A stretch of DNA of 47,035 nucleotides from Methanomicrobia archaeon DTU008 (GTDB taxonomy: Archaea > Thermoplasmatota > Thermoplasmata > Methanomassiliicoccales > Methanomassiliicoccaceae): positions 54,129 through 101,163 of the forward strand of contig LFRW01000002.1 of the NCBI GenBank assembly GCA_001512965.1, written 5' to 3'. The translations under genes and the position numbers were made by a program. Below are positions 1 to 47,035 of this stretch, piece by piece (positions within the stretch are counted from its first letter, which is position 1; the number at the start of each line of letters is the position of its first letter). Below the pieces are notes generated by a model that saw only the letters and a program-made list of their open reading frames with translations, had not been told where the DNA came from and searched no databases.

Positions 1-2315
1 GTCGCTAGCCTGTCACCGTTCCCGAGGATGTCGTAGAAAATAGAAGGTAAGAGGTTTCCGAGCCGCACCGTGGTCACACCGCCGGTGGCGCTGACGCGCA
101 GCTCTCCGGCGGCGATGGCGGCGAACGCCACGCCATCACCCGAATGGGTGACGGCAGCGTCACCGCTCTTCACGATGTGCCCGGTGGCCCCGGCCGCGAT
201 CTTCCCGCGCATGATGACCTTGCCATCGGCCGTATACTCGGCGTCGCCGACCTGCGTGAGGCCCTCCATCGTATAGACGGCGTCGGCGGGCAGCACCACC
301 ACGAAGTCCCTGTCGGTGGACCACAGGTTGGTGAGCGAGTACCGTTCGCTCGCCGAGGTGAACTCCACGTTCACCGCCCCTGCCCCGGTCATCACGACCA
401 TGGGCCGGTTCGTGACGACCTCGTTCCCCTCGCTGCCGAGGTCGATCGTCGCGGGCCAGAACTGCGGACCGCGGGTGCGGTCTGCGCCCATGGCAAGGAA
501 CATGTCCTCGGCCATCTTCAGGTACGGGATCTGCGCCGCGCCCGGATCGTACGAGCGCAGGTTGGGGTAGAAACCGTATCGGGCAGCGCCGAAGAGGACG
601 GAATGAACCGCCCAGGCGTCCGACGAAGCGGCGTAGTTCTGGTCCACGCTGATGTGCGGACGCAGTTCCGATGGCATGTTGTTGACGAAGCTCATCACCG
701 ACCTGGTGTGGGCCTTCAGGTCGTTGTTGTACATCGGCACCGCCTCATAGCCCTCGATCAGGCTGAGGTCGGAGACCATCGACAGGTGTAGCAGCGCGGT
801 GAACGGGTTGGTTATGACATAGTCGAACTTCCCCGATCCGTACGACTCCTCCACCAGGCGAAGGAAGCCGGTGTAGACGAACTCGTCCTTCTGGTTGTAG
901 TCGTTCCGTATGTTGTTGGCGCCATCAACGACGTTCACCTCGTCCCAGAAGACGCCATCGGAAGACCACCACCAGTCGTTGTACGGGTCCCCGTAGATCA
1001 GATGCTCGCGGTACTCGGGGCTAGCGGCGCTAGCTATGCGGTAGCCGGACGGCGAGTACATCTGCTGGCCGGGGGCGTTGTGCAGCTGCCATGAACTGGG
1101 CATTGTGCCGTCGTGCGGCACCATCAGCTGGGCCGATTTGTAATGCCAGTCGATCTGCTCGGGGTTGGTGGATTGCATCGCCACGGTTATCTGGCTGTTC
1201 TCCACCCACCTTCGCAGGTCCTCGTCCCAGGTGGACAGGGTGTTCATGGTCAGCGGGAATATGTCGGTGTTGTGCACCGACCACTCCTTCGCGATCTCAT
1301 GAGCCACCCATTTGGCGTAACCATAGTTGTGCCCTATGGGTTCGCCGTCGGAGTGCTTGTACGGCCGCACGAACATGTGGTACGTCGTCTCCTCCCCTTT
1401 CGCCGGGTCAGGCAGCACCGAGCTCTTCGATGAGAACTTCAGGCAGAAGGTGGACGGACCGCCTCCTCCGAAGTCCTTCATCCATACGGGCGCCCACAGG
1501 TACGCCTCCTCCTCGTTGTATCCCCATTCAAGACCCAGGTCGCCGCCGGGCTGCCTGATGTCGAACGAGGGCGCGAACATCTCGAAGGATGGATACCACC
1601 CTCCGATGCCATGCGTCTTCGGCCTGTCCTCTGCGAATCCGGGCACGTAGCGGTGCACCTTGCCGTCAGAGAACAGGTCTATCATCCGCCCGTCCTGATC
1701 GTACAGGCCGACGAAGTAGGCGACCACGGCGTTCTTCTCGCCTGGTATGTAGGTGGTGTCCAGCTCGAAGTAGTCCCGGTAGATGGTGAACTCGTTCCGC
1801 ATGCTGAACTGCGGGGACGACTCCACGAACCACACGCGATTACCATCTCGACCATGGTCGGCGATCCTCATGGACACCCAGTTGAGGTCGTTCCCCTTCT
1901 CGTCGACGGTGCCTTCGGCCGCCACGTTCGGATTGATCCTCCGGTACCGGATGACATCGTCGGTGAAATGCGGCTTGACGACGTAATCGACGAAGTTGCC
2001 GTCCTGAGACACCGTGATGGTGTATTCATCCGTCCGTACCTCATAATGGGAGTCGCCTACTTCCACATCCAGTGAGGAGGACTCCACGCCCAGTTCGAAG
2101 TCCTCATATCGATCCCTTGGCTCGACCTCCCCGCCGTCCCCGGACGGCGTGGTGATGTCTGAAGACCGGTTACCCAGCCCTCCTATGATCGCTCCATGGG
2201 GAGCGCCCTCGTCGAGCAGTGGCGGTATGACCACGGTCAGGAGGAGCCCGATAACGAGCACCGCCGACAGCGGCCTCAGCAGCGCCGCCACTCGGCGCCG
2301 CTGGCCAATTCTCAT
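1..2315 (-). CDS. Large exported protein, glycoside-hydrolase-like, C-terminus outside window
   Basis: The reading frame is open from the ATG at 2315 to the window edge, at least 771 codons, so the C-terminus is missing. A basic N-terminus is followed by one hydrophobic segment at about residues 8-30, which predicts export with a membrane anchor or signal. Residues about 60-200 are beta-rich and repetitive in polar and aromatic residues. The middle holds a stretch ending DGVFWDEV, with D458 and E459, which resembles the strand-end acid of TIM-barrel glycoside hydrolases. The start is supported by GAGGTG about 6 bases upstream. I do not recognise a named family. Sugar cleavage on the outside of the cell is an inference from this motif and from the neighbouring glycosyltransferase and deacetylase genes. 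A non-catalytic surface protein is the alternative. Confidence 0.6.
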   Translation of the reverse strand, partial: MRIGQRRRVAALLRPLSAVLVIGLLLTVVIPPLLDEGAPHGAIIGGLGNRSSDITTPSGDGGEVEPRDRYEDFELGVESSSLDVEVGDSHYEVRTDEYTITVSQDGNFVDYVVKPHFTDDVIRYRRINPNVAAEGTVDEKGNDLNWVSMRIADHGRDGNRVWFVESSPQFSMRNEFTIYRDYFELDTTYIPGEKNAVVAYFVGLYDQDGRMIDLFSDGKVHRYVPGFAEDRPKTHGIGGWYPSFEMFAPSFDIRQPGGDLGLEWGYNEEEAYLWAPVWMKDFGGGGPSTFCLKFSSKSSVLPDPAKGEETTYHMFVRPYKHSDGEPIGHNYGYAKWVAHEIAKEWSVHNTDIFPLTMNTLSTWDEDLRRWVENSQITVAMQSTNPEQIDWHYKSAQLMVPHDGTMPSSWQLHNAPGQQMYSPSGYRIASAASPEYREHLIYGDPYNDWWWSSDGVFWDEVNVVDGANNIRNDYNQKDEFVYTGFLRLVEESYGSGKFDYVITNPFTALLHLSMVSDLSLIEGYEAVPMYNNDLKAHTRSVMSFVNNMPSELRPHISVDQNYAASSDAWAVHSVLFGAARYGFYPNLRSYDPGAAQIPYLKMAEDMFLAMGADRTRGPQFWPATIDLGSEGNEVVTNRPMVVMTGAGAVNVEFTSASERYSLTNLWSTDRDFVVVLPADAVYTMEGLTQVGDAEYTADGKVIMRGKIAAGATGHIVKSGDAAVTHSGDGVAFAAIAAGELRVSATGGVTTVRLGNLLPSIFYDILGNGDRLA

Positions 2316-2521
2316 GGCCACACCTCAACTTTGCATGCCGCGCCTGGGGCGCTTCCTGGAAGGAGCGGACCCCAGACGGCAGCACGGCTGGCCTCATGTG
2401 TTTTCAAGCTATCCCATCCCTTCTGGTCACTTTTGACACTGGCCAGCGTCTCCGCCGACCAGTTGGCCGCCGATGGCGGCGGCCACAGAGCTTTCGCCCT
2501 ATCGGGAAAAAGGTCATCCAA
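2312..2521 (-). other. Possible 69-codon upstream ORF, coupled by ATGA overlap
   Basis: An ATG-started frame of 69 codons begins about 40 bases below a good TATA-like box and ends in TGA that overlaps the ATG of the large exported protein (ATGA). The product is low-complexity and matches nothing I know. It could be a leader peptide, a coupled small gene or chance. Confidence 0.2.
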
Positions 2522-2667
2522 ACGGATCGCCTTCCCCCGGGCGCCTCCCGTTCGCCTTACATATTATAAATGTGCTTTTCAGAAGATATCATTGATGATA
2601 TTCATAGTCCAGGATGGATAATGCATCGTGGCCAGCATCGGCGGGGGCGTAAGGGATCGATACTTTT
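2316..2667. other. Intergenic region, 352 bases
   Basis: This stretch separates two genes read on the minus strand. It holds the TATA-like box at 2561-2570 and a leader of more than 200 bases, GC-rich near 2440-2500 with the short repeat GGCGGC. I see no RNA gene. The only open frame of note is the 69-codon one at 2312-2521. Confidence 0.5.
2561..2570 (-). promoter_or_regulatory. TATA-like box for the exported protein transcript
   Basis: On the minus strand the box reads TTTATAATAT, preceded by the purine-rich stretch AAAAGCACA where archaeal TFB-recognition elements lie. Transcription would begin near 2537, giving a leader of about 220 bases before the ATG at 2315. Confidence 0.45.
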
Positions 2668-3714
2668 TCAACCGCCGCCGCGTCCTTTCGCCATCGCCCT
2701 CGCGGCGGCCTGATAGTCGGCGAGGAAGCGCTCCATCGAGAACCTCTCTTCCACGACCTTCCTTGGATGGGGCGTGTGGCATAGGACGTGGTCTATGGCT
2801 TCTAGATACTCAGTCGGATCCCATGACGGGACGATCCGGCCCACGCTCTCCTCGCCAAGGTCCTCGAACACGCCGGTGCGGGATGCGACCACGGGCAGAT
2901 CGCAGGCCATGGCCTCCAGGCCGACGTAACCGACCGATTCGTAGCGGGATGGGAACAGTAGGAAATCCGCCGATGAGTAGTACAGGGGCATCATTTCGTT
3001 GGGGACGTTGCGATGGACCACGATGTCGCCCCCTTCGACCCCGGAGGGGGTGACGCAGAGGAACCGGATGCCTGGCCGCCTCCTCGCCACCTCTTGCAGG
3101 ATGTCGAATCCTTTGGTAGCATCGGCCCTCCCGACGAACAGTCCCACCGGCCCGTCCTCGTCAAGTCCGATGCTCTCCCTCGCCTCATCCCTGGGGATCG
3201 GCCTGAACGTCTCCATGTCCACTCCGTGCTCGATCACCCTCGAACGTATCCGGTACATCGACCAGAGCTCCCTCGACACCTTCGCCGACACGGCCACGCT
3301 GCTCTTACCGACCGAGGCGAGCTTCTCGAACACGGACGACACGTACTTCGACGGCAGGTATCCAGGCGTTCCCTTCAGCACCTGGTCGGCAAGACCCCGC
3401 ATGGTGAAGTGGTAAACGTTCATCATGGGGACGTCCACCCTGGACATGCCAAGGTACCATCCCGCCGTCGAGTTGGCGATCACCAGGTCGTAATCATTCT
3501 GACGATGCAGCCGGCGGAAGTGACGGCATATGGCGGCCCCTTTCCTCGCTTCTTCGAGGTTAAGCCTCGTCAGGTCCACGCCCTTGCCGTTCGATGATGA
3601 GGAATAGGTGATCACATGTACGTCCCGGAACGCCTTCCTGAGATGCTCCGTGAACAGCTCGGTCCCGCCCCTCACCTCGTCGAAGCTGTACATCGACAGC
3701 AAAGCTACCTTCAC
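2668..3714 (-). CDS. GT4 family glycosyltransferase
   Basis: A 348-residue GT-B glycosyltransferase, normal length for the family. The N-terminal half carries the acceptor Rossmann domain, starting MKVALLSMYSF with a GGTE loop. The C-terminal half has the donor domain with FVGRADATKG and the family-typical E-x7-E motif in ESVGYVGLE. It should transfer a sugar from a nucleotide-sugar donor at the cytoplasmic face of the membrane. The start is GTG at 3714 after a GGGGGAGAGG ribosome site. It is divergent from a PIG-L deacetylase, with a TATA-like box near 3737-3747. A GT4 enzyme next to a PIG-L deacetylase parallels N-acetylglucosamine transfer and deacetylation in other systems. The acceptor cannot be read from the sequence. 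Confidence 0.88.
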   Translation of the reverse strand: MKVALLSMYSFDEVRGGTELFTEHLRKAFRDVHVITYSSSSNGKGVDLTRLNLEEARKGAAICRHFRRLHRQNDYDLVIANSTAGWYLGMSRVDVPMMNVYHFTMRGLADQVLKGTPGYLPSKYVSSVFEKLASVGKSSVAVSAKVSRELWSMYRIRSRVIEHGVDMETFRPIPRDEARESIGLDEDGPVGLFVGRADATKGFDILQEVARRRPGIRFLCVTPSGVEGGDIVVHRNVPNEMMPLYYSSADFLLFPSRYESVGYVGLEAMACDLPVVASRTGVFEDLGEESVGRIVPSWDPTEYLEAIDHVLCHTPHPRKVVEERFSMERFLADYQAAARAMAKGRGGG

Positions 3715-3794
3715 TTCCCCCTCTCCCCCGGTGTAAGGTTAATTAGGGCAGCGCTCGATTATTATTCGTTGTGGGAGTTTCGAACGCTGCTACG

Positions 3795-4502
3795 ATGGAG
3801 CTGCGGCTCATAATGGAGAAGTTGAGGAACCGTTTCACCGTCCCGACCAGGCTGGAAGGCACGTCCTGGAATCCCAAGGTGATGGAGCTGCCGCCGGGGG
3901 AGCGCTTCCTCGTGGTGGCGCCGCATCCAGACGACGATGCGGTCGGCTGCGGAGGAAGCATAATCAAGCTGGTGGACGCCGGCAAGAAGGTCAGGGTGGC
4001 GTACCTGTCCATCCAGGAGGGAGACTTCACCATCGAGCACCGGCGCGGGGAGATATCGCGTGCCCTGGAGCATCTCGGCGTCGCCGACCACGTGCTGCAT
4101 GAGACGCCGTTCCCATCCGCGCGGGATGCCACAAGGATAATCGCCGAGGAGTTATCGTCAGGATACGACGCGGTGTTCATCCCCTCACCGTTCGAGAATC
4201 ATGACCACCATCTTCGCACGTTCGAGGCATGCGCGGATGCCCTGCGGAGCACGGATGAGAGGCCAGACCTGATAATGTATGAGATCTGGGGAACCCTGAT
4301 GCCAAACCTTCTCGTGCCGATCTCCGAGGTGATGGAACGCAAGGTCGCCGCCATCCAGGAGCATGGAACGCAATGCGCGGACATAGACTACGAACGCGTG
4401 GCAAGGGGAATGAACGGCTATCGCGCCGCGGCTAGCGCCCTGGACGGTTATGCCGAGGCGTTCATGCACATGCCCGCGTCCACCATGTTGAAGCTGTTCT
4501 GA
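3795..4502 (+). CDS. PIG-L/LmbE family N-deacetylase
   Basis: A 235-residue PIG-L family metal-dependent deacetylase, which typically removes acetate from N-acetylglucosaminyl groups. The zinc-binding signature AHPDDD is at residues 43-48, with H44, D46 and D47. A second signature HDHH is at residues 136-139, so the active site looks intact. The ATG at 3795 is preferred over an in-frame GTG at 3771 because a TATA-like TTATTATT lies at about 3758-3766, the right distance for a leaderless start. It is divergent from the GT4 gene and its stop abuts the stop of the acyltransferase gene on the other strand. The likely substrate is the GlcNAc-containing product of the neighbouring transferase. Confidence 0.88.
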   Translation: MELRLIMEKLRNRFTVPTRLEGTSWNPKVMELPPGERFLVVAPHPDDDAVGCGGSIIKLVDAGKKVRVAYLSIQEGDFTIEHRRGEISRALEHLGVADHVLHETPFPSARDATRIIAEELSSGYDAVFIPSPFENHDHHLRTFEACADALRSTDERPDLIMYEIWGTLMPNLLVPISEVMERKVAAIQEHGTQCADIDYERVARGMNGYRAAASALDGYAEAFMHMPASTMLKLF

Positions 4503-5546
4503 TCATACAAGGGGCGCTTCTCTCAGCGAATATTGCGTACGGCGTACAAGGCCCTTGTTGACCGTGCGAAGATGCACCTGCATGCGGTCCACCGCCTTGA
4601 ACCGATACTTGTACGTCTCGGCCCCGCGAAGGAGGTCCACCTCCTTGCATCCTCGACCATAGGACTCCTCGATGATGCGACTGATCAGCACGGCGCCTGG
4701 CGAGCAATGTGCGTAATCGGGCCCGAACCCTGACAGGTAGTAGAGGTAGCGGTCGCGGTCCTCCAGCCCCATGGCGATGGCCTGCGGCGTCCCGTCCACG
4801 AGGATCGCGTGGAACACGACCCCTTGACCGACCAGGCGCTTCGCCGCCTCCTCGACGAACTGGGTCATGCCAGGGGAACGGAGGCAGCTGGACGATCGCC
4901 ATCTATGATCGCTAAGTTCCTTCAGCCAGTGAACAGCCTCTTCGACCCCTTTGGCGGACCTCATGCTCTTGAACTCCGCCCCATGCTCCTTCAATCGGCG
5001 CCATCCCTTCACCACGGTGGCTCGCATGTTCCCGGACAGCGACGCCAGGTATTCCTCGTAGCTGCCCCCCAGGCGGATGAACGGCGCCATCTCGCGTGCC
5101 TCCTCGCAGTTGGGGAACGCCCTTCTCACCCCCTCCTCCGTCGGTCCATCGCGCCTCATGTCCCTCAGTTCCAGAACGTCCCAGTCATCTCTCCCCCGCA
5201 GGTGCTCCCAGATGGCGTCGTGGACATCGGCGCGTGCGTCCTGGGCGATGATGCCGCAGCGGTCCGACGGCCCCGCGCCCATGAACCCTATCTTGACCCA
5301 GTGCCTTCCCCGCTCGTTCATCGCCAACGGCGCGTATCCGACCGGTCTGCCGCCTTCCGTGACGCGAAGGACGAGGGGCTTCCACGTCTCACCGAACGCC
5401 TTCCACCATGCCGATAGCCAGTCAAGATTCAGGAAGAGAGGGTCCTCGCCGCTCGTTCGCAAGACGGTCTGGTAATCATGCCTTTCGCCGTCCAGGCGGG
5501 AGAATGGACCGATCTCTTCCACTAAAAGGGACATGACATTGAACAT
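4503..5546 (-). CDS. CelD/FemAB-like GNAT acyltransferase
   Basis: A GNAT protein of the CelD/BcsL (Acetyltransf_6) type, about 347 residues from the chosen start. Supporting patterns are FLNLDWLSAWWKAF near the N-terminus, the SGNMRATVVKGWRRL segment in the centre, and the C-terminal acyl-CoA fold with LYYLSGFGPDYAHCSPG and LLRGAETYKYRFK. Members acylate amino groups on sugars or peptides of the cell surface. The frame extends upstream to an ATG at 5630, but that codon lies inside the TATA-like box, so I prefer ATG 5546, preceded by GAGGGC. Placed after a GT4 and a PIG-L gene, it may re-acylate a freed amino group, which is an inference. Confidence 0.78.
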   Translation of the reverse strand: MFNVMSLLVEEIGPFSRLDGERHDYQTVLRTSGEDPLFLNLDWLSAWWKAFGETWKPLVLRVTEGGRPVGYAPLAMNERGRHWVKIGFMGAGPSDRCGIIAQDARADVHDAIWEHLRGRDDWDVLELRDMRRDGPTEEGVRRAFPNCEEAREMAPFIRLGGSYEEYLASLSGNMRATVVKGWRRLKEHGAEFKSMRSAKGVEEAVHWLKELSDHRWRSSSCLRSPGMTQFVEEAAKRLVGQGVVFHAILVDGTPQAIAMGLEDRDRYLYYLSGFGPDYAHCSPGAVLISRIIEESYGRGCKEVDLLRGAETYKYRFKAVDRMQVHLRTVNKGLVRRTQYSLREAPLV

Positions 5547-5628
5547 TGGAGCCCTCGCGACATTAAGATTTCTCCGTTCGTCGTATTCCGCTCGAGATCT
5601 GGACGCCAAAATTTCGCTGGCGGACCAC

Positions 5629-5640
5629 AAATAGTATATG
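5629..5640. promoter_or_regulatory. Shared divergent TATA-like box, acyltransferase / purC
   Basis: The sequence AAATAGTATATG reads as a TATA-like box on both strands. It would place the purC start of transcription near 5663 and the acyltransferase start near 5605. This excludes the most upstream ATG of the acyltransferase. Confidence 0.4.
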
Positions 5641-5677
5641 TCCCATTCATGTTACAATCAGACGAGCGTGCAATCCG

Positions 5678-6583
5678 ATGAAGCTGGTTAGAACCGGAAA
5701 GGTGAAGCAGGTCTATGAGGTGGACGATCAAACGCTGGAGTTCGTGTTCACGGATAACATCAGCGTATTCGATAAGGTAATCCCCTCCCAGATACCCCAC
5801 AAGGGGGAAACGCTATGCCGCAGTTCCGCTTTCTGGTTCCAAGTGCTAAGGAAGGCGGGGATCCGCACACACTTCACCGAGCTTGTGCCGCCGAACCGCA
5901 TGCGCGTCAGGCGCGTGGAGGTCATATCCGACTACAGTCGCATCAACGGCAGCACCACCAACTACCTGATCCCGCTTGAGATAATCTCCCGCCACTATGT
6001 CGCCGGCTCCCTCTGGGACCGCATCAAGAGCAAGGAGATCTCCCCCGAGGAGCTGGGCTTCGATCCTGGCCATGAACCGAAGTATGGCGAGGAGCTTCCC
6101 CGCCCGTTCTATGAGATAACGACCAAGCTGGAGCCCGTGGACCGCCTGCTCACCCGGGAGGAGGCGCTGAGGATCTCCGGCCTCTCCGAGAAGGAGATGG
6201 ACGACCTCTTCGACCTGGTGGCCAAGATCGACGAGATAATAGCCGAGGAGGTCGGGGAGAGGATGCTGATCCATGTCGACGGAAAGAAGGAGTTCGCCAT
6301 GGATGACAAGCGCAACCTGATGGTGGTGGACACCTTCGGCACTGCGGACGAGGACCGCTGGTGGGACGATGATGCATATGCCAAGGGCGAGTGCGTCGAG
6401 CTCTCCAAGGAAGCCGTGAGGCAGTACTATCGTCAGACCGGCTACTACGATGCCCTGATGGAGGCCCGCAAGGCCGGCAAGCCTGAACCTGACATCCCCC
6501 CGCTCCCGGAGGAAGAGGTGAAGAGGGTCAGCGAGCTATACATCGAGATGTTCGAGCGCCTGACCGGCGAAAGCTTCCGTTAG
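5678..6583 (+). CDS. purC: Phosphoribosylaminoimidazole-succinocarboxamide synthase
   Basis: A 301-residue SAICAR synthetase, which joins aspartate to CAIR with ATP in de novo purine synthesis in the cytosol. Family patterns are the N-terminal GKVKQVYEV, FTDNISVFDKVIP, the archaeal-type REYVAGS-like site seen here as SRHYVAGSLWDR, and the carboxy-terminal DTFGTADEDRW. Length fits the longer archaeal and eukaryotic form. It has no purine gene next to it in this window; it is divergent from the acyltransferase and convergent with the UPF0179 gene. Confidence 0.95.
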   Translation: MKLVRTGKVKQVYEVDDQTLEFVFTDNISVFDKVIPSQIPHKGETLCRSSAFWFQVLRKAGIRTHFTELVPPNRMRVRRVEVISDYSRINGSTTNYLIPLEIISRHYVAGSLWDRIKSKEISPEELGFDPGHEPKYGEELPRPFYEITTKLEPVDRLLTREEALRISGLSEKEMDDLFDLVAKIDEIIAEEVGERMLIHVDGKKEFAMDDKRNLMVVDTFGTADEDRWWDDDAYAKGECVELSKEAVRQYYRQTGYYDALMEARKAGKPEPDIPPLPEEEVKRVSELYIEMFERLTGESFR

Positions 6584-6731
6584 GCTGGACCTGCGGCGCC
6601 GGTGCAAGCTCGCACGGATGGCCGCGATCCATTCCGTTCTCTCAACATACAGTACTATCTTTCACTATGGCCACGGCTGCCGATCGGGAGGGAATCGCTC
6701 TTGACCCAGGGTAGGACTTTTCGCCTGAAGG

Positions 6732-7157
6732 TCACTCCAGCACGACGGCCACCATGCGATGTCCGGCCGGGCACTTCAGCTCCTTGTCCACCTTGGCCAC
6801 GCGGAACTTCAGGTTCCCCTCCACCCCGATGGGGTGACAGAGACGCCAGTTCTCGCAACCCAGCTCATCACATTTCATCGCCTCGAAGGTGACGGTGGAA
6901 CCCTCGATCGCGGACCGCATCGGCAGAGCGCTGCGGTGCTTCTCCTTCTCCACCTCGACCACCCGCACGCCCTCCTCATGGATGCGGCAGTCGTGCCTGA
7001 CCTCCCGCACGTTGGTGATGCGGTAGAGGCCGCCGGCCTCCAGGTTGAAGCATACCGCCTTGAGCTTACAGTCCCGGCAGTCGGTCAGGGGGCCCCGATA
7101 TACGAACAGCTCCCCTATCTTGGCCTGATGCTCTCCGATCAATGTGATGACTACCAT
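6732..7157 (-). CDS. UPF0179 family protein, cysteine-rich
   Basis: A 141-residue protein of the archaeal UPF0179 family. It starts MVVITLIGEHQAKIGELF, and carries cysteines in CRDCKLKAVC (residues 27-36), RHDC, KCDELGCENWRLC and KCPAGH. These probably bind a metal or Fe-S cluster, but the function of the family is unknown to me. Its start lies 10 bases after the egsA stop on the same strand, so the two are very likely co-transcribed. This ties it loosely to lipid synthesis. Confidence 0.85.
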   Translation of the reverse strand: MVVITLIGEHQAKIGELFVYRGPLTDCRDCKLKAVCFNLEAGGLYRITNVREVRHDCRIHEEGVRVVEVEKEKHRSALPMRSAIEGSTVTFEAMKCDELGCENWRLCHPIGVEGNLKFRVAKVDKELKCPAGHRMVAVVLE

Positions 7158-7167
7158 GATATCGCCC

Positions 7168-8232
7168 TCAGATCACTTTGGTGATTGTTGCCAGGTGTTC
7201 GGCCGCTTCATACGTCAGGCCTTCCTGGCCAAGTATCGTGAACCTGCTGCGGACCTTGTGTGCGGTCACAAGGGCCTCGATGATCTTCTCGCTCGGGATG
7301 CCGAGCTCCTTCGCCGATGTTGGCGCCCCGATCTTGATCAAGGCGTCCCGAATGCGCTTCCAGTCGCCACCATGCAGGTACATCATCATGATGGCGCCTA
7401 TGCCGCATTGCTCCCCATGCAAACCTCTTCCCGGACAGATCCTGTCCATGGCATGTGAGAACATGTGTTCCGAGCCGGACGTGGGACGGGAGGAGCCGGC
7501 CACCGACATCGATATGCCGGAGATGATGATGGGTCGGATGGCCACCCAGACGCTCTCCTCCTGATTGGGCTTTATTATGTCCGCGTTGTCAATGATGGTC
7601 TCCGCCGTGTATACGGCAAGGGAGTACGCCGAGCGGGAGAACTCCTCTCCCCTCAGCTTCCTGGCGAACTCCCAGTCCTTCACGGCGGTGGAATTGGATA
7701 TCACGTCGGCGCAGCCTGATGCCAGCAGTCGGTAGGGGGCCTGTACGATGACCGAGGTGTCGGCCACCACGCCCAGAGGCACCTTGGCATCGAGAGATAG
7801 AGGGCCGTCCTCCCCCTTTATCGACGCCCTGCCGGACGCGATGCCGTCGTGAGATGCAGAGGTAGGTACGGATATGAACTCCACGCCGAGGTCCTTCGCG
7901 GCCATCTTGGCGAGGTCGATCTTGCTGCCGCCACCTATGCCTATGAGGAAATTTGCCTTGACCTCGCGAGCCACTTCCTCGACCTTGTCGAGGTTGTCCT
8001 TCGTGGCCTCTCCCACCACGACGGAATGGACATCGTAGCCGCCATCGTCAAGGCGCATCTTGATCTTCTCGGACGCGACGTCCTTCGTCTTGGGCCCGGT
8101 CACGAGCAGGGCGGTACCGCTCAGCCCGAACTCCTTGCATACCTCTGGTATCTGCCCAAGCACGCCATGTCCGACCAGAACATTCCTGGGGAAAATGATC
8201 GAACGGGCCTTGGTGAAGTCGCCTTCGTCCAT
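7168..8232 (-). CDS. egsA: sn-glycerol-1-phosphate dehydrogenase
   Basis: A 354-residue NAD(P)-dependent enzyme that reduces dihydroxyacetone phosphate to sn-glycerol 1-phosphate, the backbone of archaeal ether lipids. The nucleotide-binding loop IGIGGGSK is at about 97-104. The PTSASHDG segment is typical of archaeal members. Probable zinc ligands are D176 (in SGCADV), H256 (in GSEHMF) and H272 (in LHGEQCG). The ATG at 8232 follows AGGAGAGG, with a TATA-like ACATATAT near 8257-8266. It leads a two-gene transcript with the UPF0179 protein. It is the clearest archaeal marker in the window. Confidence 0.95.
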   Translation of the reverse strand: MDEGDFTKARSIIFPRNVLVGHGVLGQIPEVCKEFGLSGTALLVTGPKTKDVASEKIKMRLDDGGYDVHSVVVGEATKDNLDKVEEVAREVKANFLIGIGGGSKIDLAKMAAKDLGVEFISVPTSASHDGIASGRASIKGEDGPLSLDAKVPLGVVADTSVIVQAPYRLLASGCADVISNSTAVKDWEFARKLRGEEFSRSAYSLAVYTAETIIDNADIIKPNQEESVWVAIRPIIISGISMSVAGSSRPTSGSEHMFSHAMDRICPGRGLHGEQCGIGAIMMMYLHGGDWKRIRDALIKIGAPTSAKELGIPSEKIIEALVTAHKVRSRFTILGQEGLTYEAAEHLATITKVI

Positions 8233-8408
8233 CCTCTCTCCTAAATCTCAGACTGATATATGTATCCTTCCAGAAGCTAGCATGTCATGAATGACGGGTC
8301 GCAAGGGCGAGGATGCCAGGCGGTCCAGGGAGGCGGGGCGTATGAACAAGGTAGGCCCTCTCCCCGTCCTTCGACGCTGGTCTGCCGCACATCACCATGG
8401 TTCGAAGT

Positions 8409-9221
8409 TCAAGGGATGCAGCCCATGAACCAGGATTCCGACGACCTCACCCTCCGCAATGCCTCGGCGAAACCCGCTCCATCGTCCAGATGTCCGTTCC
8501 ATACCTCCAGCAGCACGGGGATGGAACGCATTCGGGGAAGGACCGCGAGGTCGACGTCACCGTCTCCCAGCTGCAGCCCCTCCCTGTCCGGCTGCGCCGC
8601 ATCGGACAGGTGGACATGTCGAACGCTCCCTCGCAGCCTCTCGAAGAACGATGCGATGGCCGCGTTTCCTCCCCGCTCCACGGAGAGGTAGGCATGGGAG
8701 ATGTCCAGGGTGACCCCGTCCAGATGCGGCAGCATGCTTGCAAGGTCGTCCGGAGAGGTGCATATGTTGCAGTACCTCTTCTCCCCGTCCACATGATAGC
8801 GGCGGGGCATGTTCTCCAGCCACAGCTTGCCGTCAAGGGCGGAGAGGGACTCCCTCAGGTTCTCCCCGAGCGATGCCCCGTCCGATGGCTCCCTCCTCAC
8901 GCCACCGGGATGTATCACCGTCGGAACGCCCAGCCGGGCGGCCGTGGTAGATACCTCGTTCACCCTATCCACGAACATTCCACGAAGGTCCCGGTCCTCG
9001 GCTGCCAGGTCGATCAGCTCCGGCCGACCGTTCACGCGCATCTTCTCGGGAGCATGGACGATCCGGCATCTCTCATCCTTCGACAGCAATGCCTCGATGT
9101 CCCGGACGTCGTCCCCTTCCAGCACGAGCACCTCGAAGAACTCCACATCCAGATGGGAGAGGCGATCATGGTCTCGCAGGGTGGTCATCGCACCAAGGCA
9201 GGGGGGAGCGGCCATGCTCAT
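8409..9221 (-). CDS. Xylose-isomerase-like TIM-barrel protein
   Basis: A 270-residue protein of the AP endonuclease 2 / sugar phosphate isomerase superfamily. Barrel-strand motifs with metal-binding residues are visible in order: IVHAPEKMR, TVIHPGG, LWLENMPRR, LDISHAYL, VRHVHLSDA and VLLEVWNGH. These supply the expected His, Glu and Asp ligands. It could be a sugar isomerase or epimerase, or an endonuclease IV relative; the short length and absence of the full endonuclease IV motifs favour the former. It starts at ATG 9221 or 9215 with no ribosome site, and stands alone between egsA and the histidine kinase. Confidence 0.7.
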   Translation of the reverse strand: MSMAAPPCLGAMTTLRDHDRLSHLDVEFFEVLVLEGDDVRDIEALLSKDERCRIVHAPEKMRVNGRPELIDLAAEDRDLRGMFVDRVNEVSTTAARLGVPTVIHPGGVRREPSDGASLGENLRESLSALDGKLWLENMPRRYHVDGEKRYCNICTSPDDLASMLPHLDGVTLDISHAYLSVERGGNAAIASFFERLRGSVRHVHLSDAAQPDREGLQLGDGDVDLAVLPRMRSIPVLLEVWNGHLDDGAGFAEALRRVRSSESWFMGCIP

Positions 9222-9531
9222 AAAATGGAGCTATGAGAATTCAAGATTATGGTCAGAAGAAAAGAGGCGGGGAAGGGTTGTTCAAGGCGGAACATGAATC
9301 ACCGTTATTTCAGGAGGAGAATATAGGGGGGTGAGCCCTTCCCGCGCACTCTTGAAGCCTGTAATGTGGACCAGTATTTAAAACATTGCGTTGAAATTAT
9401 TGTAATTAACAGAATGGACGTTAACATTCCTTCCAGCTAGGCAAGTGGTATGCTCACATGGGCGCGGCGCATTAGCATCTTTTGATAATTCAATATGGAT
9501 TGATAAATATGACCAATCAATTCCGCCGCTC
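9222..9531. other. Divergent intergenic region, 310 bases
   Basis: This region lies between the TIM-barrel gene and the histidine kinase. It contains two TATA-like stretches facing right, one at about 9373-9383 (AGTATTTAAAA) and one at about 9500-9510 (TTGATAAATAT). An in-frame GTG at 9445 would extend the kinase by 29 codons. I see no RNA gene. Confidence 0.4.
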
Positions 9532-11652
9532 ATGTCGGACCAGGTAGGGGACGAGGCCTATAGGCATGCCGAGCCTTTCGGCGGCGTGGCCGTCAACATC
9601 CAGCATCTCGCAAGCGCCATCGACGCTCCCCTTGTAGTGATCGATAGATCATTGCAGATAGTCTTCGTCGGCCCGGTCGCCGAGGAACTGTTCGGCCGGG
9701 CGGCCGATGAGCTCATCGGAACGCCGCTCCGCTCCTTGCTGGCAGGATGCTTCGTCCGACATGGTTCGCCGGTGATCGCGGCGGTGGAGCGGTGTATGGC
9801 GACAGGTGAGATCCAGTCGGCGACCACGACGCTCCAGACGCTCCGCGGTCCCTCAAGGGCCCGCCTCACCATGGTCCCCTCGCCATCGGACGGCCAGGCG
9901 ACAGGCGCCATACTCTTCTTTAACATCATCGACGGGGGTGAGATGGCAAGGTATGAGGACCCCAAGGAGAGGCTTCCATGGGAGGCGCCTGAGACGATCG
10001 AGGTGGATGACCTCCACGCAGCGCTGGACAGGGAGCTGCCGCATGTCGTGGAGGTGCTGGACCTCGATTTCGCCATCGCCCAACTGTTCTATTCCGGCGG
10101 CTGCTTCGTGATGATATATCACGGCATCGAGCCTGGAGGGGCCAGGGAACTGCTGGAATCCACTGGCCCGGACGGGATCCCGCTGGACCAGGCGGTGATG
10201 GAGGCAGGCACCATCATCTCAGACATCGATTCATGCGATATACATCCCCTCCCGGGCGACATAACATCGTTCGCCGCCTTCTCCCTGCGCGAACGCCCCC
10301 GGTCGCGCGGATGCATAGTCTTCGGAAGGAGGGGAGAGGCGCCGAGCGTCCGACAGTACTCCCGCATACTGCAGGTCCTCTGCAGTCAGATCAACATCTC
10401 GCTTCGGAACCATGCGTTGAACATGGAGAGGAAGAGGCGCAACACCCAGCTGCATGGGCTGTATGAGGCCTCCAAGGCCGTGAGCAGGTCGCTGGACCTG
10501 AACGAGGTGCTGCATACGATCATCGATGTCGCCATGTCGCTGGTCGATGCGGAGAACTGTTTCCTGTTCGAGGTGGACCATGAACAGGGAAAGCTCCGCA
10601 TCCTCACCATGAAGACGCGATATGCGTTCGACCCCACGATAGAGCTCGATATCGGAGAGGGCCTGGTGGGGATGGTCGCCTTCACCGGGAAGGGCATCCT
10701 GGCCCCGCGCGCCGACCTCGACCCCTGGACGAAGGGCCTCATGAACCCCCCGGACACCCCCAGCTCCATGATAGTCGTGCCCCTGGTGTTCAACGACCAG
10801 GTGCTCGGCGTGATGAGCCTGGAGAAGACCCCGGGAGTTCCGTTCGACCACTCCCAGTACGAACTGATCGAGACCTTCTCGGTGCAGGCCGCCATGGCTA
10901 TAAACAATGCCCAGATGTTCGGCGACCTCAAGAGGACCGCCTCCACCCTTCAGATGTTCAATGTGCTGCTGACCCATGATGTGGCGAACTTCAACTCCCC
11001 GATCCATAGCTACCTGGAGATGCTGCTCCGAGAGCCTACGCTTGACGAGAGGCAGCTTCGCTATGTCCGCTCGGCGCTCGTGCAGTCGGACAACATCTCC
11101 GAGATGATCGCCGACGTCCGCCAGATGTTAGCCATGCGCTCTAACGAAAAGGGCTGGAGCCTGGAGTCGACGGATCTCGTGAAGGTCATCGGCGAGGCCA
11201 TCGGCGACATCTCCTCCAACGCGGTCTATGAGGACATCGAGATGATGTTCCAGCCTTCGGTCGAGAGAGCCCTCGTCCTGGGCAATTCGTTCCTGAAGGG
11301 GTTGTTCTACAACATATTGTCCAACGCGTGCAAGTATGGCAACGGTCGTCCGGTGAGCATCGGACTGGAGGGCTGCGACGAGGGAGGGGCATGGTGGAAG
11401 GTCTTCGTGGAGGACAGAGGCCGCGGCATCCCCGACGAGAGGAAGGCTCGGCTGTTCAAACGCTTCGATCAATTGAGCACCTCTCACGCCGCCGAGGGGC
11501 ACGGCATCGGACTCTCGGTCGTGGCCGAGCTGGTGCGGCGCTATGGTGGCCAGGTGTGGGCGGAGGACCGCGTCCCCGGGGACCATACCCAGGGAGCAAG
11601 GTTCACGGTCCTGCTCCCTCGATACGAGCCGTCGGACCTGCTGGAGGTCTAG
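9532..11652 (+). CDS. Cytoplasmic PAS-GAF sensor histidine kinase, orphan
   Basis: A soluble histidine kinase of 706 residues from ATG 9532; no membrane segment is visible. It has a PAS-like domain at about 25-135, a divergent GAF-like domain at about 160-310, a clear GAF domain at about 325-460, then the dimerisation helix with H482 in LTHDVANFN. The ATPase domain has the N box around N598 (NILSNACKYG), DRGRGIP and GHGIGLSVV. The H box lacks the usual acidic or arginine context of HisKA (HDLRNP type). No response regulator is next to it. The start at 9532 sits about 26 bases after a TATA-like box; GTG 9445 is the alternative. It probably senses a cytoplasmic ligand or redox state. Confidence 0.88.
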   Translation: MSDQVGDEAYRHAEPFGGVAVNIQHLASAIDAPLVVIDRSLQIVFVGPVAEELFGRAADELIGTPLRSLLAGCFVRHGSPVIAAVERCMATGEIQSATTTLQTLRGPSRARLTMVPSPSDGQATGAILFFNIIDGGEMARYEDPKERLPWEAPETIEVDDLHAALDRELPHVVEVLDLDFAIAQLFYSGGCFVMIYHGIEPGGARELLESTGPDGIPLDQAVMEAGTIISDIDSCDIHPLPGDITSFAAFSLRERPRSRGCIVFGRRGEAPSVRQYSRILQVLCSQINISLRNHALNMERKRRNTQLHGLYEASKAVSRSLDLNEVLHTIIDVAMSLVDAENCFLFEVDHEQGKLRILTMKTRYAFDPTIELDIGEGLVGMVAFTGKGILAPRADLDPWTKGLMNPPDTPSSMIVVPLVFNDQVLGVMSLEKTPGVPFDHSQYELIETFSVQAAMAINNAQMFGDLKRTASTLQMFNVLLTHDVANFNSPIHSYLEMLLREPTLDERQLRYVRSALVQSDNISEMIADVRQMLAMRSNEKGWSLESTDLVKVIGEAIGDISSNAVYEDIEMMFQPSVERALVLGNSFLKGLFYNILSNACKYGNGRPVSIGLEGCDEGGAWWKVFVEDRGRGIPDERKARLFKRFDQLSTSHAAEGHGIGLSVVAELVRRYGGQVWAEDRVPGDHTQGARFTVLLPRYEPSDLLEV

Positions 11653-11662
11653 ACGCCTGAAT

Positions 11663-11672
11663 CTTTTTATCG
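11663..11672 (+). promoter_or_regulatory. TATA-like box for the iron-sulfur flavoprotein
   Basis: CTTTTTATCG lies about 26 bases before the ATG at 11694, as expected for a leaderless archaeal transcript. It follows the kinase stop by only 11 bases. Confidence 0.45.
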
Positions 11673-11693
11673 ACCGGCCTGCATCGATGCCAC

Positions 11694-12251
11694 ATGACCT
11701 TCGTCCTTGGCATCGCCGGCAGCCCCCGCCGGGGAGGCAACACCGAACTGCTCCTCGACGCCGCACTGCAGGGGGCGGCCGAGGGGGGAGCGGACGTTCG
11801 CAAGATCGTTCTCTCAACTCTTTCCTACTCCGGCTGCATCTCCTGCGGCGGCTGCGATGATGGATGCAGCTGCGTGGTGGACGACGACCTCAAGGATGTC
11901 CATCATCTCATCGAACGCGCCGACGCGATAATCCTGGCGTCTCCGATATATTTCGAAGGCTTGTCATCCCAGCTCAAGGCGATGATCGACCGCGGACAGG
12001 TGTACTGGATAAGGAAGTACGTGCTGGGCATGCAGGGTATGAAGAGAAGGGGGGCGATCATCGCGGTCGGGGCGAGGAGGAACGCCGATTTCCAATCGGC
12101 ATTAAGACCAGCCAAGATATGGTTCCTGACCCTTGACGCGGACATGACGGCATTGACGTATGGCGGGTTCGAGGAGAAGGCGTCCATCCTCGACGACCCG
12201 GACGCGTTGAACGACGCGCGCTCCCTCGGTCGCAACCTCGTCTCTCGATAG
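11694..12251 (+). CDS. Iron-sulfur flavoprotein / NADPH-dependent FMN reductase family
   Basis: A 185-residue flavodoxin-fold protein. The FMN phosphate loop GSPRRGGNTELL is at 9-20. A compact cysteine motif follows at 48-60: C48, C51, C54, C58 and C60, as in archaeal iron-sulfur flavoproteins that carry a 4Fe-4S cluster. ASPIYFEGLSSQLKAMIDR is the second flavin-binding segment. Known relatives in methanogens shuttle electrons between ferredoxin and acceptors, and some reduce peroxide or oxygen; the role here is an inference. It has its own TATA-like box and lies between the histidine kinase and a metal-responsive regulator. Confidence 0.82.
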   Translation: MTFVLGIAGSPRRGGNTELLLDAALQGAAEGGADVRKIVLSTLSYSGCISCGGCDDGCSCVVDDDLKDVHHLIERADAIILASPIYFEGLSSQLKAMIDRGQVYWIRKYVLGMQGMKRRGAIIAVGARRNADFQSALRPAKIWFLTLDADMTALTYGGFEEKASILDDPDALNDARSLGRNLVSR

Positions 12252-12293
12252 CGAAATATCCATCTACTTACGCATCGTTGCATCGACGTTCAC

Positions 12294-12671
12294 ATGGTGG
12301 TCATCAGCGTCTCTCTATCCGCTCAGGAACTGAAGGAGTTCGAGAAGGTGGCTAGCCAGGCGGGCTTCTCCTCTCGCTCCGACGCGGTGAGGGACGCGCT
12401 CGCCCGGTTCGTGTCCGCCAACAACTGGGCCGATGGCATGGAAGGGAAGGTGTCCTGCGCACTATCCATCGTCTATTCCGACCGGAAGAAGCTCCACGTG
12501 CACGAGATCGTCCACCAGTACTCGGACATCGTGCATTCGTCGATGCACACCCACCTGGGGCAGCGGTGCGTGGAGCAGATAGTCCTTGACGGCGACGGCG
12601 AAGAGGTGCGCAAGCTTCTCTCCGAACTGCTGGGGCACAAGGACGTCCGCATAACCATGGCCATCTTCTGA
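12294..12671 (+). CDS. nikR: NikR-like ribbon-helix-helix metal-responsive regulator
   Basis: A 125-residue CopG/NikR-type repressor. The ribbon-helix-helix DNA-binding domain spans about 1-45 with SSRSDAVRDALARF. The C-terminal ACT-like metal domain carries H74, H85, H87 and C92, matching the His-His-His-Cys nickel site of NikR. The spacing between the last His and the Cys is one residue shorter than in the E. coli protein, whose site ends H-x5-C. The next gene is a heavy-metal P1B-ATPase rather than a nickel importer, so it may sense another metal or control efflux. I am sure of the family and less sure that nickel is the effector. Confidence 0.8.
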   Translation: MVVISVSLSAQELKEFEKVASQAGFSSRSDAVRDALARFVSANNWADGMEGKVSCALSIVYSDRKKLHVHEIVHQYSDIVHSSMHTHLGQRCVEQIVLDGDGEEVRKLLSELLGHKDVRITMAIF

Positions 12672-12710
12672 TCGCCGTTTATTAATCTGGCGACGGCGGC
12701 TTAGCACATC

Positions 12711-12720
12711 CTCTATATAG
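12711..12720 (+). promoter_or_regulatory. TATA-like box for the P1B-ATPase
   Basis: CTCTATATAG ends about 22 bases before the ATG at 12743, which fits a leaderless start. The 71-base gap after the regulator gene is long enough to hold an operator, but I see no clear palindrome. Confidence 0.4.
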
Positions 12721-12742
12721 CGTCGGAAGGTTCATCCTGGAC

Positions 12743-14863
12743 ATGGGCGAGCCTCGTCGAATGGTCGTCGGCGTCGAGGGGATGGACTGCATCGAATGCG
12801 CCAAGAAGATCGAGAAGGCCGTCCTGTCCATCGATGGCGTGCGCCAGGTCCGCGTGTCCTATACCCTTGGCCGATTGAACGTGGAGGCCGACCGCGACAA
12901 GGTTGCGCCCGAGGACGTACATGGCGTCCTGCGGCGCCTGGGTTATGGGTATAGGGAGGAGGAAGCTCCTCTTGAGGACTTCTGGTCCCTTGGGAACAAG
13001 CGGTTGCTCATCACCATCGCATCCGGCATCCTGCTCTTCATGGGCGCGGTCGGAGAGTTCCTTCTCGAAGAGCCGCTCCTATATCTCCCCGCCTATGCCG
13101 CCGCCATCGTCACGGGCGGTTACTATATCGCCGTTCGCGGCGTCGCATCGCTCCGGGAGCGCTACCTGGACATGAACGTGCTGATGATCATCGCGGTGAT
13201 CGGCGCGGTGCTCATCCGTTCCTACGAGGAGGCGGCGTCCATCGTCTTCCTGTTCTCCCTGGCCGAGCTGCTGGAATCGTTCTCGGTGGTGCGGACCCGC
13301 CGCTCCATATCCCAGCTGCTGGACTTCGTGCCAAGGGCCGCCAGGATACTCCGTGATGGGAAGGAGACGAGCATCGATGTCACGGACATCAGGGTGGGCG
13401 ACGTGGCCATCGTCCGGCCGGGCGAGCGCATCCCGGTGGACGGGGAGGTCGTCCGGGGGGCTTCGACAGTGGAGGAGAGCGCAGTCACCGGGGAGAGCGT
13501 GCCCGTGTCAAAGGGACCGGGTGACGCCGTGTTCGGCGGCACCCTGAACGGCTCCGGGGCGCTGGACGTCAGGGTGACGAAGCGCTTCGAGGACAACGTG
13601 ATATCGAAGATCGTGCGGATGGTGGAGGAGGCGGAGGCTACCAAGGCGCCATCGGAGAGGTTCGTGGACCGCTTCGCCCGCTATTACACGCCGGCTGTCA
13701 TAGCCATCGCCGTTGCCACCATGTTCCTGCCTTCCATCCTCTTCGGTCAGCCGCTGGAGGAATGGTTCTACCGAGGGCTCGTCATCCTCGTCATATCCTG
13801 CCCATGCGCCCTCGTGCTCTCCACCCCGGTATCGGTGGTCTCCGCCATATCCGGCGGCGCCCGGCGCGGCGTGCTGTTCAAGGGGGGCCTGTACCTCGAG
13901 AGGATGAGCGACGTCAAGGTCGTGGCGTTCGACAAGACCGGAACGCTCACCTCTGGCCGAACGGTGGTGGAGGAGGTAGTCCCGTTCGGCAAGTATTCAG
14001 CAAGGGAGGTCCTCAAGGTCGCAGCCTCGGCGGAGAACCGCTCGGAGCATCATCTGGCCAGGGCGGTGATGGAGCGGGCTCGCTCCGAGGATGTCGAGTT
14101 CGAGCAAGGGACCTCCTTCCAGGCCTTCACCGGGAAGGGCGTGGGCATCCAGATCCTCGATCGTGTGGTGTATGCCGGCAGCCCCGATTTCTTCCGCGAG
14201 CGTGGCATCGACCTCTCGCCGTGGGAGGAGATGATCGGGTCGAGGACCCAGGCCGGCACCACCGTCGTGCTGGTCGGCGGGGAGGATGAGATGATGGGCC
14301 TCCTCACCATTCGCGACACCCCGCGGCCGGAGGCAAGGGAAGTGGTCGATGGCCTCAAGGGGATGGGCATCAAGACCGTCATGCTGACCGGCGACGCCCT
14401 ACCGGTCGCCGAGAAGGTTGCAAGGGAGCTGGGCATCGACGAGTTCCGCGCCGGACTGCTCCCCCAGGACAAGCTCTCGGCCGTCGATGGGTATCAGGAG
14501 AGGTACGGGACGCTGCTCATGGTGGGCGACGGCATCAACGACGCCCCGGCGCTGGCAAGGGCCGACATCGGGATGGCCATGGGAGTGGCCGGGACCGACG
14601 TGGCATTGGAGGCGTCGGACGTCGCGCTCATGGGCGACGACCTCCGCTCCTTGCTCTACTCGATCCGCCTCGGCCGGCGGGCAAGGTCGGTCATCAAGCA
14701 GAACATCGCCACCTCCCTGCTGGTCAAGTTCACGCTGACCGTTCTGGCGTTCCCTGGCGCGGTGACGCTGTGGATGGCCATCCTGATCGGGGACCTTGGC
14801 GTGTCGCTCGCCGTCATCCTCAACGCCCTCCGGCTGAACAGGGGAGAGCTCACTCGCACCTGA
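12743..14863 (+). CDS. Heavy-metal translocating P1B-type ATPase, Zn/Cd/Pb class
   Basis: A 706-residue P1B-ATPase that exports heavy metal across the membrane. An N-terminal HMA domain carries MDCIEC (C16, C19). The transmembrane metal site SCPCALVLSTP has C353, P354 and C355, the phosphorylation motif DKTGTLT has D397, and the hinge reads VGDGINDAPAL. The MDC-x2-C form of the HMA motif, the segment CPCALVLSTPVSVVSAI, and a lysine and aspartate in the last two helices (LLVKFTL and IGDLGVSL) fit the ZntA/CadA Zn, Cd, Pb class rather than copper pumps. It follows a NikR-like regulator, a likely controller. Its 3' end overlaps that of the PrsW-like gene by 14 bases. Confidence 0.92.
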   Translation: MGEPRRMVVGVEGMDCIECAKKIEKAVLSIDGVRQVRVSYTLGRLNVEADRDKVAPEDVHGVLRRLGYGYREEEAPLEDFWSLGNKRLLITIASGILLFMGAVGEFLLEEPLLYLPAYAAAIVTGGYYIAVRGVASLRERYLDMNVLMIIAVIGAVLIRSYEEAASIVFLFSLAELLESFSVVRTRRSISQLLDFVPRAARILRDGKETSIDVTDIRVGDVAIVRPGERIPVDGEVVRGASTVEESAVTGESVPVSKGPGDAVFGGTLNGSGALDVRVTKRFEDNVISKIVRMVEEAEATKAPSERFVDRFARYYTPAVIAIAVATMFLPSILFGQPLEEWFYRGLVILVISCPCALVLSTPVSVVSAISGGARRGVLFKGGLYLERMSDVKVVAFDKTGTLTSGRTVVEEVVPFGKYSAREVLKVAASAENRSEHHLARAVMERARSEDVEFEQGTSFQAFTGKGVGIQILDRVVYAGSPDFFRERGIDLSPWEEMIGSRTQAGTTVVLVGGEDEMMGLLTIRDTPRPEAREVVDGLKGMGIKTVMLTGDALPVAEKVARELGIDEFRAGLLPQDKLSAVDGYQERYGTLLMVGDGINDAPALARADIGMAMGVAGTDVALEASDVALMGDDLRSLLYSIRLGRRARSVIKQNIATSLLVKFTLTVLAFPGAVTLWMAILIGDLGVSLAVILNALRLNRGELTRT

Positions 14864-15611
14864 TCACGCCGGCAGCGTTCTCGAGGTCCAGCTGCACTAT
14901 CTTCCTCTGTATCCACGCCACCACGGCCCAGGTCAGTATCCCGGAGAGGATCAGGCCGATGAACGACAGGATGCCGGTGGCCGTGGGGTCGAACAGGCTA
15001 ATGGACGCGAGGAGGTTGAAGGCCGCATGCAGCACCACCGCGGCACCGTAATACGGGAGCCACGACCGCGGGCTGCCGTAGAACATGTAGAAGCATCGGG
15101 AGCGGGACATGCCGAACCCCACCAGGGCGCTGGCCGATGTATGCAGCAGCGTGGAGGTCAGGGTCCTCGCGATCGCCGTGGCGATGAAGACGTCGGTCCC
15201 GGCCTCCAGGGCGGTTATGTAGTAAAGGACGTTCTCCACCGCGGCGAATCCCAGGCCCACCGCGGCACCGTAGACGAGACCGTTCTCCGGCTCCACCAGC
15301 CGCCGGGTGACGGTCATCACGCCGGTGGCCTTCGTGAACTCCTCGATGATCGGCGCAAGGATGACGGCCAGGATGAGGTTGTATGCTATTATGCTCAGCC
15401 CGCCGGCCACGATCTCGATGAATATTATGGCCACCGTTTCGAGCACCAACGCCAGCAACAGCGCTATCGACATGCCGTAGAGGAAAACGCCCTGGACGGC
15501 GAACAGGGGCTCTCGTTGATATATCTCGGCGGAGCGCACCCATAGCAGGTACAGGATGGCAGGCACGAACGCGACGATGACGATGATGATGAGCCCCAGC
15601 AGGCCGTTCAC
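14850..15611 (-). CDS. PrsW-like intramembrane metalloprotease
   Basis: A polytopic protein of 253 residues from GTG 15611, of the PrsW family (type II CAAX-like intramembrane proteases). Family motifs are IIEEFTK (E90, E91), GLVYGAAVGLGFAAVEN (E126, N127), a helix with H157 and HAAFN (H195). About eight transmembrane helices are visible. In Bacillus, PrsW cleaves an anti-sigma factor, but archaea lack that system, so the substrate here is unknown. The frame also extends to GTG 15632 and TTG 15680; 15611 is chosen because it starts right before the first helix, as in the family. Confidence 0.82.
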   Translation of the reverse strand: MNGLLGLIIIVIVAFVPAILYLLWVRSAEIYQREPLFAVQGVFLYGMSIALLLALVLETVAIIFIEIVAGGLSIIAYNLILAVILAPIIEEFTKATGVMTVTRRLVEPENGLVYGAAVGLGFAAVENVLYYITALEAGTDVFIATAIARTLTSTLLHTSASALVGFGMSRSRCFYMFYGSPRSWLPYYGAAVVLHAAFNLLASISLFDPTATGILSFIGLILSGILTWAVVAWIQRKIVQLDLENAAGVIRCE

Positions 15612-15871
15612 GCTATGGCAATGCAGCGGCACGGTAATCAATCTATTCGACTCACGAGCGGTGCGTAGCTCGATGAGCAATGGGCGGGCACATACGTTCC
15701 GTCATCGTTCATGATCCGCCCCGACACGTTCATCGCCACGATATCGCCCGCTGCCGGCAAGGATCGAGCGCGGAGCACGACATCGCCTCGAACCCTGTGA
15801 CGGATGACTTAAGAATGTATAGTCGGTTCCTGCTAGGGAATAGGCGGCAACACCGCAGGGGCAGGCATCGG

Positions 15872-16954
15872 ATGGAAACCATAATCGTCACCGGCGGCGC
15901 GGGCTTCATCGGCTCGGCGGTCGTCCGTCACCTGATCGGTCATACAGATCACGAAGTGGTCGTCGTCGACAAGCTGACGTACGCTGGCAACCTCGAGTCC
16001 CTGAGCGAGGTCGACGATAGTCCTCGTTATCACTTCGAACAAGTTGACATCTGCGACCCTGCCGGACTGCGTCGGGTGTTCGAGCGGTACCGGCCTGACA
16101 GGGTAATGCACCTGGCGGCCGAGTCGCACGTCGACCGGTCGATCGATGGCCCGGCGGAGTTCATCCAAACCAACATCCTCGGGACGTACACCCTGCTGGA
16201 GGCGGCCAGGGACCATTGGGCAAGGTTGGCCCCCTCCGAACGGGACGGTTTCCGCTTCTTACATGTTTCGACCGACGAGGTGTATGGCGACCTAGGGGAC
16301 TCCAGGGAACGGTTCACCGAGAGCACGCCGTACGCGCCTAGCTCCCCATACTCCGCGAGCAAGGCGAGCTCCGACCATCTGGTAAGGGCATGGCATCGGA
16401 CCTACGGACTGCCGACCGTGGTCACCAACTGCTCGAACAACTATGGTCCGTACCAGTTCCCGGAGAAGCTGATACCGCTGGTCATCCTGAACGCACTGGA
16501 CGGCAAACCGCTGCCCATCTATGGGAAGGGCGATCAGGTTCGTGACTGGCTGTACGTCGACGACCATGTCCGGGCGCTATGCAAGGTCATCGCCGAAGGA
16601 GCGATCGGTGAGACGTACAACATCGGGGGCGATGCCGAGAGGAAGAACATCGAGGTGGTGAAATGCATCTGTCGCCTCCTCGAAGAACTGGCCCCCAATA
16701 AGCCCAGCAACATCGAGCGATACGAGGACCTCATAACCTTCGTCAAGGACCGCCCCGGCCACGATAGGCGGTATGCGATCGACGCCACCAAGATCAAGAA
16801 CGAGCTCGGCTGGACTCCCACGGAGTCGTTCGAAACCGGCATCAGAAGGACCGTCCAATGGTACCTGGAGAACCGTGCCTGGTGCAGAAGGGTGCTGGAT
16901 GGCTCATACAGGCGGGAAATGGCCGAAAAGAGGTCCGCTAACGTGGGACTCTAG
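15872..16954 (+). CDS. rfbB: dTDP-glucose 4,6-dehydratase
   Basis: A 360-residue short-chain dehydrogenase/reductase enzyme that converts dTDP-glucose to dTDP-4-keto-6-deoxyglucose, the second step to dTDP-L-rhamnose. It begins [21 protein letters not shown] with the NAD loop GGAGFIG. The active-site segment STDEVYGDL and the catalytic Y-x3-K in [10 protein letters not shown] are present, and [14 protein letters not shown] is family-typical. The frame is open 64 codons further upstream, but that part has no family similarity and the TATA-like ATGTATAGTC lies inside it at 15815-15824. The other three rhamnose enzymes are at 23.8-26.4 kb. Its 3' end overlaps the Fic gene by 17 bases. Confidence 0.94.
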
Positions 16955-18113
16955 GCGTCTCAACGTCCTCACCCGACTCCGCTTTCCTGACCGCCATTGC
17001 CACCGCCTTGAAATTTGCAAGCGGATCCTTCATCCTATATCTCTTCGCCCTGGTCTGCCCTGTCGACTCGAGCGCGCCCATTTCCTCCAGCTCGTTGAGG
17101 CGCTTTCCGACAGTCTGCTCGCTCATCCCGTCCACCCAGCTCGCCGCCTCCTTCCTGGAGAAGTAGCCCTTGCGAGCCTTCGCCTTGATCAGCAACCGCT
17201 TCGACGCCTCGTCCAGCCCCGCGCTGAGCAGGTCTTTCTTGCTAAGCGCTTCCTGTGCTTCCTCATAGCTCTTCAGCACTGCGATCGAGACCAGCTCGAT
17301 GAGCTCTTCATAGGAGCCGGTCTGATCGGTGTATGCCAGGAGATCATAGTATAGGTTCTTGTTCTCGAGCAGTTTATGATCTATCTTGCATAGGTGAGAG
17401 TTCTTGAGCGCTCTCTGTTGCAGATACAGATGGAACAGCGACCGACCGGTTCGTCCGTTACCATCGGCGAAAGGATGAATGCTCTCGAACTCATGGGACA
17501 TGACGGTGGCGGCGATGATGGGCTCATAGACGAGTGCCTGATCGTTCGTCCATTGGATCAGCTGAGACATCTCCTTCGGTATCCACTCGGGCGGGGCTGG
17601 GATGAAATGCTCCTCTCCTGTCAAAGGTTCGCCGACCATTGCCGGCTCGTCTCGATATCTCCCGATGGTCGATGAGCTGCCCGTCCCCTTCAGCAAGAGA
17701 TAGTTAAGCGCACAGATCGTGGGATCGCTCCACGGCAGACAGAACGCATCAGGAGAGTGCAGACAGATGAGGTGATTGATGACCTCTTGAACGGGACCGT
17801 TCCTGCTTTCTTTCATATTGCCGGAGAGTGTATCCCGGGTCACGATCCGAACCTCATCCTCTGACAACGGATTGCCCTCCAGGCTGGTGGACCAATAGAT
17901 GTTGGAAGCGTATACTTCCGTTAGAAGGTCCAGGTGATCGGTAGCGCTCAGGATGTACCTGTCTAGCTCCATATCGAGCTCTAGTATCTTCCTGACGCGA
18001 GGACCGAACTCCTTGCTGACGGTAATCTTGGGGTTGAAACCATCTTTGTACCTATGCTTCACTGGATAACATGATGGTTTACATCGAGTCAATTGGTGTA
18101 GCTCACTCATCAT
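16938..18113 (-). CDS. Fic family protein with C-terminal winged-helix domain
   Basis: A 391-residue Fic protein; these usually transfer AMP from ATP to a target hydroxyl group. The catalytic motif [12 protein letters not shown] starts at H213 and is intact. An N-terminal inhibitory motif of the (S/T)-x3-E-(G/N) type occurs as STSLEGN with S75 and E79, so it is the self-inhibited class with the helix in the same chain. The C-terminal part, about 300-370, looks like a winged helix ([31 protein letters not shown]), common in this Fic subfamily. It may bind DNA and control its own promoter. Start codons are ATG 18113 or 18110. Confidence 0.9.
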
Positions 18114-18114
18114 G

Positions 18115-18133
18115 ATTGATCAAATGGATCATT
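18115..18133. promoter_or_regulatory. Inverted repeat between TATA-like box and Fic start
   Basis: ATTGATC-AAATG-GATCATT is an imperfect palindrome with perfect 5-base arms TGATC/GATCA. It lies directly upstream of the Fic start codon and below a TATA-like AATTAAAT near 18132-18140. That is where a repressor would block transcription; the winged helix of Fic itself is a candidate. Confidence 0.35.
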
Positions 18134-18309
18134 TAATTGCGGATATGCATTGCTGAATTAGGCTGTTCGATCGGCGTGATCAGTTAACCTGATATTCCAT
18201 CCATAAATGAACGCCCTAGGGGATGAGATGGCATGGGTTGAGAGATTGCATATCAATAGGCGCGAAGGGCGGCCATGTTCAGTCGACTCGATCGTGAGAA
18301 CGGTGCATC

Positions 18310-19344
18310 TCAATCCGCCGACGCCGGTCGTCCGCTCGCCGCAGGCCTCTTTGTCGTGGTGAAGCTCTCCGACGGCAACGTCCTTTCCTCCTCCTCAAGC
18401 AGATCGCCGATGATGGGAGTGAACGGGTCCATGAACGCCCCGAGCATGCCCGATGCCCGAAGACGCTCCACGTCCGTCTCGGTTATGCCACCACCAAGAA
18501 TGAACTTGGCGTCCAGCCTCTCCAGGCGGGCCAACATGTCGGCGTCAGGACCGTTCCTCCTCCCCAGTCGCGGCAGGTCGATGACGCCGATCTCCTCGTA
18601 GCCGATGTCCACCAGTTCCGCCACTGCCGTCTCCAGCTTCTCCGGTCCCGATCGGCGCGACGGCCAGAGCACCTTTCGGTCGTAATGGATGCACGGTACC
18701 GCGCGGTCCGTCAGCTCGAAAGCTTCCTCGAAAAGCTCCAGTCCAGGGGCGGTCAGCGTGCCGATGATGCCCCTGGAAACGTCCATGGTGAACGAGTCGA
18801 ACACATCCTGCACGGACCGCATGCCAAGGTCCAGCCACACCTGGTATCTGGAGCGCACCAGCTTCTTCAACACCTCGAAGTTGGGATGGCCATCCCTTAT
18901 TCCTGAGAGGTCCCACAGCGCTATCTCCTTCGCCGAGTATCGTGGCGAGTCCACCGCCCTCCAGTAGCGGATGAACTTCGCCCTTTGTCCAACTGGCTCG
19001 ATGCGGCCGTTCCTCCACTCCGCCTCCGTCACGTCGGCTATCTGCCCGACAGGAAGGTCGATGACCGGGACGCGAAATAGCGTGAACGTGTCCACCGGCA
19101 GAATCGGGACTTGATAGAAGGTCTGAGTGCTATCGTCCACATTGCCAGACAGGCTGCGTTGAAACGCCTTCAGCTCGTCAAGCGTGTCGAAGTCCAGCGG
19201 GACTGCGGTCTTCCCACAATTCCGGCATATGTATCCGCCATCATTGTGGTCCACCCACGGCAACGGCCCTCCGAACAGAAGCGCAGGATGAGTGTCCATG
19301 CTCCCGCAGTATGGGCATGCGCGGATGGTCACCTTTTCAGCCAT
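18310..19344 (-). CDS. Zinc-ribbon protein fused to a HisA-like TIM barrel
   Basis: A 344-residue protein. The N-terminus has a zinc ribbon: C10 and C13 (CPYCG), C40 and C43 (CRNCG). From about residue 90 it resembles the HisA/HisF barrel of archaeal proFAR-isomerase-related proteins: VPVIDLPVGQIADV near the first strand, LDLGMRS, GVIDLPRLGRRNGPD with the second acid, and ILGGGITETDVERL in the phosphate-binding half. Both HisA-type aspartates appear to be kept. It is not next to histidine genes, so another aminoaldose isomerisation or a different role is likely. ATG 19344 is chosen because a TATA-like box lies about 28 bases upstream; an in-frame TTG occurs at 19368. Confidence 0.72.
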   Translation of the reverse strand: MAEKVTIRACPYCGSMDTHPALLFGGPLPWVDHNDGGYICRNCGKTAVPLDFDTLDELKAFQRSLSGNVDDSTQTFYQVPILPVDTFTLFRVPVIDLPVGQIADVTEAEWRNGRIEPVGQRAKFIRYWRAVDSPRYSAKEIALWDLSGIRDGHPNFEVLKKLVRSRYQVWLDLGMRSVQDVFDSFTMDVSRGIIGTLTAPGLELFEEAFELTDRAVPCIHYDRKVLWPSRRSGPEKLETAVAELVDIGYEEIGVIDLPRLGRRNGPDADMLARLERLDAKFILGGGITETDVERLRASGMLGAFMDPFTPIIGDLLEEEERTLPSESFTTTKRPAASGRPASAD

Positions 19345-19366
19345 GCCCCACCCATCTTCGCCATGC

Positions 19367-19378
19367 AATTATAACTTT
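19367..19378 (-). promoter_or_regulatory. TATA-like box for the zinc-ribbon/HisA-like gene
   Basis: On the minus strand AAGTTATAATTG lies about 28 bases before ATG 19344, fitting a leaderless start. It overlaps the end of the MFS gene region, so the two genes can be transcribed separately. A decayed copy of this promoter and start lies at 20876-20948. Confidence 0.5.
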
Positions 19379-19379
19379 G

Positions 19380-20852
19380 TCATTCTGGCCCCCGATCCTC
19401 GGCCACGAGGTCGTCGACCGAGCATGTCTCCCGAGGTCGGAGGACGATGCTGGCCGCCAGCCCGATGAGCGCGAACAGCAGCCCCGCGGTCCACGCATTG
19501 ACGTATCCCTGTTCGGTGTACAGCACCATGCTTCCGAAGGCGACGGTGTTGGTGGCCAGGATGGCGGTCGCTAGCACTGGGCCGACGGAGCCACCGATGA
19601 TGCGGAACAGTGTGTTCATGCCCGAGGCCACTCCGAACTCGCTCTTGGGGCAGGACTCCACCACCACGTTGATCAGGGACACCATGCACAGCGCGGTGCC
19701 AGCCCCCAGGATGGTCTGGGACAGCGTCAGTTCGATGAAGTTGGAGTGTAGGAAGATCAGCGAGACGAAGCCGACCGCCATGATGGCCATGCCAGTGATG
19801 AGAACCTTGAAGGCCCCGGTGCGGCGGGCCTGCATGCCGCCGATGCCGCTGAATATCAGCGTGGCGATGGCGTTCGGAAGCATGTAGATGCCCACCTGCA
19901 ACGTGTCCTCGAGGCCGAACAGCCCGCCCGCGAACTGGGGTGTCATCAGGAAGAACGGCAGGGTCTGGAACACCATGAACATGGTGATGCCGACGAACAG
20001 CGCAGCCACGTTGGCGCCGATGATGCCCCTGCTCCTGAACAGGCTGGGGCGCATGATGGGCTCCCTGACCTTCCGCTCCACCAGCACGAAGGCGGCCAGC
20101 AGAACGACCGATAGGACGATGGGGACGATGAACCCGGAGCTGCTCCAGCCCTGCTCCTCACCTTGTACCAATGAAAGCAGGAACAGGAAGACGCCGCTGC
20201 CCAGCAGGAATGCTCCTGGAACGTCCAGGGAACCTCTCGCTGAGAAGGCCGGCTCCTTGATGAGGTAGGCGGAAGCGACAGTGAGGGCTAGGAACGGCAT
20301 GGTGACGGCGTAGAACGCGTCGTTCCACCTTCCGACCGAGGTGATCCATCCTCCGCCAATCAGGCCTATGCTCACTCCTACGGCGAACATCGAGGGTATG
20401 ATACCGATGGCCATAGGCACCTTGGCCGGCGGGAAGGTGTCGCGGACGATGCCGAAGGCCAGCGTGAACATGCCCATCCCCACGCCCTGCAGGGCGCGGA
20501 AGAACAGCAGCACGAATATGGATGGGGCGCCGAACAGCGCCTCCGATATGGCGATCGAGAAGCCCCCGCCCAGCAACGCGATGAGATACAGGACCATGAC
20601 GGCGATGAGCACGCGCTTCTTGCCGTACATGTCCCCCAGGCGGCCGACCAGGGGCGTCACCACGGCGCCCACCAGCATATAGATGGACAGCACCCAGGGG
20701 ATCCATCCCGCTTGCTGAGGGAAGTCACGCACCATGGCCGGCAGCGCCGGGACGAGCATGATCTCCACGAACATCGTCATCAAGGCCAACGAGGCTAGGA
20801 CCGCCAGGATGGTCCGTTCGCGATTCCTCTGAACATTAGCTGAAGGGTTCAC
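19380..20852 (-). CDS. DHA2-type MFS drug exporter, 14 transmembrane segments
   Basis: A 490-residue major facilitator protein of the EmrB/QacA drug:H+ antiporter class. The loop motif GRLGDMYGKKRVL after the second helix and the antiporter motif region near helix 5 (GIIPSMFAVGVSIGLIGGGWIT) are visible, and the length fits 14 helices. It should export hydrophobic compounds using the proton gradient. The start is GTG 20852 and is preceded directly by a 17-base palindrome. That suggests control by a repressor which is not encoded next to it. The product is followed by the zinc-ribbon/HisA-like gene, which has its own promoter. Confidence 0.9.
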   Translation of the reverse strand: MNPSANVQRNRERTILAVLASLALMTMFVEIMLVPALPAMVRDFPQQAGWIPWVLSIYMLVGAVVTPLVGRLGDMYGKKRVLIAVMVLYLIALLGGGFSIAISEALFGAPSIFVLLFFRALQGVGMGMFTLAFGIVRDTFPPAKVPMAIGIIPSMFAVGVSIGLIGGGWITSVGRWNDAFYAVTMPFLALTVASAYLIKEPAFSARGSLDVPGAFLLGSGVFLFLLSLVQGEEQGWSSSGFIVPIVLSVVLLAAFVLVERKVREPIMRPSLFRSRGIIGANVAALFVGITMFMVFQTLPFFLMTPQFAGGLFGLEDTLQVGIYMLPNAIATLIFSGIGGMQARRTGAFKVLITGMAIMAVGFVSLIFLHSNFIELTLSQTILGAGTALCMVSLINVVVESCPKSEFGVASGMNTLFRIIGGSVGPVLATAILATNTVAFGSMVLYTEQGYVNAWTAGLLFALIGLAASIVLRPRETCSVDDLVAEDRGPE

Positions 20853-20868
20853 TATCGGGTTCCGATAG
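20852..20868. promoter_or_regulatory. Perfect palindrome at the MFS start, likely operator
   Basis: CTATCGG-GTT-CCGATAG has 7-base perfect arms and a 3-base centre. It ends on the GTG start codon of the exporter, and the TATA-like TTAAAATAG lies just upstream (about 20876-20884). A bound repressor would cover the start of transcription. Confidence 0.55.
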
Positions 20869-20875
20869 AGTGTGA

Positions 20876-20948
20876 CTATTTTAACATGATGGTCATCTTT
20901 TCAGCCATGGCTAATGCATCCCTGCCATGCAATCATGACTTCATCCTA
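20876..20948 (-). pseudogene. Relic copy of the promoter and first codons of the zinc-ribbon/HisA-like gene
   Basis: Read on the minus strand, 20908-20876 encodes MAEKMTIMLK and a stop, against MAEKVTIRAC at the true gene (start 19344). Upstream DNA also matches: the words GCCATGCAAT and CTTTTCAGCCATG (plus strand) occur in both copies in the same order and spacing, over about 60 bases. The TATA-like AGTTATAATT of the true copy reads AGTCATGATT here, so the promoter looks dead. Confidence 0.6.
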
Positions 20949-21224
20949 TGGGCGCATAATGGCTCCCCGATGCCACTGGATGGACTTGATTGAAACAGTT
21001 GAACTGACTATGGCCCACCAGGGGAAGATGTATGTCGATGTGAACTGCCCTTTTACTGCCGTCCAACGGCCACTTACACCATGTGATGGGTCATGAGCTA
21101 TTGTGGATTGAAACGCCGTTTAGAACGATCATGACTTGATGCCCTATCATCTCTTGTCGTAAAGACACGACATCGATGGCACCTGATCAGGACTCGAGGG
21201 CCGCTTGGTCGTATCATGTCATTG

Positions 21225-21294
21225 CAATGCACACATATCGCTTCGCTGTGGAACATGGCCAAATGCCTCTGATCGGTATTTCAATGCACATATC
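21225..21294 (+). repeat. Imperfect direct repeat upstream of the DUF2206 gene
   Basis: CAATGCACACATATC at 21225-21239 and CAATGCACATATC at 21282-21294 differ by a 2-base insertion. The second copy touches the TATA-like box of the gene starting at 21334, so they could be activator sites. Confidence 0.3.
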
Positions 21295-21333
21295 TATTAA
21301 TCCCAGGATTATTTCCTGTGACATCTAACATGC

Positions 21334-23571
21334 ATGGCCGTTATGATGGTATGGACGACCGTTTATAATTCAATTAAAAAAAATCGATCCTTGCTTATCT
21401 GCATCCTTAGCTTGGAGGTAATAATAGTCGCATTGTCATTGCTCGAACCATATGGCCTTGTAGCGTCTTTCGTAAGGCCAATGGTGGCCGTCCCGTTCAT
21501 ACTGTTCTTGCCCGGATTCCTATTGCTCAGACGATTGAAGCCAGAGGGAGCAGGGATTGCATGGACGATCATCTTCTCCGTGGGCTTAAGCATAGTATTG
21601 ATATTTTTCATCGGTCTGCTGATAAATTTCCTTCTTCCGCTTTGTGGTGTAACGAATCCTTTCACTGAAACATATGTCCTCCCGATAGTACTCATAACGG
21701 TGACCATTCTGGGATTGGTCGATCGAGGAGGCTGGGACACCGCACGTCTCAGGTCAATTCCCCCCCTGATTCTTGAGAACCGCTCTTACATTCTTTTCAT
21801 CGCTCTGTTGCCACTATTATCTGTACTAGGCACCATCATTTTCAATCTATATGAAAATAATATAATAAACATAATCATTTTATTATATGCAGCATCAATA
21901 ATAGTATCATCTAGTGTGAGGAAGTGGTCCCATCCTGAACTCTATCCGTTCATTGTCTGGGCGTTCTCGATTGCACTACTGCTGAACCGATCTCTTGTTT
22001 ATGAATATCCATGGGGATGGGACATCCAGATCGAGTTCTTCTTGAGCAATCTTGTCGTTACGAACGGCTATTGGGACATCAACATCCCCATCATAGTCAA
22101 CAGCATGCTCAGCGTCACGATCCTAGCTCCAATGATATCGATGTTCGGCGGATTGGACCTGATCTCCGTTTATAAAGTGATATATCCGTTGATATTCTCA
22201 TTATTGCCTATTGGCCTTTATCAATTATTCAGATCACAGTTTGATCAACGGATCGCACTCTTCGCCTGCTTCTTCTTCGCATCATTGTTCGTTTTCCATG
22301 GGGAAATGCTACAAGTAGCAAGGCAACAGATCGCCGAGCTGTTTCTGCTGTTGGTGCTCCTTCTTGTTTACGCGTCAGAGTTGAAACAAACGTACAGATT
22401 GATGTTATCAGTCATATTCATTCTATCAATCGTCATATCTCACTATGGCCTCACATACATCACGATATTGGCAGCCCTGATCTCGGTCATATTGCTGATT
22501 CTAATAAGGGCCATCTTCCGGTATCTGAACAGTTCATCAGGTCAGATTCATGAGGGATCGAACAATGGCAATGCTCTGGTGGAATTCCTCAGGCCATTGG
22601 CCAAGGTAAAGATCGGTCGCAGGAATTTGTACGTCTTTTCAGCCTTAATATTGCTCACAATACTGTGGTATTTTTTCTCCTCGGGTTCCTCCCTATATCT
22701 CCAGATTGTTTCCCTCATTGACAGCATGGTAGAGCAGTTGTTTTCATCGGGGAGTGGAGCAATATCGTCTGGAGGCACTACCTCATTAAGCGTCTCTTTC
22801 TTCCGTGAAATAACGATTTTGCTCTACGTGTTCACGCAATTTTCATTGGTAATCGGCGTCATCCACACCATCGTTGGACGGGATAGATATAGGATCCAAC
22901 CTAGTTACATCATCATCTCCTTCTCAATGCTAATGATCCTGGCCCTATGTCTCTTCATACCAAACTTTGCTAACGCATTGAACTCTTCCAGGTTCTTCCA
23001 TATCGGTCTGGTTGTCCTAGCACCATACGTCATCATCGGAATCATCGAAATTTGGAATTCATTGAGAACGATATGTAGCAAGATCTCTCGAACAATACGA
23101 GCTTCTGATACATATATGACTGGCCATTTTCATTTCGCAGCCATCATCTTGGCGATCTTCCTCCTTTTCGATACTGGTCTTGTCTATGAGGTTGCAGGAG
23201 AGCCGGCATCATCCATCGCCCTGGACCCTGATATGGACTACAATCGGAACAGCGACAGTCAATATACGGCCAGTAAGTGGATCAATTCGATGAGGGTTGA
23301 TGAGCTCATATATGCAGATGGCTATAGGAGGGAGATAGTCTCCAGTGCTAACTCGATAAATAATTTAAGATTCTTGCCGATGGAAATAAATAGCATCGAC
23401 CCAGGCTCTTACATATATTATGGGACATATAATATTAACATGGATGCGATCCTGGTCACCAGGGAGGCAAGTGGCCAAATGGAAGATAAGTATGTAGAAG
23501 CTGACGAGCGTTCATTCGATGCAAGAAAGACGTACGACAGCAATGGCGCACATCTGTATCAACGATATTGA
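21334..23571 (+). CDS. DUF2206-like large polytopic membrane protein
   Basis: A 745-residue protein with roughly 15 hydrophobic helices and a soluble C-terminal part from about 630. It resembles the archaeal DUF2206 family and is a paralogue of the gene at 27787: both have an N-terminal DHGL/PYGL...FLPGFLLLRRL-type region, an extracytoplasmic loop with an acidic residue (WGWDIQIEF here), the word NGYWD, and SHYGLTYI/SHYAIVAI in a later helix. The first large loop with acidic residues is reminiscent of GT-C glycosyltransferases, so transfer of lipid-linked sugars outside the cell is possible but unproven. It is AT-rich compared with the left flank. Confidence 0.72.
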   Translation: MAVMMVWTTVYNSIKKNRSLLICILSLEVIIVALSLLEPYGLVASFVRPMVAVPFILFLPGFLLLRRLKPEGAGIAWTIIFSVGLSIVLIFFIGLLINFLLPLCGVTNPFTETYVLPIVLITVTILGLVDRGGWDTARLRSIPPLILENRSYILFIALLPLLSVLGTIIFNLYENNIINIIILLYAASIIVSSSVRKWSHPELYPFIVWAFSIALLLNRSLVYEYPWGWDIQIEFFLSNLVVTNGYWDINIPIIVNSMLSVTILAPMISMFGGLDLISVYKVIYPLIFSLLPIGLYQLFRSQFDQRIALFACFFFASLFVFHGEMLQVARQQIAELFLLLVLLLVYASELKQTYRLMLSVIFILSIVISHYGLTYITILAALISVILLILIRAIFRYLNSSSGQIHEGSNNGNALVEFLRPLAKVKIGRRNLYVFSALILLTILWYFFSSGSSLYLQIVSLIDSMVEQLFSSGSGAISSGGTTSLSVSFFREITILLYVFTQFSLVIGVIHTIVGRDRYRIQPSYIIISFSMLMILALCLFIPNFANALNSSRFFHIGLVVLAPYVIIGIIEIWNSLRTICSKISRTIRASDTYMTGHFHFAAIILAIFLLFDTGLVYEVAGEPASSIALDPDMDYNRNSDSQYTASKWINSMRVDELIYADGYRREIVSSANSINNLRFLPMEINSIDPGSYIYYGTYNINMDAILVTREASGQMEDKYVEADERSFDARKTYDSNGAHLYQRY

Positions 23572-23643
23572 CCCTATCTGCTGATGATAACGTTCGACCG
23601 CATCATTCTACGCTCTCAATATGCCGTTGAAGCCATCATCTAG

Positions 23644-23678
23644 AGGGGTCTGGCCCCTTGTTCAACCATGGTCTGTTT
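23644..23678 (+). terminator. Hairpin plus T-run after the DUF2206 gene
   Basis: AGGGG-TCTGG-CCCCT forms a short hairpin, followed about 13 bases later by GTCTGTTTTTA. It lies 73 bases after the stop codon and fits transcription ending on the plus strand. Confidence 0.4.
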
Positions 23679-23802
23679 TTATCCACATAAATTGAACATT
23701 CTCATCGAGTGCGCAACCATTCCGATCCCATCCCCCTGACGGGGCGAAACATGTCCTCCAGCCCCTTGCACATGACGAATGGACACATCAAGTAGCGACT
23801 GG

Positions 23803-23835
23803 TCACTCCTCAAGAGACTCATCAGGAGTGATGAG
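23803..23835 (-). terminator. Overlapping alternative hairpins after rfbC
   Basis: TCACTCCT (23803-23810) pairs perfectly with AGGAGTGA (23824-23831). CTCATC (23818-23823) pairs perfectly with GATGAG (23830-23835). The two structures share bases, so only one can form at a time. They start 8 bases after the rfbC stop. A terminator or RNA-stability element is likely; there is no strong U-tract. Confidence 0.35.
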
Positions 23836-23843
23836 ATGGACGG

Positions 23844-24311
23844 TCACCCCATCCTCACATCCCAATCGTACGGTATCTCATCGGTGTCGTACGGCAGCCG
23901 GTACTCATCTGGCTCTTCGTAATTGTAGAGTTCCGTCGGTGCGTTTATTATCCATGCCTCCTCGGTAGATATGCCCTTGAAACCGTGATAAACGCCCTTG
24001 GGGATCTTCACCAGAATGGGATTGCGTTCGCCCATGTGGAACTCGTTTATCATCCCCTTGGTAGGGGAACCGTCACGGGCGTCGAACAATACGACCTTGG
24101 CCATGCCGCGAATGCAAACGAAATGATCATCCTGCTTCTTGTGATAGTGCCACGCCTTGACGATCCCGGGGTAGCAAGCGGTAATGTACATCTGGCCGAA
24201 TCGTTCGAACTCCGGCCAGTCGGAGCGCAGCATCTCCATTAGCCAACCCCTTTCGTCGGGGATCGGACGCAGTTGCCTGACCATGACGCCATCGATTAGC
24301 TGTTTGGCCAT
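23844..24311 (-). CDS. rfbC: dTDP-4-dehydrorhamnose 3,5-epimerase-like cupin
   Basis: A 155-residue cupin of the RmlC family, shorter than the usual 180 or so. It shows RPIPDERGWLMEMLRSDWPEF at the N-terminus, the cupin segment KAWHYHKKQDDHFVCIRGMAKVVLFDAR and IPKGVYHGFKG, and a C-terminal PYDTDEIPYDW. The usual RG-x-H active-site context is replaced by KAWHYH, so it is a divergent member. Placement beside rfbD and rfbA supports the epimerase step to dTDP-L-rhamnose. It is transcribed divergently from rfbD across 95 bases. Confidence 0.78.
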   Translation of the reverse strand: MAKQLIDGVMVRQLRPIPDERGWLMEMLRSDWPEFERFGQMYITACYPGIVKAWHYHKKQDDHFVCIRGMAKVVLFDARDGSPTKGMINEFHMGERNPILVKIPKGVYHGFKGISTEEAWIINAPTELYNYEEPDEYRLPYDTDEIPYDWDVRMG

Positions 24312-24406
24312 GATATCCCATTATAATCATATGCTTGAGAAATAAAACTGTTGGCGAACCCCATGGGACGTGAAGGTTATCATCAACATCATACAATAAT
24401 GCCTTC

Positions 24407-25297
24407 ATGAAGCGGGCGATGATCATCGGAGCGGCCGGACTTCTGGGCCAGTATCTAACCGCCAGGGCGGCGGCGCGTGGGCTGAACGTCACGGCGACAT
24501 TCAACCGCACTAGGCCAGAGCAGAAGGAGATCCCGCTGGTGCATCTAGACATCACCGATGCCATCGCCGTCGAGACGGCCATATATAAGGCCGACCCGGA
24601 CGTGGTCTTCCTTCCATCTGCGCTGACGAACGTTGATGAATGCGAGAAGTTCCCTCAGAAGGCCTGGGCCATAAATGCCGAAGGGACTCTCAACGTGGCC
24701 TCTGCATGCAAGGTCGCTGGTGCGAGGCTGTTCTACATCTCCACCGATTATGTCTTCAATGGCGAGAAGGGAGGGAAATACTACGAGTTCGATACGCCAG
24801 ATCCGGTCAACGTGTACGGGCAGACCAAGCTGGAAGGGGAGCGGCTGACGGTCGATGCCGACCGCCGCAACATCGTAGCCCGCGTCTCCGTCCTATACGG
24901 CTGGAACCGCGTCTCCGAGAAAACTAACTTCGTCACATGGGTGATAAACGAACTGAGGCAGGGGAGGGAGGTGAAATTGTTCGGTGACCAATATGTGACG
25001 CCGACGTATGCACCCAACGCCGCTGATGTGATGCTGACTATGGCGGAGGGCAATGCCGTTGGCATTTATCACGTCGCAGGACCGAACTGCCTGAGCCGCT
25101 ACGAGATGGGGATCCATATCGCGGAAGCGTTCGGCTTCGACACATCACTGTGCAAGAAGGTCAGGACCGAAGACGTCCCATTAATGGCCAAGAGGGGGAA
25201 GCTTACATGTCTTGACATTAACAGGGTTCAAGCAGAATTTAATATCGATATGGACGCTTTCACCACTGGCCTCGCCGATATGAGGGCCACCGAGTGA
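24407..25297 (+). CDS. rfbD: dTDP-4-dehydrorhamnose reductase
   Basis: A 296-residue SDR enzyme that reduces dTDP-4-keto-L-rhamnose to dTDP-L-rhamnose. The NAD(P) loop reads IIGAAGLLGQYL, the substrate region has STDYVFNGEKG, and the catalytic Y-x3-K is in VYGQTKLEGE. Later family segments are VARVSVLYGW and GIYHVAGPNCLSRYEMG. Length is normal. The stop is 4 bases before the rfbA start, so the two are co-transcribed. It makes the last product of the pathway, the donor for rhamnosyltransferases. Confidence 0.92.
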   Translation: MKRAMIIGAAGLLGQYLTARAAARGLNVTATFNRTRPEQKEIPLVHLDITDAIAVETAIYKADPDVVFLPSALTNVDECEKFPQKAWAINAEGTLNVASACKVAGARLFYISTDYVFNGEKGGKYYEFDTPDPVNVYGQTKLEGERLTVDADRRNIVARVSVLYGWNRVSEKTNFVTWVINELRQGREVKLFGDQYVTPTYAPNAADVMLTMAEGNAVGIYHVAGPNCLSRYEMGIHIAEAFGFDTSLCKKVRTEDVPLMAKRGKLTCLDINRVQAEFNIDMDAFTTGLADMRATE

Positions 25298-25301
25298 TGT
25301 C

Positions 25302-26372
25302 ATGAAGGGACTTATCCTTGCAGGGGGCAACGGCACGAGGCTGAGGCCCCTGACCCATACTGGTCCAAAGCAGCTCATACCTATAGCCAACAAGCCGAAC
25401 ATACTATACTGCCTCGAGGACCTGAGAGATGCTGGCATCACCGACATCGGCGTGATTCTAGGTAACAACATGCCGGAAAAGGTCCGAGAGCTCCTGAAGG
25501 ACGGCTCCGATCATGGGGTACGGATAACCTACATCGAACAGGGCGACCCGAAAGGGATCGCGCATGCCGTAGGCTGCGCCGAGGAGTTCATGGCCGGTGA
25601 GCCGTTCGTCGTGTACCTTGGTGACAACATCCTGCAGGGCGGCATACGCTATATGGTGGACGAGTTCACGGCTGGCGACATAGAGGCGCTTATCGCCCTC
25701 ACGCCTGTAAGCGATCCCACCAAGTTCGGAATCGTCGAGGTTGACAGTGATGGAGGCATCGTCAGCCTGGAGGAGAAGCCGAAGCGACCAAGGAGCAACC
25801 TGGCAATGGTCGGCATCTACTTCCTCCGCAGTTCCATCTTCCCGATCATCCGTCAATTGAAACCCTCGTGGAGAAATGAGCTGGAGATCACCGACGCCAT
25901 CGCAATGCTGCACCAGAGCACGGGCAAGGTGGTGGCACGCCAGGTCAAGGGCTGGTGGAAGGACACGGGGCGTCCAGAGGACATCATACAGGCCAACCGC
26001 ATGGTGCTGGACGAGATGCGTGGAAAGGTCGAGGGAACGGTGGAAGAGGGCGCCCGCCTCGAAGGAGAGGTGACCATCGGCAGCGGAACCATCGTCAGAT
26101 CCGGTTCGGTGATCAGCGGCCCGACCATCATAGGGAGGAATTGCATCATCGGGCCTGGCTCGCGCATCGGACCGTACACGTCGATAGGGGACGAATGCCA
26201 GATCGACAACGGGGATGTTGAGGCATCCATAATCATGTCTCGCACCACCATATCCTGTGGCATGCGCATAGTCGACTCGCTCATAGGCAGCGGTTGCGTG
26301 ATCGAGTCGCAAAAGGCTGGCAAGGAAGGTCTGTGCCTGGTGCTAGGCGAGAATTCTCAAATGAAGGCCTGA
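25302..26372 (+). CDS. rfbA: Glucose-1-phosphate thymidylyltransferase, long archaeal form
   Basis: A 356-residue enzyme that makes dTDP-glucose from dTTP and glucose 1-phosphate. The N-terminal nucleotidyltransferase domain starts MKGLILAGGNGTRLRPLT, has PKQLIPIANKP with the catalytic lysine, and GDNILQGGI with the metal-binding aspartate. From about residue 245 it has a left-handed beta-helix of hexapeptide repeats (TIVRSGSVISGPTIIG and so on), typical of the long form seen in archaea and actinobacteria. It follows rfbD directly. Confidence 0.92.
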   Translation: MKGLILAGGNGTRLRPLTHTGPKQLIPIANKPNILYCLEDLRDAGITDIGVILGNNMPEKVRELLKDGSDHGVRITYIEQGDPKGIAHAVGCAEEFMAGEPFVVYLGDNILQGGIRYMVDEFTAGDIEALIALTPVSDPTKFGIVEVDSDGGIVSLEEKPKRPRSNLAMVGIYFLRSSIFPIIRQLKPSWRNELEITDAIAMLHQSTGKVVARQVKGWWKDTGRPEDIIQANRMVLDEMRGKVEGTVEEGARLEGEVTIGSGTIVRSGSVISGPTIIGRNCIIGPGSRIGPYTSIGDECQIDNGDVEASIIMSRTTISCGMRIVDSLIGSGCVIESQKAGKEGLCLVLGENSQMKA

Positions 26373-26374
26373 AG

Positions 26375-26382
26375 TTTTATAG
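26375..26382 (+). promoter_or_regulatory. TATA-like box for the Hsp20-like gene
   Basis: TTTTATAG begins 3 bases after the rfbA stop and about 45 bases before ATG 26422, leaving a leader of about 17 bases with the ribosome site GGGAGGAG. Confidence 0.4.
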
Positions 26383-26421
26383 CGAGGCCGCTCGCATCCT
26401 TCAAGCGAGGGAGGAGCGAAC

Positions 26422-26733
26422 ATGGCACGGATGAAGGATTATTACGTGATCCCCGAGCATCATATCTTCCTATCGGACGACCGCACGGAACTGGTGTTCG
26501 AACAGCACCTGCCGGACGTGAGAAGGGAACAAATGAGCGTGGAGGTCCTGGAGCAATCGATCTGTCTCGAGTTCCAGCCCGAGGACGGCGTTCCGCTCTC
26601 GCGCTGCTATGGGCTGCCATATGATGTGGTGCCTTCTGAATCGAGAGGTTCGTTCAGCGACGGCCGTCTCGAGGTCCGGGCGAAGTTGAAGGAGCCCCTT
26701 GGCTTGGGAAAGAGGCTCGATCTGATCCAATGA
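26422..26733 (+). CDS. Small Hsp20/alpha-crystallin-like protein
   Basis: A 103-residue protein whose pattern follows the alpha-crystallin fold: FEQHLPDVRREQMSVEVLEQSICLEF for the first strands, then LSRCYGLPYDVVP in place of the usual F-x-LP-x-x-VD, and FSDGRLEVRAKL for the conserved NGVLEVTL strand. It lacks long N- and C-terminal extensions and the C-terminal I-x-I motif, so it may not form large oligomers. It is probably a holdase or CS-like adaptor. It follows the rhamnose genes but has its own promoter. Confidence 0.6.
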   Translation: MARMKDYYVIPEHHIFLSDDRTELVFEQHLPDVRREQMSVEVLEQSICLEFQPEDGVPLSRCYGLPYDVVPSESRGSFSDGRLEVRAKLKEPLGLGKRLDLIQ

Positions 26734-26831
26734 CTTAGGGGGATCGATCAGCGGCCCTCTCTCCAGGCCATGGTATCCTCAGCTCGATTCTGCTACCAAG
26801 TATCAAATACTGTTAATCAAAATGATGTTGG

Positions 26832-27758
26832 ATGATCGCCCGACGTAGATGGTGGTACGTCGCAGGGCTACTACTCTCGCTCATCTCGCTGCTCGCAAGC
26901 ATCCTTGCGGACGATACGGTATCCAGTCTGGCGTTTCTCCCTGTGCTCATGATATTCCTGGGGCTGCCGCTGGTCGCCTTCATCGAGAGATCGCGCACCA
27001 TACCTTCATGGTTCGTCTTTCCGCTCGCGACCCTTCTCGGGCTCGCCGTCGCCTCCGCCGTGCTGGTGATCGTTCTGGCAATAACGTCAGGCAGCGATCA
27101 TGTGATCTTGGTGGCCTCGGGCATCGCCACCGCTCTGAACGGTCTGCAGATCGTATTGGGACCAAGGGAAGATGTCGTCCATTCAATGAAGTCCATTGCT
27201 CGGAAGGACGCAGCGGCCGCATCGGCATTCATCATATTGCTGATCCTTGTCTTGTACACCGTCGTGCAACCATTCCCCGTTCAGCAGCTCACCCAGTTCT
27301 ATCTGCTGAATGAAGAGGGGAAGACCACCAACATGCCCTATCAGGTGGTCGTCGGGGAAGACATCGAACTCACCATCGGTGTAGCCAACCATGAAGGCCG
27401 CATGGTGCAATATCATGTCCAGGTGTGGTTGGCGGAGATGGGGTCCCTCAAGGACCCGAACTCCACCCTGTCGATGTACTATATGGATGCAATCTCGTTC
27501 ACCCTCGACCACATGCCGATGCCCCTTTCCGGTCAATGGGTGCCGCAGCATGAGTTCGATTATAACCTGACGGTTCCGACGACCGGGCCGCTTAGATTGC
27601 ATCTCTTCCTCTTCTTCGATGAGGTGCCCTCGGAATTCGATGACCTCGTTCCGGGAGAGGAGTATTACGATGAAGGTTTGAAGCTCATCGAGATGGCCCG
27701 TGAACGTCGATTGCTCAGCCTCAGCATCGCGCTGAACGCCAAGGCTGCGGAGGGATGA
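26832..27758 (+). CDS. DUF1616 membrane protein
   Basis: A 308-residue archaeal DUF1616 protein. About four helices occupy residues 5-115, with a fifth at about 125-145, and the C-terminal half is an extracytoplasmic domain starting FYLLNEEGKTTNMPYQVVVGEDIELTIGVANHEG, which is the family signature. The domain looks like an immunoglobulin-type fold. The function is unknown; members often lie in glycosylation and S-layer regions. It is followed, with a gap of about 28 bases or less, by a DUF2206 gene, so they form one transcript. Confidence 0.8.
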   Translation: MIARRRWWYVAGLLLSLISLLASILADDTVSSLAFLPVLMIFLGLPLVAFIERSRTIPSWFVFPLATLLGLAVASAVLVIVLAITSGSDHVILVASGIATALNGLQIVLGPREDVVHSMKSIARKDAAAASAFIILLILVLYTVVQPFPVQQLTQFYLLNEEGKTTNMPYQVVVGEDIELTIGVANHEGRMVQYHVQVWLAEMGSLKDPNSTLSMYYMDAISFTLDHMPMPLSGQWVPQHEFDYNLTVPTTGPLRLHLFLFFDEVPSEFDDLVPGEEYYDEGLKLIEMARERRLLSLSIALNAKAAEG

Positions 27759-27786
27759 CTTGGCAGGTGAGAGCGCAGTGCAAAAC

Positions 27787-29952
27787 ATGGATGATGGGAG
27801 AAAGACAGTCGTCCCTGACTTCTTGCAGGCCAACGACTGGAGGTTCGACCGATTCGCCGCGTTAGCATTGACGCTGCAGGCGATAGTTCTGCTGCTGACA
27901 TTCCTCGACGACCATGGACTCGTACCGCTGCATGTGAGAGGCCTGTTCGCATTTCTATTCTACACCTACGTCCCAGGCTTGGTACTCCTACGCGCTCTGA
28001 GGATGCATCGCCTTGGCGGCGTTATGACGACGCTTCTCTCGGTGGCCGCAAGCGTGATCATCCTGATGTTATCGGGCTTCATATTGAACCTCATCCACAC
28101 CGAGTTCGGCGGCCCCATGCCGTTCACGACCGCCACGATGCTTGCCGGCCAGACCGTCGTTTTCCTCTTGCTGCTGGCGCTTGCGTTCGTAACAGATCGC
28201 CGCTACGGTGACGACCCGACGCTTGACATTTCCCCCTTCCTCACCGCGCCGGCGTTCGCATTGTACTCGCTGCCCCTCGTAGCCGTCCTGGCGACATATT
28301 TACTGAACGGGTGGAACTTCGCATGGCTACAGGTCATCCTACTTCTCGCCGTAGCCGCCGCCGTGCTGGCTATCGTGGTGACCCGCCTGCCTTCTCAATT
28401 GTACCCTTTGGCCGTGGCCTGCATCGCTCTCGCCGTCCTTCTCCACACCTCATTGGTGAGCCGCTTCGTGGTGGAGTGGGCTGACGTCTCCTTCGAATAC
28501 TGGAGCGCCAACAAGACCTTGATTAATGGCTATTGGGACATGGTGGAGATAGGTTGGACCGATTCTGTCCTTAGCATATCCGTTCTAGCACCGATCTATG
28601 CCCTTCTCACCGGCTTCGATCTAAACACGATCTTCAAGGTATGCTACCCCACATTGTTCGTATTCGTACCGTTGGGCATATTCTGCATAGCTCGTCCCAA
28701 ACTCGGCCTCACGGGTGCATTACTGGCCGCCTTCCTTATTATCTCTGGAAGGATGTTCTTCACGGAGTTCCTGGGACTGGGGCGGCAGATGGTGGCGGAA
28801 TTGCTTTTGATTTCGATTGCCGCCATTCTACTCCATAGGTCAGATATAAAAACGCACCGTACAGTTATGGTCTGGCTCCTAGTGTTGGGCATTGCAGTTT
28901 CACACTATGCCATTGTCGCGATCGCTTTCCCCGCTCTCGTCGCCTCGGCGATTTTGTTCATTCTAATAGATAGAAAATCAATTACCCGTAGTATTCTGGC
29001 GAAGGTGGCGAGTTATATCGCTATCGTAGTTATCCCACCGGCTCTATGGTACGGCAATGTATCAGGCTCGAAGGTTCTTGATAGAATATTGAGTAACTAT
29101 CAGATGATTCTTGATGGAGGAGGCTCTTTAAAAATCAAGGACGATTTCATCCCGACCCTATTATTTCAAGGAGATGTCTCTCTACATTCATGGTCCATCG
29201 CGGTGACCTTTCTTTTGTCATTCATACTACTGATATACGGATTGCTTCACTTCATCCTCTCGAGAAGGCCTCTGACGAGTCATGATCGAGCTTACCTTGC
29301 GCTTGTCGCACCATTTATCGCGTACACTCCGGCATTGTTCTTTTTCATGGAGGACCACCTCTTCATTAGCTGGACTCGATTCTATCACATTTGTTTATTA
29401 TTCACGGCGCCCCTGATAATATATGGAGGAGTTCAGGCATTCAATGCTATGGGTAAAACTCGATCGTCAGGAAAGATTAATAAAGCATCATTACCAACCA
29501 TGGGCGCTATACTGGTCGCATTCTTCTTGAGCAGTTCGGGGATAATCAACATCGCTGTGGGTGGCCCACAGTATATCGAATTCGACATGAACATACTTGA
29601 CGTCCCCCGGCATAGCGACGGGGCGTTCCTAGCTGCGAACTTCACGATCGATAAAGGCGCCGATGCTCCCAGTATATATGCAGATGCTAACCGCGCTTAT
29701 CTTATAGACATGCTGGGAGGGAAATTTCATCCTTTGAAAGGTGCAGAATCACCACCAATCAATCGCAAAGTGAACACACTTCACTTCTTAGCTTCAGAGA
29801 ATCTCAAAGGCATGATATGGCTGGAAAATCCGAAGAATGGTAGGATAAACAAGACCTATGTTCCGATGGGAGATGCGTTCAGCAATGAACTACTGATCAT
29901 GGACAAGGTGTATTGTAGTCAGGAATCGGAGCTATACTACAGAAAGTACTGA
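27787..29952 (+). CDS. DUF2206-like large polytopic membrane protein, second copy
   Basis: A membrane protein of 721 residues from ATG 27787 (an in-frame TTG lies at 27760). It is a paralogue of the gene at 21334, sharing the N-terminal DHGLVPL...YVPGLVLLRAL region, an NGYWDM word after the large loop, SVLAPIYALLTGFDLNTIFKVCYP against ILAPMISMFGGLDLISVYKVIYP, and SHYAIVAI. Fourteen or more helices are visible, then a soluble C-terminus. Base composition changes inside the gene: sampled lines near 28.0-28.4 kb are about 55-63% GC, those near 28.9-29.1 kb about 43-45%. Function is unknown; a GT-C-like role is possible. Confidence 0.75.
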   Translation: MDDGRKTVVPDFLQANDWRFDRFAALALTLQAIVLLLTFLDDHGLVPLHVRGLFAFLFYTYVPGLVLLRALRMHRLGGVMTTLLSVAASVIILMLSGFILNLIHTEFGGPMPFTTATMLAGQTVVFLLLLALAFVTDRRYGDDPTLDISPFLTAPAFALYSLPLVAVLATYLLNGWNFAWLQVILLLAVAAAVLAIVVTRLPSQLYPLAVACIALAVLLHTSLVSRFVVEWADVSFEYWSANKTLINGYWDMVEIGWTDSVLSISVLAPIYALLTGFDLNTIFKVCYPTLFVFVPLGIFCIARPKLGLTGALLAAFLIISGRMFFTEFLGLGRQMVAELLLISIAAILLHRSDIKTHRTVMVWLLVLGIAVSHYAIVAIAFPALVASAILFILIDRKSITRSILAKVASYIAIVVIPPALWYGNVSGSKVLDRILSNYQMILDGGGSLKIKDDFIPTLLFQGDVSLHSWSIAVTFLLSFILLIYGLLHFILSRRPLTSHDRAYLALVAPFIAYTPALFFFMEDHLFISWTRFYHICLLFTAPLIIYGGVQAFNAMGKTRSSGKINKASLPTMGAILVAFFLSSSGIINIAVGGPQYIEFDMNILDVPRHSDGAFLAANFTIDKGADAPSIYADANRAYLIDMLGGKFHPLKGAESPPINRKVNTLHFLASENLKGMIWLENPKNGRINKTYVPMGDAFSNELLIMDKVYCSQESELYYRKY

Positions 29953-30084
29953 TCACGAGTCCCCATTCGGGCAAATGATAAAATATTCAGAATAAATTCT
30001 TCATACGGCGATGTTGCGGTGATAGCATTCATCGACGATCGGGCGACCACCTGTCCTGATCGACCAATATTTTGAGGTGTATAT

Positions 30085-30459
30085 ATGACCGAACTGAACG
30101 AGATATACCGATGCGAGGTCTGTGGCAACGTGGTCGAGGTAGTCCATGCCGGAGTGGGACAACTCGTCTGCTGCGGACAGCCCATGAAGAAGATGGTGGA
30201 GAACACCGTCGACGCGTCCAAGGAGAAGCACGTGCCCGTGGTGGAGAGGACCGAGGATGGCATCCTGGTCAAGGTCGGCAGCGTACCCCACCCTATGATC
30301 GCAGAGCATTACATAGAGTGGATAGAGGTGGTAGCGAACGGCAGGATCATGCGTGCACATCTTAAGCCGGGGATGGCGCCGGAGGCGCGGTTCAAGTGCA
30401 GCGGTGATGTGTTCACAGTAAGGGAGTACTGCAACCTCCACGGCCTGTGGAAAGCATAG
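30085..30459 (+). CDS. dfx: Desulfoferrodoxin (superoxide reductase)
   Basis: A 124-residue two-domain superoxide reductase that reduces superoxide to peroxide without making oxygen, typical of anaerobes. The N-terminal desulforedoxin-type iron site has C10, C13, C29 and C30. The catalytic iron site has H49 (in EKHVPV, with K48 beside it), H69 (PHPM), H75 (EHYIEW), C116 and H119 (YCNLHG). All key residues are present. The start follows GAGGTG. A pyrimidine-rich terminator lies after it. It points to an anaerobe exposed to oxygen at times. Confidence 0.95.
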   Translation: MTELNEIYRCEVCGNVVEVVHAGVGQLVCCGQPMKKMVENTVDASKEKHVPVVERTEDGILVKVGSVPHPMIAEHYIEWIEVVANGRIMRAHLKPGMAPEARFKCSGDVFTVREYCNLHGLWKA

Positions 30460-30473
30460 GCTATTGGAGCCAC

Positions 30474-30485
30474 CTTTCTTTTTTC
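30474..30485 (+). terminator. T-rich terminator after dfx
   Basis: CTTTCTTTTTTC begins 15 bases after the stop codon, the usual form of archaeal termination signal without a hairpin. Confidence 0.45.
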
Positions 30486-30626
30486 AACATCTTACCTTCT
30501 TTCTTTCTGCCAAGTGCTGTGTCCGATCGCCGTTTGAAGCTGTCGTTGTTCTGAGATCAACCTATTCGAAATGAAATAGTATTATCTTTGATGAGAACAA
30601 AATGAATACCAACTTGGTCTGATGCG

Positions 30627-31352
30627 ATGGAGGATGCATCGGGCCTCGTGGCAGGTGATAGGATCTCGGGCCTGGCGATAGAGGCGACCGGCTTGCGCAA
30701 GACCTACATGCTTGGGAAGGTGCCCGTGGAGGTGCTGCGCGGTCTGAACATGAAAGTATCCTCAGGTGACCTTGTCGCGATAGCCGGACCATCTGGCTGC
30801 GGGAAATCCACGCTTCTCAACATCATCGGCTCGCTGGACCGCCCCTCGGATGGACGACTCACCATCGAAGGGGTGGACATGTCCAACGCCACCCGCAGAC
30901 AGGTAATGGAGATGAGGAGGCGAACAGGTTTCGTGTTCCAGTCGTTCAACCTGGTGCCAAGACTGTCCGCCCAAGAGAACGTGGAGCTCGGCATGAGCAT
31001 CTGCGGGGTCGCTCGCTCAGCGAGGAGGGCGAGGGCAAGGGAACTGCTCGATTACATGGAGCTAGGCGACCGACTGGACCATCGACCATCCGAGCTCTCT
31101 GGAGGGGAGCAGCAGAGGGTGGCGATCGCCCGCGCACTTGCAAACCGTCCCTGCCTATTGCTCATGGACGAACCGACCGGGAACCTGGACTCCAGGACCG
31201 CCCAGGAGATAATGGCGCTTGTACGGGACCTCAATCGCAAGGAGCGTTTGACCACCCTGGTCGTCACACACGACCCAAGCATCGCCGAACGGGCTGACAG
31301 GACCTTCCACATGGTCGACGGCATCATCGTCAAGGAGGCGATGAACGGTTGA
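30627..31352 (+). CDS. ABC transporter ATP-binding protein, MacB/LolD type
   Basis: A 241-residue ATPase of the MacB/LolD/FtsE group. Walker A GPSGCGKST is at 54-62, the Q loop in FVFQSFNLVPRLSAQENVELG, the signature LSGGEQQRVAIARAL, Walker B LLLMDEPTGNLD and the switch His in VVTHD are all present. These transporters use ATP to drive mechanical export rather than ordinary uptake. The stop overlaps the permease start by 4 bases (TTGA), so the two form one unit. Confidence 0.93.
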   Translation: MEDASGLVAGDRISGLAIEATGLRKTYMLGKVPVEVLRGLNMKVSSGDLVAIAGPSGCGKSTLLNIIGSLDRPSDGRLTIEGVDMSNATRRQVMEMRRRTGFVFQSFNLVPRLSAQENVELGMSICGVARSARRARARELLDYMELGDRLDHRPSELSGGEQQRVAIARALANRPCLLLMDEPTGNLDSRTAQEIMALVRDLNRKERLTTLVVTHDPSIAERADRTFHMVDGIIVKEAMNG

Positions 31353-32596
31353 GACCCCTGGACATCCTCGGCTTTTCCTTCGGCGCGGTCAGCGGTCGGA
31401 AGCTGCGGTTCGTCCTCACTTTGCTTGGAGTGATGATCGGAGTGGCCGCCATCGTGGCCCTTCTATCTCTCAGCCAGGGGCTACAGGTCTCGGTCACGGA
31501 CCAGCTGAGGTCGGGCCTGGCCACCGATACACTGATCGTCGCTCCCATGGACCCTGAAAGCGGAGCCCTACGCATCAGCGACGATGACAGGATGAAAGAC
31601 ATCGACGGTGTGACAATGGTAGCCCCGGTCATCCAAGGCATTGGCGTGATGGAGGCGGGCGACGCAACATTGGAGGTCGAGGTCGTAGGGGTCGACTTGC
31701 AGAAGTATCGATCGATATATGGGGCGATGTTCACCAGCGAGGAGGGAGAGATCCCAAGAGGTTCGGCGGACGGTGAGATGGTGATCGGTTCTGCCGTGAA
31801 AGACCCTGAGCAGGATGGCTCCTCGATAGCTCGTCCTGGAGATACCGTGGCGCTGATGGGGAGCGATCTGGCCGGGCCAATGGCCACAGATCGCTCCGAG
31901 TTCCGGATCGCCGCGACCTTGAGGGAGGTAGGTGGTATGAACATCGGCGGCCTGTCGGATTCAGCCGTATACATATCCCTTGACGACGCCGTCGATCTGT
32001 TCGGCACGAGCGATTGCACGTTCATCATCGTGCAGATGGAGGACGATGATGAGGCGACCATCGATGCCGTGACGGCGGCAATAAAGGACGCCTTCGACGA
32101 CCAGGTGAGGATATCCTCATCACGTGGGGTCCAAGACCTGGTGGACAGGGTGTTCTCCACCCTCGATCTCTTCCTGATAAGCGTGGCCAGCATATCCCTC
32201 ATGGTGGCAGGGGCAGGCATAATGAACACCATGATGATCTCGCTCATCGAGAGGAGGAAGGAGATAGGCCTCCTCAAGGCCCTTGGCATGCGCGATAGGA
32301 CGGTGCTCACAATCTTCCTTGGCGAGGCGGCCATCATCGGCATCACCGGCGGTCTGCTGGGAGCCGCCCTTGGGACGGTAGCGGCGCGTCTGGTCGCTCA
32401 GGTCTGGGGCAACATAGATCTGCCGGACGAGTTGGGGACATGGGCGAACGTCGGGATCGCCATCCAGCCTGTTATCGAACCCCCAGTTCTCATGGGAGCT
32501 GTGGTGTTCGGGCTCATGATCAGCATGATATTTGCCATATATCCTGCGTGGAGGTCATCGAGGCTGCTTCCGGTGGAGGCCTTGCGGAACGAATGA
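31349..32596 (+). CDS. ABC transporter permease, MacB/FtsX type
   Basis: A 415-residue permease with one helix near the N-terminus (LRFVLTLLGVMIGVAAIVALL), a large extracytoplasmic domain at about 45-270, and three C-terminal helices of the FtsX fold (SVASISLMVAGAGIMNTMMI, with the ERRKEIGLLKALGM coupling segment). This is the MacB arrangement. The start is TTG at 31349 within the ATPase stop region, supported by AAGGAGG upstream. The exported substrate cannot be told; peptides or lipoproteins are usual. Confidence 0.9.
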   Translation: MRPLDILGFSFGAVSGRKLRFVLTLLGVMIGVAAIVALLSLSQGLQVSVTDQLRSGLATDTLIVAPMDPESGALRISDDDRMKDIDGVTMVAPVIQGIGVMEAGDATLEVEVVGVDLQKYRSIYGAMFTSEEGEIPRGSADGEMVIGSAVKDPEQDGSSIARPGDTVALMGSDLAGPMATDRSEFRIAATLREVGGMNIGGLSDSAVYISLDDAVDLFGTSDCTFIIVQMEDDDEATIDAVTAAIKDAFDDQVRISSSRGVQDLVDRVFSTLDLFLISVASISLMVAGAGIMNTMMISLIERRKEIGLLKALGMRDRTVLTIFLGEAAIIGITGGLLGAALGTVAARLVAQVWGNIDLPDELGTWANVGIAIQPVIEPPVLMGAVVFGLMISMIFAIYPAWRSSRLLPVEALRNE

Positions 32597-32608
32597 ACCG
32601 AAAACATC

Positions 32609-32626
32609 GCATCGACCCGATGCTTT
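32609..32626 (+). terminator. Hairpin terminator after the ABC permease
   Basis: GCATCG-ACC-CGATGC followed by TTT lies 12 bases after the permease stop. It separates the ABC genes from the HdrA-MvhD-like gene. Confidence 0.4.
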
Positions 32627-32691
32627 AGACGATTCGTTCATAAGGTGTCGTTGACATTGATGTTTCGGCATTCAGCCACAGCGGTGTATCT

Positions 32692-33846
32692 ATGGAAGCG
32701 TCGAAGCCTCGGATCGGTGTGTTCTTTTGTGATTGCGGCGGAACTGTCGAAGGCTTGATAGACTTCGATGAGCTTGAGATGCATGCGGGCTCCCTGGAGG
32801 ACGTTGAACACGTGGAGAGGGACCGATTCATGTGCTCGTCCGATGCCGCATCACGAATGAGCCAACTGGCGAAGGCGCACGACCTGGACCGCCTGGTCAT
32901 CGGTGCCTGTTCCCCTCGAGTGTATGAGGAGGAGTTCAAGCGGGCCGCTGAGCTCGCGGGCATAAACCCCTACATGCTGGAGATCGCCAACCTGCGGGAG
33001 CAGGTGGCATGGGTCCACTCGTCGGACCGGGAAGGCGCGACCGCCAAGGCCAAGGATGCACTGACCATGGCCGTCGCGCGCTCCAGGCGTATGGAGCCCC
33101 AGACCAGGCCGCCAGGCGCGTACGTGATCGACGAGCGCTGCTCCGGCTGCGGCATCTGTCTCTCGACATGTCGCCATGATGCCATCGAGATGAAGGTGGA
33201 CCCCTGGACGGGAAAGCGTGTGGCAACGGTCGACCCTATCAGCTGTCTTGCCTGCGGAGCGTGCGTCGCCGCATGTCCGTCAGGGGCCATGGACATGGTG
33301 GGGTTCTCAAACGAGGAGATGACGGCGGAGATCGATACCTTCACCGAGGGACTTCTGGATTCGAAGGAGCCGTTCCCCGCCATACTGGTGTTCGCATGCA
33401 ACTGGTGCTCCTATCCCGCGGCCGATCTCGCTGGCCTCAAACGAATGCAGATGGAGCCCAAGTTCCACATCATACGCACACCATGCTCGGCCCGCGTCGA
33501 TCCGGAGTGGGTCCTCAGGGCGCTGTCGAACGGCGTCGACGGCGTCCTGGTCCTTGGAGGCAAGGATGGACAATGCCACTATGAGGGCGGAAACGTCCGC
33601 ACGCGGGATCGCATGATGCTGCTGACCAAGCTCCTCAGGCAGATCGGCTTCGATCCTCAGCGCTTCGCTATAGATTGGGTCAATCCAGATGAGGCAGCGA
33701 CGTTCCGGGACATCGTGAACGCCTTCATCGAAAGGGTTGAAAGACTTGGTCCGAACCCGCTGCGTGCACCGTCGGAGGAGGAGCGACCGACCTCCGCGCT
33801 GTTCCATGGAAGGGATGATTACGTGCATCCACCGTATCGTAGGTGA
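32692..33846 (+). CDS. HdrA N-terminal / 2x[4Fe-4S] / MvhD fusion lacking the FAD domain
   Basis: A 384-residue redox protein. Residues 1-130 match the N-terminus of heterodisulfide reductase HdrA (GVFFCDCGGTVEGLID with C13 and C15, MCSS with C48, GACSPRVYE with C73, INPYMLEIANLREQVAWVH). HdrA would next have a thioredoxin-reductase-like FAD domain; it is absent. Instead come two 4Fe-4S motifs (C150-C160 and C185-C195) and an MvhD/FlpD domain from about 229 (ACNWCSY with C236 and C239, C265, GKDGQCHYEGGN). MvhD passes electrons to HdrA in methanogens. It is probably a soluble electron-transfer adaptor. No hydrogenase or HdrBC genes are nearby. Confidence 0.82.
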   Translation: MEASKPRIGVFFCDCGGTVEGLIDFDELEMHAGSLEDVEHVERDRFMCSSDAASRMSQLAKAHDLDRLVIGACSPRVYEEEFKRAAELAGINPYMLEIANLREQVAWVHSSDREGATAKAKDALTMAVARSRRMEPQTRPPGAYVIDERCSGCGICLSTCRHDAIEMKVDPWTGKRVATVDPISCLACGACVAACPSGAMDMVGFSNEEMTAEIDTFTEGLLDSKEPFPAILVFACNWCSYPAADLAGLKRMQMEPKFHIIRTPCSARVDPEWVLRALSNGVDGVLVLGGKDGQCHYEGGNVRTRDRMMLLTKLLRQIGFDPQRFAIDWVNPDEAATFRDIVNAFIERVERLGPNPLRAPSEEERPTSALFHGRDDYVHPPYRR

Positions 33847-33965
33847 TCATCCTGCCCTGAGCTGGAAAGCTAGACTCGATTTTAATCTCAAGAATCGATA
33901 AAAAAATTATTCGAGGCATCTTTATATTAAACCTCGCTACTTCTGCAGTCCGAATATAATTGACG

Positions 33966-33988
33966 CTATAATCTTAATTCTAAGAATT
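33966..33988 (+). promoter_or_regulatory. TATA-like box and small palindrome before the LicD operon
   Basis: CTATAATC at 33966-33973 is the best TATA-like box, followed by the palindrome AATTC-TAA-GAATT at 33976-33988, which would sit between the box and the start of transcription. Other AT-rich candidates exist at 33921-33930, so the choice is uncertain. Confidence 0.35.
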
Positions 33989-34072
33989 GAAAGAAGCGAA
34001 GATCAAGGGATGCTTTATCATGACAGAGTTCATTTTCGGGCGTGTAGCTCATTTACAATGAAGGCCGTTATC

Positions 34073-34912
34073 ATGTCGATTGATAATACGACGCTTCGTA
34101 AATTACAGTTACTTCAATTTAAGATCCTACTAGAGGTCAAACGCATCTGCGAGAAACATGACATTCAGTATTTCCTGATGGGGGGCACACTTCTTGGAGC
34201 TGTTCGCCACCGTGGCTTCATCCCCTGGGATGATGACATAGATGTTGGGATGATGAGATCTGAATACGATCGATTTCTTGAGATTTGTAGAGAAGAGCTA
34301 TCTCCGGAGTTCTTTCTACAAACATATGAGACTGATAGCACCTATGCATACTCCTTCGCCAAGATTCGATTGAATGGCACTGAATATCCTGAACCAGCTA
34401 ACTGTGACGTACTCCACCACAAGGGAATATGCATCGACATCTTCTCGTTCGACAAAGCCCCCAACAACAATCTTCTCAGAAAGTTGTATAGAATTATTTC
34501 GATGGAAATTGATATCATGTGCAATATAAAGTATAGGTATACAAGACCTGATTCTCCCTTGAACCTGAAAATACTGCGTCTTATCTCACGTTTATTCAGT
34601 AAAGAGCAATTGATAAGGATGCGAGATGATATTAGCAAAAGGTATAATGATAAAAATACGGGCTTTTTAATGAATGGCACATTTAATTGCTACCCTTCCC
34701 ACATATTCGACCACTTCTTAAAATTGGAGTTCGAAGGTATCGAATTTCCTGTTCCTGCGGGCTACATCACGTATCTTGAATATGCTTACGGCGATTATCA
34801 AAAATTGCCACCTGAAAGCCGACGAAAAAGGCACACGCCGTACTTGCCTAACTTTGGCAAATACGCCAATAAGATCTCCTTGGATGAGATGTTGAAAGGA
34901 GAAATGCACTAG
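34073..34912 (+). CDS. LicD family phospho-aminoalcohol transferase
   Basis: A LicD protein of about 279 residues from ATG 34073; ATGs at 34010 and 34058 are in frame. The family core is present: LRKLQLLQFKILLEVKRICEKHDI, FLMGGTLLGAVRHRGFIPWDDDIDVGM with the metal-binding acidic cluster WDDDIDVG, and CIDIFSFD. LicD in bacteria moves phosphocholine from CDP-choline to cell-surface polymers, and eukaryotic fukutin relatives move ribitol phosphate. The following gene encodes a LicC-like cytidylyltransferase, so this enzyme should use the CDP-activated product of its neighbour. The operon is AT-rich relative to flanking genes. Confidence 0.88.
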   Translation: MSIDNTTLRKLQLLQFKILLEVKRICEKHDIQYFLMGGTLLGAVRHRGFIPWDDDIDVGMMRSEYDRFLEICREELSPEFFLQTYETDSTYAYSFAKIRLNGTEYPEPANCDVLHHKGICIDIFSFDKAPNNNLLRKLYRIISMEIDIMCNIKYRYTRPDSPLNLKILRLISRLFSKEQLIRMRDDISKRYNDKNTGFLMNGTFNCYPSHIFDHFLKLEFEGIEFPVPAGYITYLEYAYGDYQKLPPESRRKRHTPYLPNFGKYANKISLDEMLKGEMH

Positions 34913-34932
34913 GTTGAAGTCGGTGACATTAC

Positions 34933-36867
34933 ATGCAGGCAGTGATTTTGGCGGCAGGGATGGGAAAACGTCTAGGAAAGCATACCGAGGACGTTACAAA
35001 ATGCATGGTCAAAGTGAACAATGTAACCTTGATCGAGAGGATGCTCGGACAGCTCGATGTTCTTGACCTGTCTCGCATCATCATAGTCGTTGGATATCAG
35101 GCAAATAAGCTCAAGGATTTCATTTCGACGCTCAACATACGAACGCCTATAGTCTATGTCACAAACGAGATCTACGATAGGACCAATAACATATATTCTC
35201 TTTATCTAGCGAGAGAATATCTGTTGCAAGAGGACACTCTTCTCTTAGAATCGGACCTGATATTTGAGAGCAGGATCCTCGATCATCTACTCGATGAACC
35301 CTACCCAAATCTAGCGCTGGTGGCGAAATACGAAAGCTGGATGGATGGCACAGTTGTAATCATAGATGAGTCGGACGAGATCCTCGATTTCATCGATAAG
35401 CGCCATTTCAAGTTCTCTGACATCTCTGATTATTATAAGACGGTCAACATCTATAAGTTCAGCAAGGAATTCTCAAGAAAATATTATGTTCCGATCCTGG
35501 AGTCCTACAGTCAACTTCTTGGCAGGAATGAATATTATGAGCAGATACTACGCATCATCATCCTATTGAACAGGGCCGATCTCCTTGCCGAGGCGGTCAT
35601 AAAGGCAAAAAGAGTCCCATCGGGCGAGGTGTGGTACGAGATCGATGATATCGCCGACCTTGACATTGCCGAGTCGATGTTCACTCAGTCAGCATCTGAA
35701 AAGTTGACCAAGTTCCAGAATCGCTATGGTGGATATTGGAGATATCCACAAATGCTTGATTTTTGCTACCTGGTGAATCCCTACTTCCCCCCTCAGCAGC
35801 TCATGGATGAAATTAAGGCTAATTTCGAGCACCTGATCAGCAGCTATCCATCTGGTCTCGATATCGATTGCCTTCTAGCTGCAAAATACTTCAGAATCCC
35901 CAAAGAGAAGGTGATCGTGGGCAATGGGGCATCGGAATTGATCAAATCCCTTATGGAGGATATCAGAGGAAATGTCGGGATGATCATACCCACTTTTGAA
36001 GAATATCCGAACAGACTGGACGAGGAAGCGATCATCCACTATTCTCCGGGGAATGATAATTTTGCCTATACGGCCGATGATCTGATCGATTATTTCGGCG
36101 ACAAAGATATCTCTGCACTATTGTTGATAAATCCAGACAATCCAAGTGGCAACTACATGCCCAGGCAAGATGTCATCCGCCTTGCCGAATGGGCGGAAAG
36201 CTCAAAGGTACGACTTATCTACGATGAATCATTCGTCGATTTCGCGGACAGTGCTGAACCTCCCACATTGCTCGATGATGGGATATTGCGACGATTCCCT
36301 GGATTGGTAGTGGTGAAGAGCATCTCAAAATCGTTTGGTGTACCCGGGCTTCGCCTTGGAGTCCTGGCATCCGGAGATCCTAATCTGATAGCAAAGATGA
36401 GAAAGGATGTTTCCATATGGAACATCAACTCCTTCGCGGAATTCTTTCTACAGATCTGGGAAAAATACCAAAAAGATTATGCTTATGCGTTAAGGAGGTT
36501 CAAGAACGATCGATCCATTTATCTCAAGGAGCTTAAACGGATCAAGAATCTCAGGCCCATTCCGACTCAGGCCAATTATGTCATGTGTGAGGTTTTAGGA
36601 GGCATGACGGCAAAACATCTGTCAGAATGCCTGCTTGACCAGTTCAATATATTCATCAAGGATCTATCGAGGAAAAAGGGCATCAATGGGGAGTATGTCA
36701 GGCTTGCTGTGCGTAATGATGAAGACAATAAGCTCTTGCTCAATGCTCTCGATATTATTCTCAATGGCGATCAGTCCACGCCAAACATCACCGGATCGAT
36801 CAGCGAGCTGGACGATGCTAGGCTACCTCAATCGGCAGATGTCTCGTATTTCGATCAAGTTCATTGA
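34933..36867 (+). CDS. Fused LicC-like cytidylyltransferase and CobD/HisC-like PLP enzyme
   Basis: A 644-residue two-domain enzyme. Residues 1-245 are a sugar-nucleotidyltransferase-type domain closest in pattern to LicC and related NTP transferases: AVILAAGMGKRLGKHTEDVTKCM, LLLESDLIF and WMDGTVVI. Residues about 265-615 are a fold-type I PLP domain: VGNGASELIKSL, NPDNPSGN (400-407), YDESFVDF, and SISKSFGVPGLRLG with the cofactor lysine K466. This second part resembles threonine-phosphate decarboxylase CobD (start GGYW..LDF..NPYFPP, YPSG) more than other aminotransferases. It could make an amino-alcohol phosphate and activate it with CTP. It overlaps the next gene by one base. Confidence 0.82.
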   Translation: MQAVILAAGMGKRLGKHTEDVTKCMVKVNNVTLIERMLGQLDVLDLSRIIIVVGYQANKLKDFISTLNIRTPIVYVTNEIYDRTNNIYSLYLAREYLLQEDTLLLESDLIFESRILDHLLDEPYPNLALVAKYESWMDGTVVIIDESDEILDFIDKRHFKFSDISDYYKTVNIYKFSKEFSRKYYVPILESYSQLLGRNEYYEQILRIIILLNRADLLAEAVIKAKRVPSGEVWYEIDDIADLDIAESMFTQSASEKLTKFQNRYGGYWRYPQMLDFCYLVNPYFPPQQLMDEIKANFEHLISSYPSGLDIDCLLAAKYFRIPKEKVIVGNGASELIKSLMEDIRGNVGMIIPTFEEYPNRLDEEAIIHYSPGNDNFAYTADDLIDYFGDKDISALLLINPDNPSGNYMPRQDVIRLAEWAESSKVRLIYDESFVDFADSAEPPTLLDDGILRRFPGLVVVKSISKSFGVPGLRLGVLASGDPNLIAKMRKDVSIWNINSFAEFFLQIWEKYQKDYAYALRRFKNDRSIYLKELKRIKNLRPIPTQANYVMCEVLGGMTAKHLSECLLDQFNIFIKDLSRKKGINGEYVRLAVRNDEDNKLLLNALDIILNGDQSTPNITGSISELDDARLPQSADVSYFDQVH

Positions 36868-37820
36868 TGGAGCGATGGATCGTGAAGGTCATAACGTTCG
36901 ATGATATCCTGAACCTGCCGATCGATTCAAAGACCGTTTACGACTGGGTGAAGACATCCTTCAAACACAAACCCGAAACTCATTTGCCTCCCAAGATAAG
37001 TATGAGCAATGAAGGCATCTTCATCAATGTGATGCCCTGCATCCTCTACAATGAAGGCGTGGCAGGAGTGAAGATAGTCTCAAGATATCCTGAAAGGACT
37101 CCTACACTAAATTCCGAGATCTTATTGTATGACTATGACACCGGGGCTCTTAAAGCGATCATGGATGGCAATTATGTGACGGCCCTTCGCACTGGGGCGG
37201 TGGCGGCTCTATGTGTAGAAACGCTAGCCGTCCAAGACTATTCAGTGATAGGCATAATGGGTTTCGGCAATGTCATGAGAAAGACGCTGGACATCCTGTT
37301 CGACGTAATGGAAAAGCGCCCATTGGAAGTAAAGATATTCAGCTATAAGGACCACTTTGAGGAACTGAAGCGACGTTATAAGGGCCACGACCACATCAAT
37401 TTCGTTGAGGTCGACAATTATGAAGATGTCGTAAGGAACAGCGATGTGGTGATATCTGCGATCACGCGTGCGGAGGGAGACTTCTGCTCGAACGATTGTT
37501 TCAAAAAGGGCTGCCTCGTGGTGCCCATCCATACACTTGGCTTCCAGAATTGCGATCTATTTTTCGACAAATTCGTCGTAGACGACATAGGTCACGTCAA
37601 GGGCTTCAAATATTTCGATAGGTTCAAACAGGTTACCGAGCTAACCGACGTTCTATTGGGGAAGAGGCCCGGTAGGGTCGATGACGACGAGAGGATCCTT
37701 GCCTATTGCATCGGTGTTGCCATACACGACATATTCTTCATCAATAGGATATATGGAATGCTTGCAGATAAAGCGCGAGAGATCGATCTGAATCAACCCA
37801 TTGAAAAATATTGGGCATGA
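36867..37820 (+). CDS. Ornithine cyclodeaminase / mu-crystallin family protein
   Basis: A 317-residue NAD(P)-dependent protein of the ornithine cyclodeaminase/mu-crystallin family. The family core is visible: PPKISM, VSRYPERTPTLNSEILLYDYDTGALKAIMDGNYVTALRTGAVAAL, the nucleotide loop GIMGFGNVMRKTL, and NSDVVISAITRAE. Family members cyclise ornithine, reduce ketimines or make unusual amino acids such as in siderophore pathways. ATG 36867 overlaps the previous stop (TGATG), so it is translationally coupled to the fusion gene; it probably makes or modifies the amino-acid substrate. It is convergent with the flippase gene, 12 bases away. Confidence 0.82.
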   Translation: MERWIVKVITFDDILNLPIDSKTVYDWVKTSFKHKPETHLPPKISMSNEGIFINVMPCILYNEGVAGVKIVSRYPERTPTLNSEILLYDYDTGALKAIMDGNYVTALRTGAVAALCVETLAVQDYSVIGIMGFGNVMRKTLDILFDVMEKRPLEVKIFSYKDHFEELKRRYKGHDHINFVEVDNYEDVVRNSDVVISAITRAEGDFCSNDCFKKGCLVVPIHTLGFQNCDLFFDKFVVDDIGHVKGFKYFDRFKQVTELTDVLLGKRPGRVDDDERILAYCIGVAIHDIFFINRIYGMLADKAREIDLNQPIEKYWA

Positions 37821-37832
37821 TCCGCAACGTCA

Positions 37833-39389
37833 TCATAATGGGATCAGCTTATGGATGGGGGCCGGCAAGCATGAGCGGATGAGTTCTCTCTCATCCTCTT
37901 TCAACACCCGAAGTATCACGACCAGCCCATATATGATCGAGATCATGATGCATGATGCGACCAGCATCGATATCGAATCGACAGGAACCATCCAGACATA
38001 GATGGTGCAGATGGATGCCAATAGTATAAGCGCACTAACTCCAGTCGCTATTGGCCTGAAGAAGGTCCATAGCGGAATATGAAGAACATGCGCATTATAT
38101 GCAAGGAAGAATGCGCCAACCATCAGTAGGATCAACGAACCCGCATATGCGACACCGTACATTCCATTGTTGAATATGACGGGAAACATCATTGCGAGTG
38201 CAATGTTCAGAATGCCGATGGCGATGCTGAACAGAGCAGGTGTACGAACGCGCAGGTATGCTGCGAAAATTGGGTCCGTGCATGATGTCTGGATCCTTAC
38301 GATCATGGGGGCAAGAACGATCCATGCCAGAGGGGAGAGCTCAGCATATTCTGGACCTACCCAGATCGTCATGATCTGTGGAGAGAAAACACATAGTAAC
38401 GCGATTGGCAAAGCCATTGCAAGACCTGTGCATCGCATTGCAAAGAGGGTGAATTTCGTCAACCCTATCCTGTCATCCCTTGCACGATACGAGTAGCTCA
38501 TGGGGGTGAATGTATTGGTGACGAGTCCGGCCAGTCCTAGCAGCAGAACGCTCCATGTAAGGACCAGGGAGTAATGTGCTCCAGCAACCTCTCCGAACAT
38601 GATATTGACGATGATCAGCGCCACCTCATATCTCAAGAGATATGCCAGTTGACTGAGCGATATCCAGCCGGTGACTCCACCGATCTCTCGAAGGCGGGCC
38701 ATTACGAAATGAGATCTGGAAAGTCGAAGATATGGGCAAACTTGGTGTGAAAATCTCACCGATACGAATAACGCTGTTGCTGCTGCGATGAGGTATGAAA
38801 GGCCAACCAACGGCAGAGATGGCCCCAGAATGAAAAATAAGAGCACCACCAGGATGAGCTGAACCACTAGATTGGTGATGTTCACATAATTACGCAGATC
38901 CAGCCGATTATGGGCGAACAACACGGTCATGAAATTGCTGCTCCATGCCCGTATGAGTATTGAGCCAAATACCATGGCAAAGAGCAGGAACACACTCATC
39001 CTAGACTCGTCCCCGATGCTCACTATCGATGGGACATACCAGGCTGCAACGATCGCGATCGGGACAAGGCAGAGGACCACGCCAAGGGTGGCAAATGCAG
39101 CTGTGTTGAATGTCTCCATTGCTCTATTCGTGTCAGATCTTTGAAGATCGACAGTTAGGAATCGAGTGACGGCTGAATTTATCGCATCTATGATTATTGT
39201 CACATAGCCAGTCAAAGATGTGGCGAGTGGGATCAGGCCATATGCCGCCACGCCCAACGATTCCAAAAAGAAAGGAACGAGTGCTAAGCCAATGAATATA
39301 TTCAATACGAAATATATGATATTGGAGAGCAAGTTCGTGGAGAAGCGTTGGGCGAACTTGATATCCAGAGGGGCCGGATCCACAGTCAT
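37833..39389 (-). CDS. Wzx-type polysaccharide flippase
   Basis: A 518-residue membrane protein of the MOP superfamily, about 14 helices, closest in pattern to Wzx/RfbX O-antigen flippases: FSTNLLSNIIYFVLNIFIGLALVPFFLESLGVAAYGLIPL at the start is the usual family opening. It would flip lipid-linked glycans from the inner to the outer face of the membrane. It has its own promoter on the opposite strand to the LicD operon and ends just beyond it. That links export of a glycan with its amino-alcohol decoration. Confidence 0.88.
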   Translation of the reverse strand: MTVDPAPLDIKFAQRFSTNLLSNIIYFVLNIFIGLALVPFFLESLGVAAYGLIPLATSLTGYVTIIIDAINSAVTRFLTVDLQRSDTNRAMETFNTAAFATLGVVLCLVPIAIVAAWYVPSIVSIGDESRMSVFLLFAMVFGSILIRAWSSNFMTVLFAHNRLDLRNYVNITNLVVQLILVVLLFFILGPSLPLVGLSYLIAAATALFVSVRFSHQVCPYLRLSRSHFVMARLREIGGVTGWISLSQLAYLLRYEVALIIVNIMFGEVAGAHYSLVLTWSVLLLGLAGLVTNTFTPMSYSYRARDDRIGLTKFTLFAMRCTGLAMALPIALLCVFSPQIMTIWVGPEYAELSPLAWIVLAPMIVRIQTSCTDPIFAAYLRVRTPALFSIAIGILNIALAMMFPVIFNNGMYGVAYAGSLILLMVGAFFLAYNAHVLHIPLWTFFRPIATGVSALILLASICTIYVWMVPVDSISMLVASCIMISIIYGLVVILRVLKEDERELIRSCLPAPIHKLIPL

Positions 39390-39414
39390 CGGGATGGGAC
39401 CAATCCGGATATGA

Positions 39415-39424
39415 TTTTAAAAAG
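39415..39424 (-). promoter_or_regulatory. TATA-like box for the flippase gene
   Basis: On the minus strand CTTTTTAAAA lies about 30 bases before ATG 39389. The 284 bases between this gene and the next upstream one hold no other supported feature; an 81-codon frame on the plus strand there has no recognisable product. Confidence 0.45.
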
Positions 39425-39673
39425 ATTCACCGTCCACTATACGGCCCGCCAATCAGTTCAAGCAAGATGAGTCTCTAAATATGATCGATCTGTCATCTTT
39501 CGACATCTTGGCATCCCACCGTTCTCCATTAGGTACGCACCCTGTTCATCAATGGTATGAATTCCAGAAGGAACAGTGCTTGAATTATGAACGGAGTCAG
39601 CAAAGCACGATCGCCTCATATCATTATCTCGAGTTGCTAGTTTTCTTCATTATCCAATATGGGAACAATTTCT

Positions 39674-41527
39674 TTATTGGGCATATACGAAGGCGCTCAC
39701 GCTGCGATTCCTTAATATTTTATTAAATGACTCGTTATAAAGAGTCTCTTCCGGTTCGTAGCCTAATTGTACAGGCTTCCCCCCAATTGAAAATGTTCCA
39801 GACGCTACTTCGTCCCTCAATAGTATTACTCCCGTTAACTTGGCGAAATGCGCGTACTCCAGTCTTGTTGATATGCCTGACGCATTATGGCCCAGATCGT
39901 TCAACCGGGATGCATAGTAATCGTCCGTTCGGATGGGCATCCCGAATATTGTAGACGCCACCTCAGCAGCTTGCATTTCAGAAGTTGTAATTGAATAACG
40001 TATATTCATGCTCGGAGAGAAAAAGTCATTATCAATATTTGCAAATGTATTCGCCATGAGTAATAATGAAAGGCATGTGACCACAAACAGGGTAATTATC
40101 GCCCTAGGGCCTGGACGTCTTATTTCTCGAATTATGATGTAAAGGGCGACGCCAGCAGGAATGGAAAGTAATATCTGAGATATGAGCCACCATCGCTCAT
40201 TGAAGCCATATGCCCCTAGTAGCTCAAATGATGTACCGATCACAAATGGTGTTAACGCGACTAGAGCGATCGGCACACCATATGGATATCTCTTTCGGAA
40301 ATATATCAGCACCAATATCCCCAAGATCGAAAGGGAGTAGAACACAAAGATCCCTGCATAGTTGATCAATTGGTCTTGGATCGACGGGTCGATCAATTGC
40401 GAAATCATTTGAGGGGGGTCCGCACCACCACTTTGGGGAGGTAGGTATCCGCTGCCTTTCTTTGGGGGGTTTATTAAAATGTCTAAATGCCCTATCCATG
40501 ACCAACCGAGTAAAACCAGGACGCCACTGATGAGCAAAGAGGGTAGCGAAATCCTCCTTTCGATTTTCAATTCTTTGAATATTCTTATTGTTACATATAT
40601 AACAAATAAACTTATCAATATGAATAATATCGCAATAGAATGCATGAAGAAGGTGCTGGCAAATAGCACCACCATTAGGAACGCATATCGATAATGGCCC
40701 TTATCTTGTCTGATAAGTAGGTATAGGAATACTGCACACAGGATCAGGGCAAGTGTGTTGGGATATGCCAGATACGCCCCCTGGATATGGAAACTTACGA
40801 TCCCAACCACCAATGATGAGAACAGAGAAATTGTTACGTTCGATGTAACGAACTTAGTGATCAGATAGATCAGTATTATATTTAGTACCAATATGGCCGT
40901 AGATACTGTCAATAACAGCGTAAGTTTAAAACTGAGAGACGTCATCATTTGAGAAGCGCCCAAGATTATGTGGTAGGCAGGCATGAGCTTGTAATTGCCA
41001 GAATAGGGAGGCATTTCTCCCTGTTCGATCAATCCGTTCACGACCCATCTATGGTAGAACGGGTCAATGCCGACCAGGTCTGGAAAAATTAGTATCTGGG
41101 AGAAGACTGCCAATCCACAAAGAATTATGATCTGACCCAATATCATGGATTTCATTCGATGGCTTGCATACACTATCTCTGTCGAAATGATCCCAGCCAT
41201 CACTGCTACTAAGATGAAATATGCAATTGGGCGCTCGTAAATATTTTCATTATAGTATAAAATCAGTATAGTGATGGTTAACAAGAGAAAGAAGGCTGTA
41301 GCTCCAGCCCAAACCACTCGTTTTGAACTTCTGAATGGTATTTCACCCATCCCTTTTCTCCTTATGAACAACCAAATGAGGCAAGGAACGATCGCAAATG
41401 GGATCGCGTAGAAATAAATGGGTCTGGCAGAACTAGTCAACATATATATTAAAACCAGAGGGCTGGCGATCAAGACCATTAGTGCTAAAAACAGGTCTAG
41501 ATCCGGATGCCTTTCTTTAAAAATCAT
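39674..41527 (-). CDS. GT-C-like polytopic membrane protein
   Basis: A 617-residue protein with about 13 helices and a soluble C-terminal domain of about 110 residues. A first large loop reads FPDLVGIDPFYHRWVVNGLIEQG with acidic and His residues, followed by MPAYHIILGASQM. This arrangement resembles GT-C glycosyltransferases and archaeal membrane proteins of the DUF2206 neighbourhood, but I see no decisive motif. It may transfer or polymerise lipid-linked sugars. It is the most AT-rich gene of the window; one sampled 60-base line near 40.6 kb has only 11 G or C. A TATA-like box lies near 41570-41580 and GGGTGAAGGGG precedes the start. Confidence 0.65.
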   Translation of the reverse strand: MIFKERHPDLDLFLALMVLIASPLVLIYMLTSSARPIYFYAIPFAIVPCLIWLFIRRKGMGEIPFRSSKRVVWAGATAFFLLLTITILILYYNENIYERPIAYFILVAVMAGIISTEIVYASHRMKSMILGQIIILCGLAVFSQILIFPDLVGIDPFYHRWVVNGLIEQGEMPPYSGNYKLMPAYHIILGASQMMTSLSFKLTLLLTVSTAILVLNIILIYLITKFVTSNVTISLFSSLVVGIVSFHIQGAYLAYPNTLALILCAVFLYLLIRQDKGHYRYAFLMVVLFASTFFMHSIAILFILISLFVIYVTIRIFKELKIERRISLPSLLISGVLVLLGWSWIGHLDILINPPKKGSGYLPPQSGGADPPQMISQLIDPSIQDQLINYAGIFVFYSLSILGILVLIYFRKRYPYGVPIALVALTPFVIGTSFELLGAYGFNERWWLISQILLSIPAGVALYIIIREIRRPGPRAIITLFVVTCLSLLLMANTFANIDNDFFSPSMNIRYSITTSEMQAAEVASTIFGMPIRTDDYYASRLNDLGHNASGISTRLEYAHFAKLTGVILLRDEVASGTFSIGGKPVQLGYEPEETLYNESFNKILRNRSVSAFVYAQ

Positions 41528-41933
41528 TTATGTCCCCTTCACCCAATAGCATTTCAAAATGACCTGCATTATATTTAATCAATTCATTAGGATATTTGGA
41601 AATGGAACTGTCGAATGCGATCCCACCCGATGTGAAGAGCATCTCAACACCGCGACTTCATAAGGACGGACCAGGAGAATCGATGATTGTCAATGTCGAA
41701 AGGATCAGCATAATGTTGGACATGAGTCGATTCCGACAATCGCGACCATCGTTTTACTTTATATACCTTGCTCAGTGGGCCCTACAGTGTTCGATCAATT
41801 TTTTTTATAATGTTCACACATCAGACGCATCACAGTAAGCGCAATGACGTTTTATCCTGGCTACAGTGATGTTGAAGAACCATCAGGCGATGAGTTGTAA
41901 TAGCCTTGGTTATCTATGATTTTTGGTGCAACC
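41528..41933. other. Divergent intergenic region, 406 bases
   Basis: It contains the TATA-like TTAAATATAAT for the leftward gene near 41570-41580 and an 80-codon plus-strand frame (41596-41838) with no family resemblance that I reject as a gene. The boundary from AT-rich to GC-rich DNA falls at its right end. Confidence 0.4.
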
Positions 41934-42230
41934 ATGTACAGACCAGATGATAGAAGGCGACGGCGCCGCTACGGTCCGGGGCCGTGGTGGCCGCCATGGT
42001 ACGATCCCCGATATGGACCTCCGCCAGACGTGATCTATCCTGGCTATCAGCCCTGGGACCCATACAGGCCTGCCATGGTGAGGCGGTCCGAGGATGAGGT
42101 CGCGGCCCTGGAGAGGGAGTTGGAGGAACTGGAGGACGAAAAGGTCGAGATCGAACGGACCATCGAGGACATCAAGAAGGAGATAAACCGTCGGAAGAGG
42201 GAGAGCGCCTCAAGGTCCGACATCGCCTGA
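41934..42230 (+). CDS. Small protein: Pro/Tyr/Trp-rich head and charged coiled coil
   Basis: A 98-residue protein. Residues 1-47 are rich in arginine, proline, tyrosine and tryptophan (YGPGPWWPPWYDPRYGPPP). Residues about 50-90 form a charged heptad coiled coil (EVAALERELEELEDEKVEIERTIEDI), followed by a basic tail. This head-plus-coil layout resembles small DUF5320-type proteins of anaerobes, but the assignment is weak. ATG 41934 is preferred over ATG 41916 because GGTG precedes it by about 9 bases. Function is unknown; it may multimerise or bind a surface. Confidence 0.65.
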   Translation: MYRPDDRRRRRRYGPGPWWPPWYDPRYGPPPDVIYPGYQPWDPYRPAMVRRSEDEVAALERELEELEDEKVEIERTIEDIKKEINRRKRESASRSDIA

Positions 42231-42257
42231 AGGAAAAAGGGAGAAAGGGGGAAAGGG
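42231..42257 (-). terminator. Pyrimidine-rich terminator after actP
   Basis: On the minus strand the bases after the actP stop read CCC-TTT-CCCCC-TTT-CTCCC-TTTTT-CC, a pyrimidine-rich tract suited to archaeal termination. Confidence 0.35.
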
Positions 42258-42259
42258 TT

Positions 42260-43765
42260 TCAGCCCGCGGTCTTCTCCGTCGCCTCGCTCTTCACACGGT
42301 CACTTGTAAGCAGTGACACGCCCATCGTCACCGCGAAGCCGAGCGGGATCGACACGATGCCGGGGTTGAAGAGCGAGAACAGCGCGCCCTCGCTCATCAT
42401 CGCGGGCGAGACGACGATCAGCGCGATCGACGAGATCAGCCCTACGACTATGCCCGTCACGATGCCCCACTCGGTCGTCCTCTTCCAGAACAGCGTGCAT
42501 AGCAGCGCCGGAAGGTTGGCGGACGCGGCGATGGCGAAGGCCAGGCCGACCAGGAAGGCGACGTTCTGCCCCTTGGCAAGGATGCCCAGGACGATCGCGA
42601 TGACGCCCACGCTGATGGCGGTCGCCTTGGAGATGCGCAGTGCGCGCTTCTCATCGGTCTTTCGCCCAAGCACCTCGGTGTATATGTCGTGGGCGATCGC
42701 CCCTGCGGACGCCATGATGAGACCGGCCACAGTACCGAGGATGGTGGCGAAGGCGATCGACGAGATGATGGCGTAGAAGGCCTCCCCGCCGATATGCATG
42801 GCGAGCATCGGAGCGGCAAGGTTCGCATCGCTCGGATCGAGCGTACCGAAGAAGTTCGCTCCAAGTCCGAGATAGAGGGTCAGGAGATAGAATATCCCCA
42901 TGACCACGATGGCGATCACCGTCGACTTCCTTGCATCCGCTGGCTTGGGCACGGTGAAGTACCGTATCAGGATGTGGGGCAGCGCCGCGGTACCGAGGAT
43001 AAGGCCCATGGCCAGGGAGACGAAGTCAAGCGGGTTGGTGTACTTCATACCCGGCGACATGAACACCTCGCCCGGAACCTGGGTCACCCCGCTGGACGTG
43101 GGTATGTTCACCGTACCACTGAGGAACTGCTCCAGGAATCCTATCGGCCACATTCCCGCGACGACCAGCACGCCTATCGTCAGGGCGAGCGCCGCGATGA
43201 GGAGCAGGAATCCCTTGATGAACTGCACCCATGTGGTCGACACCATGCCTGCCGTGGCGACGATCAGGATGACAAGGGCGCCGATGACCACTACGCCGAT
43301 CTCGTAATCGAGGCCGATGAGCGGACCCACTATGGCGCCGGAGCCGACCATCTGCGGTATCAGATAGAACACCGAGATGACCAGCGTGCTTATCGCCGCC
43401 ACTAGGCGTATCTTCTTACTCTTGAACTTCGACGTGAGGGCGTCGGCGAAGGTGTACTTGCCGATCGCGCGCAGCGGTTCGGCCACAAGGAACAGCGCCA
43501 CGATCCATCCAGCCAGGAAGCCGATGGCGTAGATGAAGCCGTCATATCCGGAGAAGGCCACCAGGCCCGTGATGCCAAGGAACGATGCGGCGCTGAGGTA
43601 GTCGCCGGCGATGGCGAACCCGTTCACGACCCATCGGACCCCGCCTCCCGCGACGTAATAGTGCCCTGCGGTGCGGACCCTTCGGGCGGCATATATGGAT
43701 ATGCCGATGGTGGCCAGGGTGATGAGGACGAATATCGCGAACGACAGTGGCTGAAGTTCTGCCAT
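42260..43765 (-). CDS. actP: Cation/acetate symporter, sodium:solute symporter family
   Basis: A 501-residue sodium:solute symporter with about 13 helices. It matches ActP-type monocarboxylate permeases: YYVAGGGVRWVVNGFAIAGDYLSAASFLGITG at the first two helices, GKYTFADALTSKF, and AALPHILIRYFTVPKPADARKS. ActP takes up acetate and related short acids with a cation. It starts one base after the stop of the USP-DUF485 gene, so the two are co-transcribed. In bacteria the partner of actP is the small DUF485 protein YjcH; here that partner is part of a fusion. Acetate uptake fits a heterotroph or an acetate-requiring methanogen. Confidence 0.88.
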   Translation of the reverse strand: MAELQPLSFAIFVLITLATIGISIYAARRVRTAGHYYVAGGGVRWVVNGFAIAGDYLSAASFLGITGLVAFSGYDGFIYAIGFLAGWIVALFLVAEPLRAIGKYTFADALTSKFKSKKIRLVAAISTLVISVFYLIPQMVGSGAIVGPLIGLDYEIGVVVIGALVILIVATAGMVSTTWVQFIKGFLLLIAALALTIGVLVVAGMWPIGFLEQFLSGTVNIPTSSGVTQVPGEVFMSPGMKYTNPLDFVSLAMGLILGTAALPHILIRYFTVPKPADARKSTVIAIVVMGIFYLLTLYLGLGANFFGTLDPSDANLAAPMLAMHIGGEAFYAIISSIAFATILGTVAGLIMASAGAIAHDIYTEVLGRKTDEKRALRISKATAISVGVIAIVLGILAKGQNVAFLVGLAFAIAASANLPALLCTLFWKRTTEWGIVTGIVVGLISSIALIVVSPAMMSEGALFSLFNPGIVSIPLGFAVTMGVSLLTSDRVKSEATEKTAG

Positions 43766-43766
43766 G

Positions 43767-44483
43767 TCACTCCTCCCTCTCGGCTCTCACGGCGTAAGCG
43801 TTGAACCCTATGGCCAGCGCGATCGTGAGGATGATGATCAGTATGCCGGACACCAGGCCGACGTTCAGCCCGAACGTCGGGATCTGGAACACGTCCCTGA
43901 TATACGAGCCGAACAGCACGAAGATCGAGTAGCCGATCACGTATGCTGCGAAGAGGTACAGGCCCACACGGAACTGTCTCGTCCTCGTTATGGCCGCGAC
44001 CGCCTTGGCGGGGCTGGGCTCGATGACCTCTCTCACCCTTGCCTTCACCATCTTGGTCTCCTCTTTGGTCGGCTTGACGACGAGCACCGAGACCGGAGCC
44101 TGACTGACGACCGACTTGGCAACGCTGCCTAGATACAGTCGGTTCAGCCTCTTAAGCGACGAGGTGCCCAGCACGATCATCTCCGCCCCCGTCTCCTCGG
44201 CAGCACGGATGATCTCCCCGACCACGGGCCCCTCTCGGACCATTACCGTCGTCGGCACCCTGTCCAGGGCCGCGAGCTCCTTGGCATATTCGATGCCATC
44301 CTCTCCTTCCGGCCTCTGCAGCGCCGCCGATTCCGACGCGAGTTCCAGAGATGTCATGGGACTCTGTTCGACCACTCTCAGGATCACTAATGTCGCGGAA
44401 CGCTGCTTCGCCTCGGCCACCGCCCTTACGGTAGCGGCGAGGGCCGGCAGAGAGCCGTCGGTAGCGAGCAGTATGGTGCTCAC
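43767..44483 (-). CDS. Universal stress protein fused to DUF485 membrane domain
   Basis: A 238-residue protein. Residues 1-145 are a universal stress protein domain (STILLATDGSLPALAATVRAV, MVREGPVVGEIIRAAEETGAEMIVLGTSS, LGSVAKSVVSQAPVSVLVV). Residues about 170-238 hold two helices of the DUF485 type (FRVGLYLFAAYVIGYSIFVLFGSYI and VGLVSGILIIILTIALAIGFNAYAV). DUF485 proteins accompany ActP symporters in bacteria. The nucleotide-binding USP domain may let ATP or stress signals control the transporter. The start is GTG 44483 after GAGGAGGG. Confidence 0.85.
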   Translation of the reverse strand: MSTILLATDGSLPALAATVRAVAEAKQRSATLVILRVVEQSPMTSLELASESAALQRPEGEDGIEYAKELAALDRVPTTVMVREGPVVGEIIRAAEETGAEMIVLGTSSLKRLNRLYLGSVAKSVVSQAPVSVLVVKPTKEETKMVKARVREVIEPSPAKAVAAITRTRQFRVGLYLFAAYVIGYSIFVLFGSYIRDVFQIPTFGLNVGLVSGILIIILTIALAIGFNAYAVRAEREE

Positions 44484-44607
44484 TTGATCCCTCCTCTATA
44501 CCATTCCTTGGCGGACGGCATGATCACTGCATCCCGTTCGATGCTTGACCGTCCCCTTACTGAACCGGCGGTACGAACCCGCATGTTGTGCGCTATGTGA
44601 GGAAGGA

Positions 44608-44618
44608 TATATAAAAAA
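44608..44618 (-). promoter_or_regulatory. TATA-like box for the USP-DUF485/actP transcript
   Basis: On the minus strand TTTTTTATATA lies about 125 bases before GTG 44483, giving a leader of roughly 100 bases, long for this window. Confidence 0.45.
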
Positions 44619-44986
44619 TCACTAGAATGGTTACGATAATTGCCGTAATATGATGATTCTATTACGATTATAGCATCAAATGCCAAGTTATCCATTTCTC
44701 TAGGTATCCTAGCATCTACTATACAAATGTCGGGAACGAATAACGACGCATGACGAACTAATAATTCCGAGAATTTGAAATATCTTCTCTTACTGGCTTC
44801 TCAATCATCGTTAACCCATACGTATTCGTCCAGCTAAATAGAGACTCGATAATTGGTAGGTAGAGAGCCATCATGGCCGTTGATTTTTGATTCCAATTAG
44901 AATAATTTCGAAAGTGCTACGGAACCAGCTCGGTGTCCGGATGATCATTATCGAACTATCGCCGCGCCCCATATGATTAATTACCA

Positions 44987-45013
44987 CATTATCCATAATG
45001 ATAACATTAAAAT
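44987..45013 (+). promoter_or_regulatory. Palindrome and TATA-like box before OsmC
   Basis: CATTAT-CC-ATAATG at 44987-45000 is a perfect 6-base palindrome directly upstream of the TATA-like ACATTAAAATAG (45003 onwards). A regulator bound there could block or help TBP. Transcription would start near 45033, about 20 bases before ATG 45054. Confidence 0.35.
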
Positions 45014-45053
45014 AGATTGGTTGACAAAGGGCCAGATTGGAGGATGGACGCCT

Positions 45054-45614
45054 ATGGAAACGATCGAAGAGGAATTCATCAAGGTCATCAATGGTGTCGA
45101 CGTGAACAAGCTGCAGGCGACCATCGATGCGATCAACAAGGATCCCGATCTAGCAAGCTTCACCTTTCGCACCGTGACCGAATGGGTCGATGGGGCTCGG
45201 AACAAGACCCTTGTCGAGCGGCAGACGGCGAAGGGGGAGAAAGGTGAGCCGTTCGTCCTGGTGAGCGACGAGCCAGAATTGCTGATGGGCGGCGGCACCG
45301 CGCCGAACTCCATCGCCCTGGTGTTGCAGGCCCTTGCCTCATGTCTAAGCGTCAGCATGGTATATCATGCCGCAGCCAGGGAGATGCAGATCGATAAGCT
45401 CACCATCAGCATCGATGGCGACATCGACCTGCATGGCTTTCTTGGCCTATCGTCCGAGGTCAGACCGGGATTCCAGGACATCAGGGTCGAGGTGGATGTT
45501 CAAAGCCCAGCGCCCAGGGAGGAGATAGAGGAGCTTCTCCGCTATGCGCAAAAAGTGTCGCCGGTGGTCGACAGCCTGAGGAACCGCATCCCTGTAGAGA
45601 TCTCGCTTCGTTGA
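45054..45614 (+). CDS. OsmC-like protein
   Basis: A 186-residue protein of the OsmC/Ohr superfamily, which reduces organic peroxides or acts on small thiol compounds. The signature PELLMGGGTAPNSIALVLQALASCLS contains C97 at the position of the peroxidatic cysteine. The later site that carries the resolving cysteine in OsmC reads YAQKVSPVVDSL here, with serine, so a classical two-cysteine peroxidase cycle is not possible. This resembles the wider OsmC-like group of uncertain role. ATG 45054 is preferred over an in-frame ATG at 44973, because the TATA-like box lies between them. Its stop abuts the stop of the NifX-like gene. Confidence 0.85.
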   Translation: METIEEEFIKVINGVDVNKLQATIDAINKDPDLASFTFRTVTEWVDGARNKTLVERQTAKGEKGEPFVLVSDEPELLMGGGTAPNSIALVLQALASCLSVSMVYHAAAREMQIDKLTISIDGDIDLHGFLGLSSEVRPGFQDIRVEVDVQSPAPREEIEELLRYAQKVSPVVDSLRNRIPVEISLR

Positions 45615-45980
45615 TCACTCCGGGGGAACGGTTCTTGCCGGGGTCTGGGCCGCCCCGCACTCGGGGTGCTTCTTGAGGTACGCCTGGATGCTCGACCAGA
45701 CGGTGCCCTCCTCGTCCTGTATGATCTTGATGCCGGCTGACCGCAGTTTCTGGATACCATGCGGGCCGACGGCCCCGGTCAGGACGACGTCAGGCGCCAG
45801 CTTGATGACGGTTTCCGCGGCCATGATGCCGGCACCGACGCCGGCCTCGGGCGCCTCATTGGGAAACGCCTCCCAACTTCCATCTGCCGTGTCATATATC
45901 ACGAAGAATGACGCGTGGCCAAAATCCTCTGACACCAATGCCTGAAGGTCCGGTTCATCTGCAGAGACACAGATCCTCAT
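45615..45980 (-). CDS. NifX/NifB-C-terminal-like dinitrogenase cofactor family protein
   Basis: A 121-residue protein of the dinitrogenase iron-molybdenum cofactor biosynthesis family (NifX, NafY and the NifB C-terminus). The fold pattern is visible in MRICVSADEPDLQALVSEDFGHASFFVIYDT, VGAGIMAAETVIKLAPDVVLTGAVGPHGIQKL and a C-terminal SIQAYLKKHPECG. No nitrogenase gene is nearby; many archaea carry such small proteins beside Mrp ATPases, where they may carry Fe-S or metal clusters. AAGGAGATCG precedes the start. It lies 109 bases after the mrp gene on the same strand with its own TATA-like ATTATACC near 46017-46024. Confidence 0.85.
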   Translation of the reverse strand: MRICVSADEPDLQALVSEDFGHASFFVIYDTADGSWEAFPNEAPEAGVGAGIMAAETVIKLAPDVVLTGAVGPHGIQKLRSAGIKIIQDEEGTVWSSIQAYLKKHPECGAAQTPARTVPPE

Positions 45981-46089
45981 GTCGATCTCCTTGGTTCAGT
46001 ATTGCCGGGCATACGGTATAATGATGTTGCCTCACCGCTGCCATTTGGTGGAGAGCTTCCGACAATGTGGCCGGTGGAGGGCGAACACC

Positions 46090-46938
46090 CTACTCGCTCC
46101 CCTTCTTCTCCTTTCCTTCCATTGCCTTGACGATCTTCTCCACGATGCCGTCGAAGGCCTTGGCCGACGCGGAGTCCGGAGCCCTGGCGATGATGGGTAT
46201 CCCTTCATCCCCTGCATTGACGACCTCGGGATCTATTGGCACGCGGCCAAGGAAGGGAACGTTTAGCTCCTTCGCCGCCTTCTCCCCCCCGCCGATCTTG
46301 AACAGGTCGATCTCCTCGCCGCAGTGCGGGCAGGCCATTCCTGCCATGTTCTCCACGATGCCCAGCACCGGCACATGAAGGTTCTCCGAGAACACGACGG
46401 TCTTCCGAGAGTCCAGCAGGGCGACGTCCTGGGGCGTGGTGACTATGATGGAGCCGTCTGCGTTCGGTATCAATTGAGCGATGGTCAACGGTTCGTCGCC
46501 GGTCCCTGGCGGCAGGTCCACGATCAGGTAATCAAGGTCACCCCAGTATACATCTTCGATGAACTTCCTCAACGCTCCCATCTTCATCGGACCGCGCCAC
46601 ACTATGGGCTGATCGCGACTGGAACTCAGGAACGCCATGCTCATGACCTTAAGATGCGGCGGTACGAGGGCCGGGTATATGCCATTGTCATCGGCAACAA
46701 GGGAGACGTCTTCGATATTGAGCATCTTCGGGATGTTAGGGCCATGAATATCTCCGTCCAGGATGCCGACCTCATAGCCGCGCATGGATAGGCCAACGGC
46801 AAGGTTCACCGAGACCGTGCTCTTGCCTACACCTCCCTTTCCAGACATCACTATGATGGTGTGTTTGATCTTGGAGAGCTTGCGGATGAGCTTGACATCC
46901 TCTTGCTTGGCCGTTATGACATTGATGTCTCCCTGCAT
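46090..46938 (-). CDS. mrp: Mrp/NBP35 family iron-sulfur cluster carrier ATPase
   Basis: A 282-residue Mrp/ApbC/NBP35 ATPase that carries and delivers 4Fe-4S clusters in the cytosol. The deviant P-loop GKGGVGKST is at 33-41, followed by [22 protein letters not shown] and the cluster-binding C203 and C206 in [12 protein letters not shown] 46938 is chosen: it follows AAAGGTG, and a TATA-like box lies at 46976-46984. The in-frame extension to 47016 would run through that promoter. It pairs with the NifX-like gene downstream. Confidence 0.93.
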
Positions 46939-46975
46939 TGTCTGTGCACCTTTGGCCAATGATACATTGCATATG

Positions 46976-46984
46976 ATATAAAAA
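46976..46984 (-). promoter_or_regulatory. TATA-like box for mrp
   Basis: On the minus strand TTTTTATAT would start transcription near 46953, leaving a short leader with AAAGGTG before ATG 46938. Confidence 0.5.
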
Positions 46985-47035
46985 CGGGTTGATGGAAGCC
47001 GTGCAAGCCGAGTCAAAACCCTTCCATATTATGAG

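Follow-up and report, generated by a model that had tools for sequence, protein, structure and literature searches.

A bacterial LicD cassette with an exchangeable dehydrogenase gene at a variable surface-glycan site of a methanogenic archaeon

Introduction

The O14 O-antigen of Proteus mirabilis contains N-(1-carboxyethyl)ethanolamine phosphate. Octopine dehydrogenases carry out the reductive joining of an amino group and a 2-keto acid, while SbnB, a member of the ornithine cyclodeaminase (OCD) family, catalyses the corresponding oxidation of an N-(1-carboxyalkyl)amine-type compound. The phosphocholine of Haemophilus and Streptococcus depends on the Lic-1 system (LicABCD), in which a LicC-like enzyme provides activation with CTP and LicD transfers the activated group to the glycan (PMC10434233). 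Ethanolamine phosphate is generated from serine phosphate by Campylobacter Cj1436 for use in the capsule (PMC12409886), and SMUL_1544 has been proposed to make the same compound (PMC4585668).

Here we describe an archaeal locus in which a LicD gene is followed by a cytidylyltransferase/CobD-like fusion gene and by a gene for an OCD-family dehydrogenase, and we compare it with these systems.

Results

The window, that is, the whole stretch of 47,035 nucleotides that was analysed, spans bases 54129-101163 of a 101-kb contig and belongs to a genome of 1.76 Mb that is 99% complete. Two relatives serve for comparison: the Methanomassiliicoccales archaeon RumEn M1, which falls in the same GTDB genus as the window genome, and a second congeneric genome, G013. 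The features are the following:

32692-33846, + strand: HdrA/FlpD-like iron-sulfur protein, left anchor of the insertion site (family match and homology to G013)
33852-41897, no strand: AT-rich island in which GC is 41-49% per gene, compared with 58% in the surroundings, with limits set by homology to the empty site of G013
34010-34912, + strand: LicD-family phosphotransferase (PF04991, 150.8 bits against a cut-off of 22.6)
34933-36867, + strand: fusion of a LicC-like cytidylyltransferase (residues ~1-250, NTP_transf_3) and a CobD-like PLP decarboxylase (~260-611, Aminotran_1_2)
36730-37863, no strand: replaced segment, occupied by OCD here and by octopine dehydrogenase in RumEn M1, with orthologous LicD-fusion and flippase genes on either side
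36867-37820, + strand: OCD/mu-crystallin-family dehydrogenase of the fusion-linked clade, a proposed N-tailoring imine reductase (PF02423, AlphaFold model, tree)
37833-39389, - strand: Wzx-type flippase, 70% identical to the RumEn M1 copy, with homologues that match PF01943
39674-41527, - strand: multispanning membrane protein of 617 aa, no significant family
42260-43765, - strand: sodium:solute (acetate-type) symporter, right anchor, which adjoins the left anchor in G013

The sequence-only reading had described three tightly coupled genes, with a 20-base gap and a 1-base overlap, and a Wzx flippase converging on them, and this description is confirmed. All four are present in the order LicD-fusion-OCD followed by the converging flippase; LicD and the fusion are separated by 20 bases, and the TGA stop codon of the fusion and the ATG of OCD at 36867 share one base (TGATG). 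The ORF lister sets the OCD start at a TTG at 36864, one codon before this ATG. Since the homology of LicD to RumEn M1 begins only at 34067, translation of LicD probably starts at an internal Met, about 60 bases downstream of 34010. No Pfam family matches the flippase itself, but two of its homologues (L042 and L033) match Polysacc_synt (PF01943). The neighbouring 617-aa membrane protein is probably either a polymerase or a glycosyltransferase of the GT-C type.

The GC content falls from about 58% outside to 41-49% across the genes of the island. Homology to G013 covers 32707-33851 of the window and resumes over 41898-44000, so that the island, which takes up 8.05 kb here, is absent from the same site of G013, where about 57 bp separate the two matches. 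RumEn M1 has, directly next to the same symporter, a longer and different glycan island that includes NeuB-like and NeuA-like genes. Because the anchors adjoin in G013 and RumEn M1 carries another glycan island there, the insertion site is a variable surface-glycan site. A scan for viral genes gave weak partial matches only.

LicD belongs to its family by the PF04991 score and by its motifs, as the DxD and 'GTLLGAVRH..FIPWDDDID' residues are intact in the motif alignment. The loss of the nucleotide-binding residues had been set beforehand as an outcome that would count against the proposed system, and the alignment shows that they are kept. The best reading of its role, predicted from sequence, is that it moves the phospho-alcohol of a CDP-linked donor onto a glycan. 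Of 390 genomes of Thermoplasmatota, the phylum of the window, 30 carry LicD, which on its own is neither rare in this phylum nor special.

In the fusion protein, NTP_transf_3 covers residues 3-134 and Aminotran_1_2 residues 317-606. E106 and D108 are invariant, and so is the PLP lysine, K466, within SxSKxxGxPGxRxG (PLP-lysine motif SISKSFGVPGLRLG), which places the second half among the CobD-like PLP enzymes. The best NCBIfam of the fusion is CobD (TIGR01140), at 164.9 bits against an equivalog cut-off of 290.55, and judged by its sequence the PLP half is a CobD-like enzyme and not CobD (threonine-phosphate decarboxylase) proper. Its best solved relative is the CobD-like enzyme 6oux, presumably SMUL_1544, with 157 bits against 94 for Salmonella CobD. 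In the window's own genome there is no match to PEP mutase (PF13714) and none to choline kinase (LicA, PF01633), so that a phosphonate route and choline salvage are both unlikely and were rejected. These two absences, together with the relationship to 6oux/SMUL_1544 and the Campylobacter precedent, make CDP-ethanolamine the likely product of the fusion. For DUF1015 as a serine kinase, no supporting paper was found in the open-access literature.

The OCD protein is a member of the OCD/mu-crystallin superfamily (PF02423, 103 bits, above the cut-off). It scores 102.6 bits against the ornithine cyclodeaminase equivalog, which asks for 417 at best, and 81 bits against SbnB (TIGR03944), with a cut-off of 326.9. 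Its clade keeps the family Lys and Arg (K70 and R109) and has lost the canonical Asp, replaced by L225 in the window protein at what we take to be the position of the catalytic Asp of ornithine cyclodeaminase. A true ornithine cyclodeaminase was rejected on the low score and the lost Asp. The clade has a nearly invariant motif of its own, P-x-HT-x-GF-x-NCD, and the lost Asp and this motif would fit a separate specificity. The AlphaFold model (pLDDT 88) shows a confident OCD fold, and Foldseek aligns it to OCD-family structures with probability 1.00 and a TM of ~0.8; the closest folds in this structure search are P2C reductase, alanine dehydrogenase, SbnB and iminosuccinate reductase, and the search on the model does not tell P2C reductase, alanine dehydrogenase and SbnB apart.

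In a tree with a background set of 12 OCDs only, the window protein groups with bacterial OCDs adjacent to the fusion, apart from other OCDs, with a support of 100/100. It nests among those of Clostridiaceae and Lachnospiraceae and is 51% identical to that of Oceanirhabdus. The window genome is the only one with any OCD gene in its GTDB family (15 genomes). We rejected an origin of the protein in a native archaeal alanine dehydrogenase, as no other genome of the family has an OCD and the native ones elsewhere in the order are distant.

A GTDB genome scan with the fusion gave at least 477 relatives among at least 589 candidates. RumEn M1 aside, the best 80 of these at least 477 all come from bacteria, including Lachnospiraceae, Ruminococcus, Bacteroidales, Spirochaetes and others. 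As to whether hosts of the cluster are gut-associated, the fusion occurs mostly in animal-associated bacteria: many of the hosts of these best 80 are from the rumen, chicken and other animal guts, and free-living Bacillota are present as well. The order LicD-fusion-OCD is found in Butyrivibrio AE3009 (L107, with gaps of a few bases) and in a Bacteroidales genome (L065), while a locus of Spirochaetes (L099) carries LicD, a glycosyltransferase, the fusion, OCD and a second LicD. Since the three genes are kept together in bacteria and the archaeal copy nests among the bacterial ones, the cassette is bacterial and was horizontally acquired by the archaeon; it is not an archaeal invention. A lack of joint conservation elsewhere had been set as a second outcome that would count against the sequence-only reading; the three genes are conserved together, though in bacteria and not where that reading had looked, so that its archaeal decoration system is better described as a bacterial cassette in an archaeon.

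Comparison of the window with RumEn M1 (L030) by blastn shows homology over 34067-36729 and 37864-39380 and none between. The RumEn M1 gene in this place is a member of the octopine/opine dehydrogenase family (PF02317, 96.5 bits against 30) and matches the octopine dehydrogenase 3c7a with an E-value of 6e-28. The change from OCD to octopine dehydrogenase is a clean cassette replacement inside one genus. Between the two genomes, LicD is the cassette gene with the lowest conservation: its identity is 56%, compared with 70% for the flippase and 78% for the fusion, a pattern that would make sense if LicD had to accommodate a donor that has changed.

The same two partners recur in bacteria. When a partner is counted within 1.5 kb of the fusion, the best 80 loci of the at least 477 relatives carry OCD in 16 cases, octopine dehydrogenase in 33 and both in two (L064 and L076), with neither partner in about 40%; Butyrivibrio INlla14 (L096) is one with opine dehydrogenase. 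Among the immediate neighbours of the fusion in the bacterial loci, OCD accounts for 11 of 144, compared with 3 of 850 other ORFs (Fisher p = 1e-7), and the figures for octopine dehydrogenase are 30 of 144 and 2 of 850 (p = 2e-24); the adjacent partners lie on the strand of the fusion in 40 of 41 cases, with a median gap of 5 bases. The arrangement is far beyond chance. Among 25 genomes checked, no second clear OCD gene is present in 15 of the 16 that are OCD-linked, and the linked gene is the sole one in 7 of 7 genomes linked to octopine dehydrogenase.

OCD and opine dehydrogenase swap repeatedly along the fusion tree. In particular, the OCD label needs 14 changes on this quick tree, whose many weak forks mean that single placements are not to be relied on, against 14.0 expected at random when labels are shuffled. 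Several sister pairs have unlike partners, among them the window and RumEn M1, whose pairing has a support of 100. Three archaeal LicD loci that lack the fusion have neither partner, and in Oceanirhabdus (L035) the order is CDP-alcohol transferase-fusion-OCD, with no LicD beside the fusion. For these two reasons, the dehydrogenase partner probably serves the product of the fusion and not the acceptor of LicD.

Discussion

The computation establishes the families and motifs, the gene order and association, the clade, the transfer and the exchange of OCD for opine dehydrogenase; what each enzyme acts on and makes, and which of the second and third steps comes first, we infer as follows. The CobD-like half would decarboxylate O-phospho-L-serine to phosphoethanolamine, which the LicC-like half would convert with CTP to CDP-ethanolamine. 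The OCD protein would join the amino group of phosphoethanolamine or CDP-ethanolamine to a 2-keto acid, for instance pyruvate, with NAD(P)H, to give N-(1-carboxyalkyl)ethanolamine phosphate, and in RumEn M1 the opine dehydrogenase would be used for the same kind of reaction. LicD would then move the phospho-amino-alcohol onto a lipid-linked glycan, which Wzx would flip out. On balance, we lean slightly towards such an acquired bacterial surface-decoration cassette, in which CDP-ethanolamine is made, N-carboxyalkylated, transferred by LicD and exported by Wzx. The earlier proposal that a phospho-amino-alcohol is made, activated with CTP, attached and exported remains the best reading, with the LicD residues intact, once its archaeal origin is replaced by a bacterial one.

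Reductive N-carboxyalkylation of (CDP-)phosphoethanolamine is the most economical guess, because this type of reaction is shared by the two families, which are unrelated and yet stand in for one another. The role of the cyclodeaminase-like protein had been left open as the least explained part of the system, and its replacement by an opine dehydrogenase points to a likely one. Searches of the open-access literature for LicD together with either dehydrogenase, and for N-carboxyethyl ethanolamine, gave nothing relevant, and no paper there was found to describe N-carboxyalkyl phosphoethanolamine produced by such a route, which counts against this explanation. The two loci with both dehydrogenases also speak against it, as one of the enzymes would be redundant if both did the same step. 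With both in two loci and neither in about 40% of the best 80, N-carboxyalkylation may be dispensable, or the keto acid or the stereochemistry may vary between the two families. A methyltransferase comes after the fusion in an archaeal locus (L031, genome G051) and in a cyanobacterial one (L026), so that other N-tailoring, or none, is also possible.

The dehydrogenases might instead act upstream, as amino-acid dehydrogenases, and supply or replace the amino acid that is decarboxylated or transaminated by the CobD-like half, which would yield a different amino alcohol and not an N-substituted one. Alanine dehydrogenase and iminosuccinate reductase are indeed among the nearest folds of the window OCD, and the CobD-like half lies under every NCBIfam cut-off, so that its substrate is not fixed by family. 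Yet opine dehydrogenases make no free amino acids and still replace OCD at the same spot, and a generic precursor enzyme is not expected to be almost confined to the fusion operon; we regard an upstream role as unlikely.

A plain phosphoethanolamine (or aminopropanol phosphate) tag is viable in its own right, because about 40% of the best 80 of at least 477 fusion loci are without either dehydrogenase, and the enzyme could then modify another part of the glycan, such as an amino-acid or lactyl-type sugar substituent; bacterial glycans do carry N-(1-carboxyethyl)amino acids on their sugars (PMC10609480). The partners, however, track the fusion even where no LicD is adjacent, as in the locus of Oceanirhabdus with its CDP-alcohol transferase, and their shared strand (40 of 41) and median gap of 5 bases tie them to the fusion as well, which makes this division of labour improbable.

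It is very improbable that the CDP-alcohol goes to a membrane lipid head group and not to a glycan: fusions do lie beside or near CDP-alcohol phosphatidyltransferases in four loci (L031, L035, L050 and L053), but the partners in the window are LicD and a flippase, and the island has no CDP-alcohol transferase. A defective cassette or an artefact of binning, as the frameshift near residue 530-545 of the RumEn M1 fusion in its record might suggest, is hardly credible when all genes of the window are open with their motifs kept and the island lies inside a 101-kb contig between archaeal-type anchors that are adjacent in G013.

With N-carboxyalkylation of (CDP-)phosphoethanolamine retained as the preferred reading, a wider one can be put forward tentatively, at slightly less than even confidence. 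(CDP- or phospho-)ethanolamine would be N-carboxyalkylated by either of two unrelated and freely interchangeable dehydrogenase families in a widespread and so far undescribed form of surface-glycan tailoring, and a methanogen genus would have acquired the module from gut bacteria and would exchange the tailoring gene alone, in a serotype-like manner. This would offer a testable function for one OCD and one opine dehydrogenase subfamily that have so far been annotated by superfamily only, and many rumen and gut bacteria would be predicted to bear acidic tags resembling amino acids on their surfaces. An archaeon that takes up and reshuffles a bacterial-type surface-antigen locus is also relevant to the encounters of gut methanogens with phages, hosts and neighbours.

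Comparison with known systems

The locus resembles Lic-1 in its CTP activation by a LicC-like enzyme and its glycan transfer by LicD, whereas the window genome has no LicA-type choline kinase and the amine apparently comes from the fused decarboxylase and is then tailored. The PntC phosphonate cytidylyltransferase fusions (PMC6697681; 6pd1) likewise join a cytidylyltransferase to a PLP enzyme, with LicD nearby; unlike in PntC, the PLP half of the window fusion is class I/II and CobD-like, not class V, and the genome is without PEP mutase. Cj1436 (PMC12409886) and SMUL_1544 (PMC4585668) share with it a CobD-like nature and make, or are proposed to make, ethanolamine phosphate, but Campylobacter links this compound by an amide bond to glucuronic acid and Sulfurospirillum puts it into a cobamide, in both cases with no cytidylyltransferase fusion and no LicD.

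The dehydrogenase step has its counterparts in SbnB of staphyloferrin B and in octopine dehydrogenase, which are similar in fold, NAD(P) use and substrates of the N-(1-carboxyalkyl)amine type, although the window OCD lies far under the SbnB cut-off and in another genetic context. The O-antigen of Proteus mirabilis O14 offers the same product class as that proposed for the window cassette. Finally, fixed flanks, variable AT-rich glycan genes and exchange of a tailoring gene recall the capsule and O-antigen hot spots at which bacteria switch serotype, but here the site lies in a methanogenic archaeon.

The island and its surroundings

The small conserved gene at the right edge of the AT-rich island, whose product reads RRRRRYGPGPWWPPW..., then a EELEDEKVEIERTIEDIKKEI coiled coil, is retained both in G013, a congeneric genome in which the island site is empty, and in RumEn M1 of the same genus, where the island includes nonulosonic acid genes.

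window 41916-42230: small conserved gene
L030 9017-10694: NeuB-like and NeuA-like genes of RumEn M1

In the public record, the RumEn M1 fusion gene (L030/L034 2481-4309) has a frameshift near residue 530-545, which may be either a sequencing error or decay. Two more AT-rich stretches of the window, 21000-24000 and 29000-30000 (~44-47% GC), contain DUF2206 membrane proteins and probably represent other surface-glycan genes.

Neighbours of the fusion gene

At two loci that have neither of the dehydrogenases proposed to tailor the amino group, the fusion gene is adjoined by an ATP-grasp L-amino-acid-ligase-like protein, perhaps a third route for this tailoring.

L077 11870-13084: ATP-grasp protein
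L093 8609-9814: ATP-grasp protein

In Fusobacterium and several Bacillota (L025 10820-11869; L036, L038, L039), the fusion is immediately followed by a DUF1015 protein, conceivably a putative serine kinase supplying O-phosphoserine. At an archaeal locus (L031 5118-8625, G051:C17) from another member of the window's order (GTDB family f5), the fusion is accompanied by a CDP-alcohol phosphatidyltransferase that is divergent, along with a SAM methyltransferase; this combination suggests that the product there is a lipid head group or an N-methylated variant.
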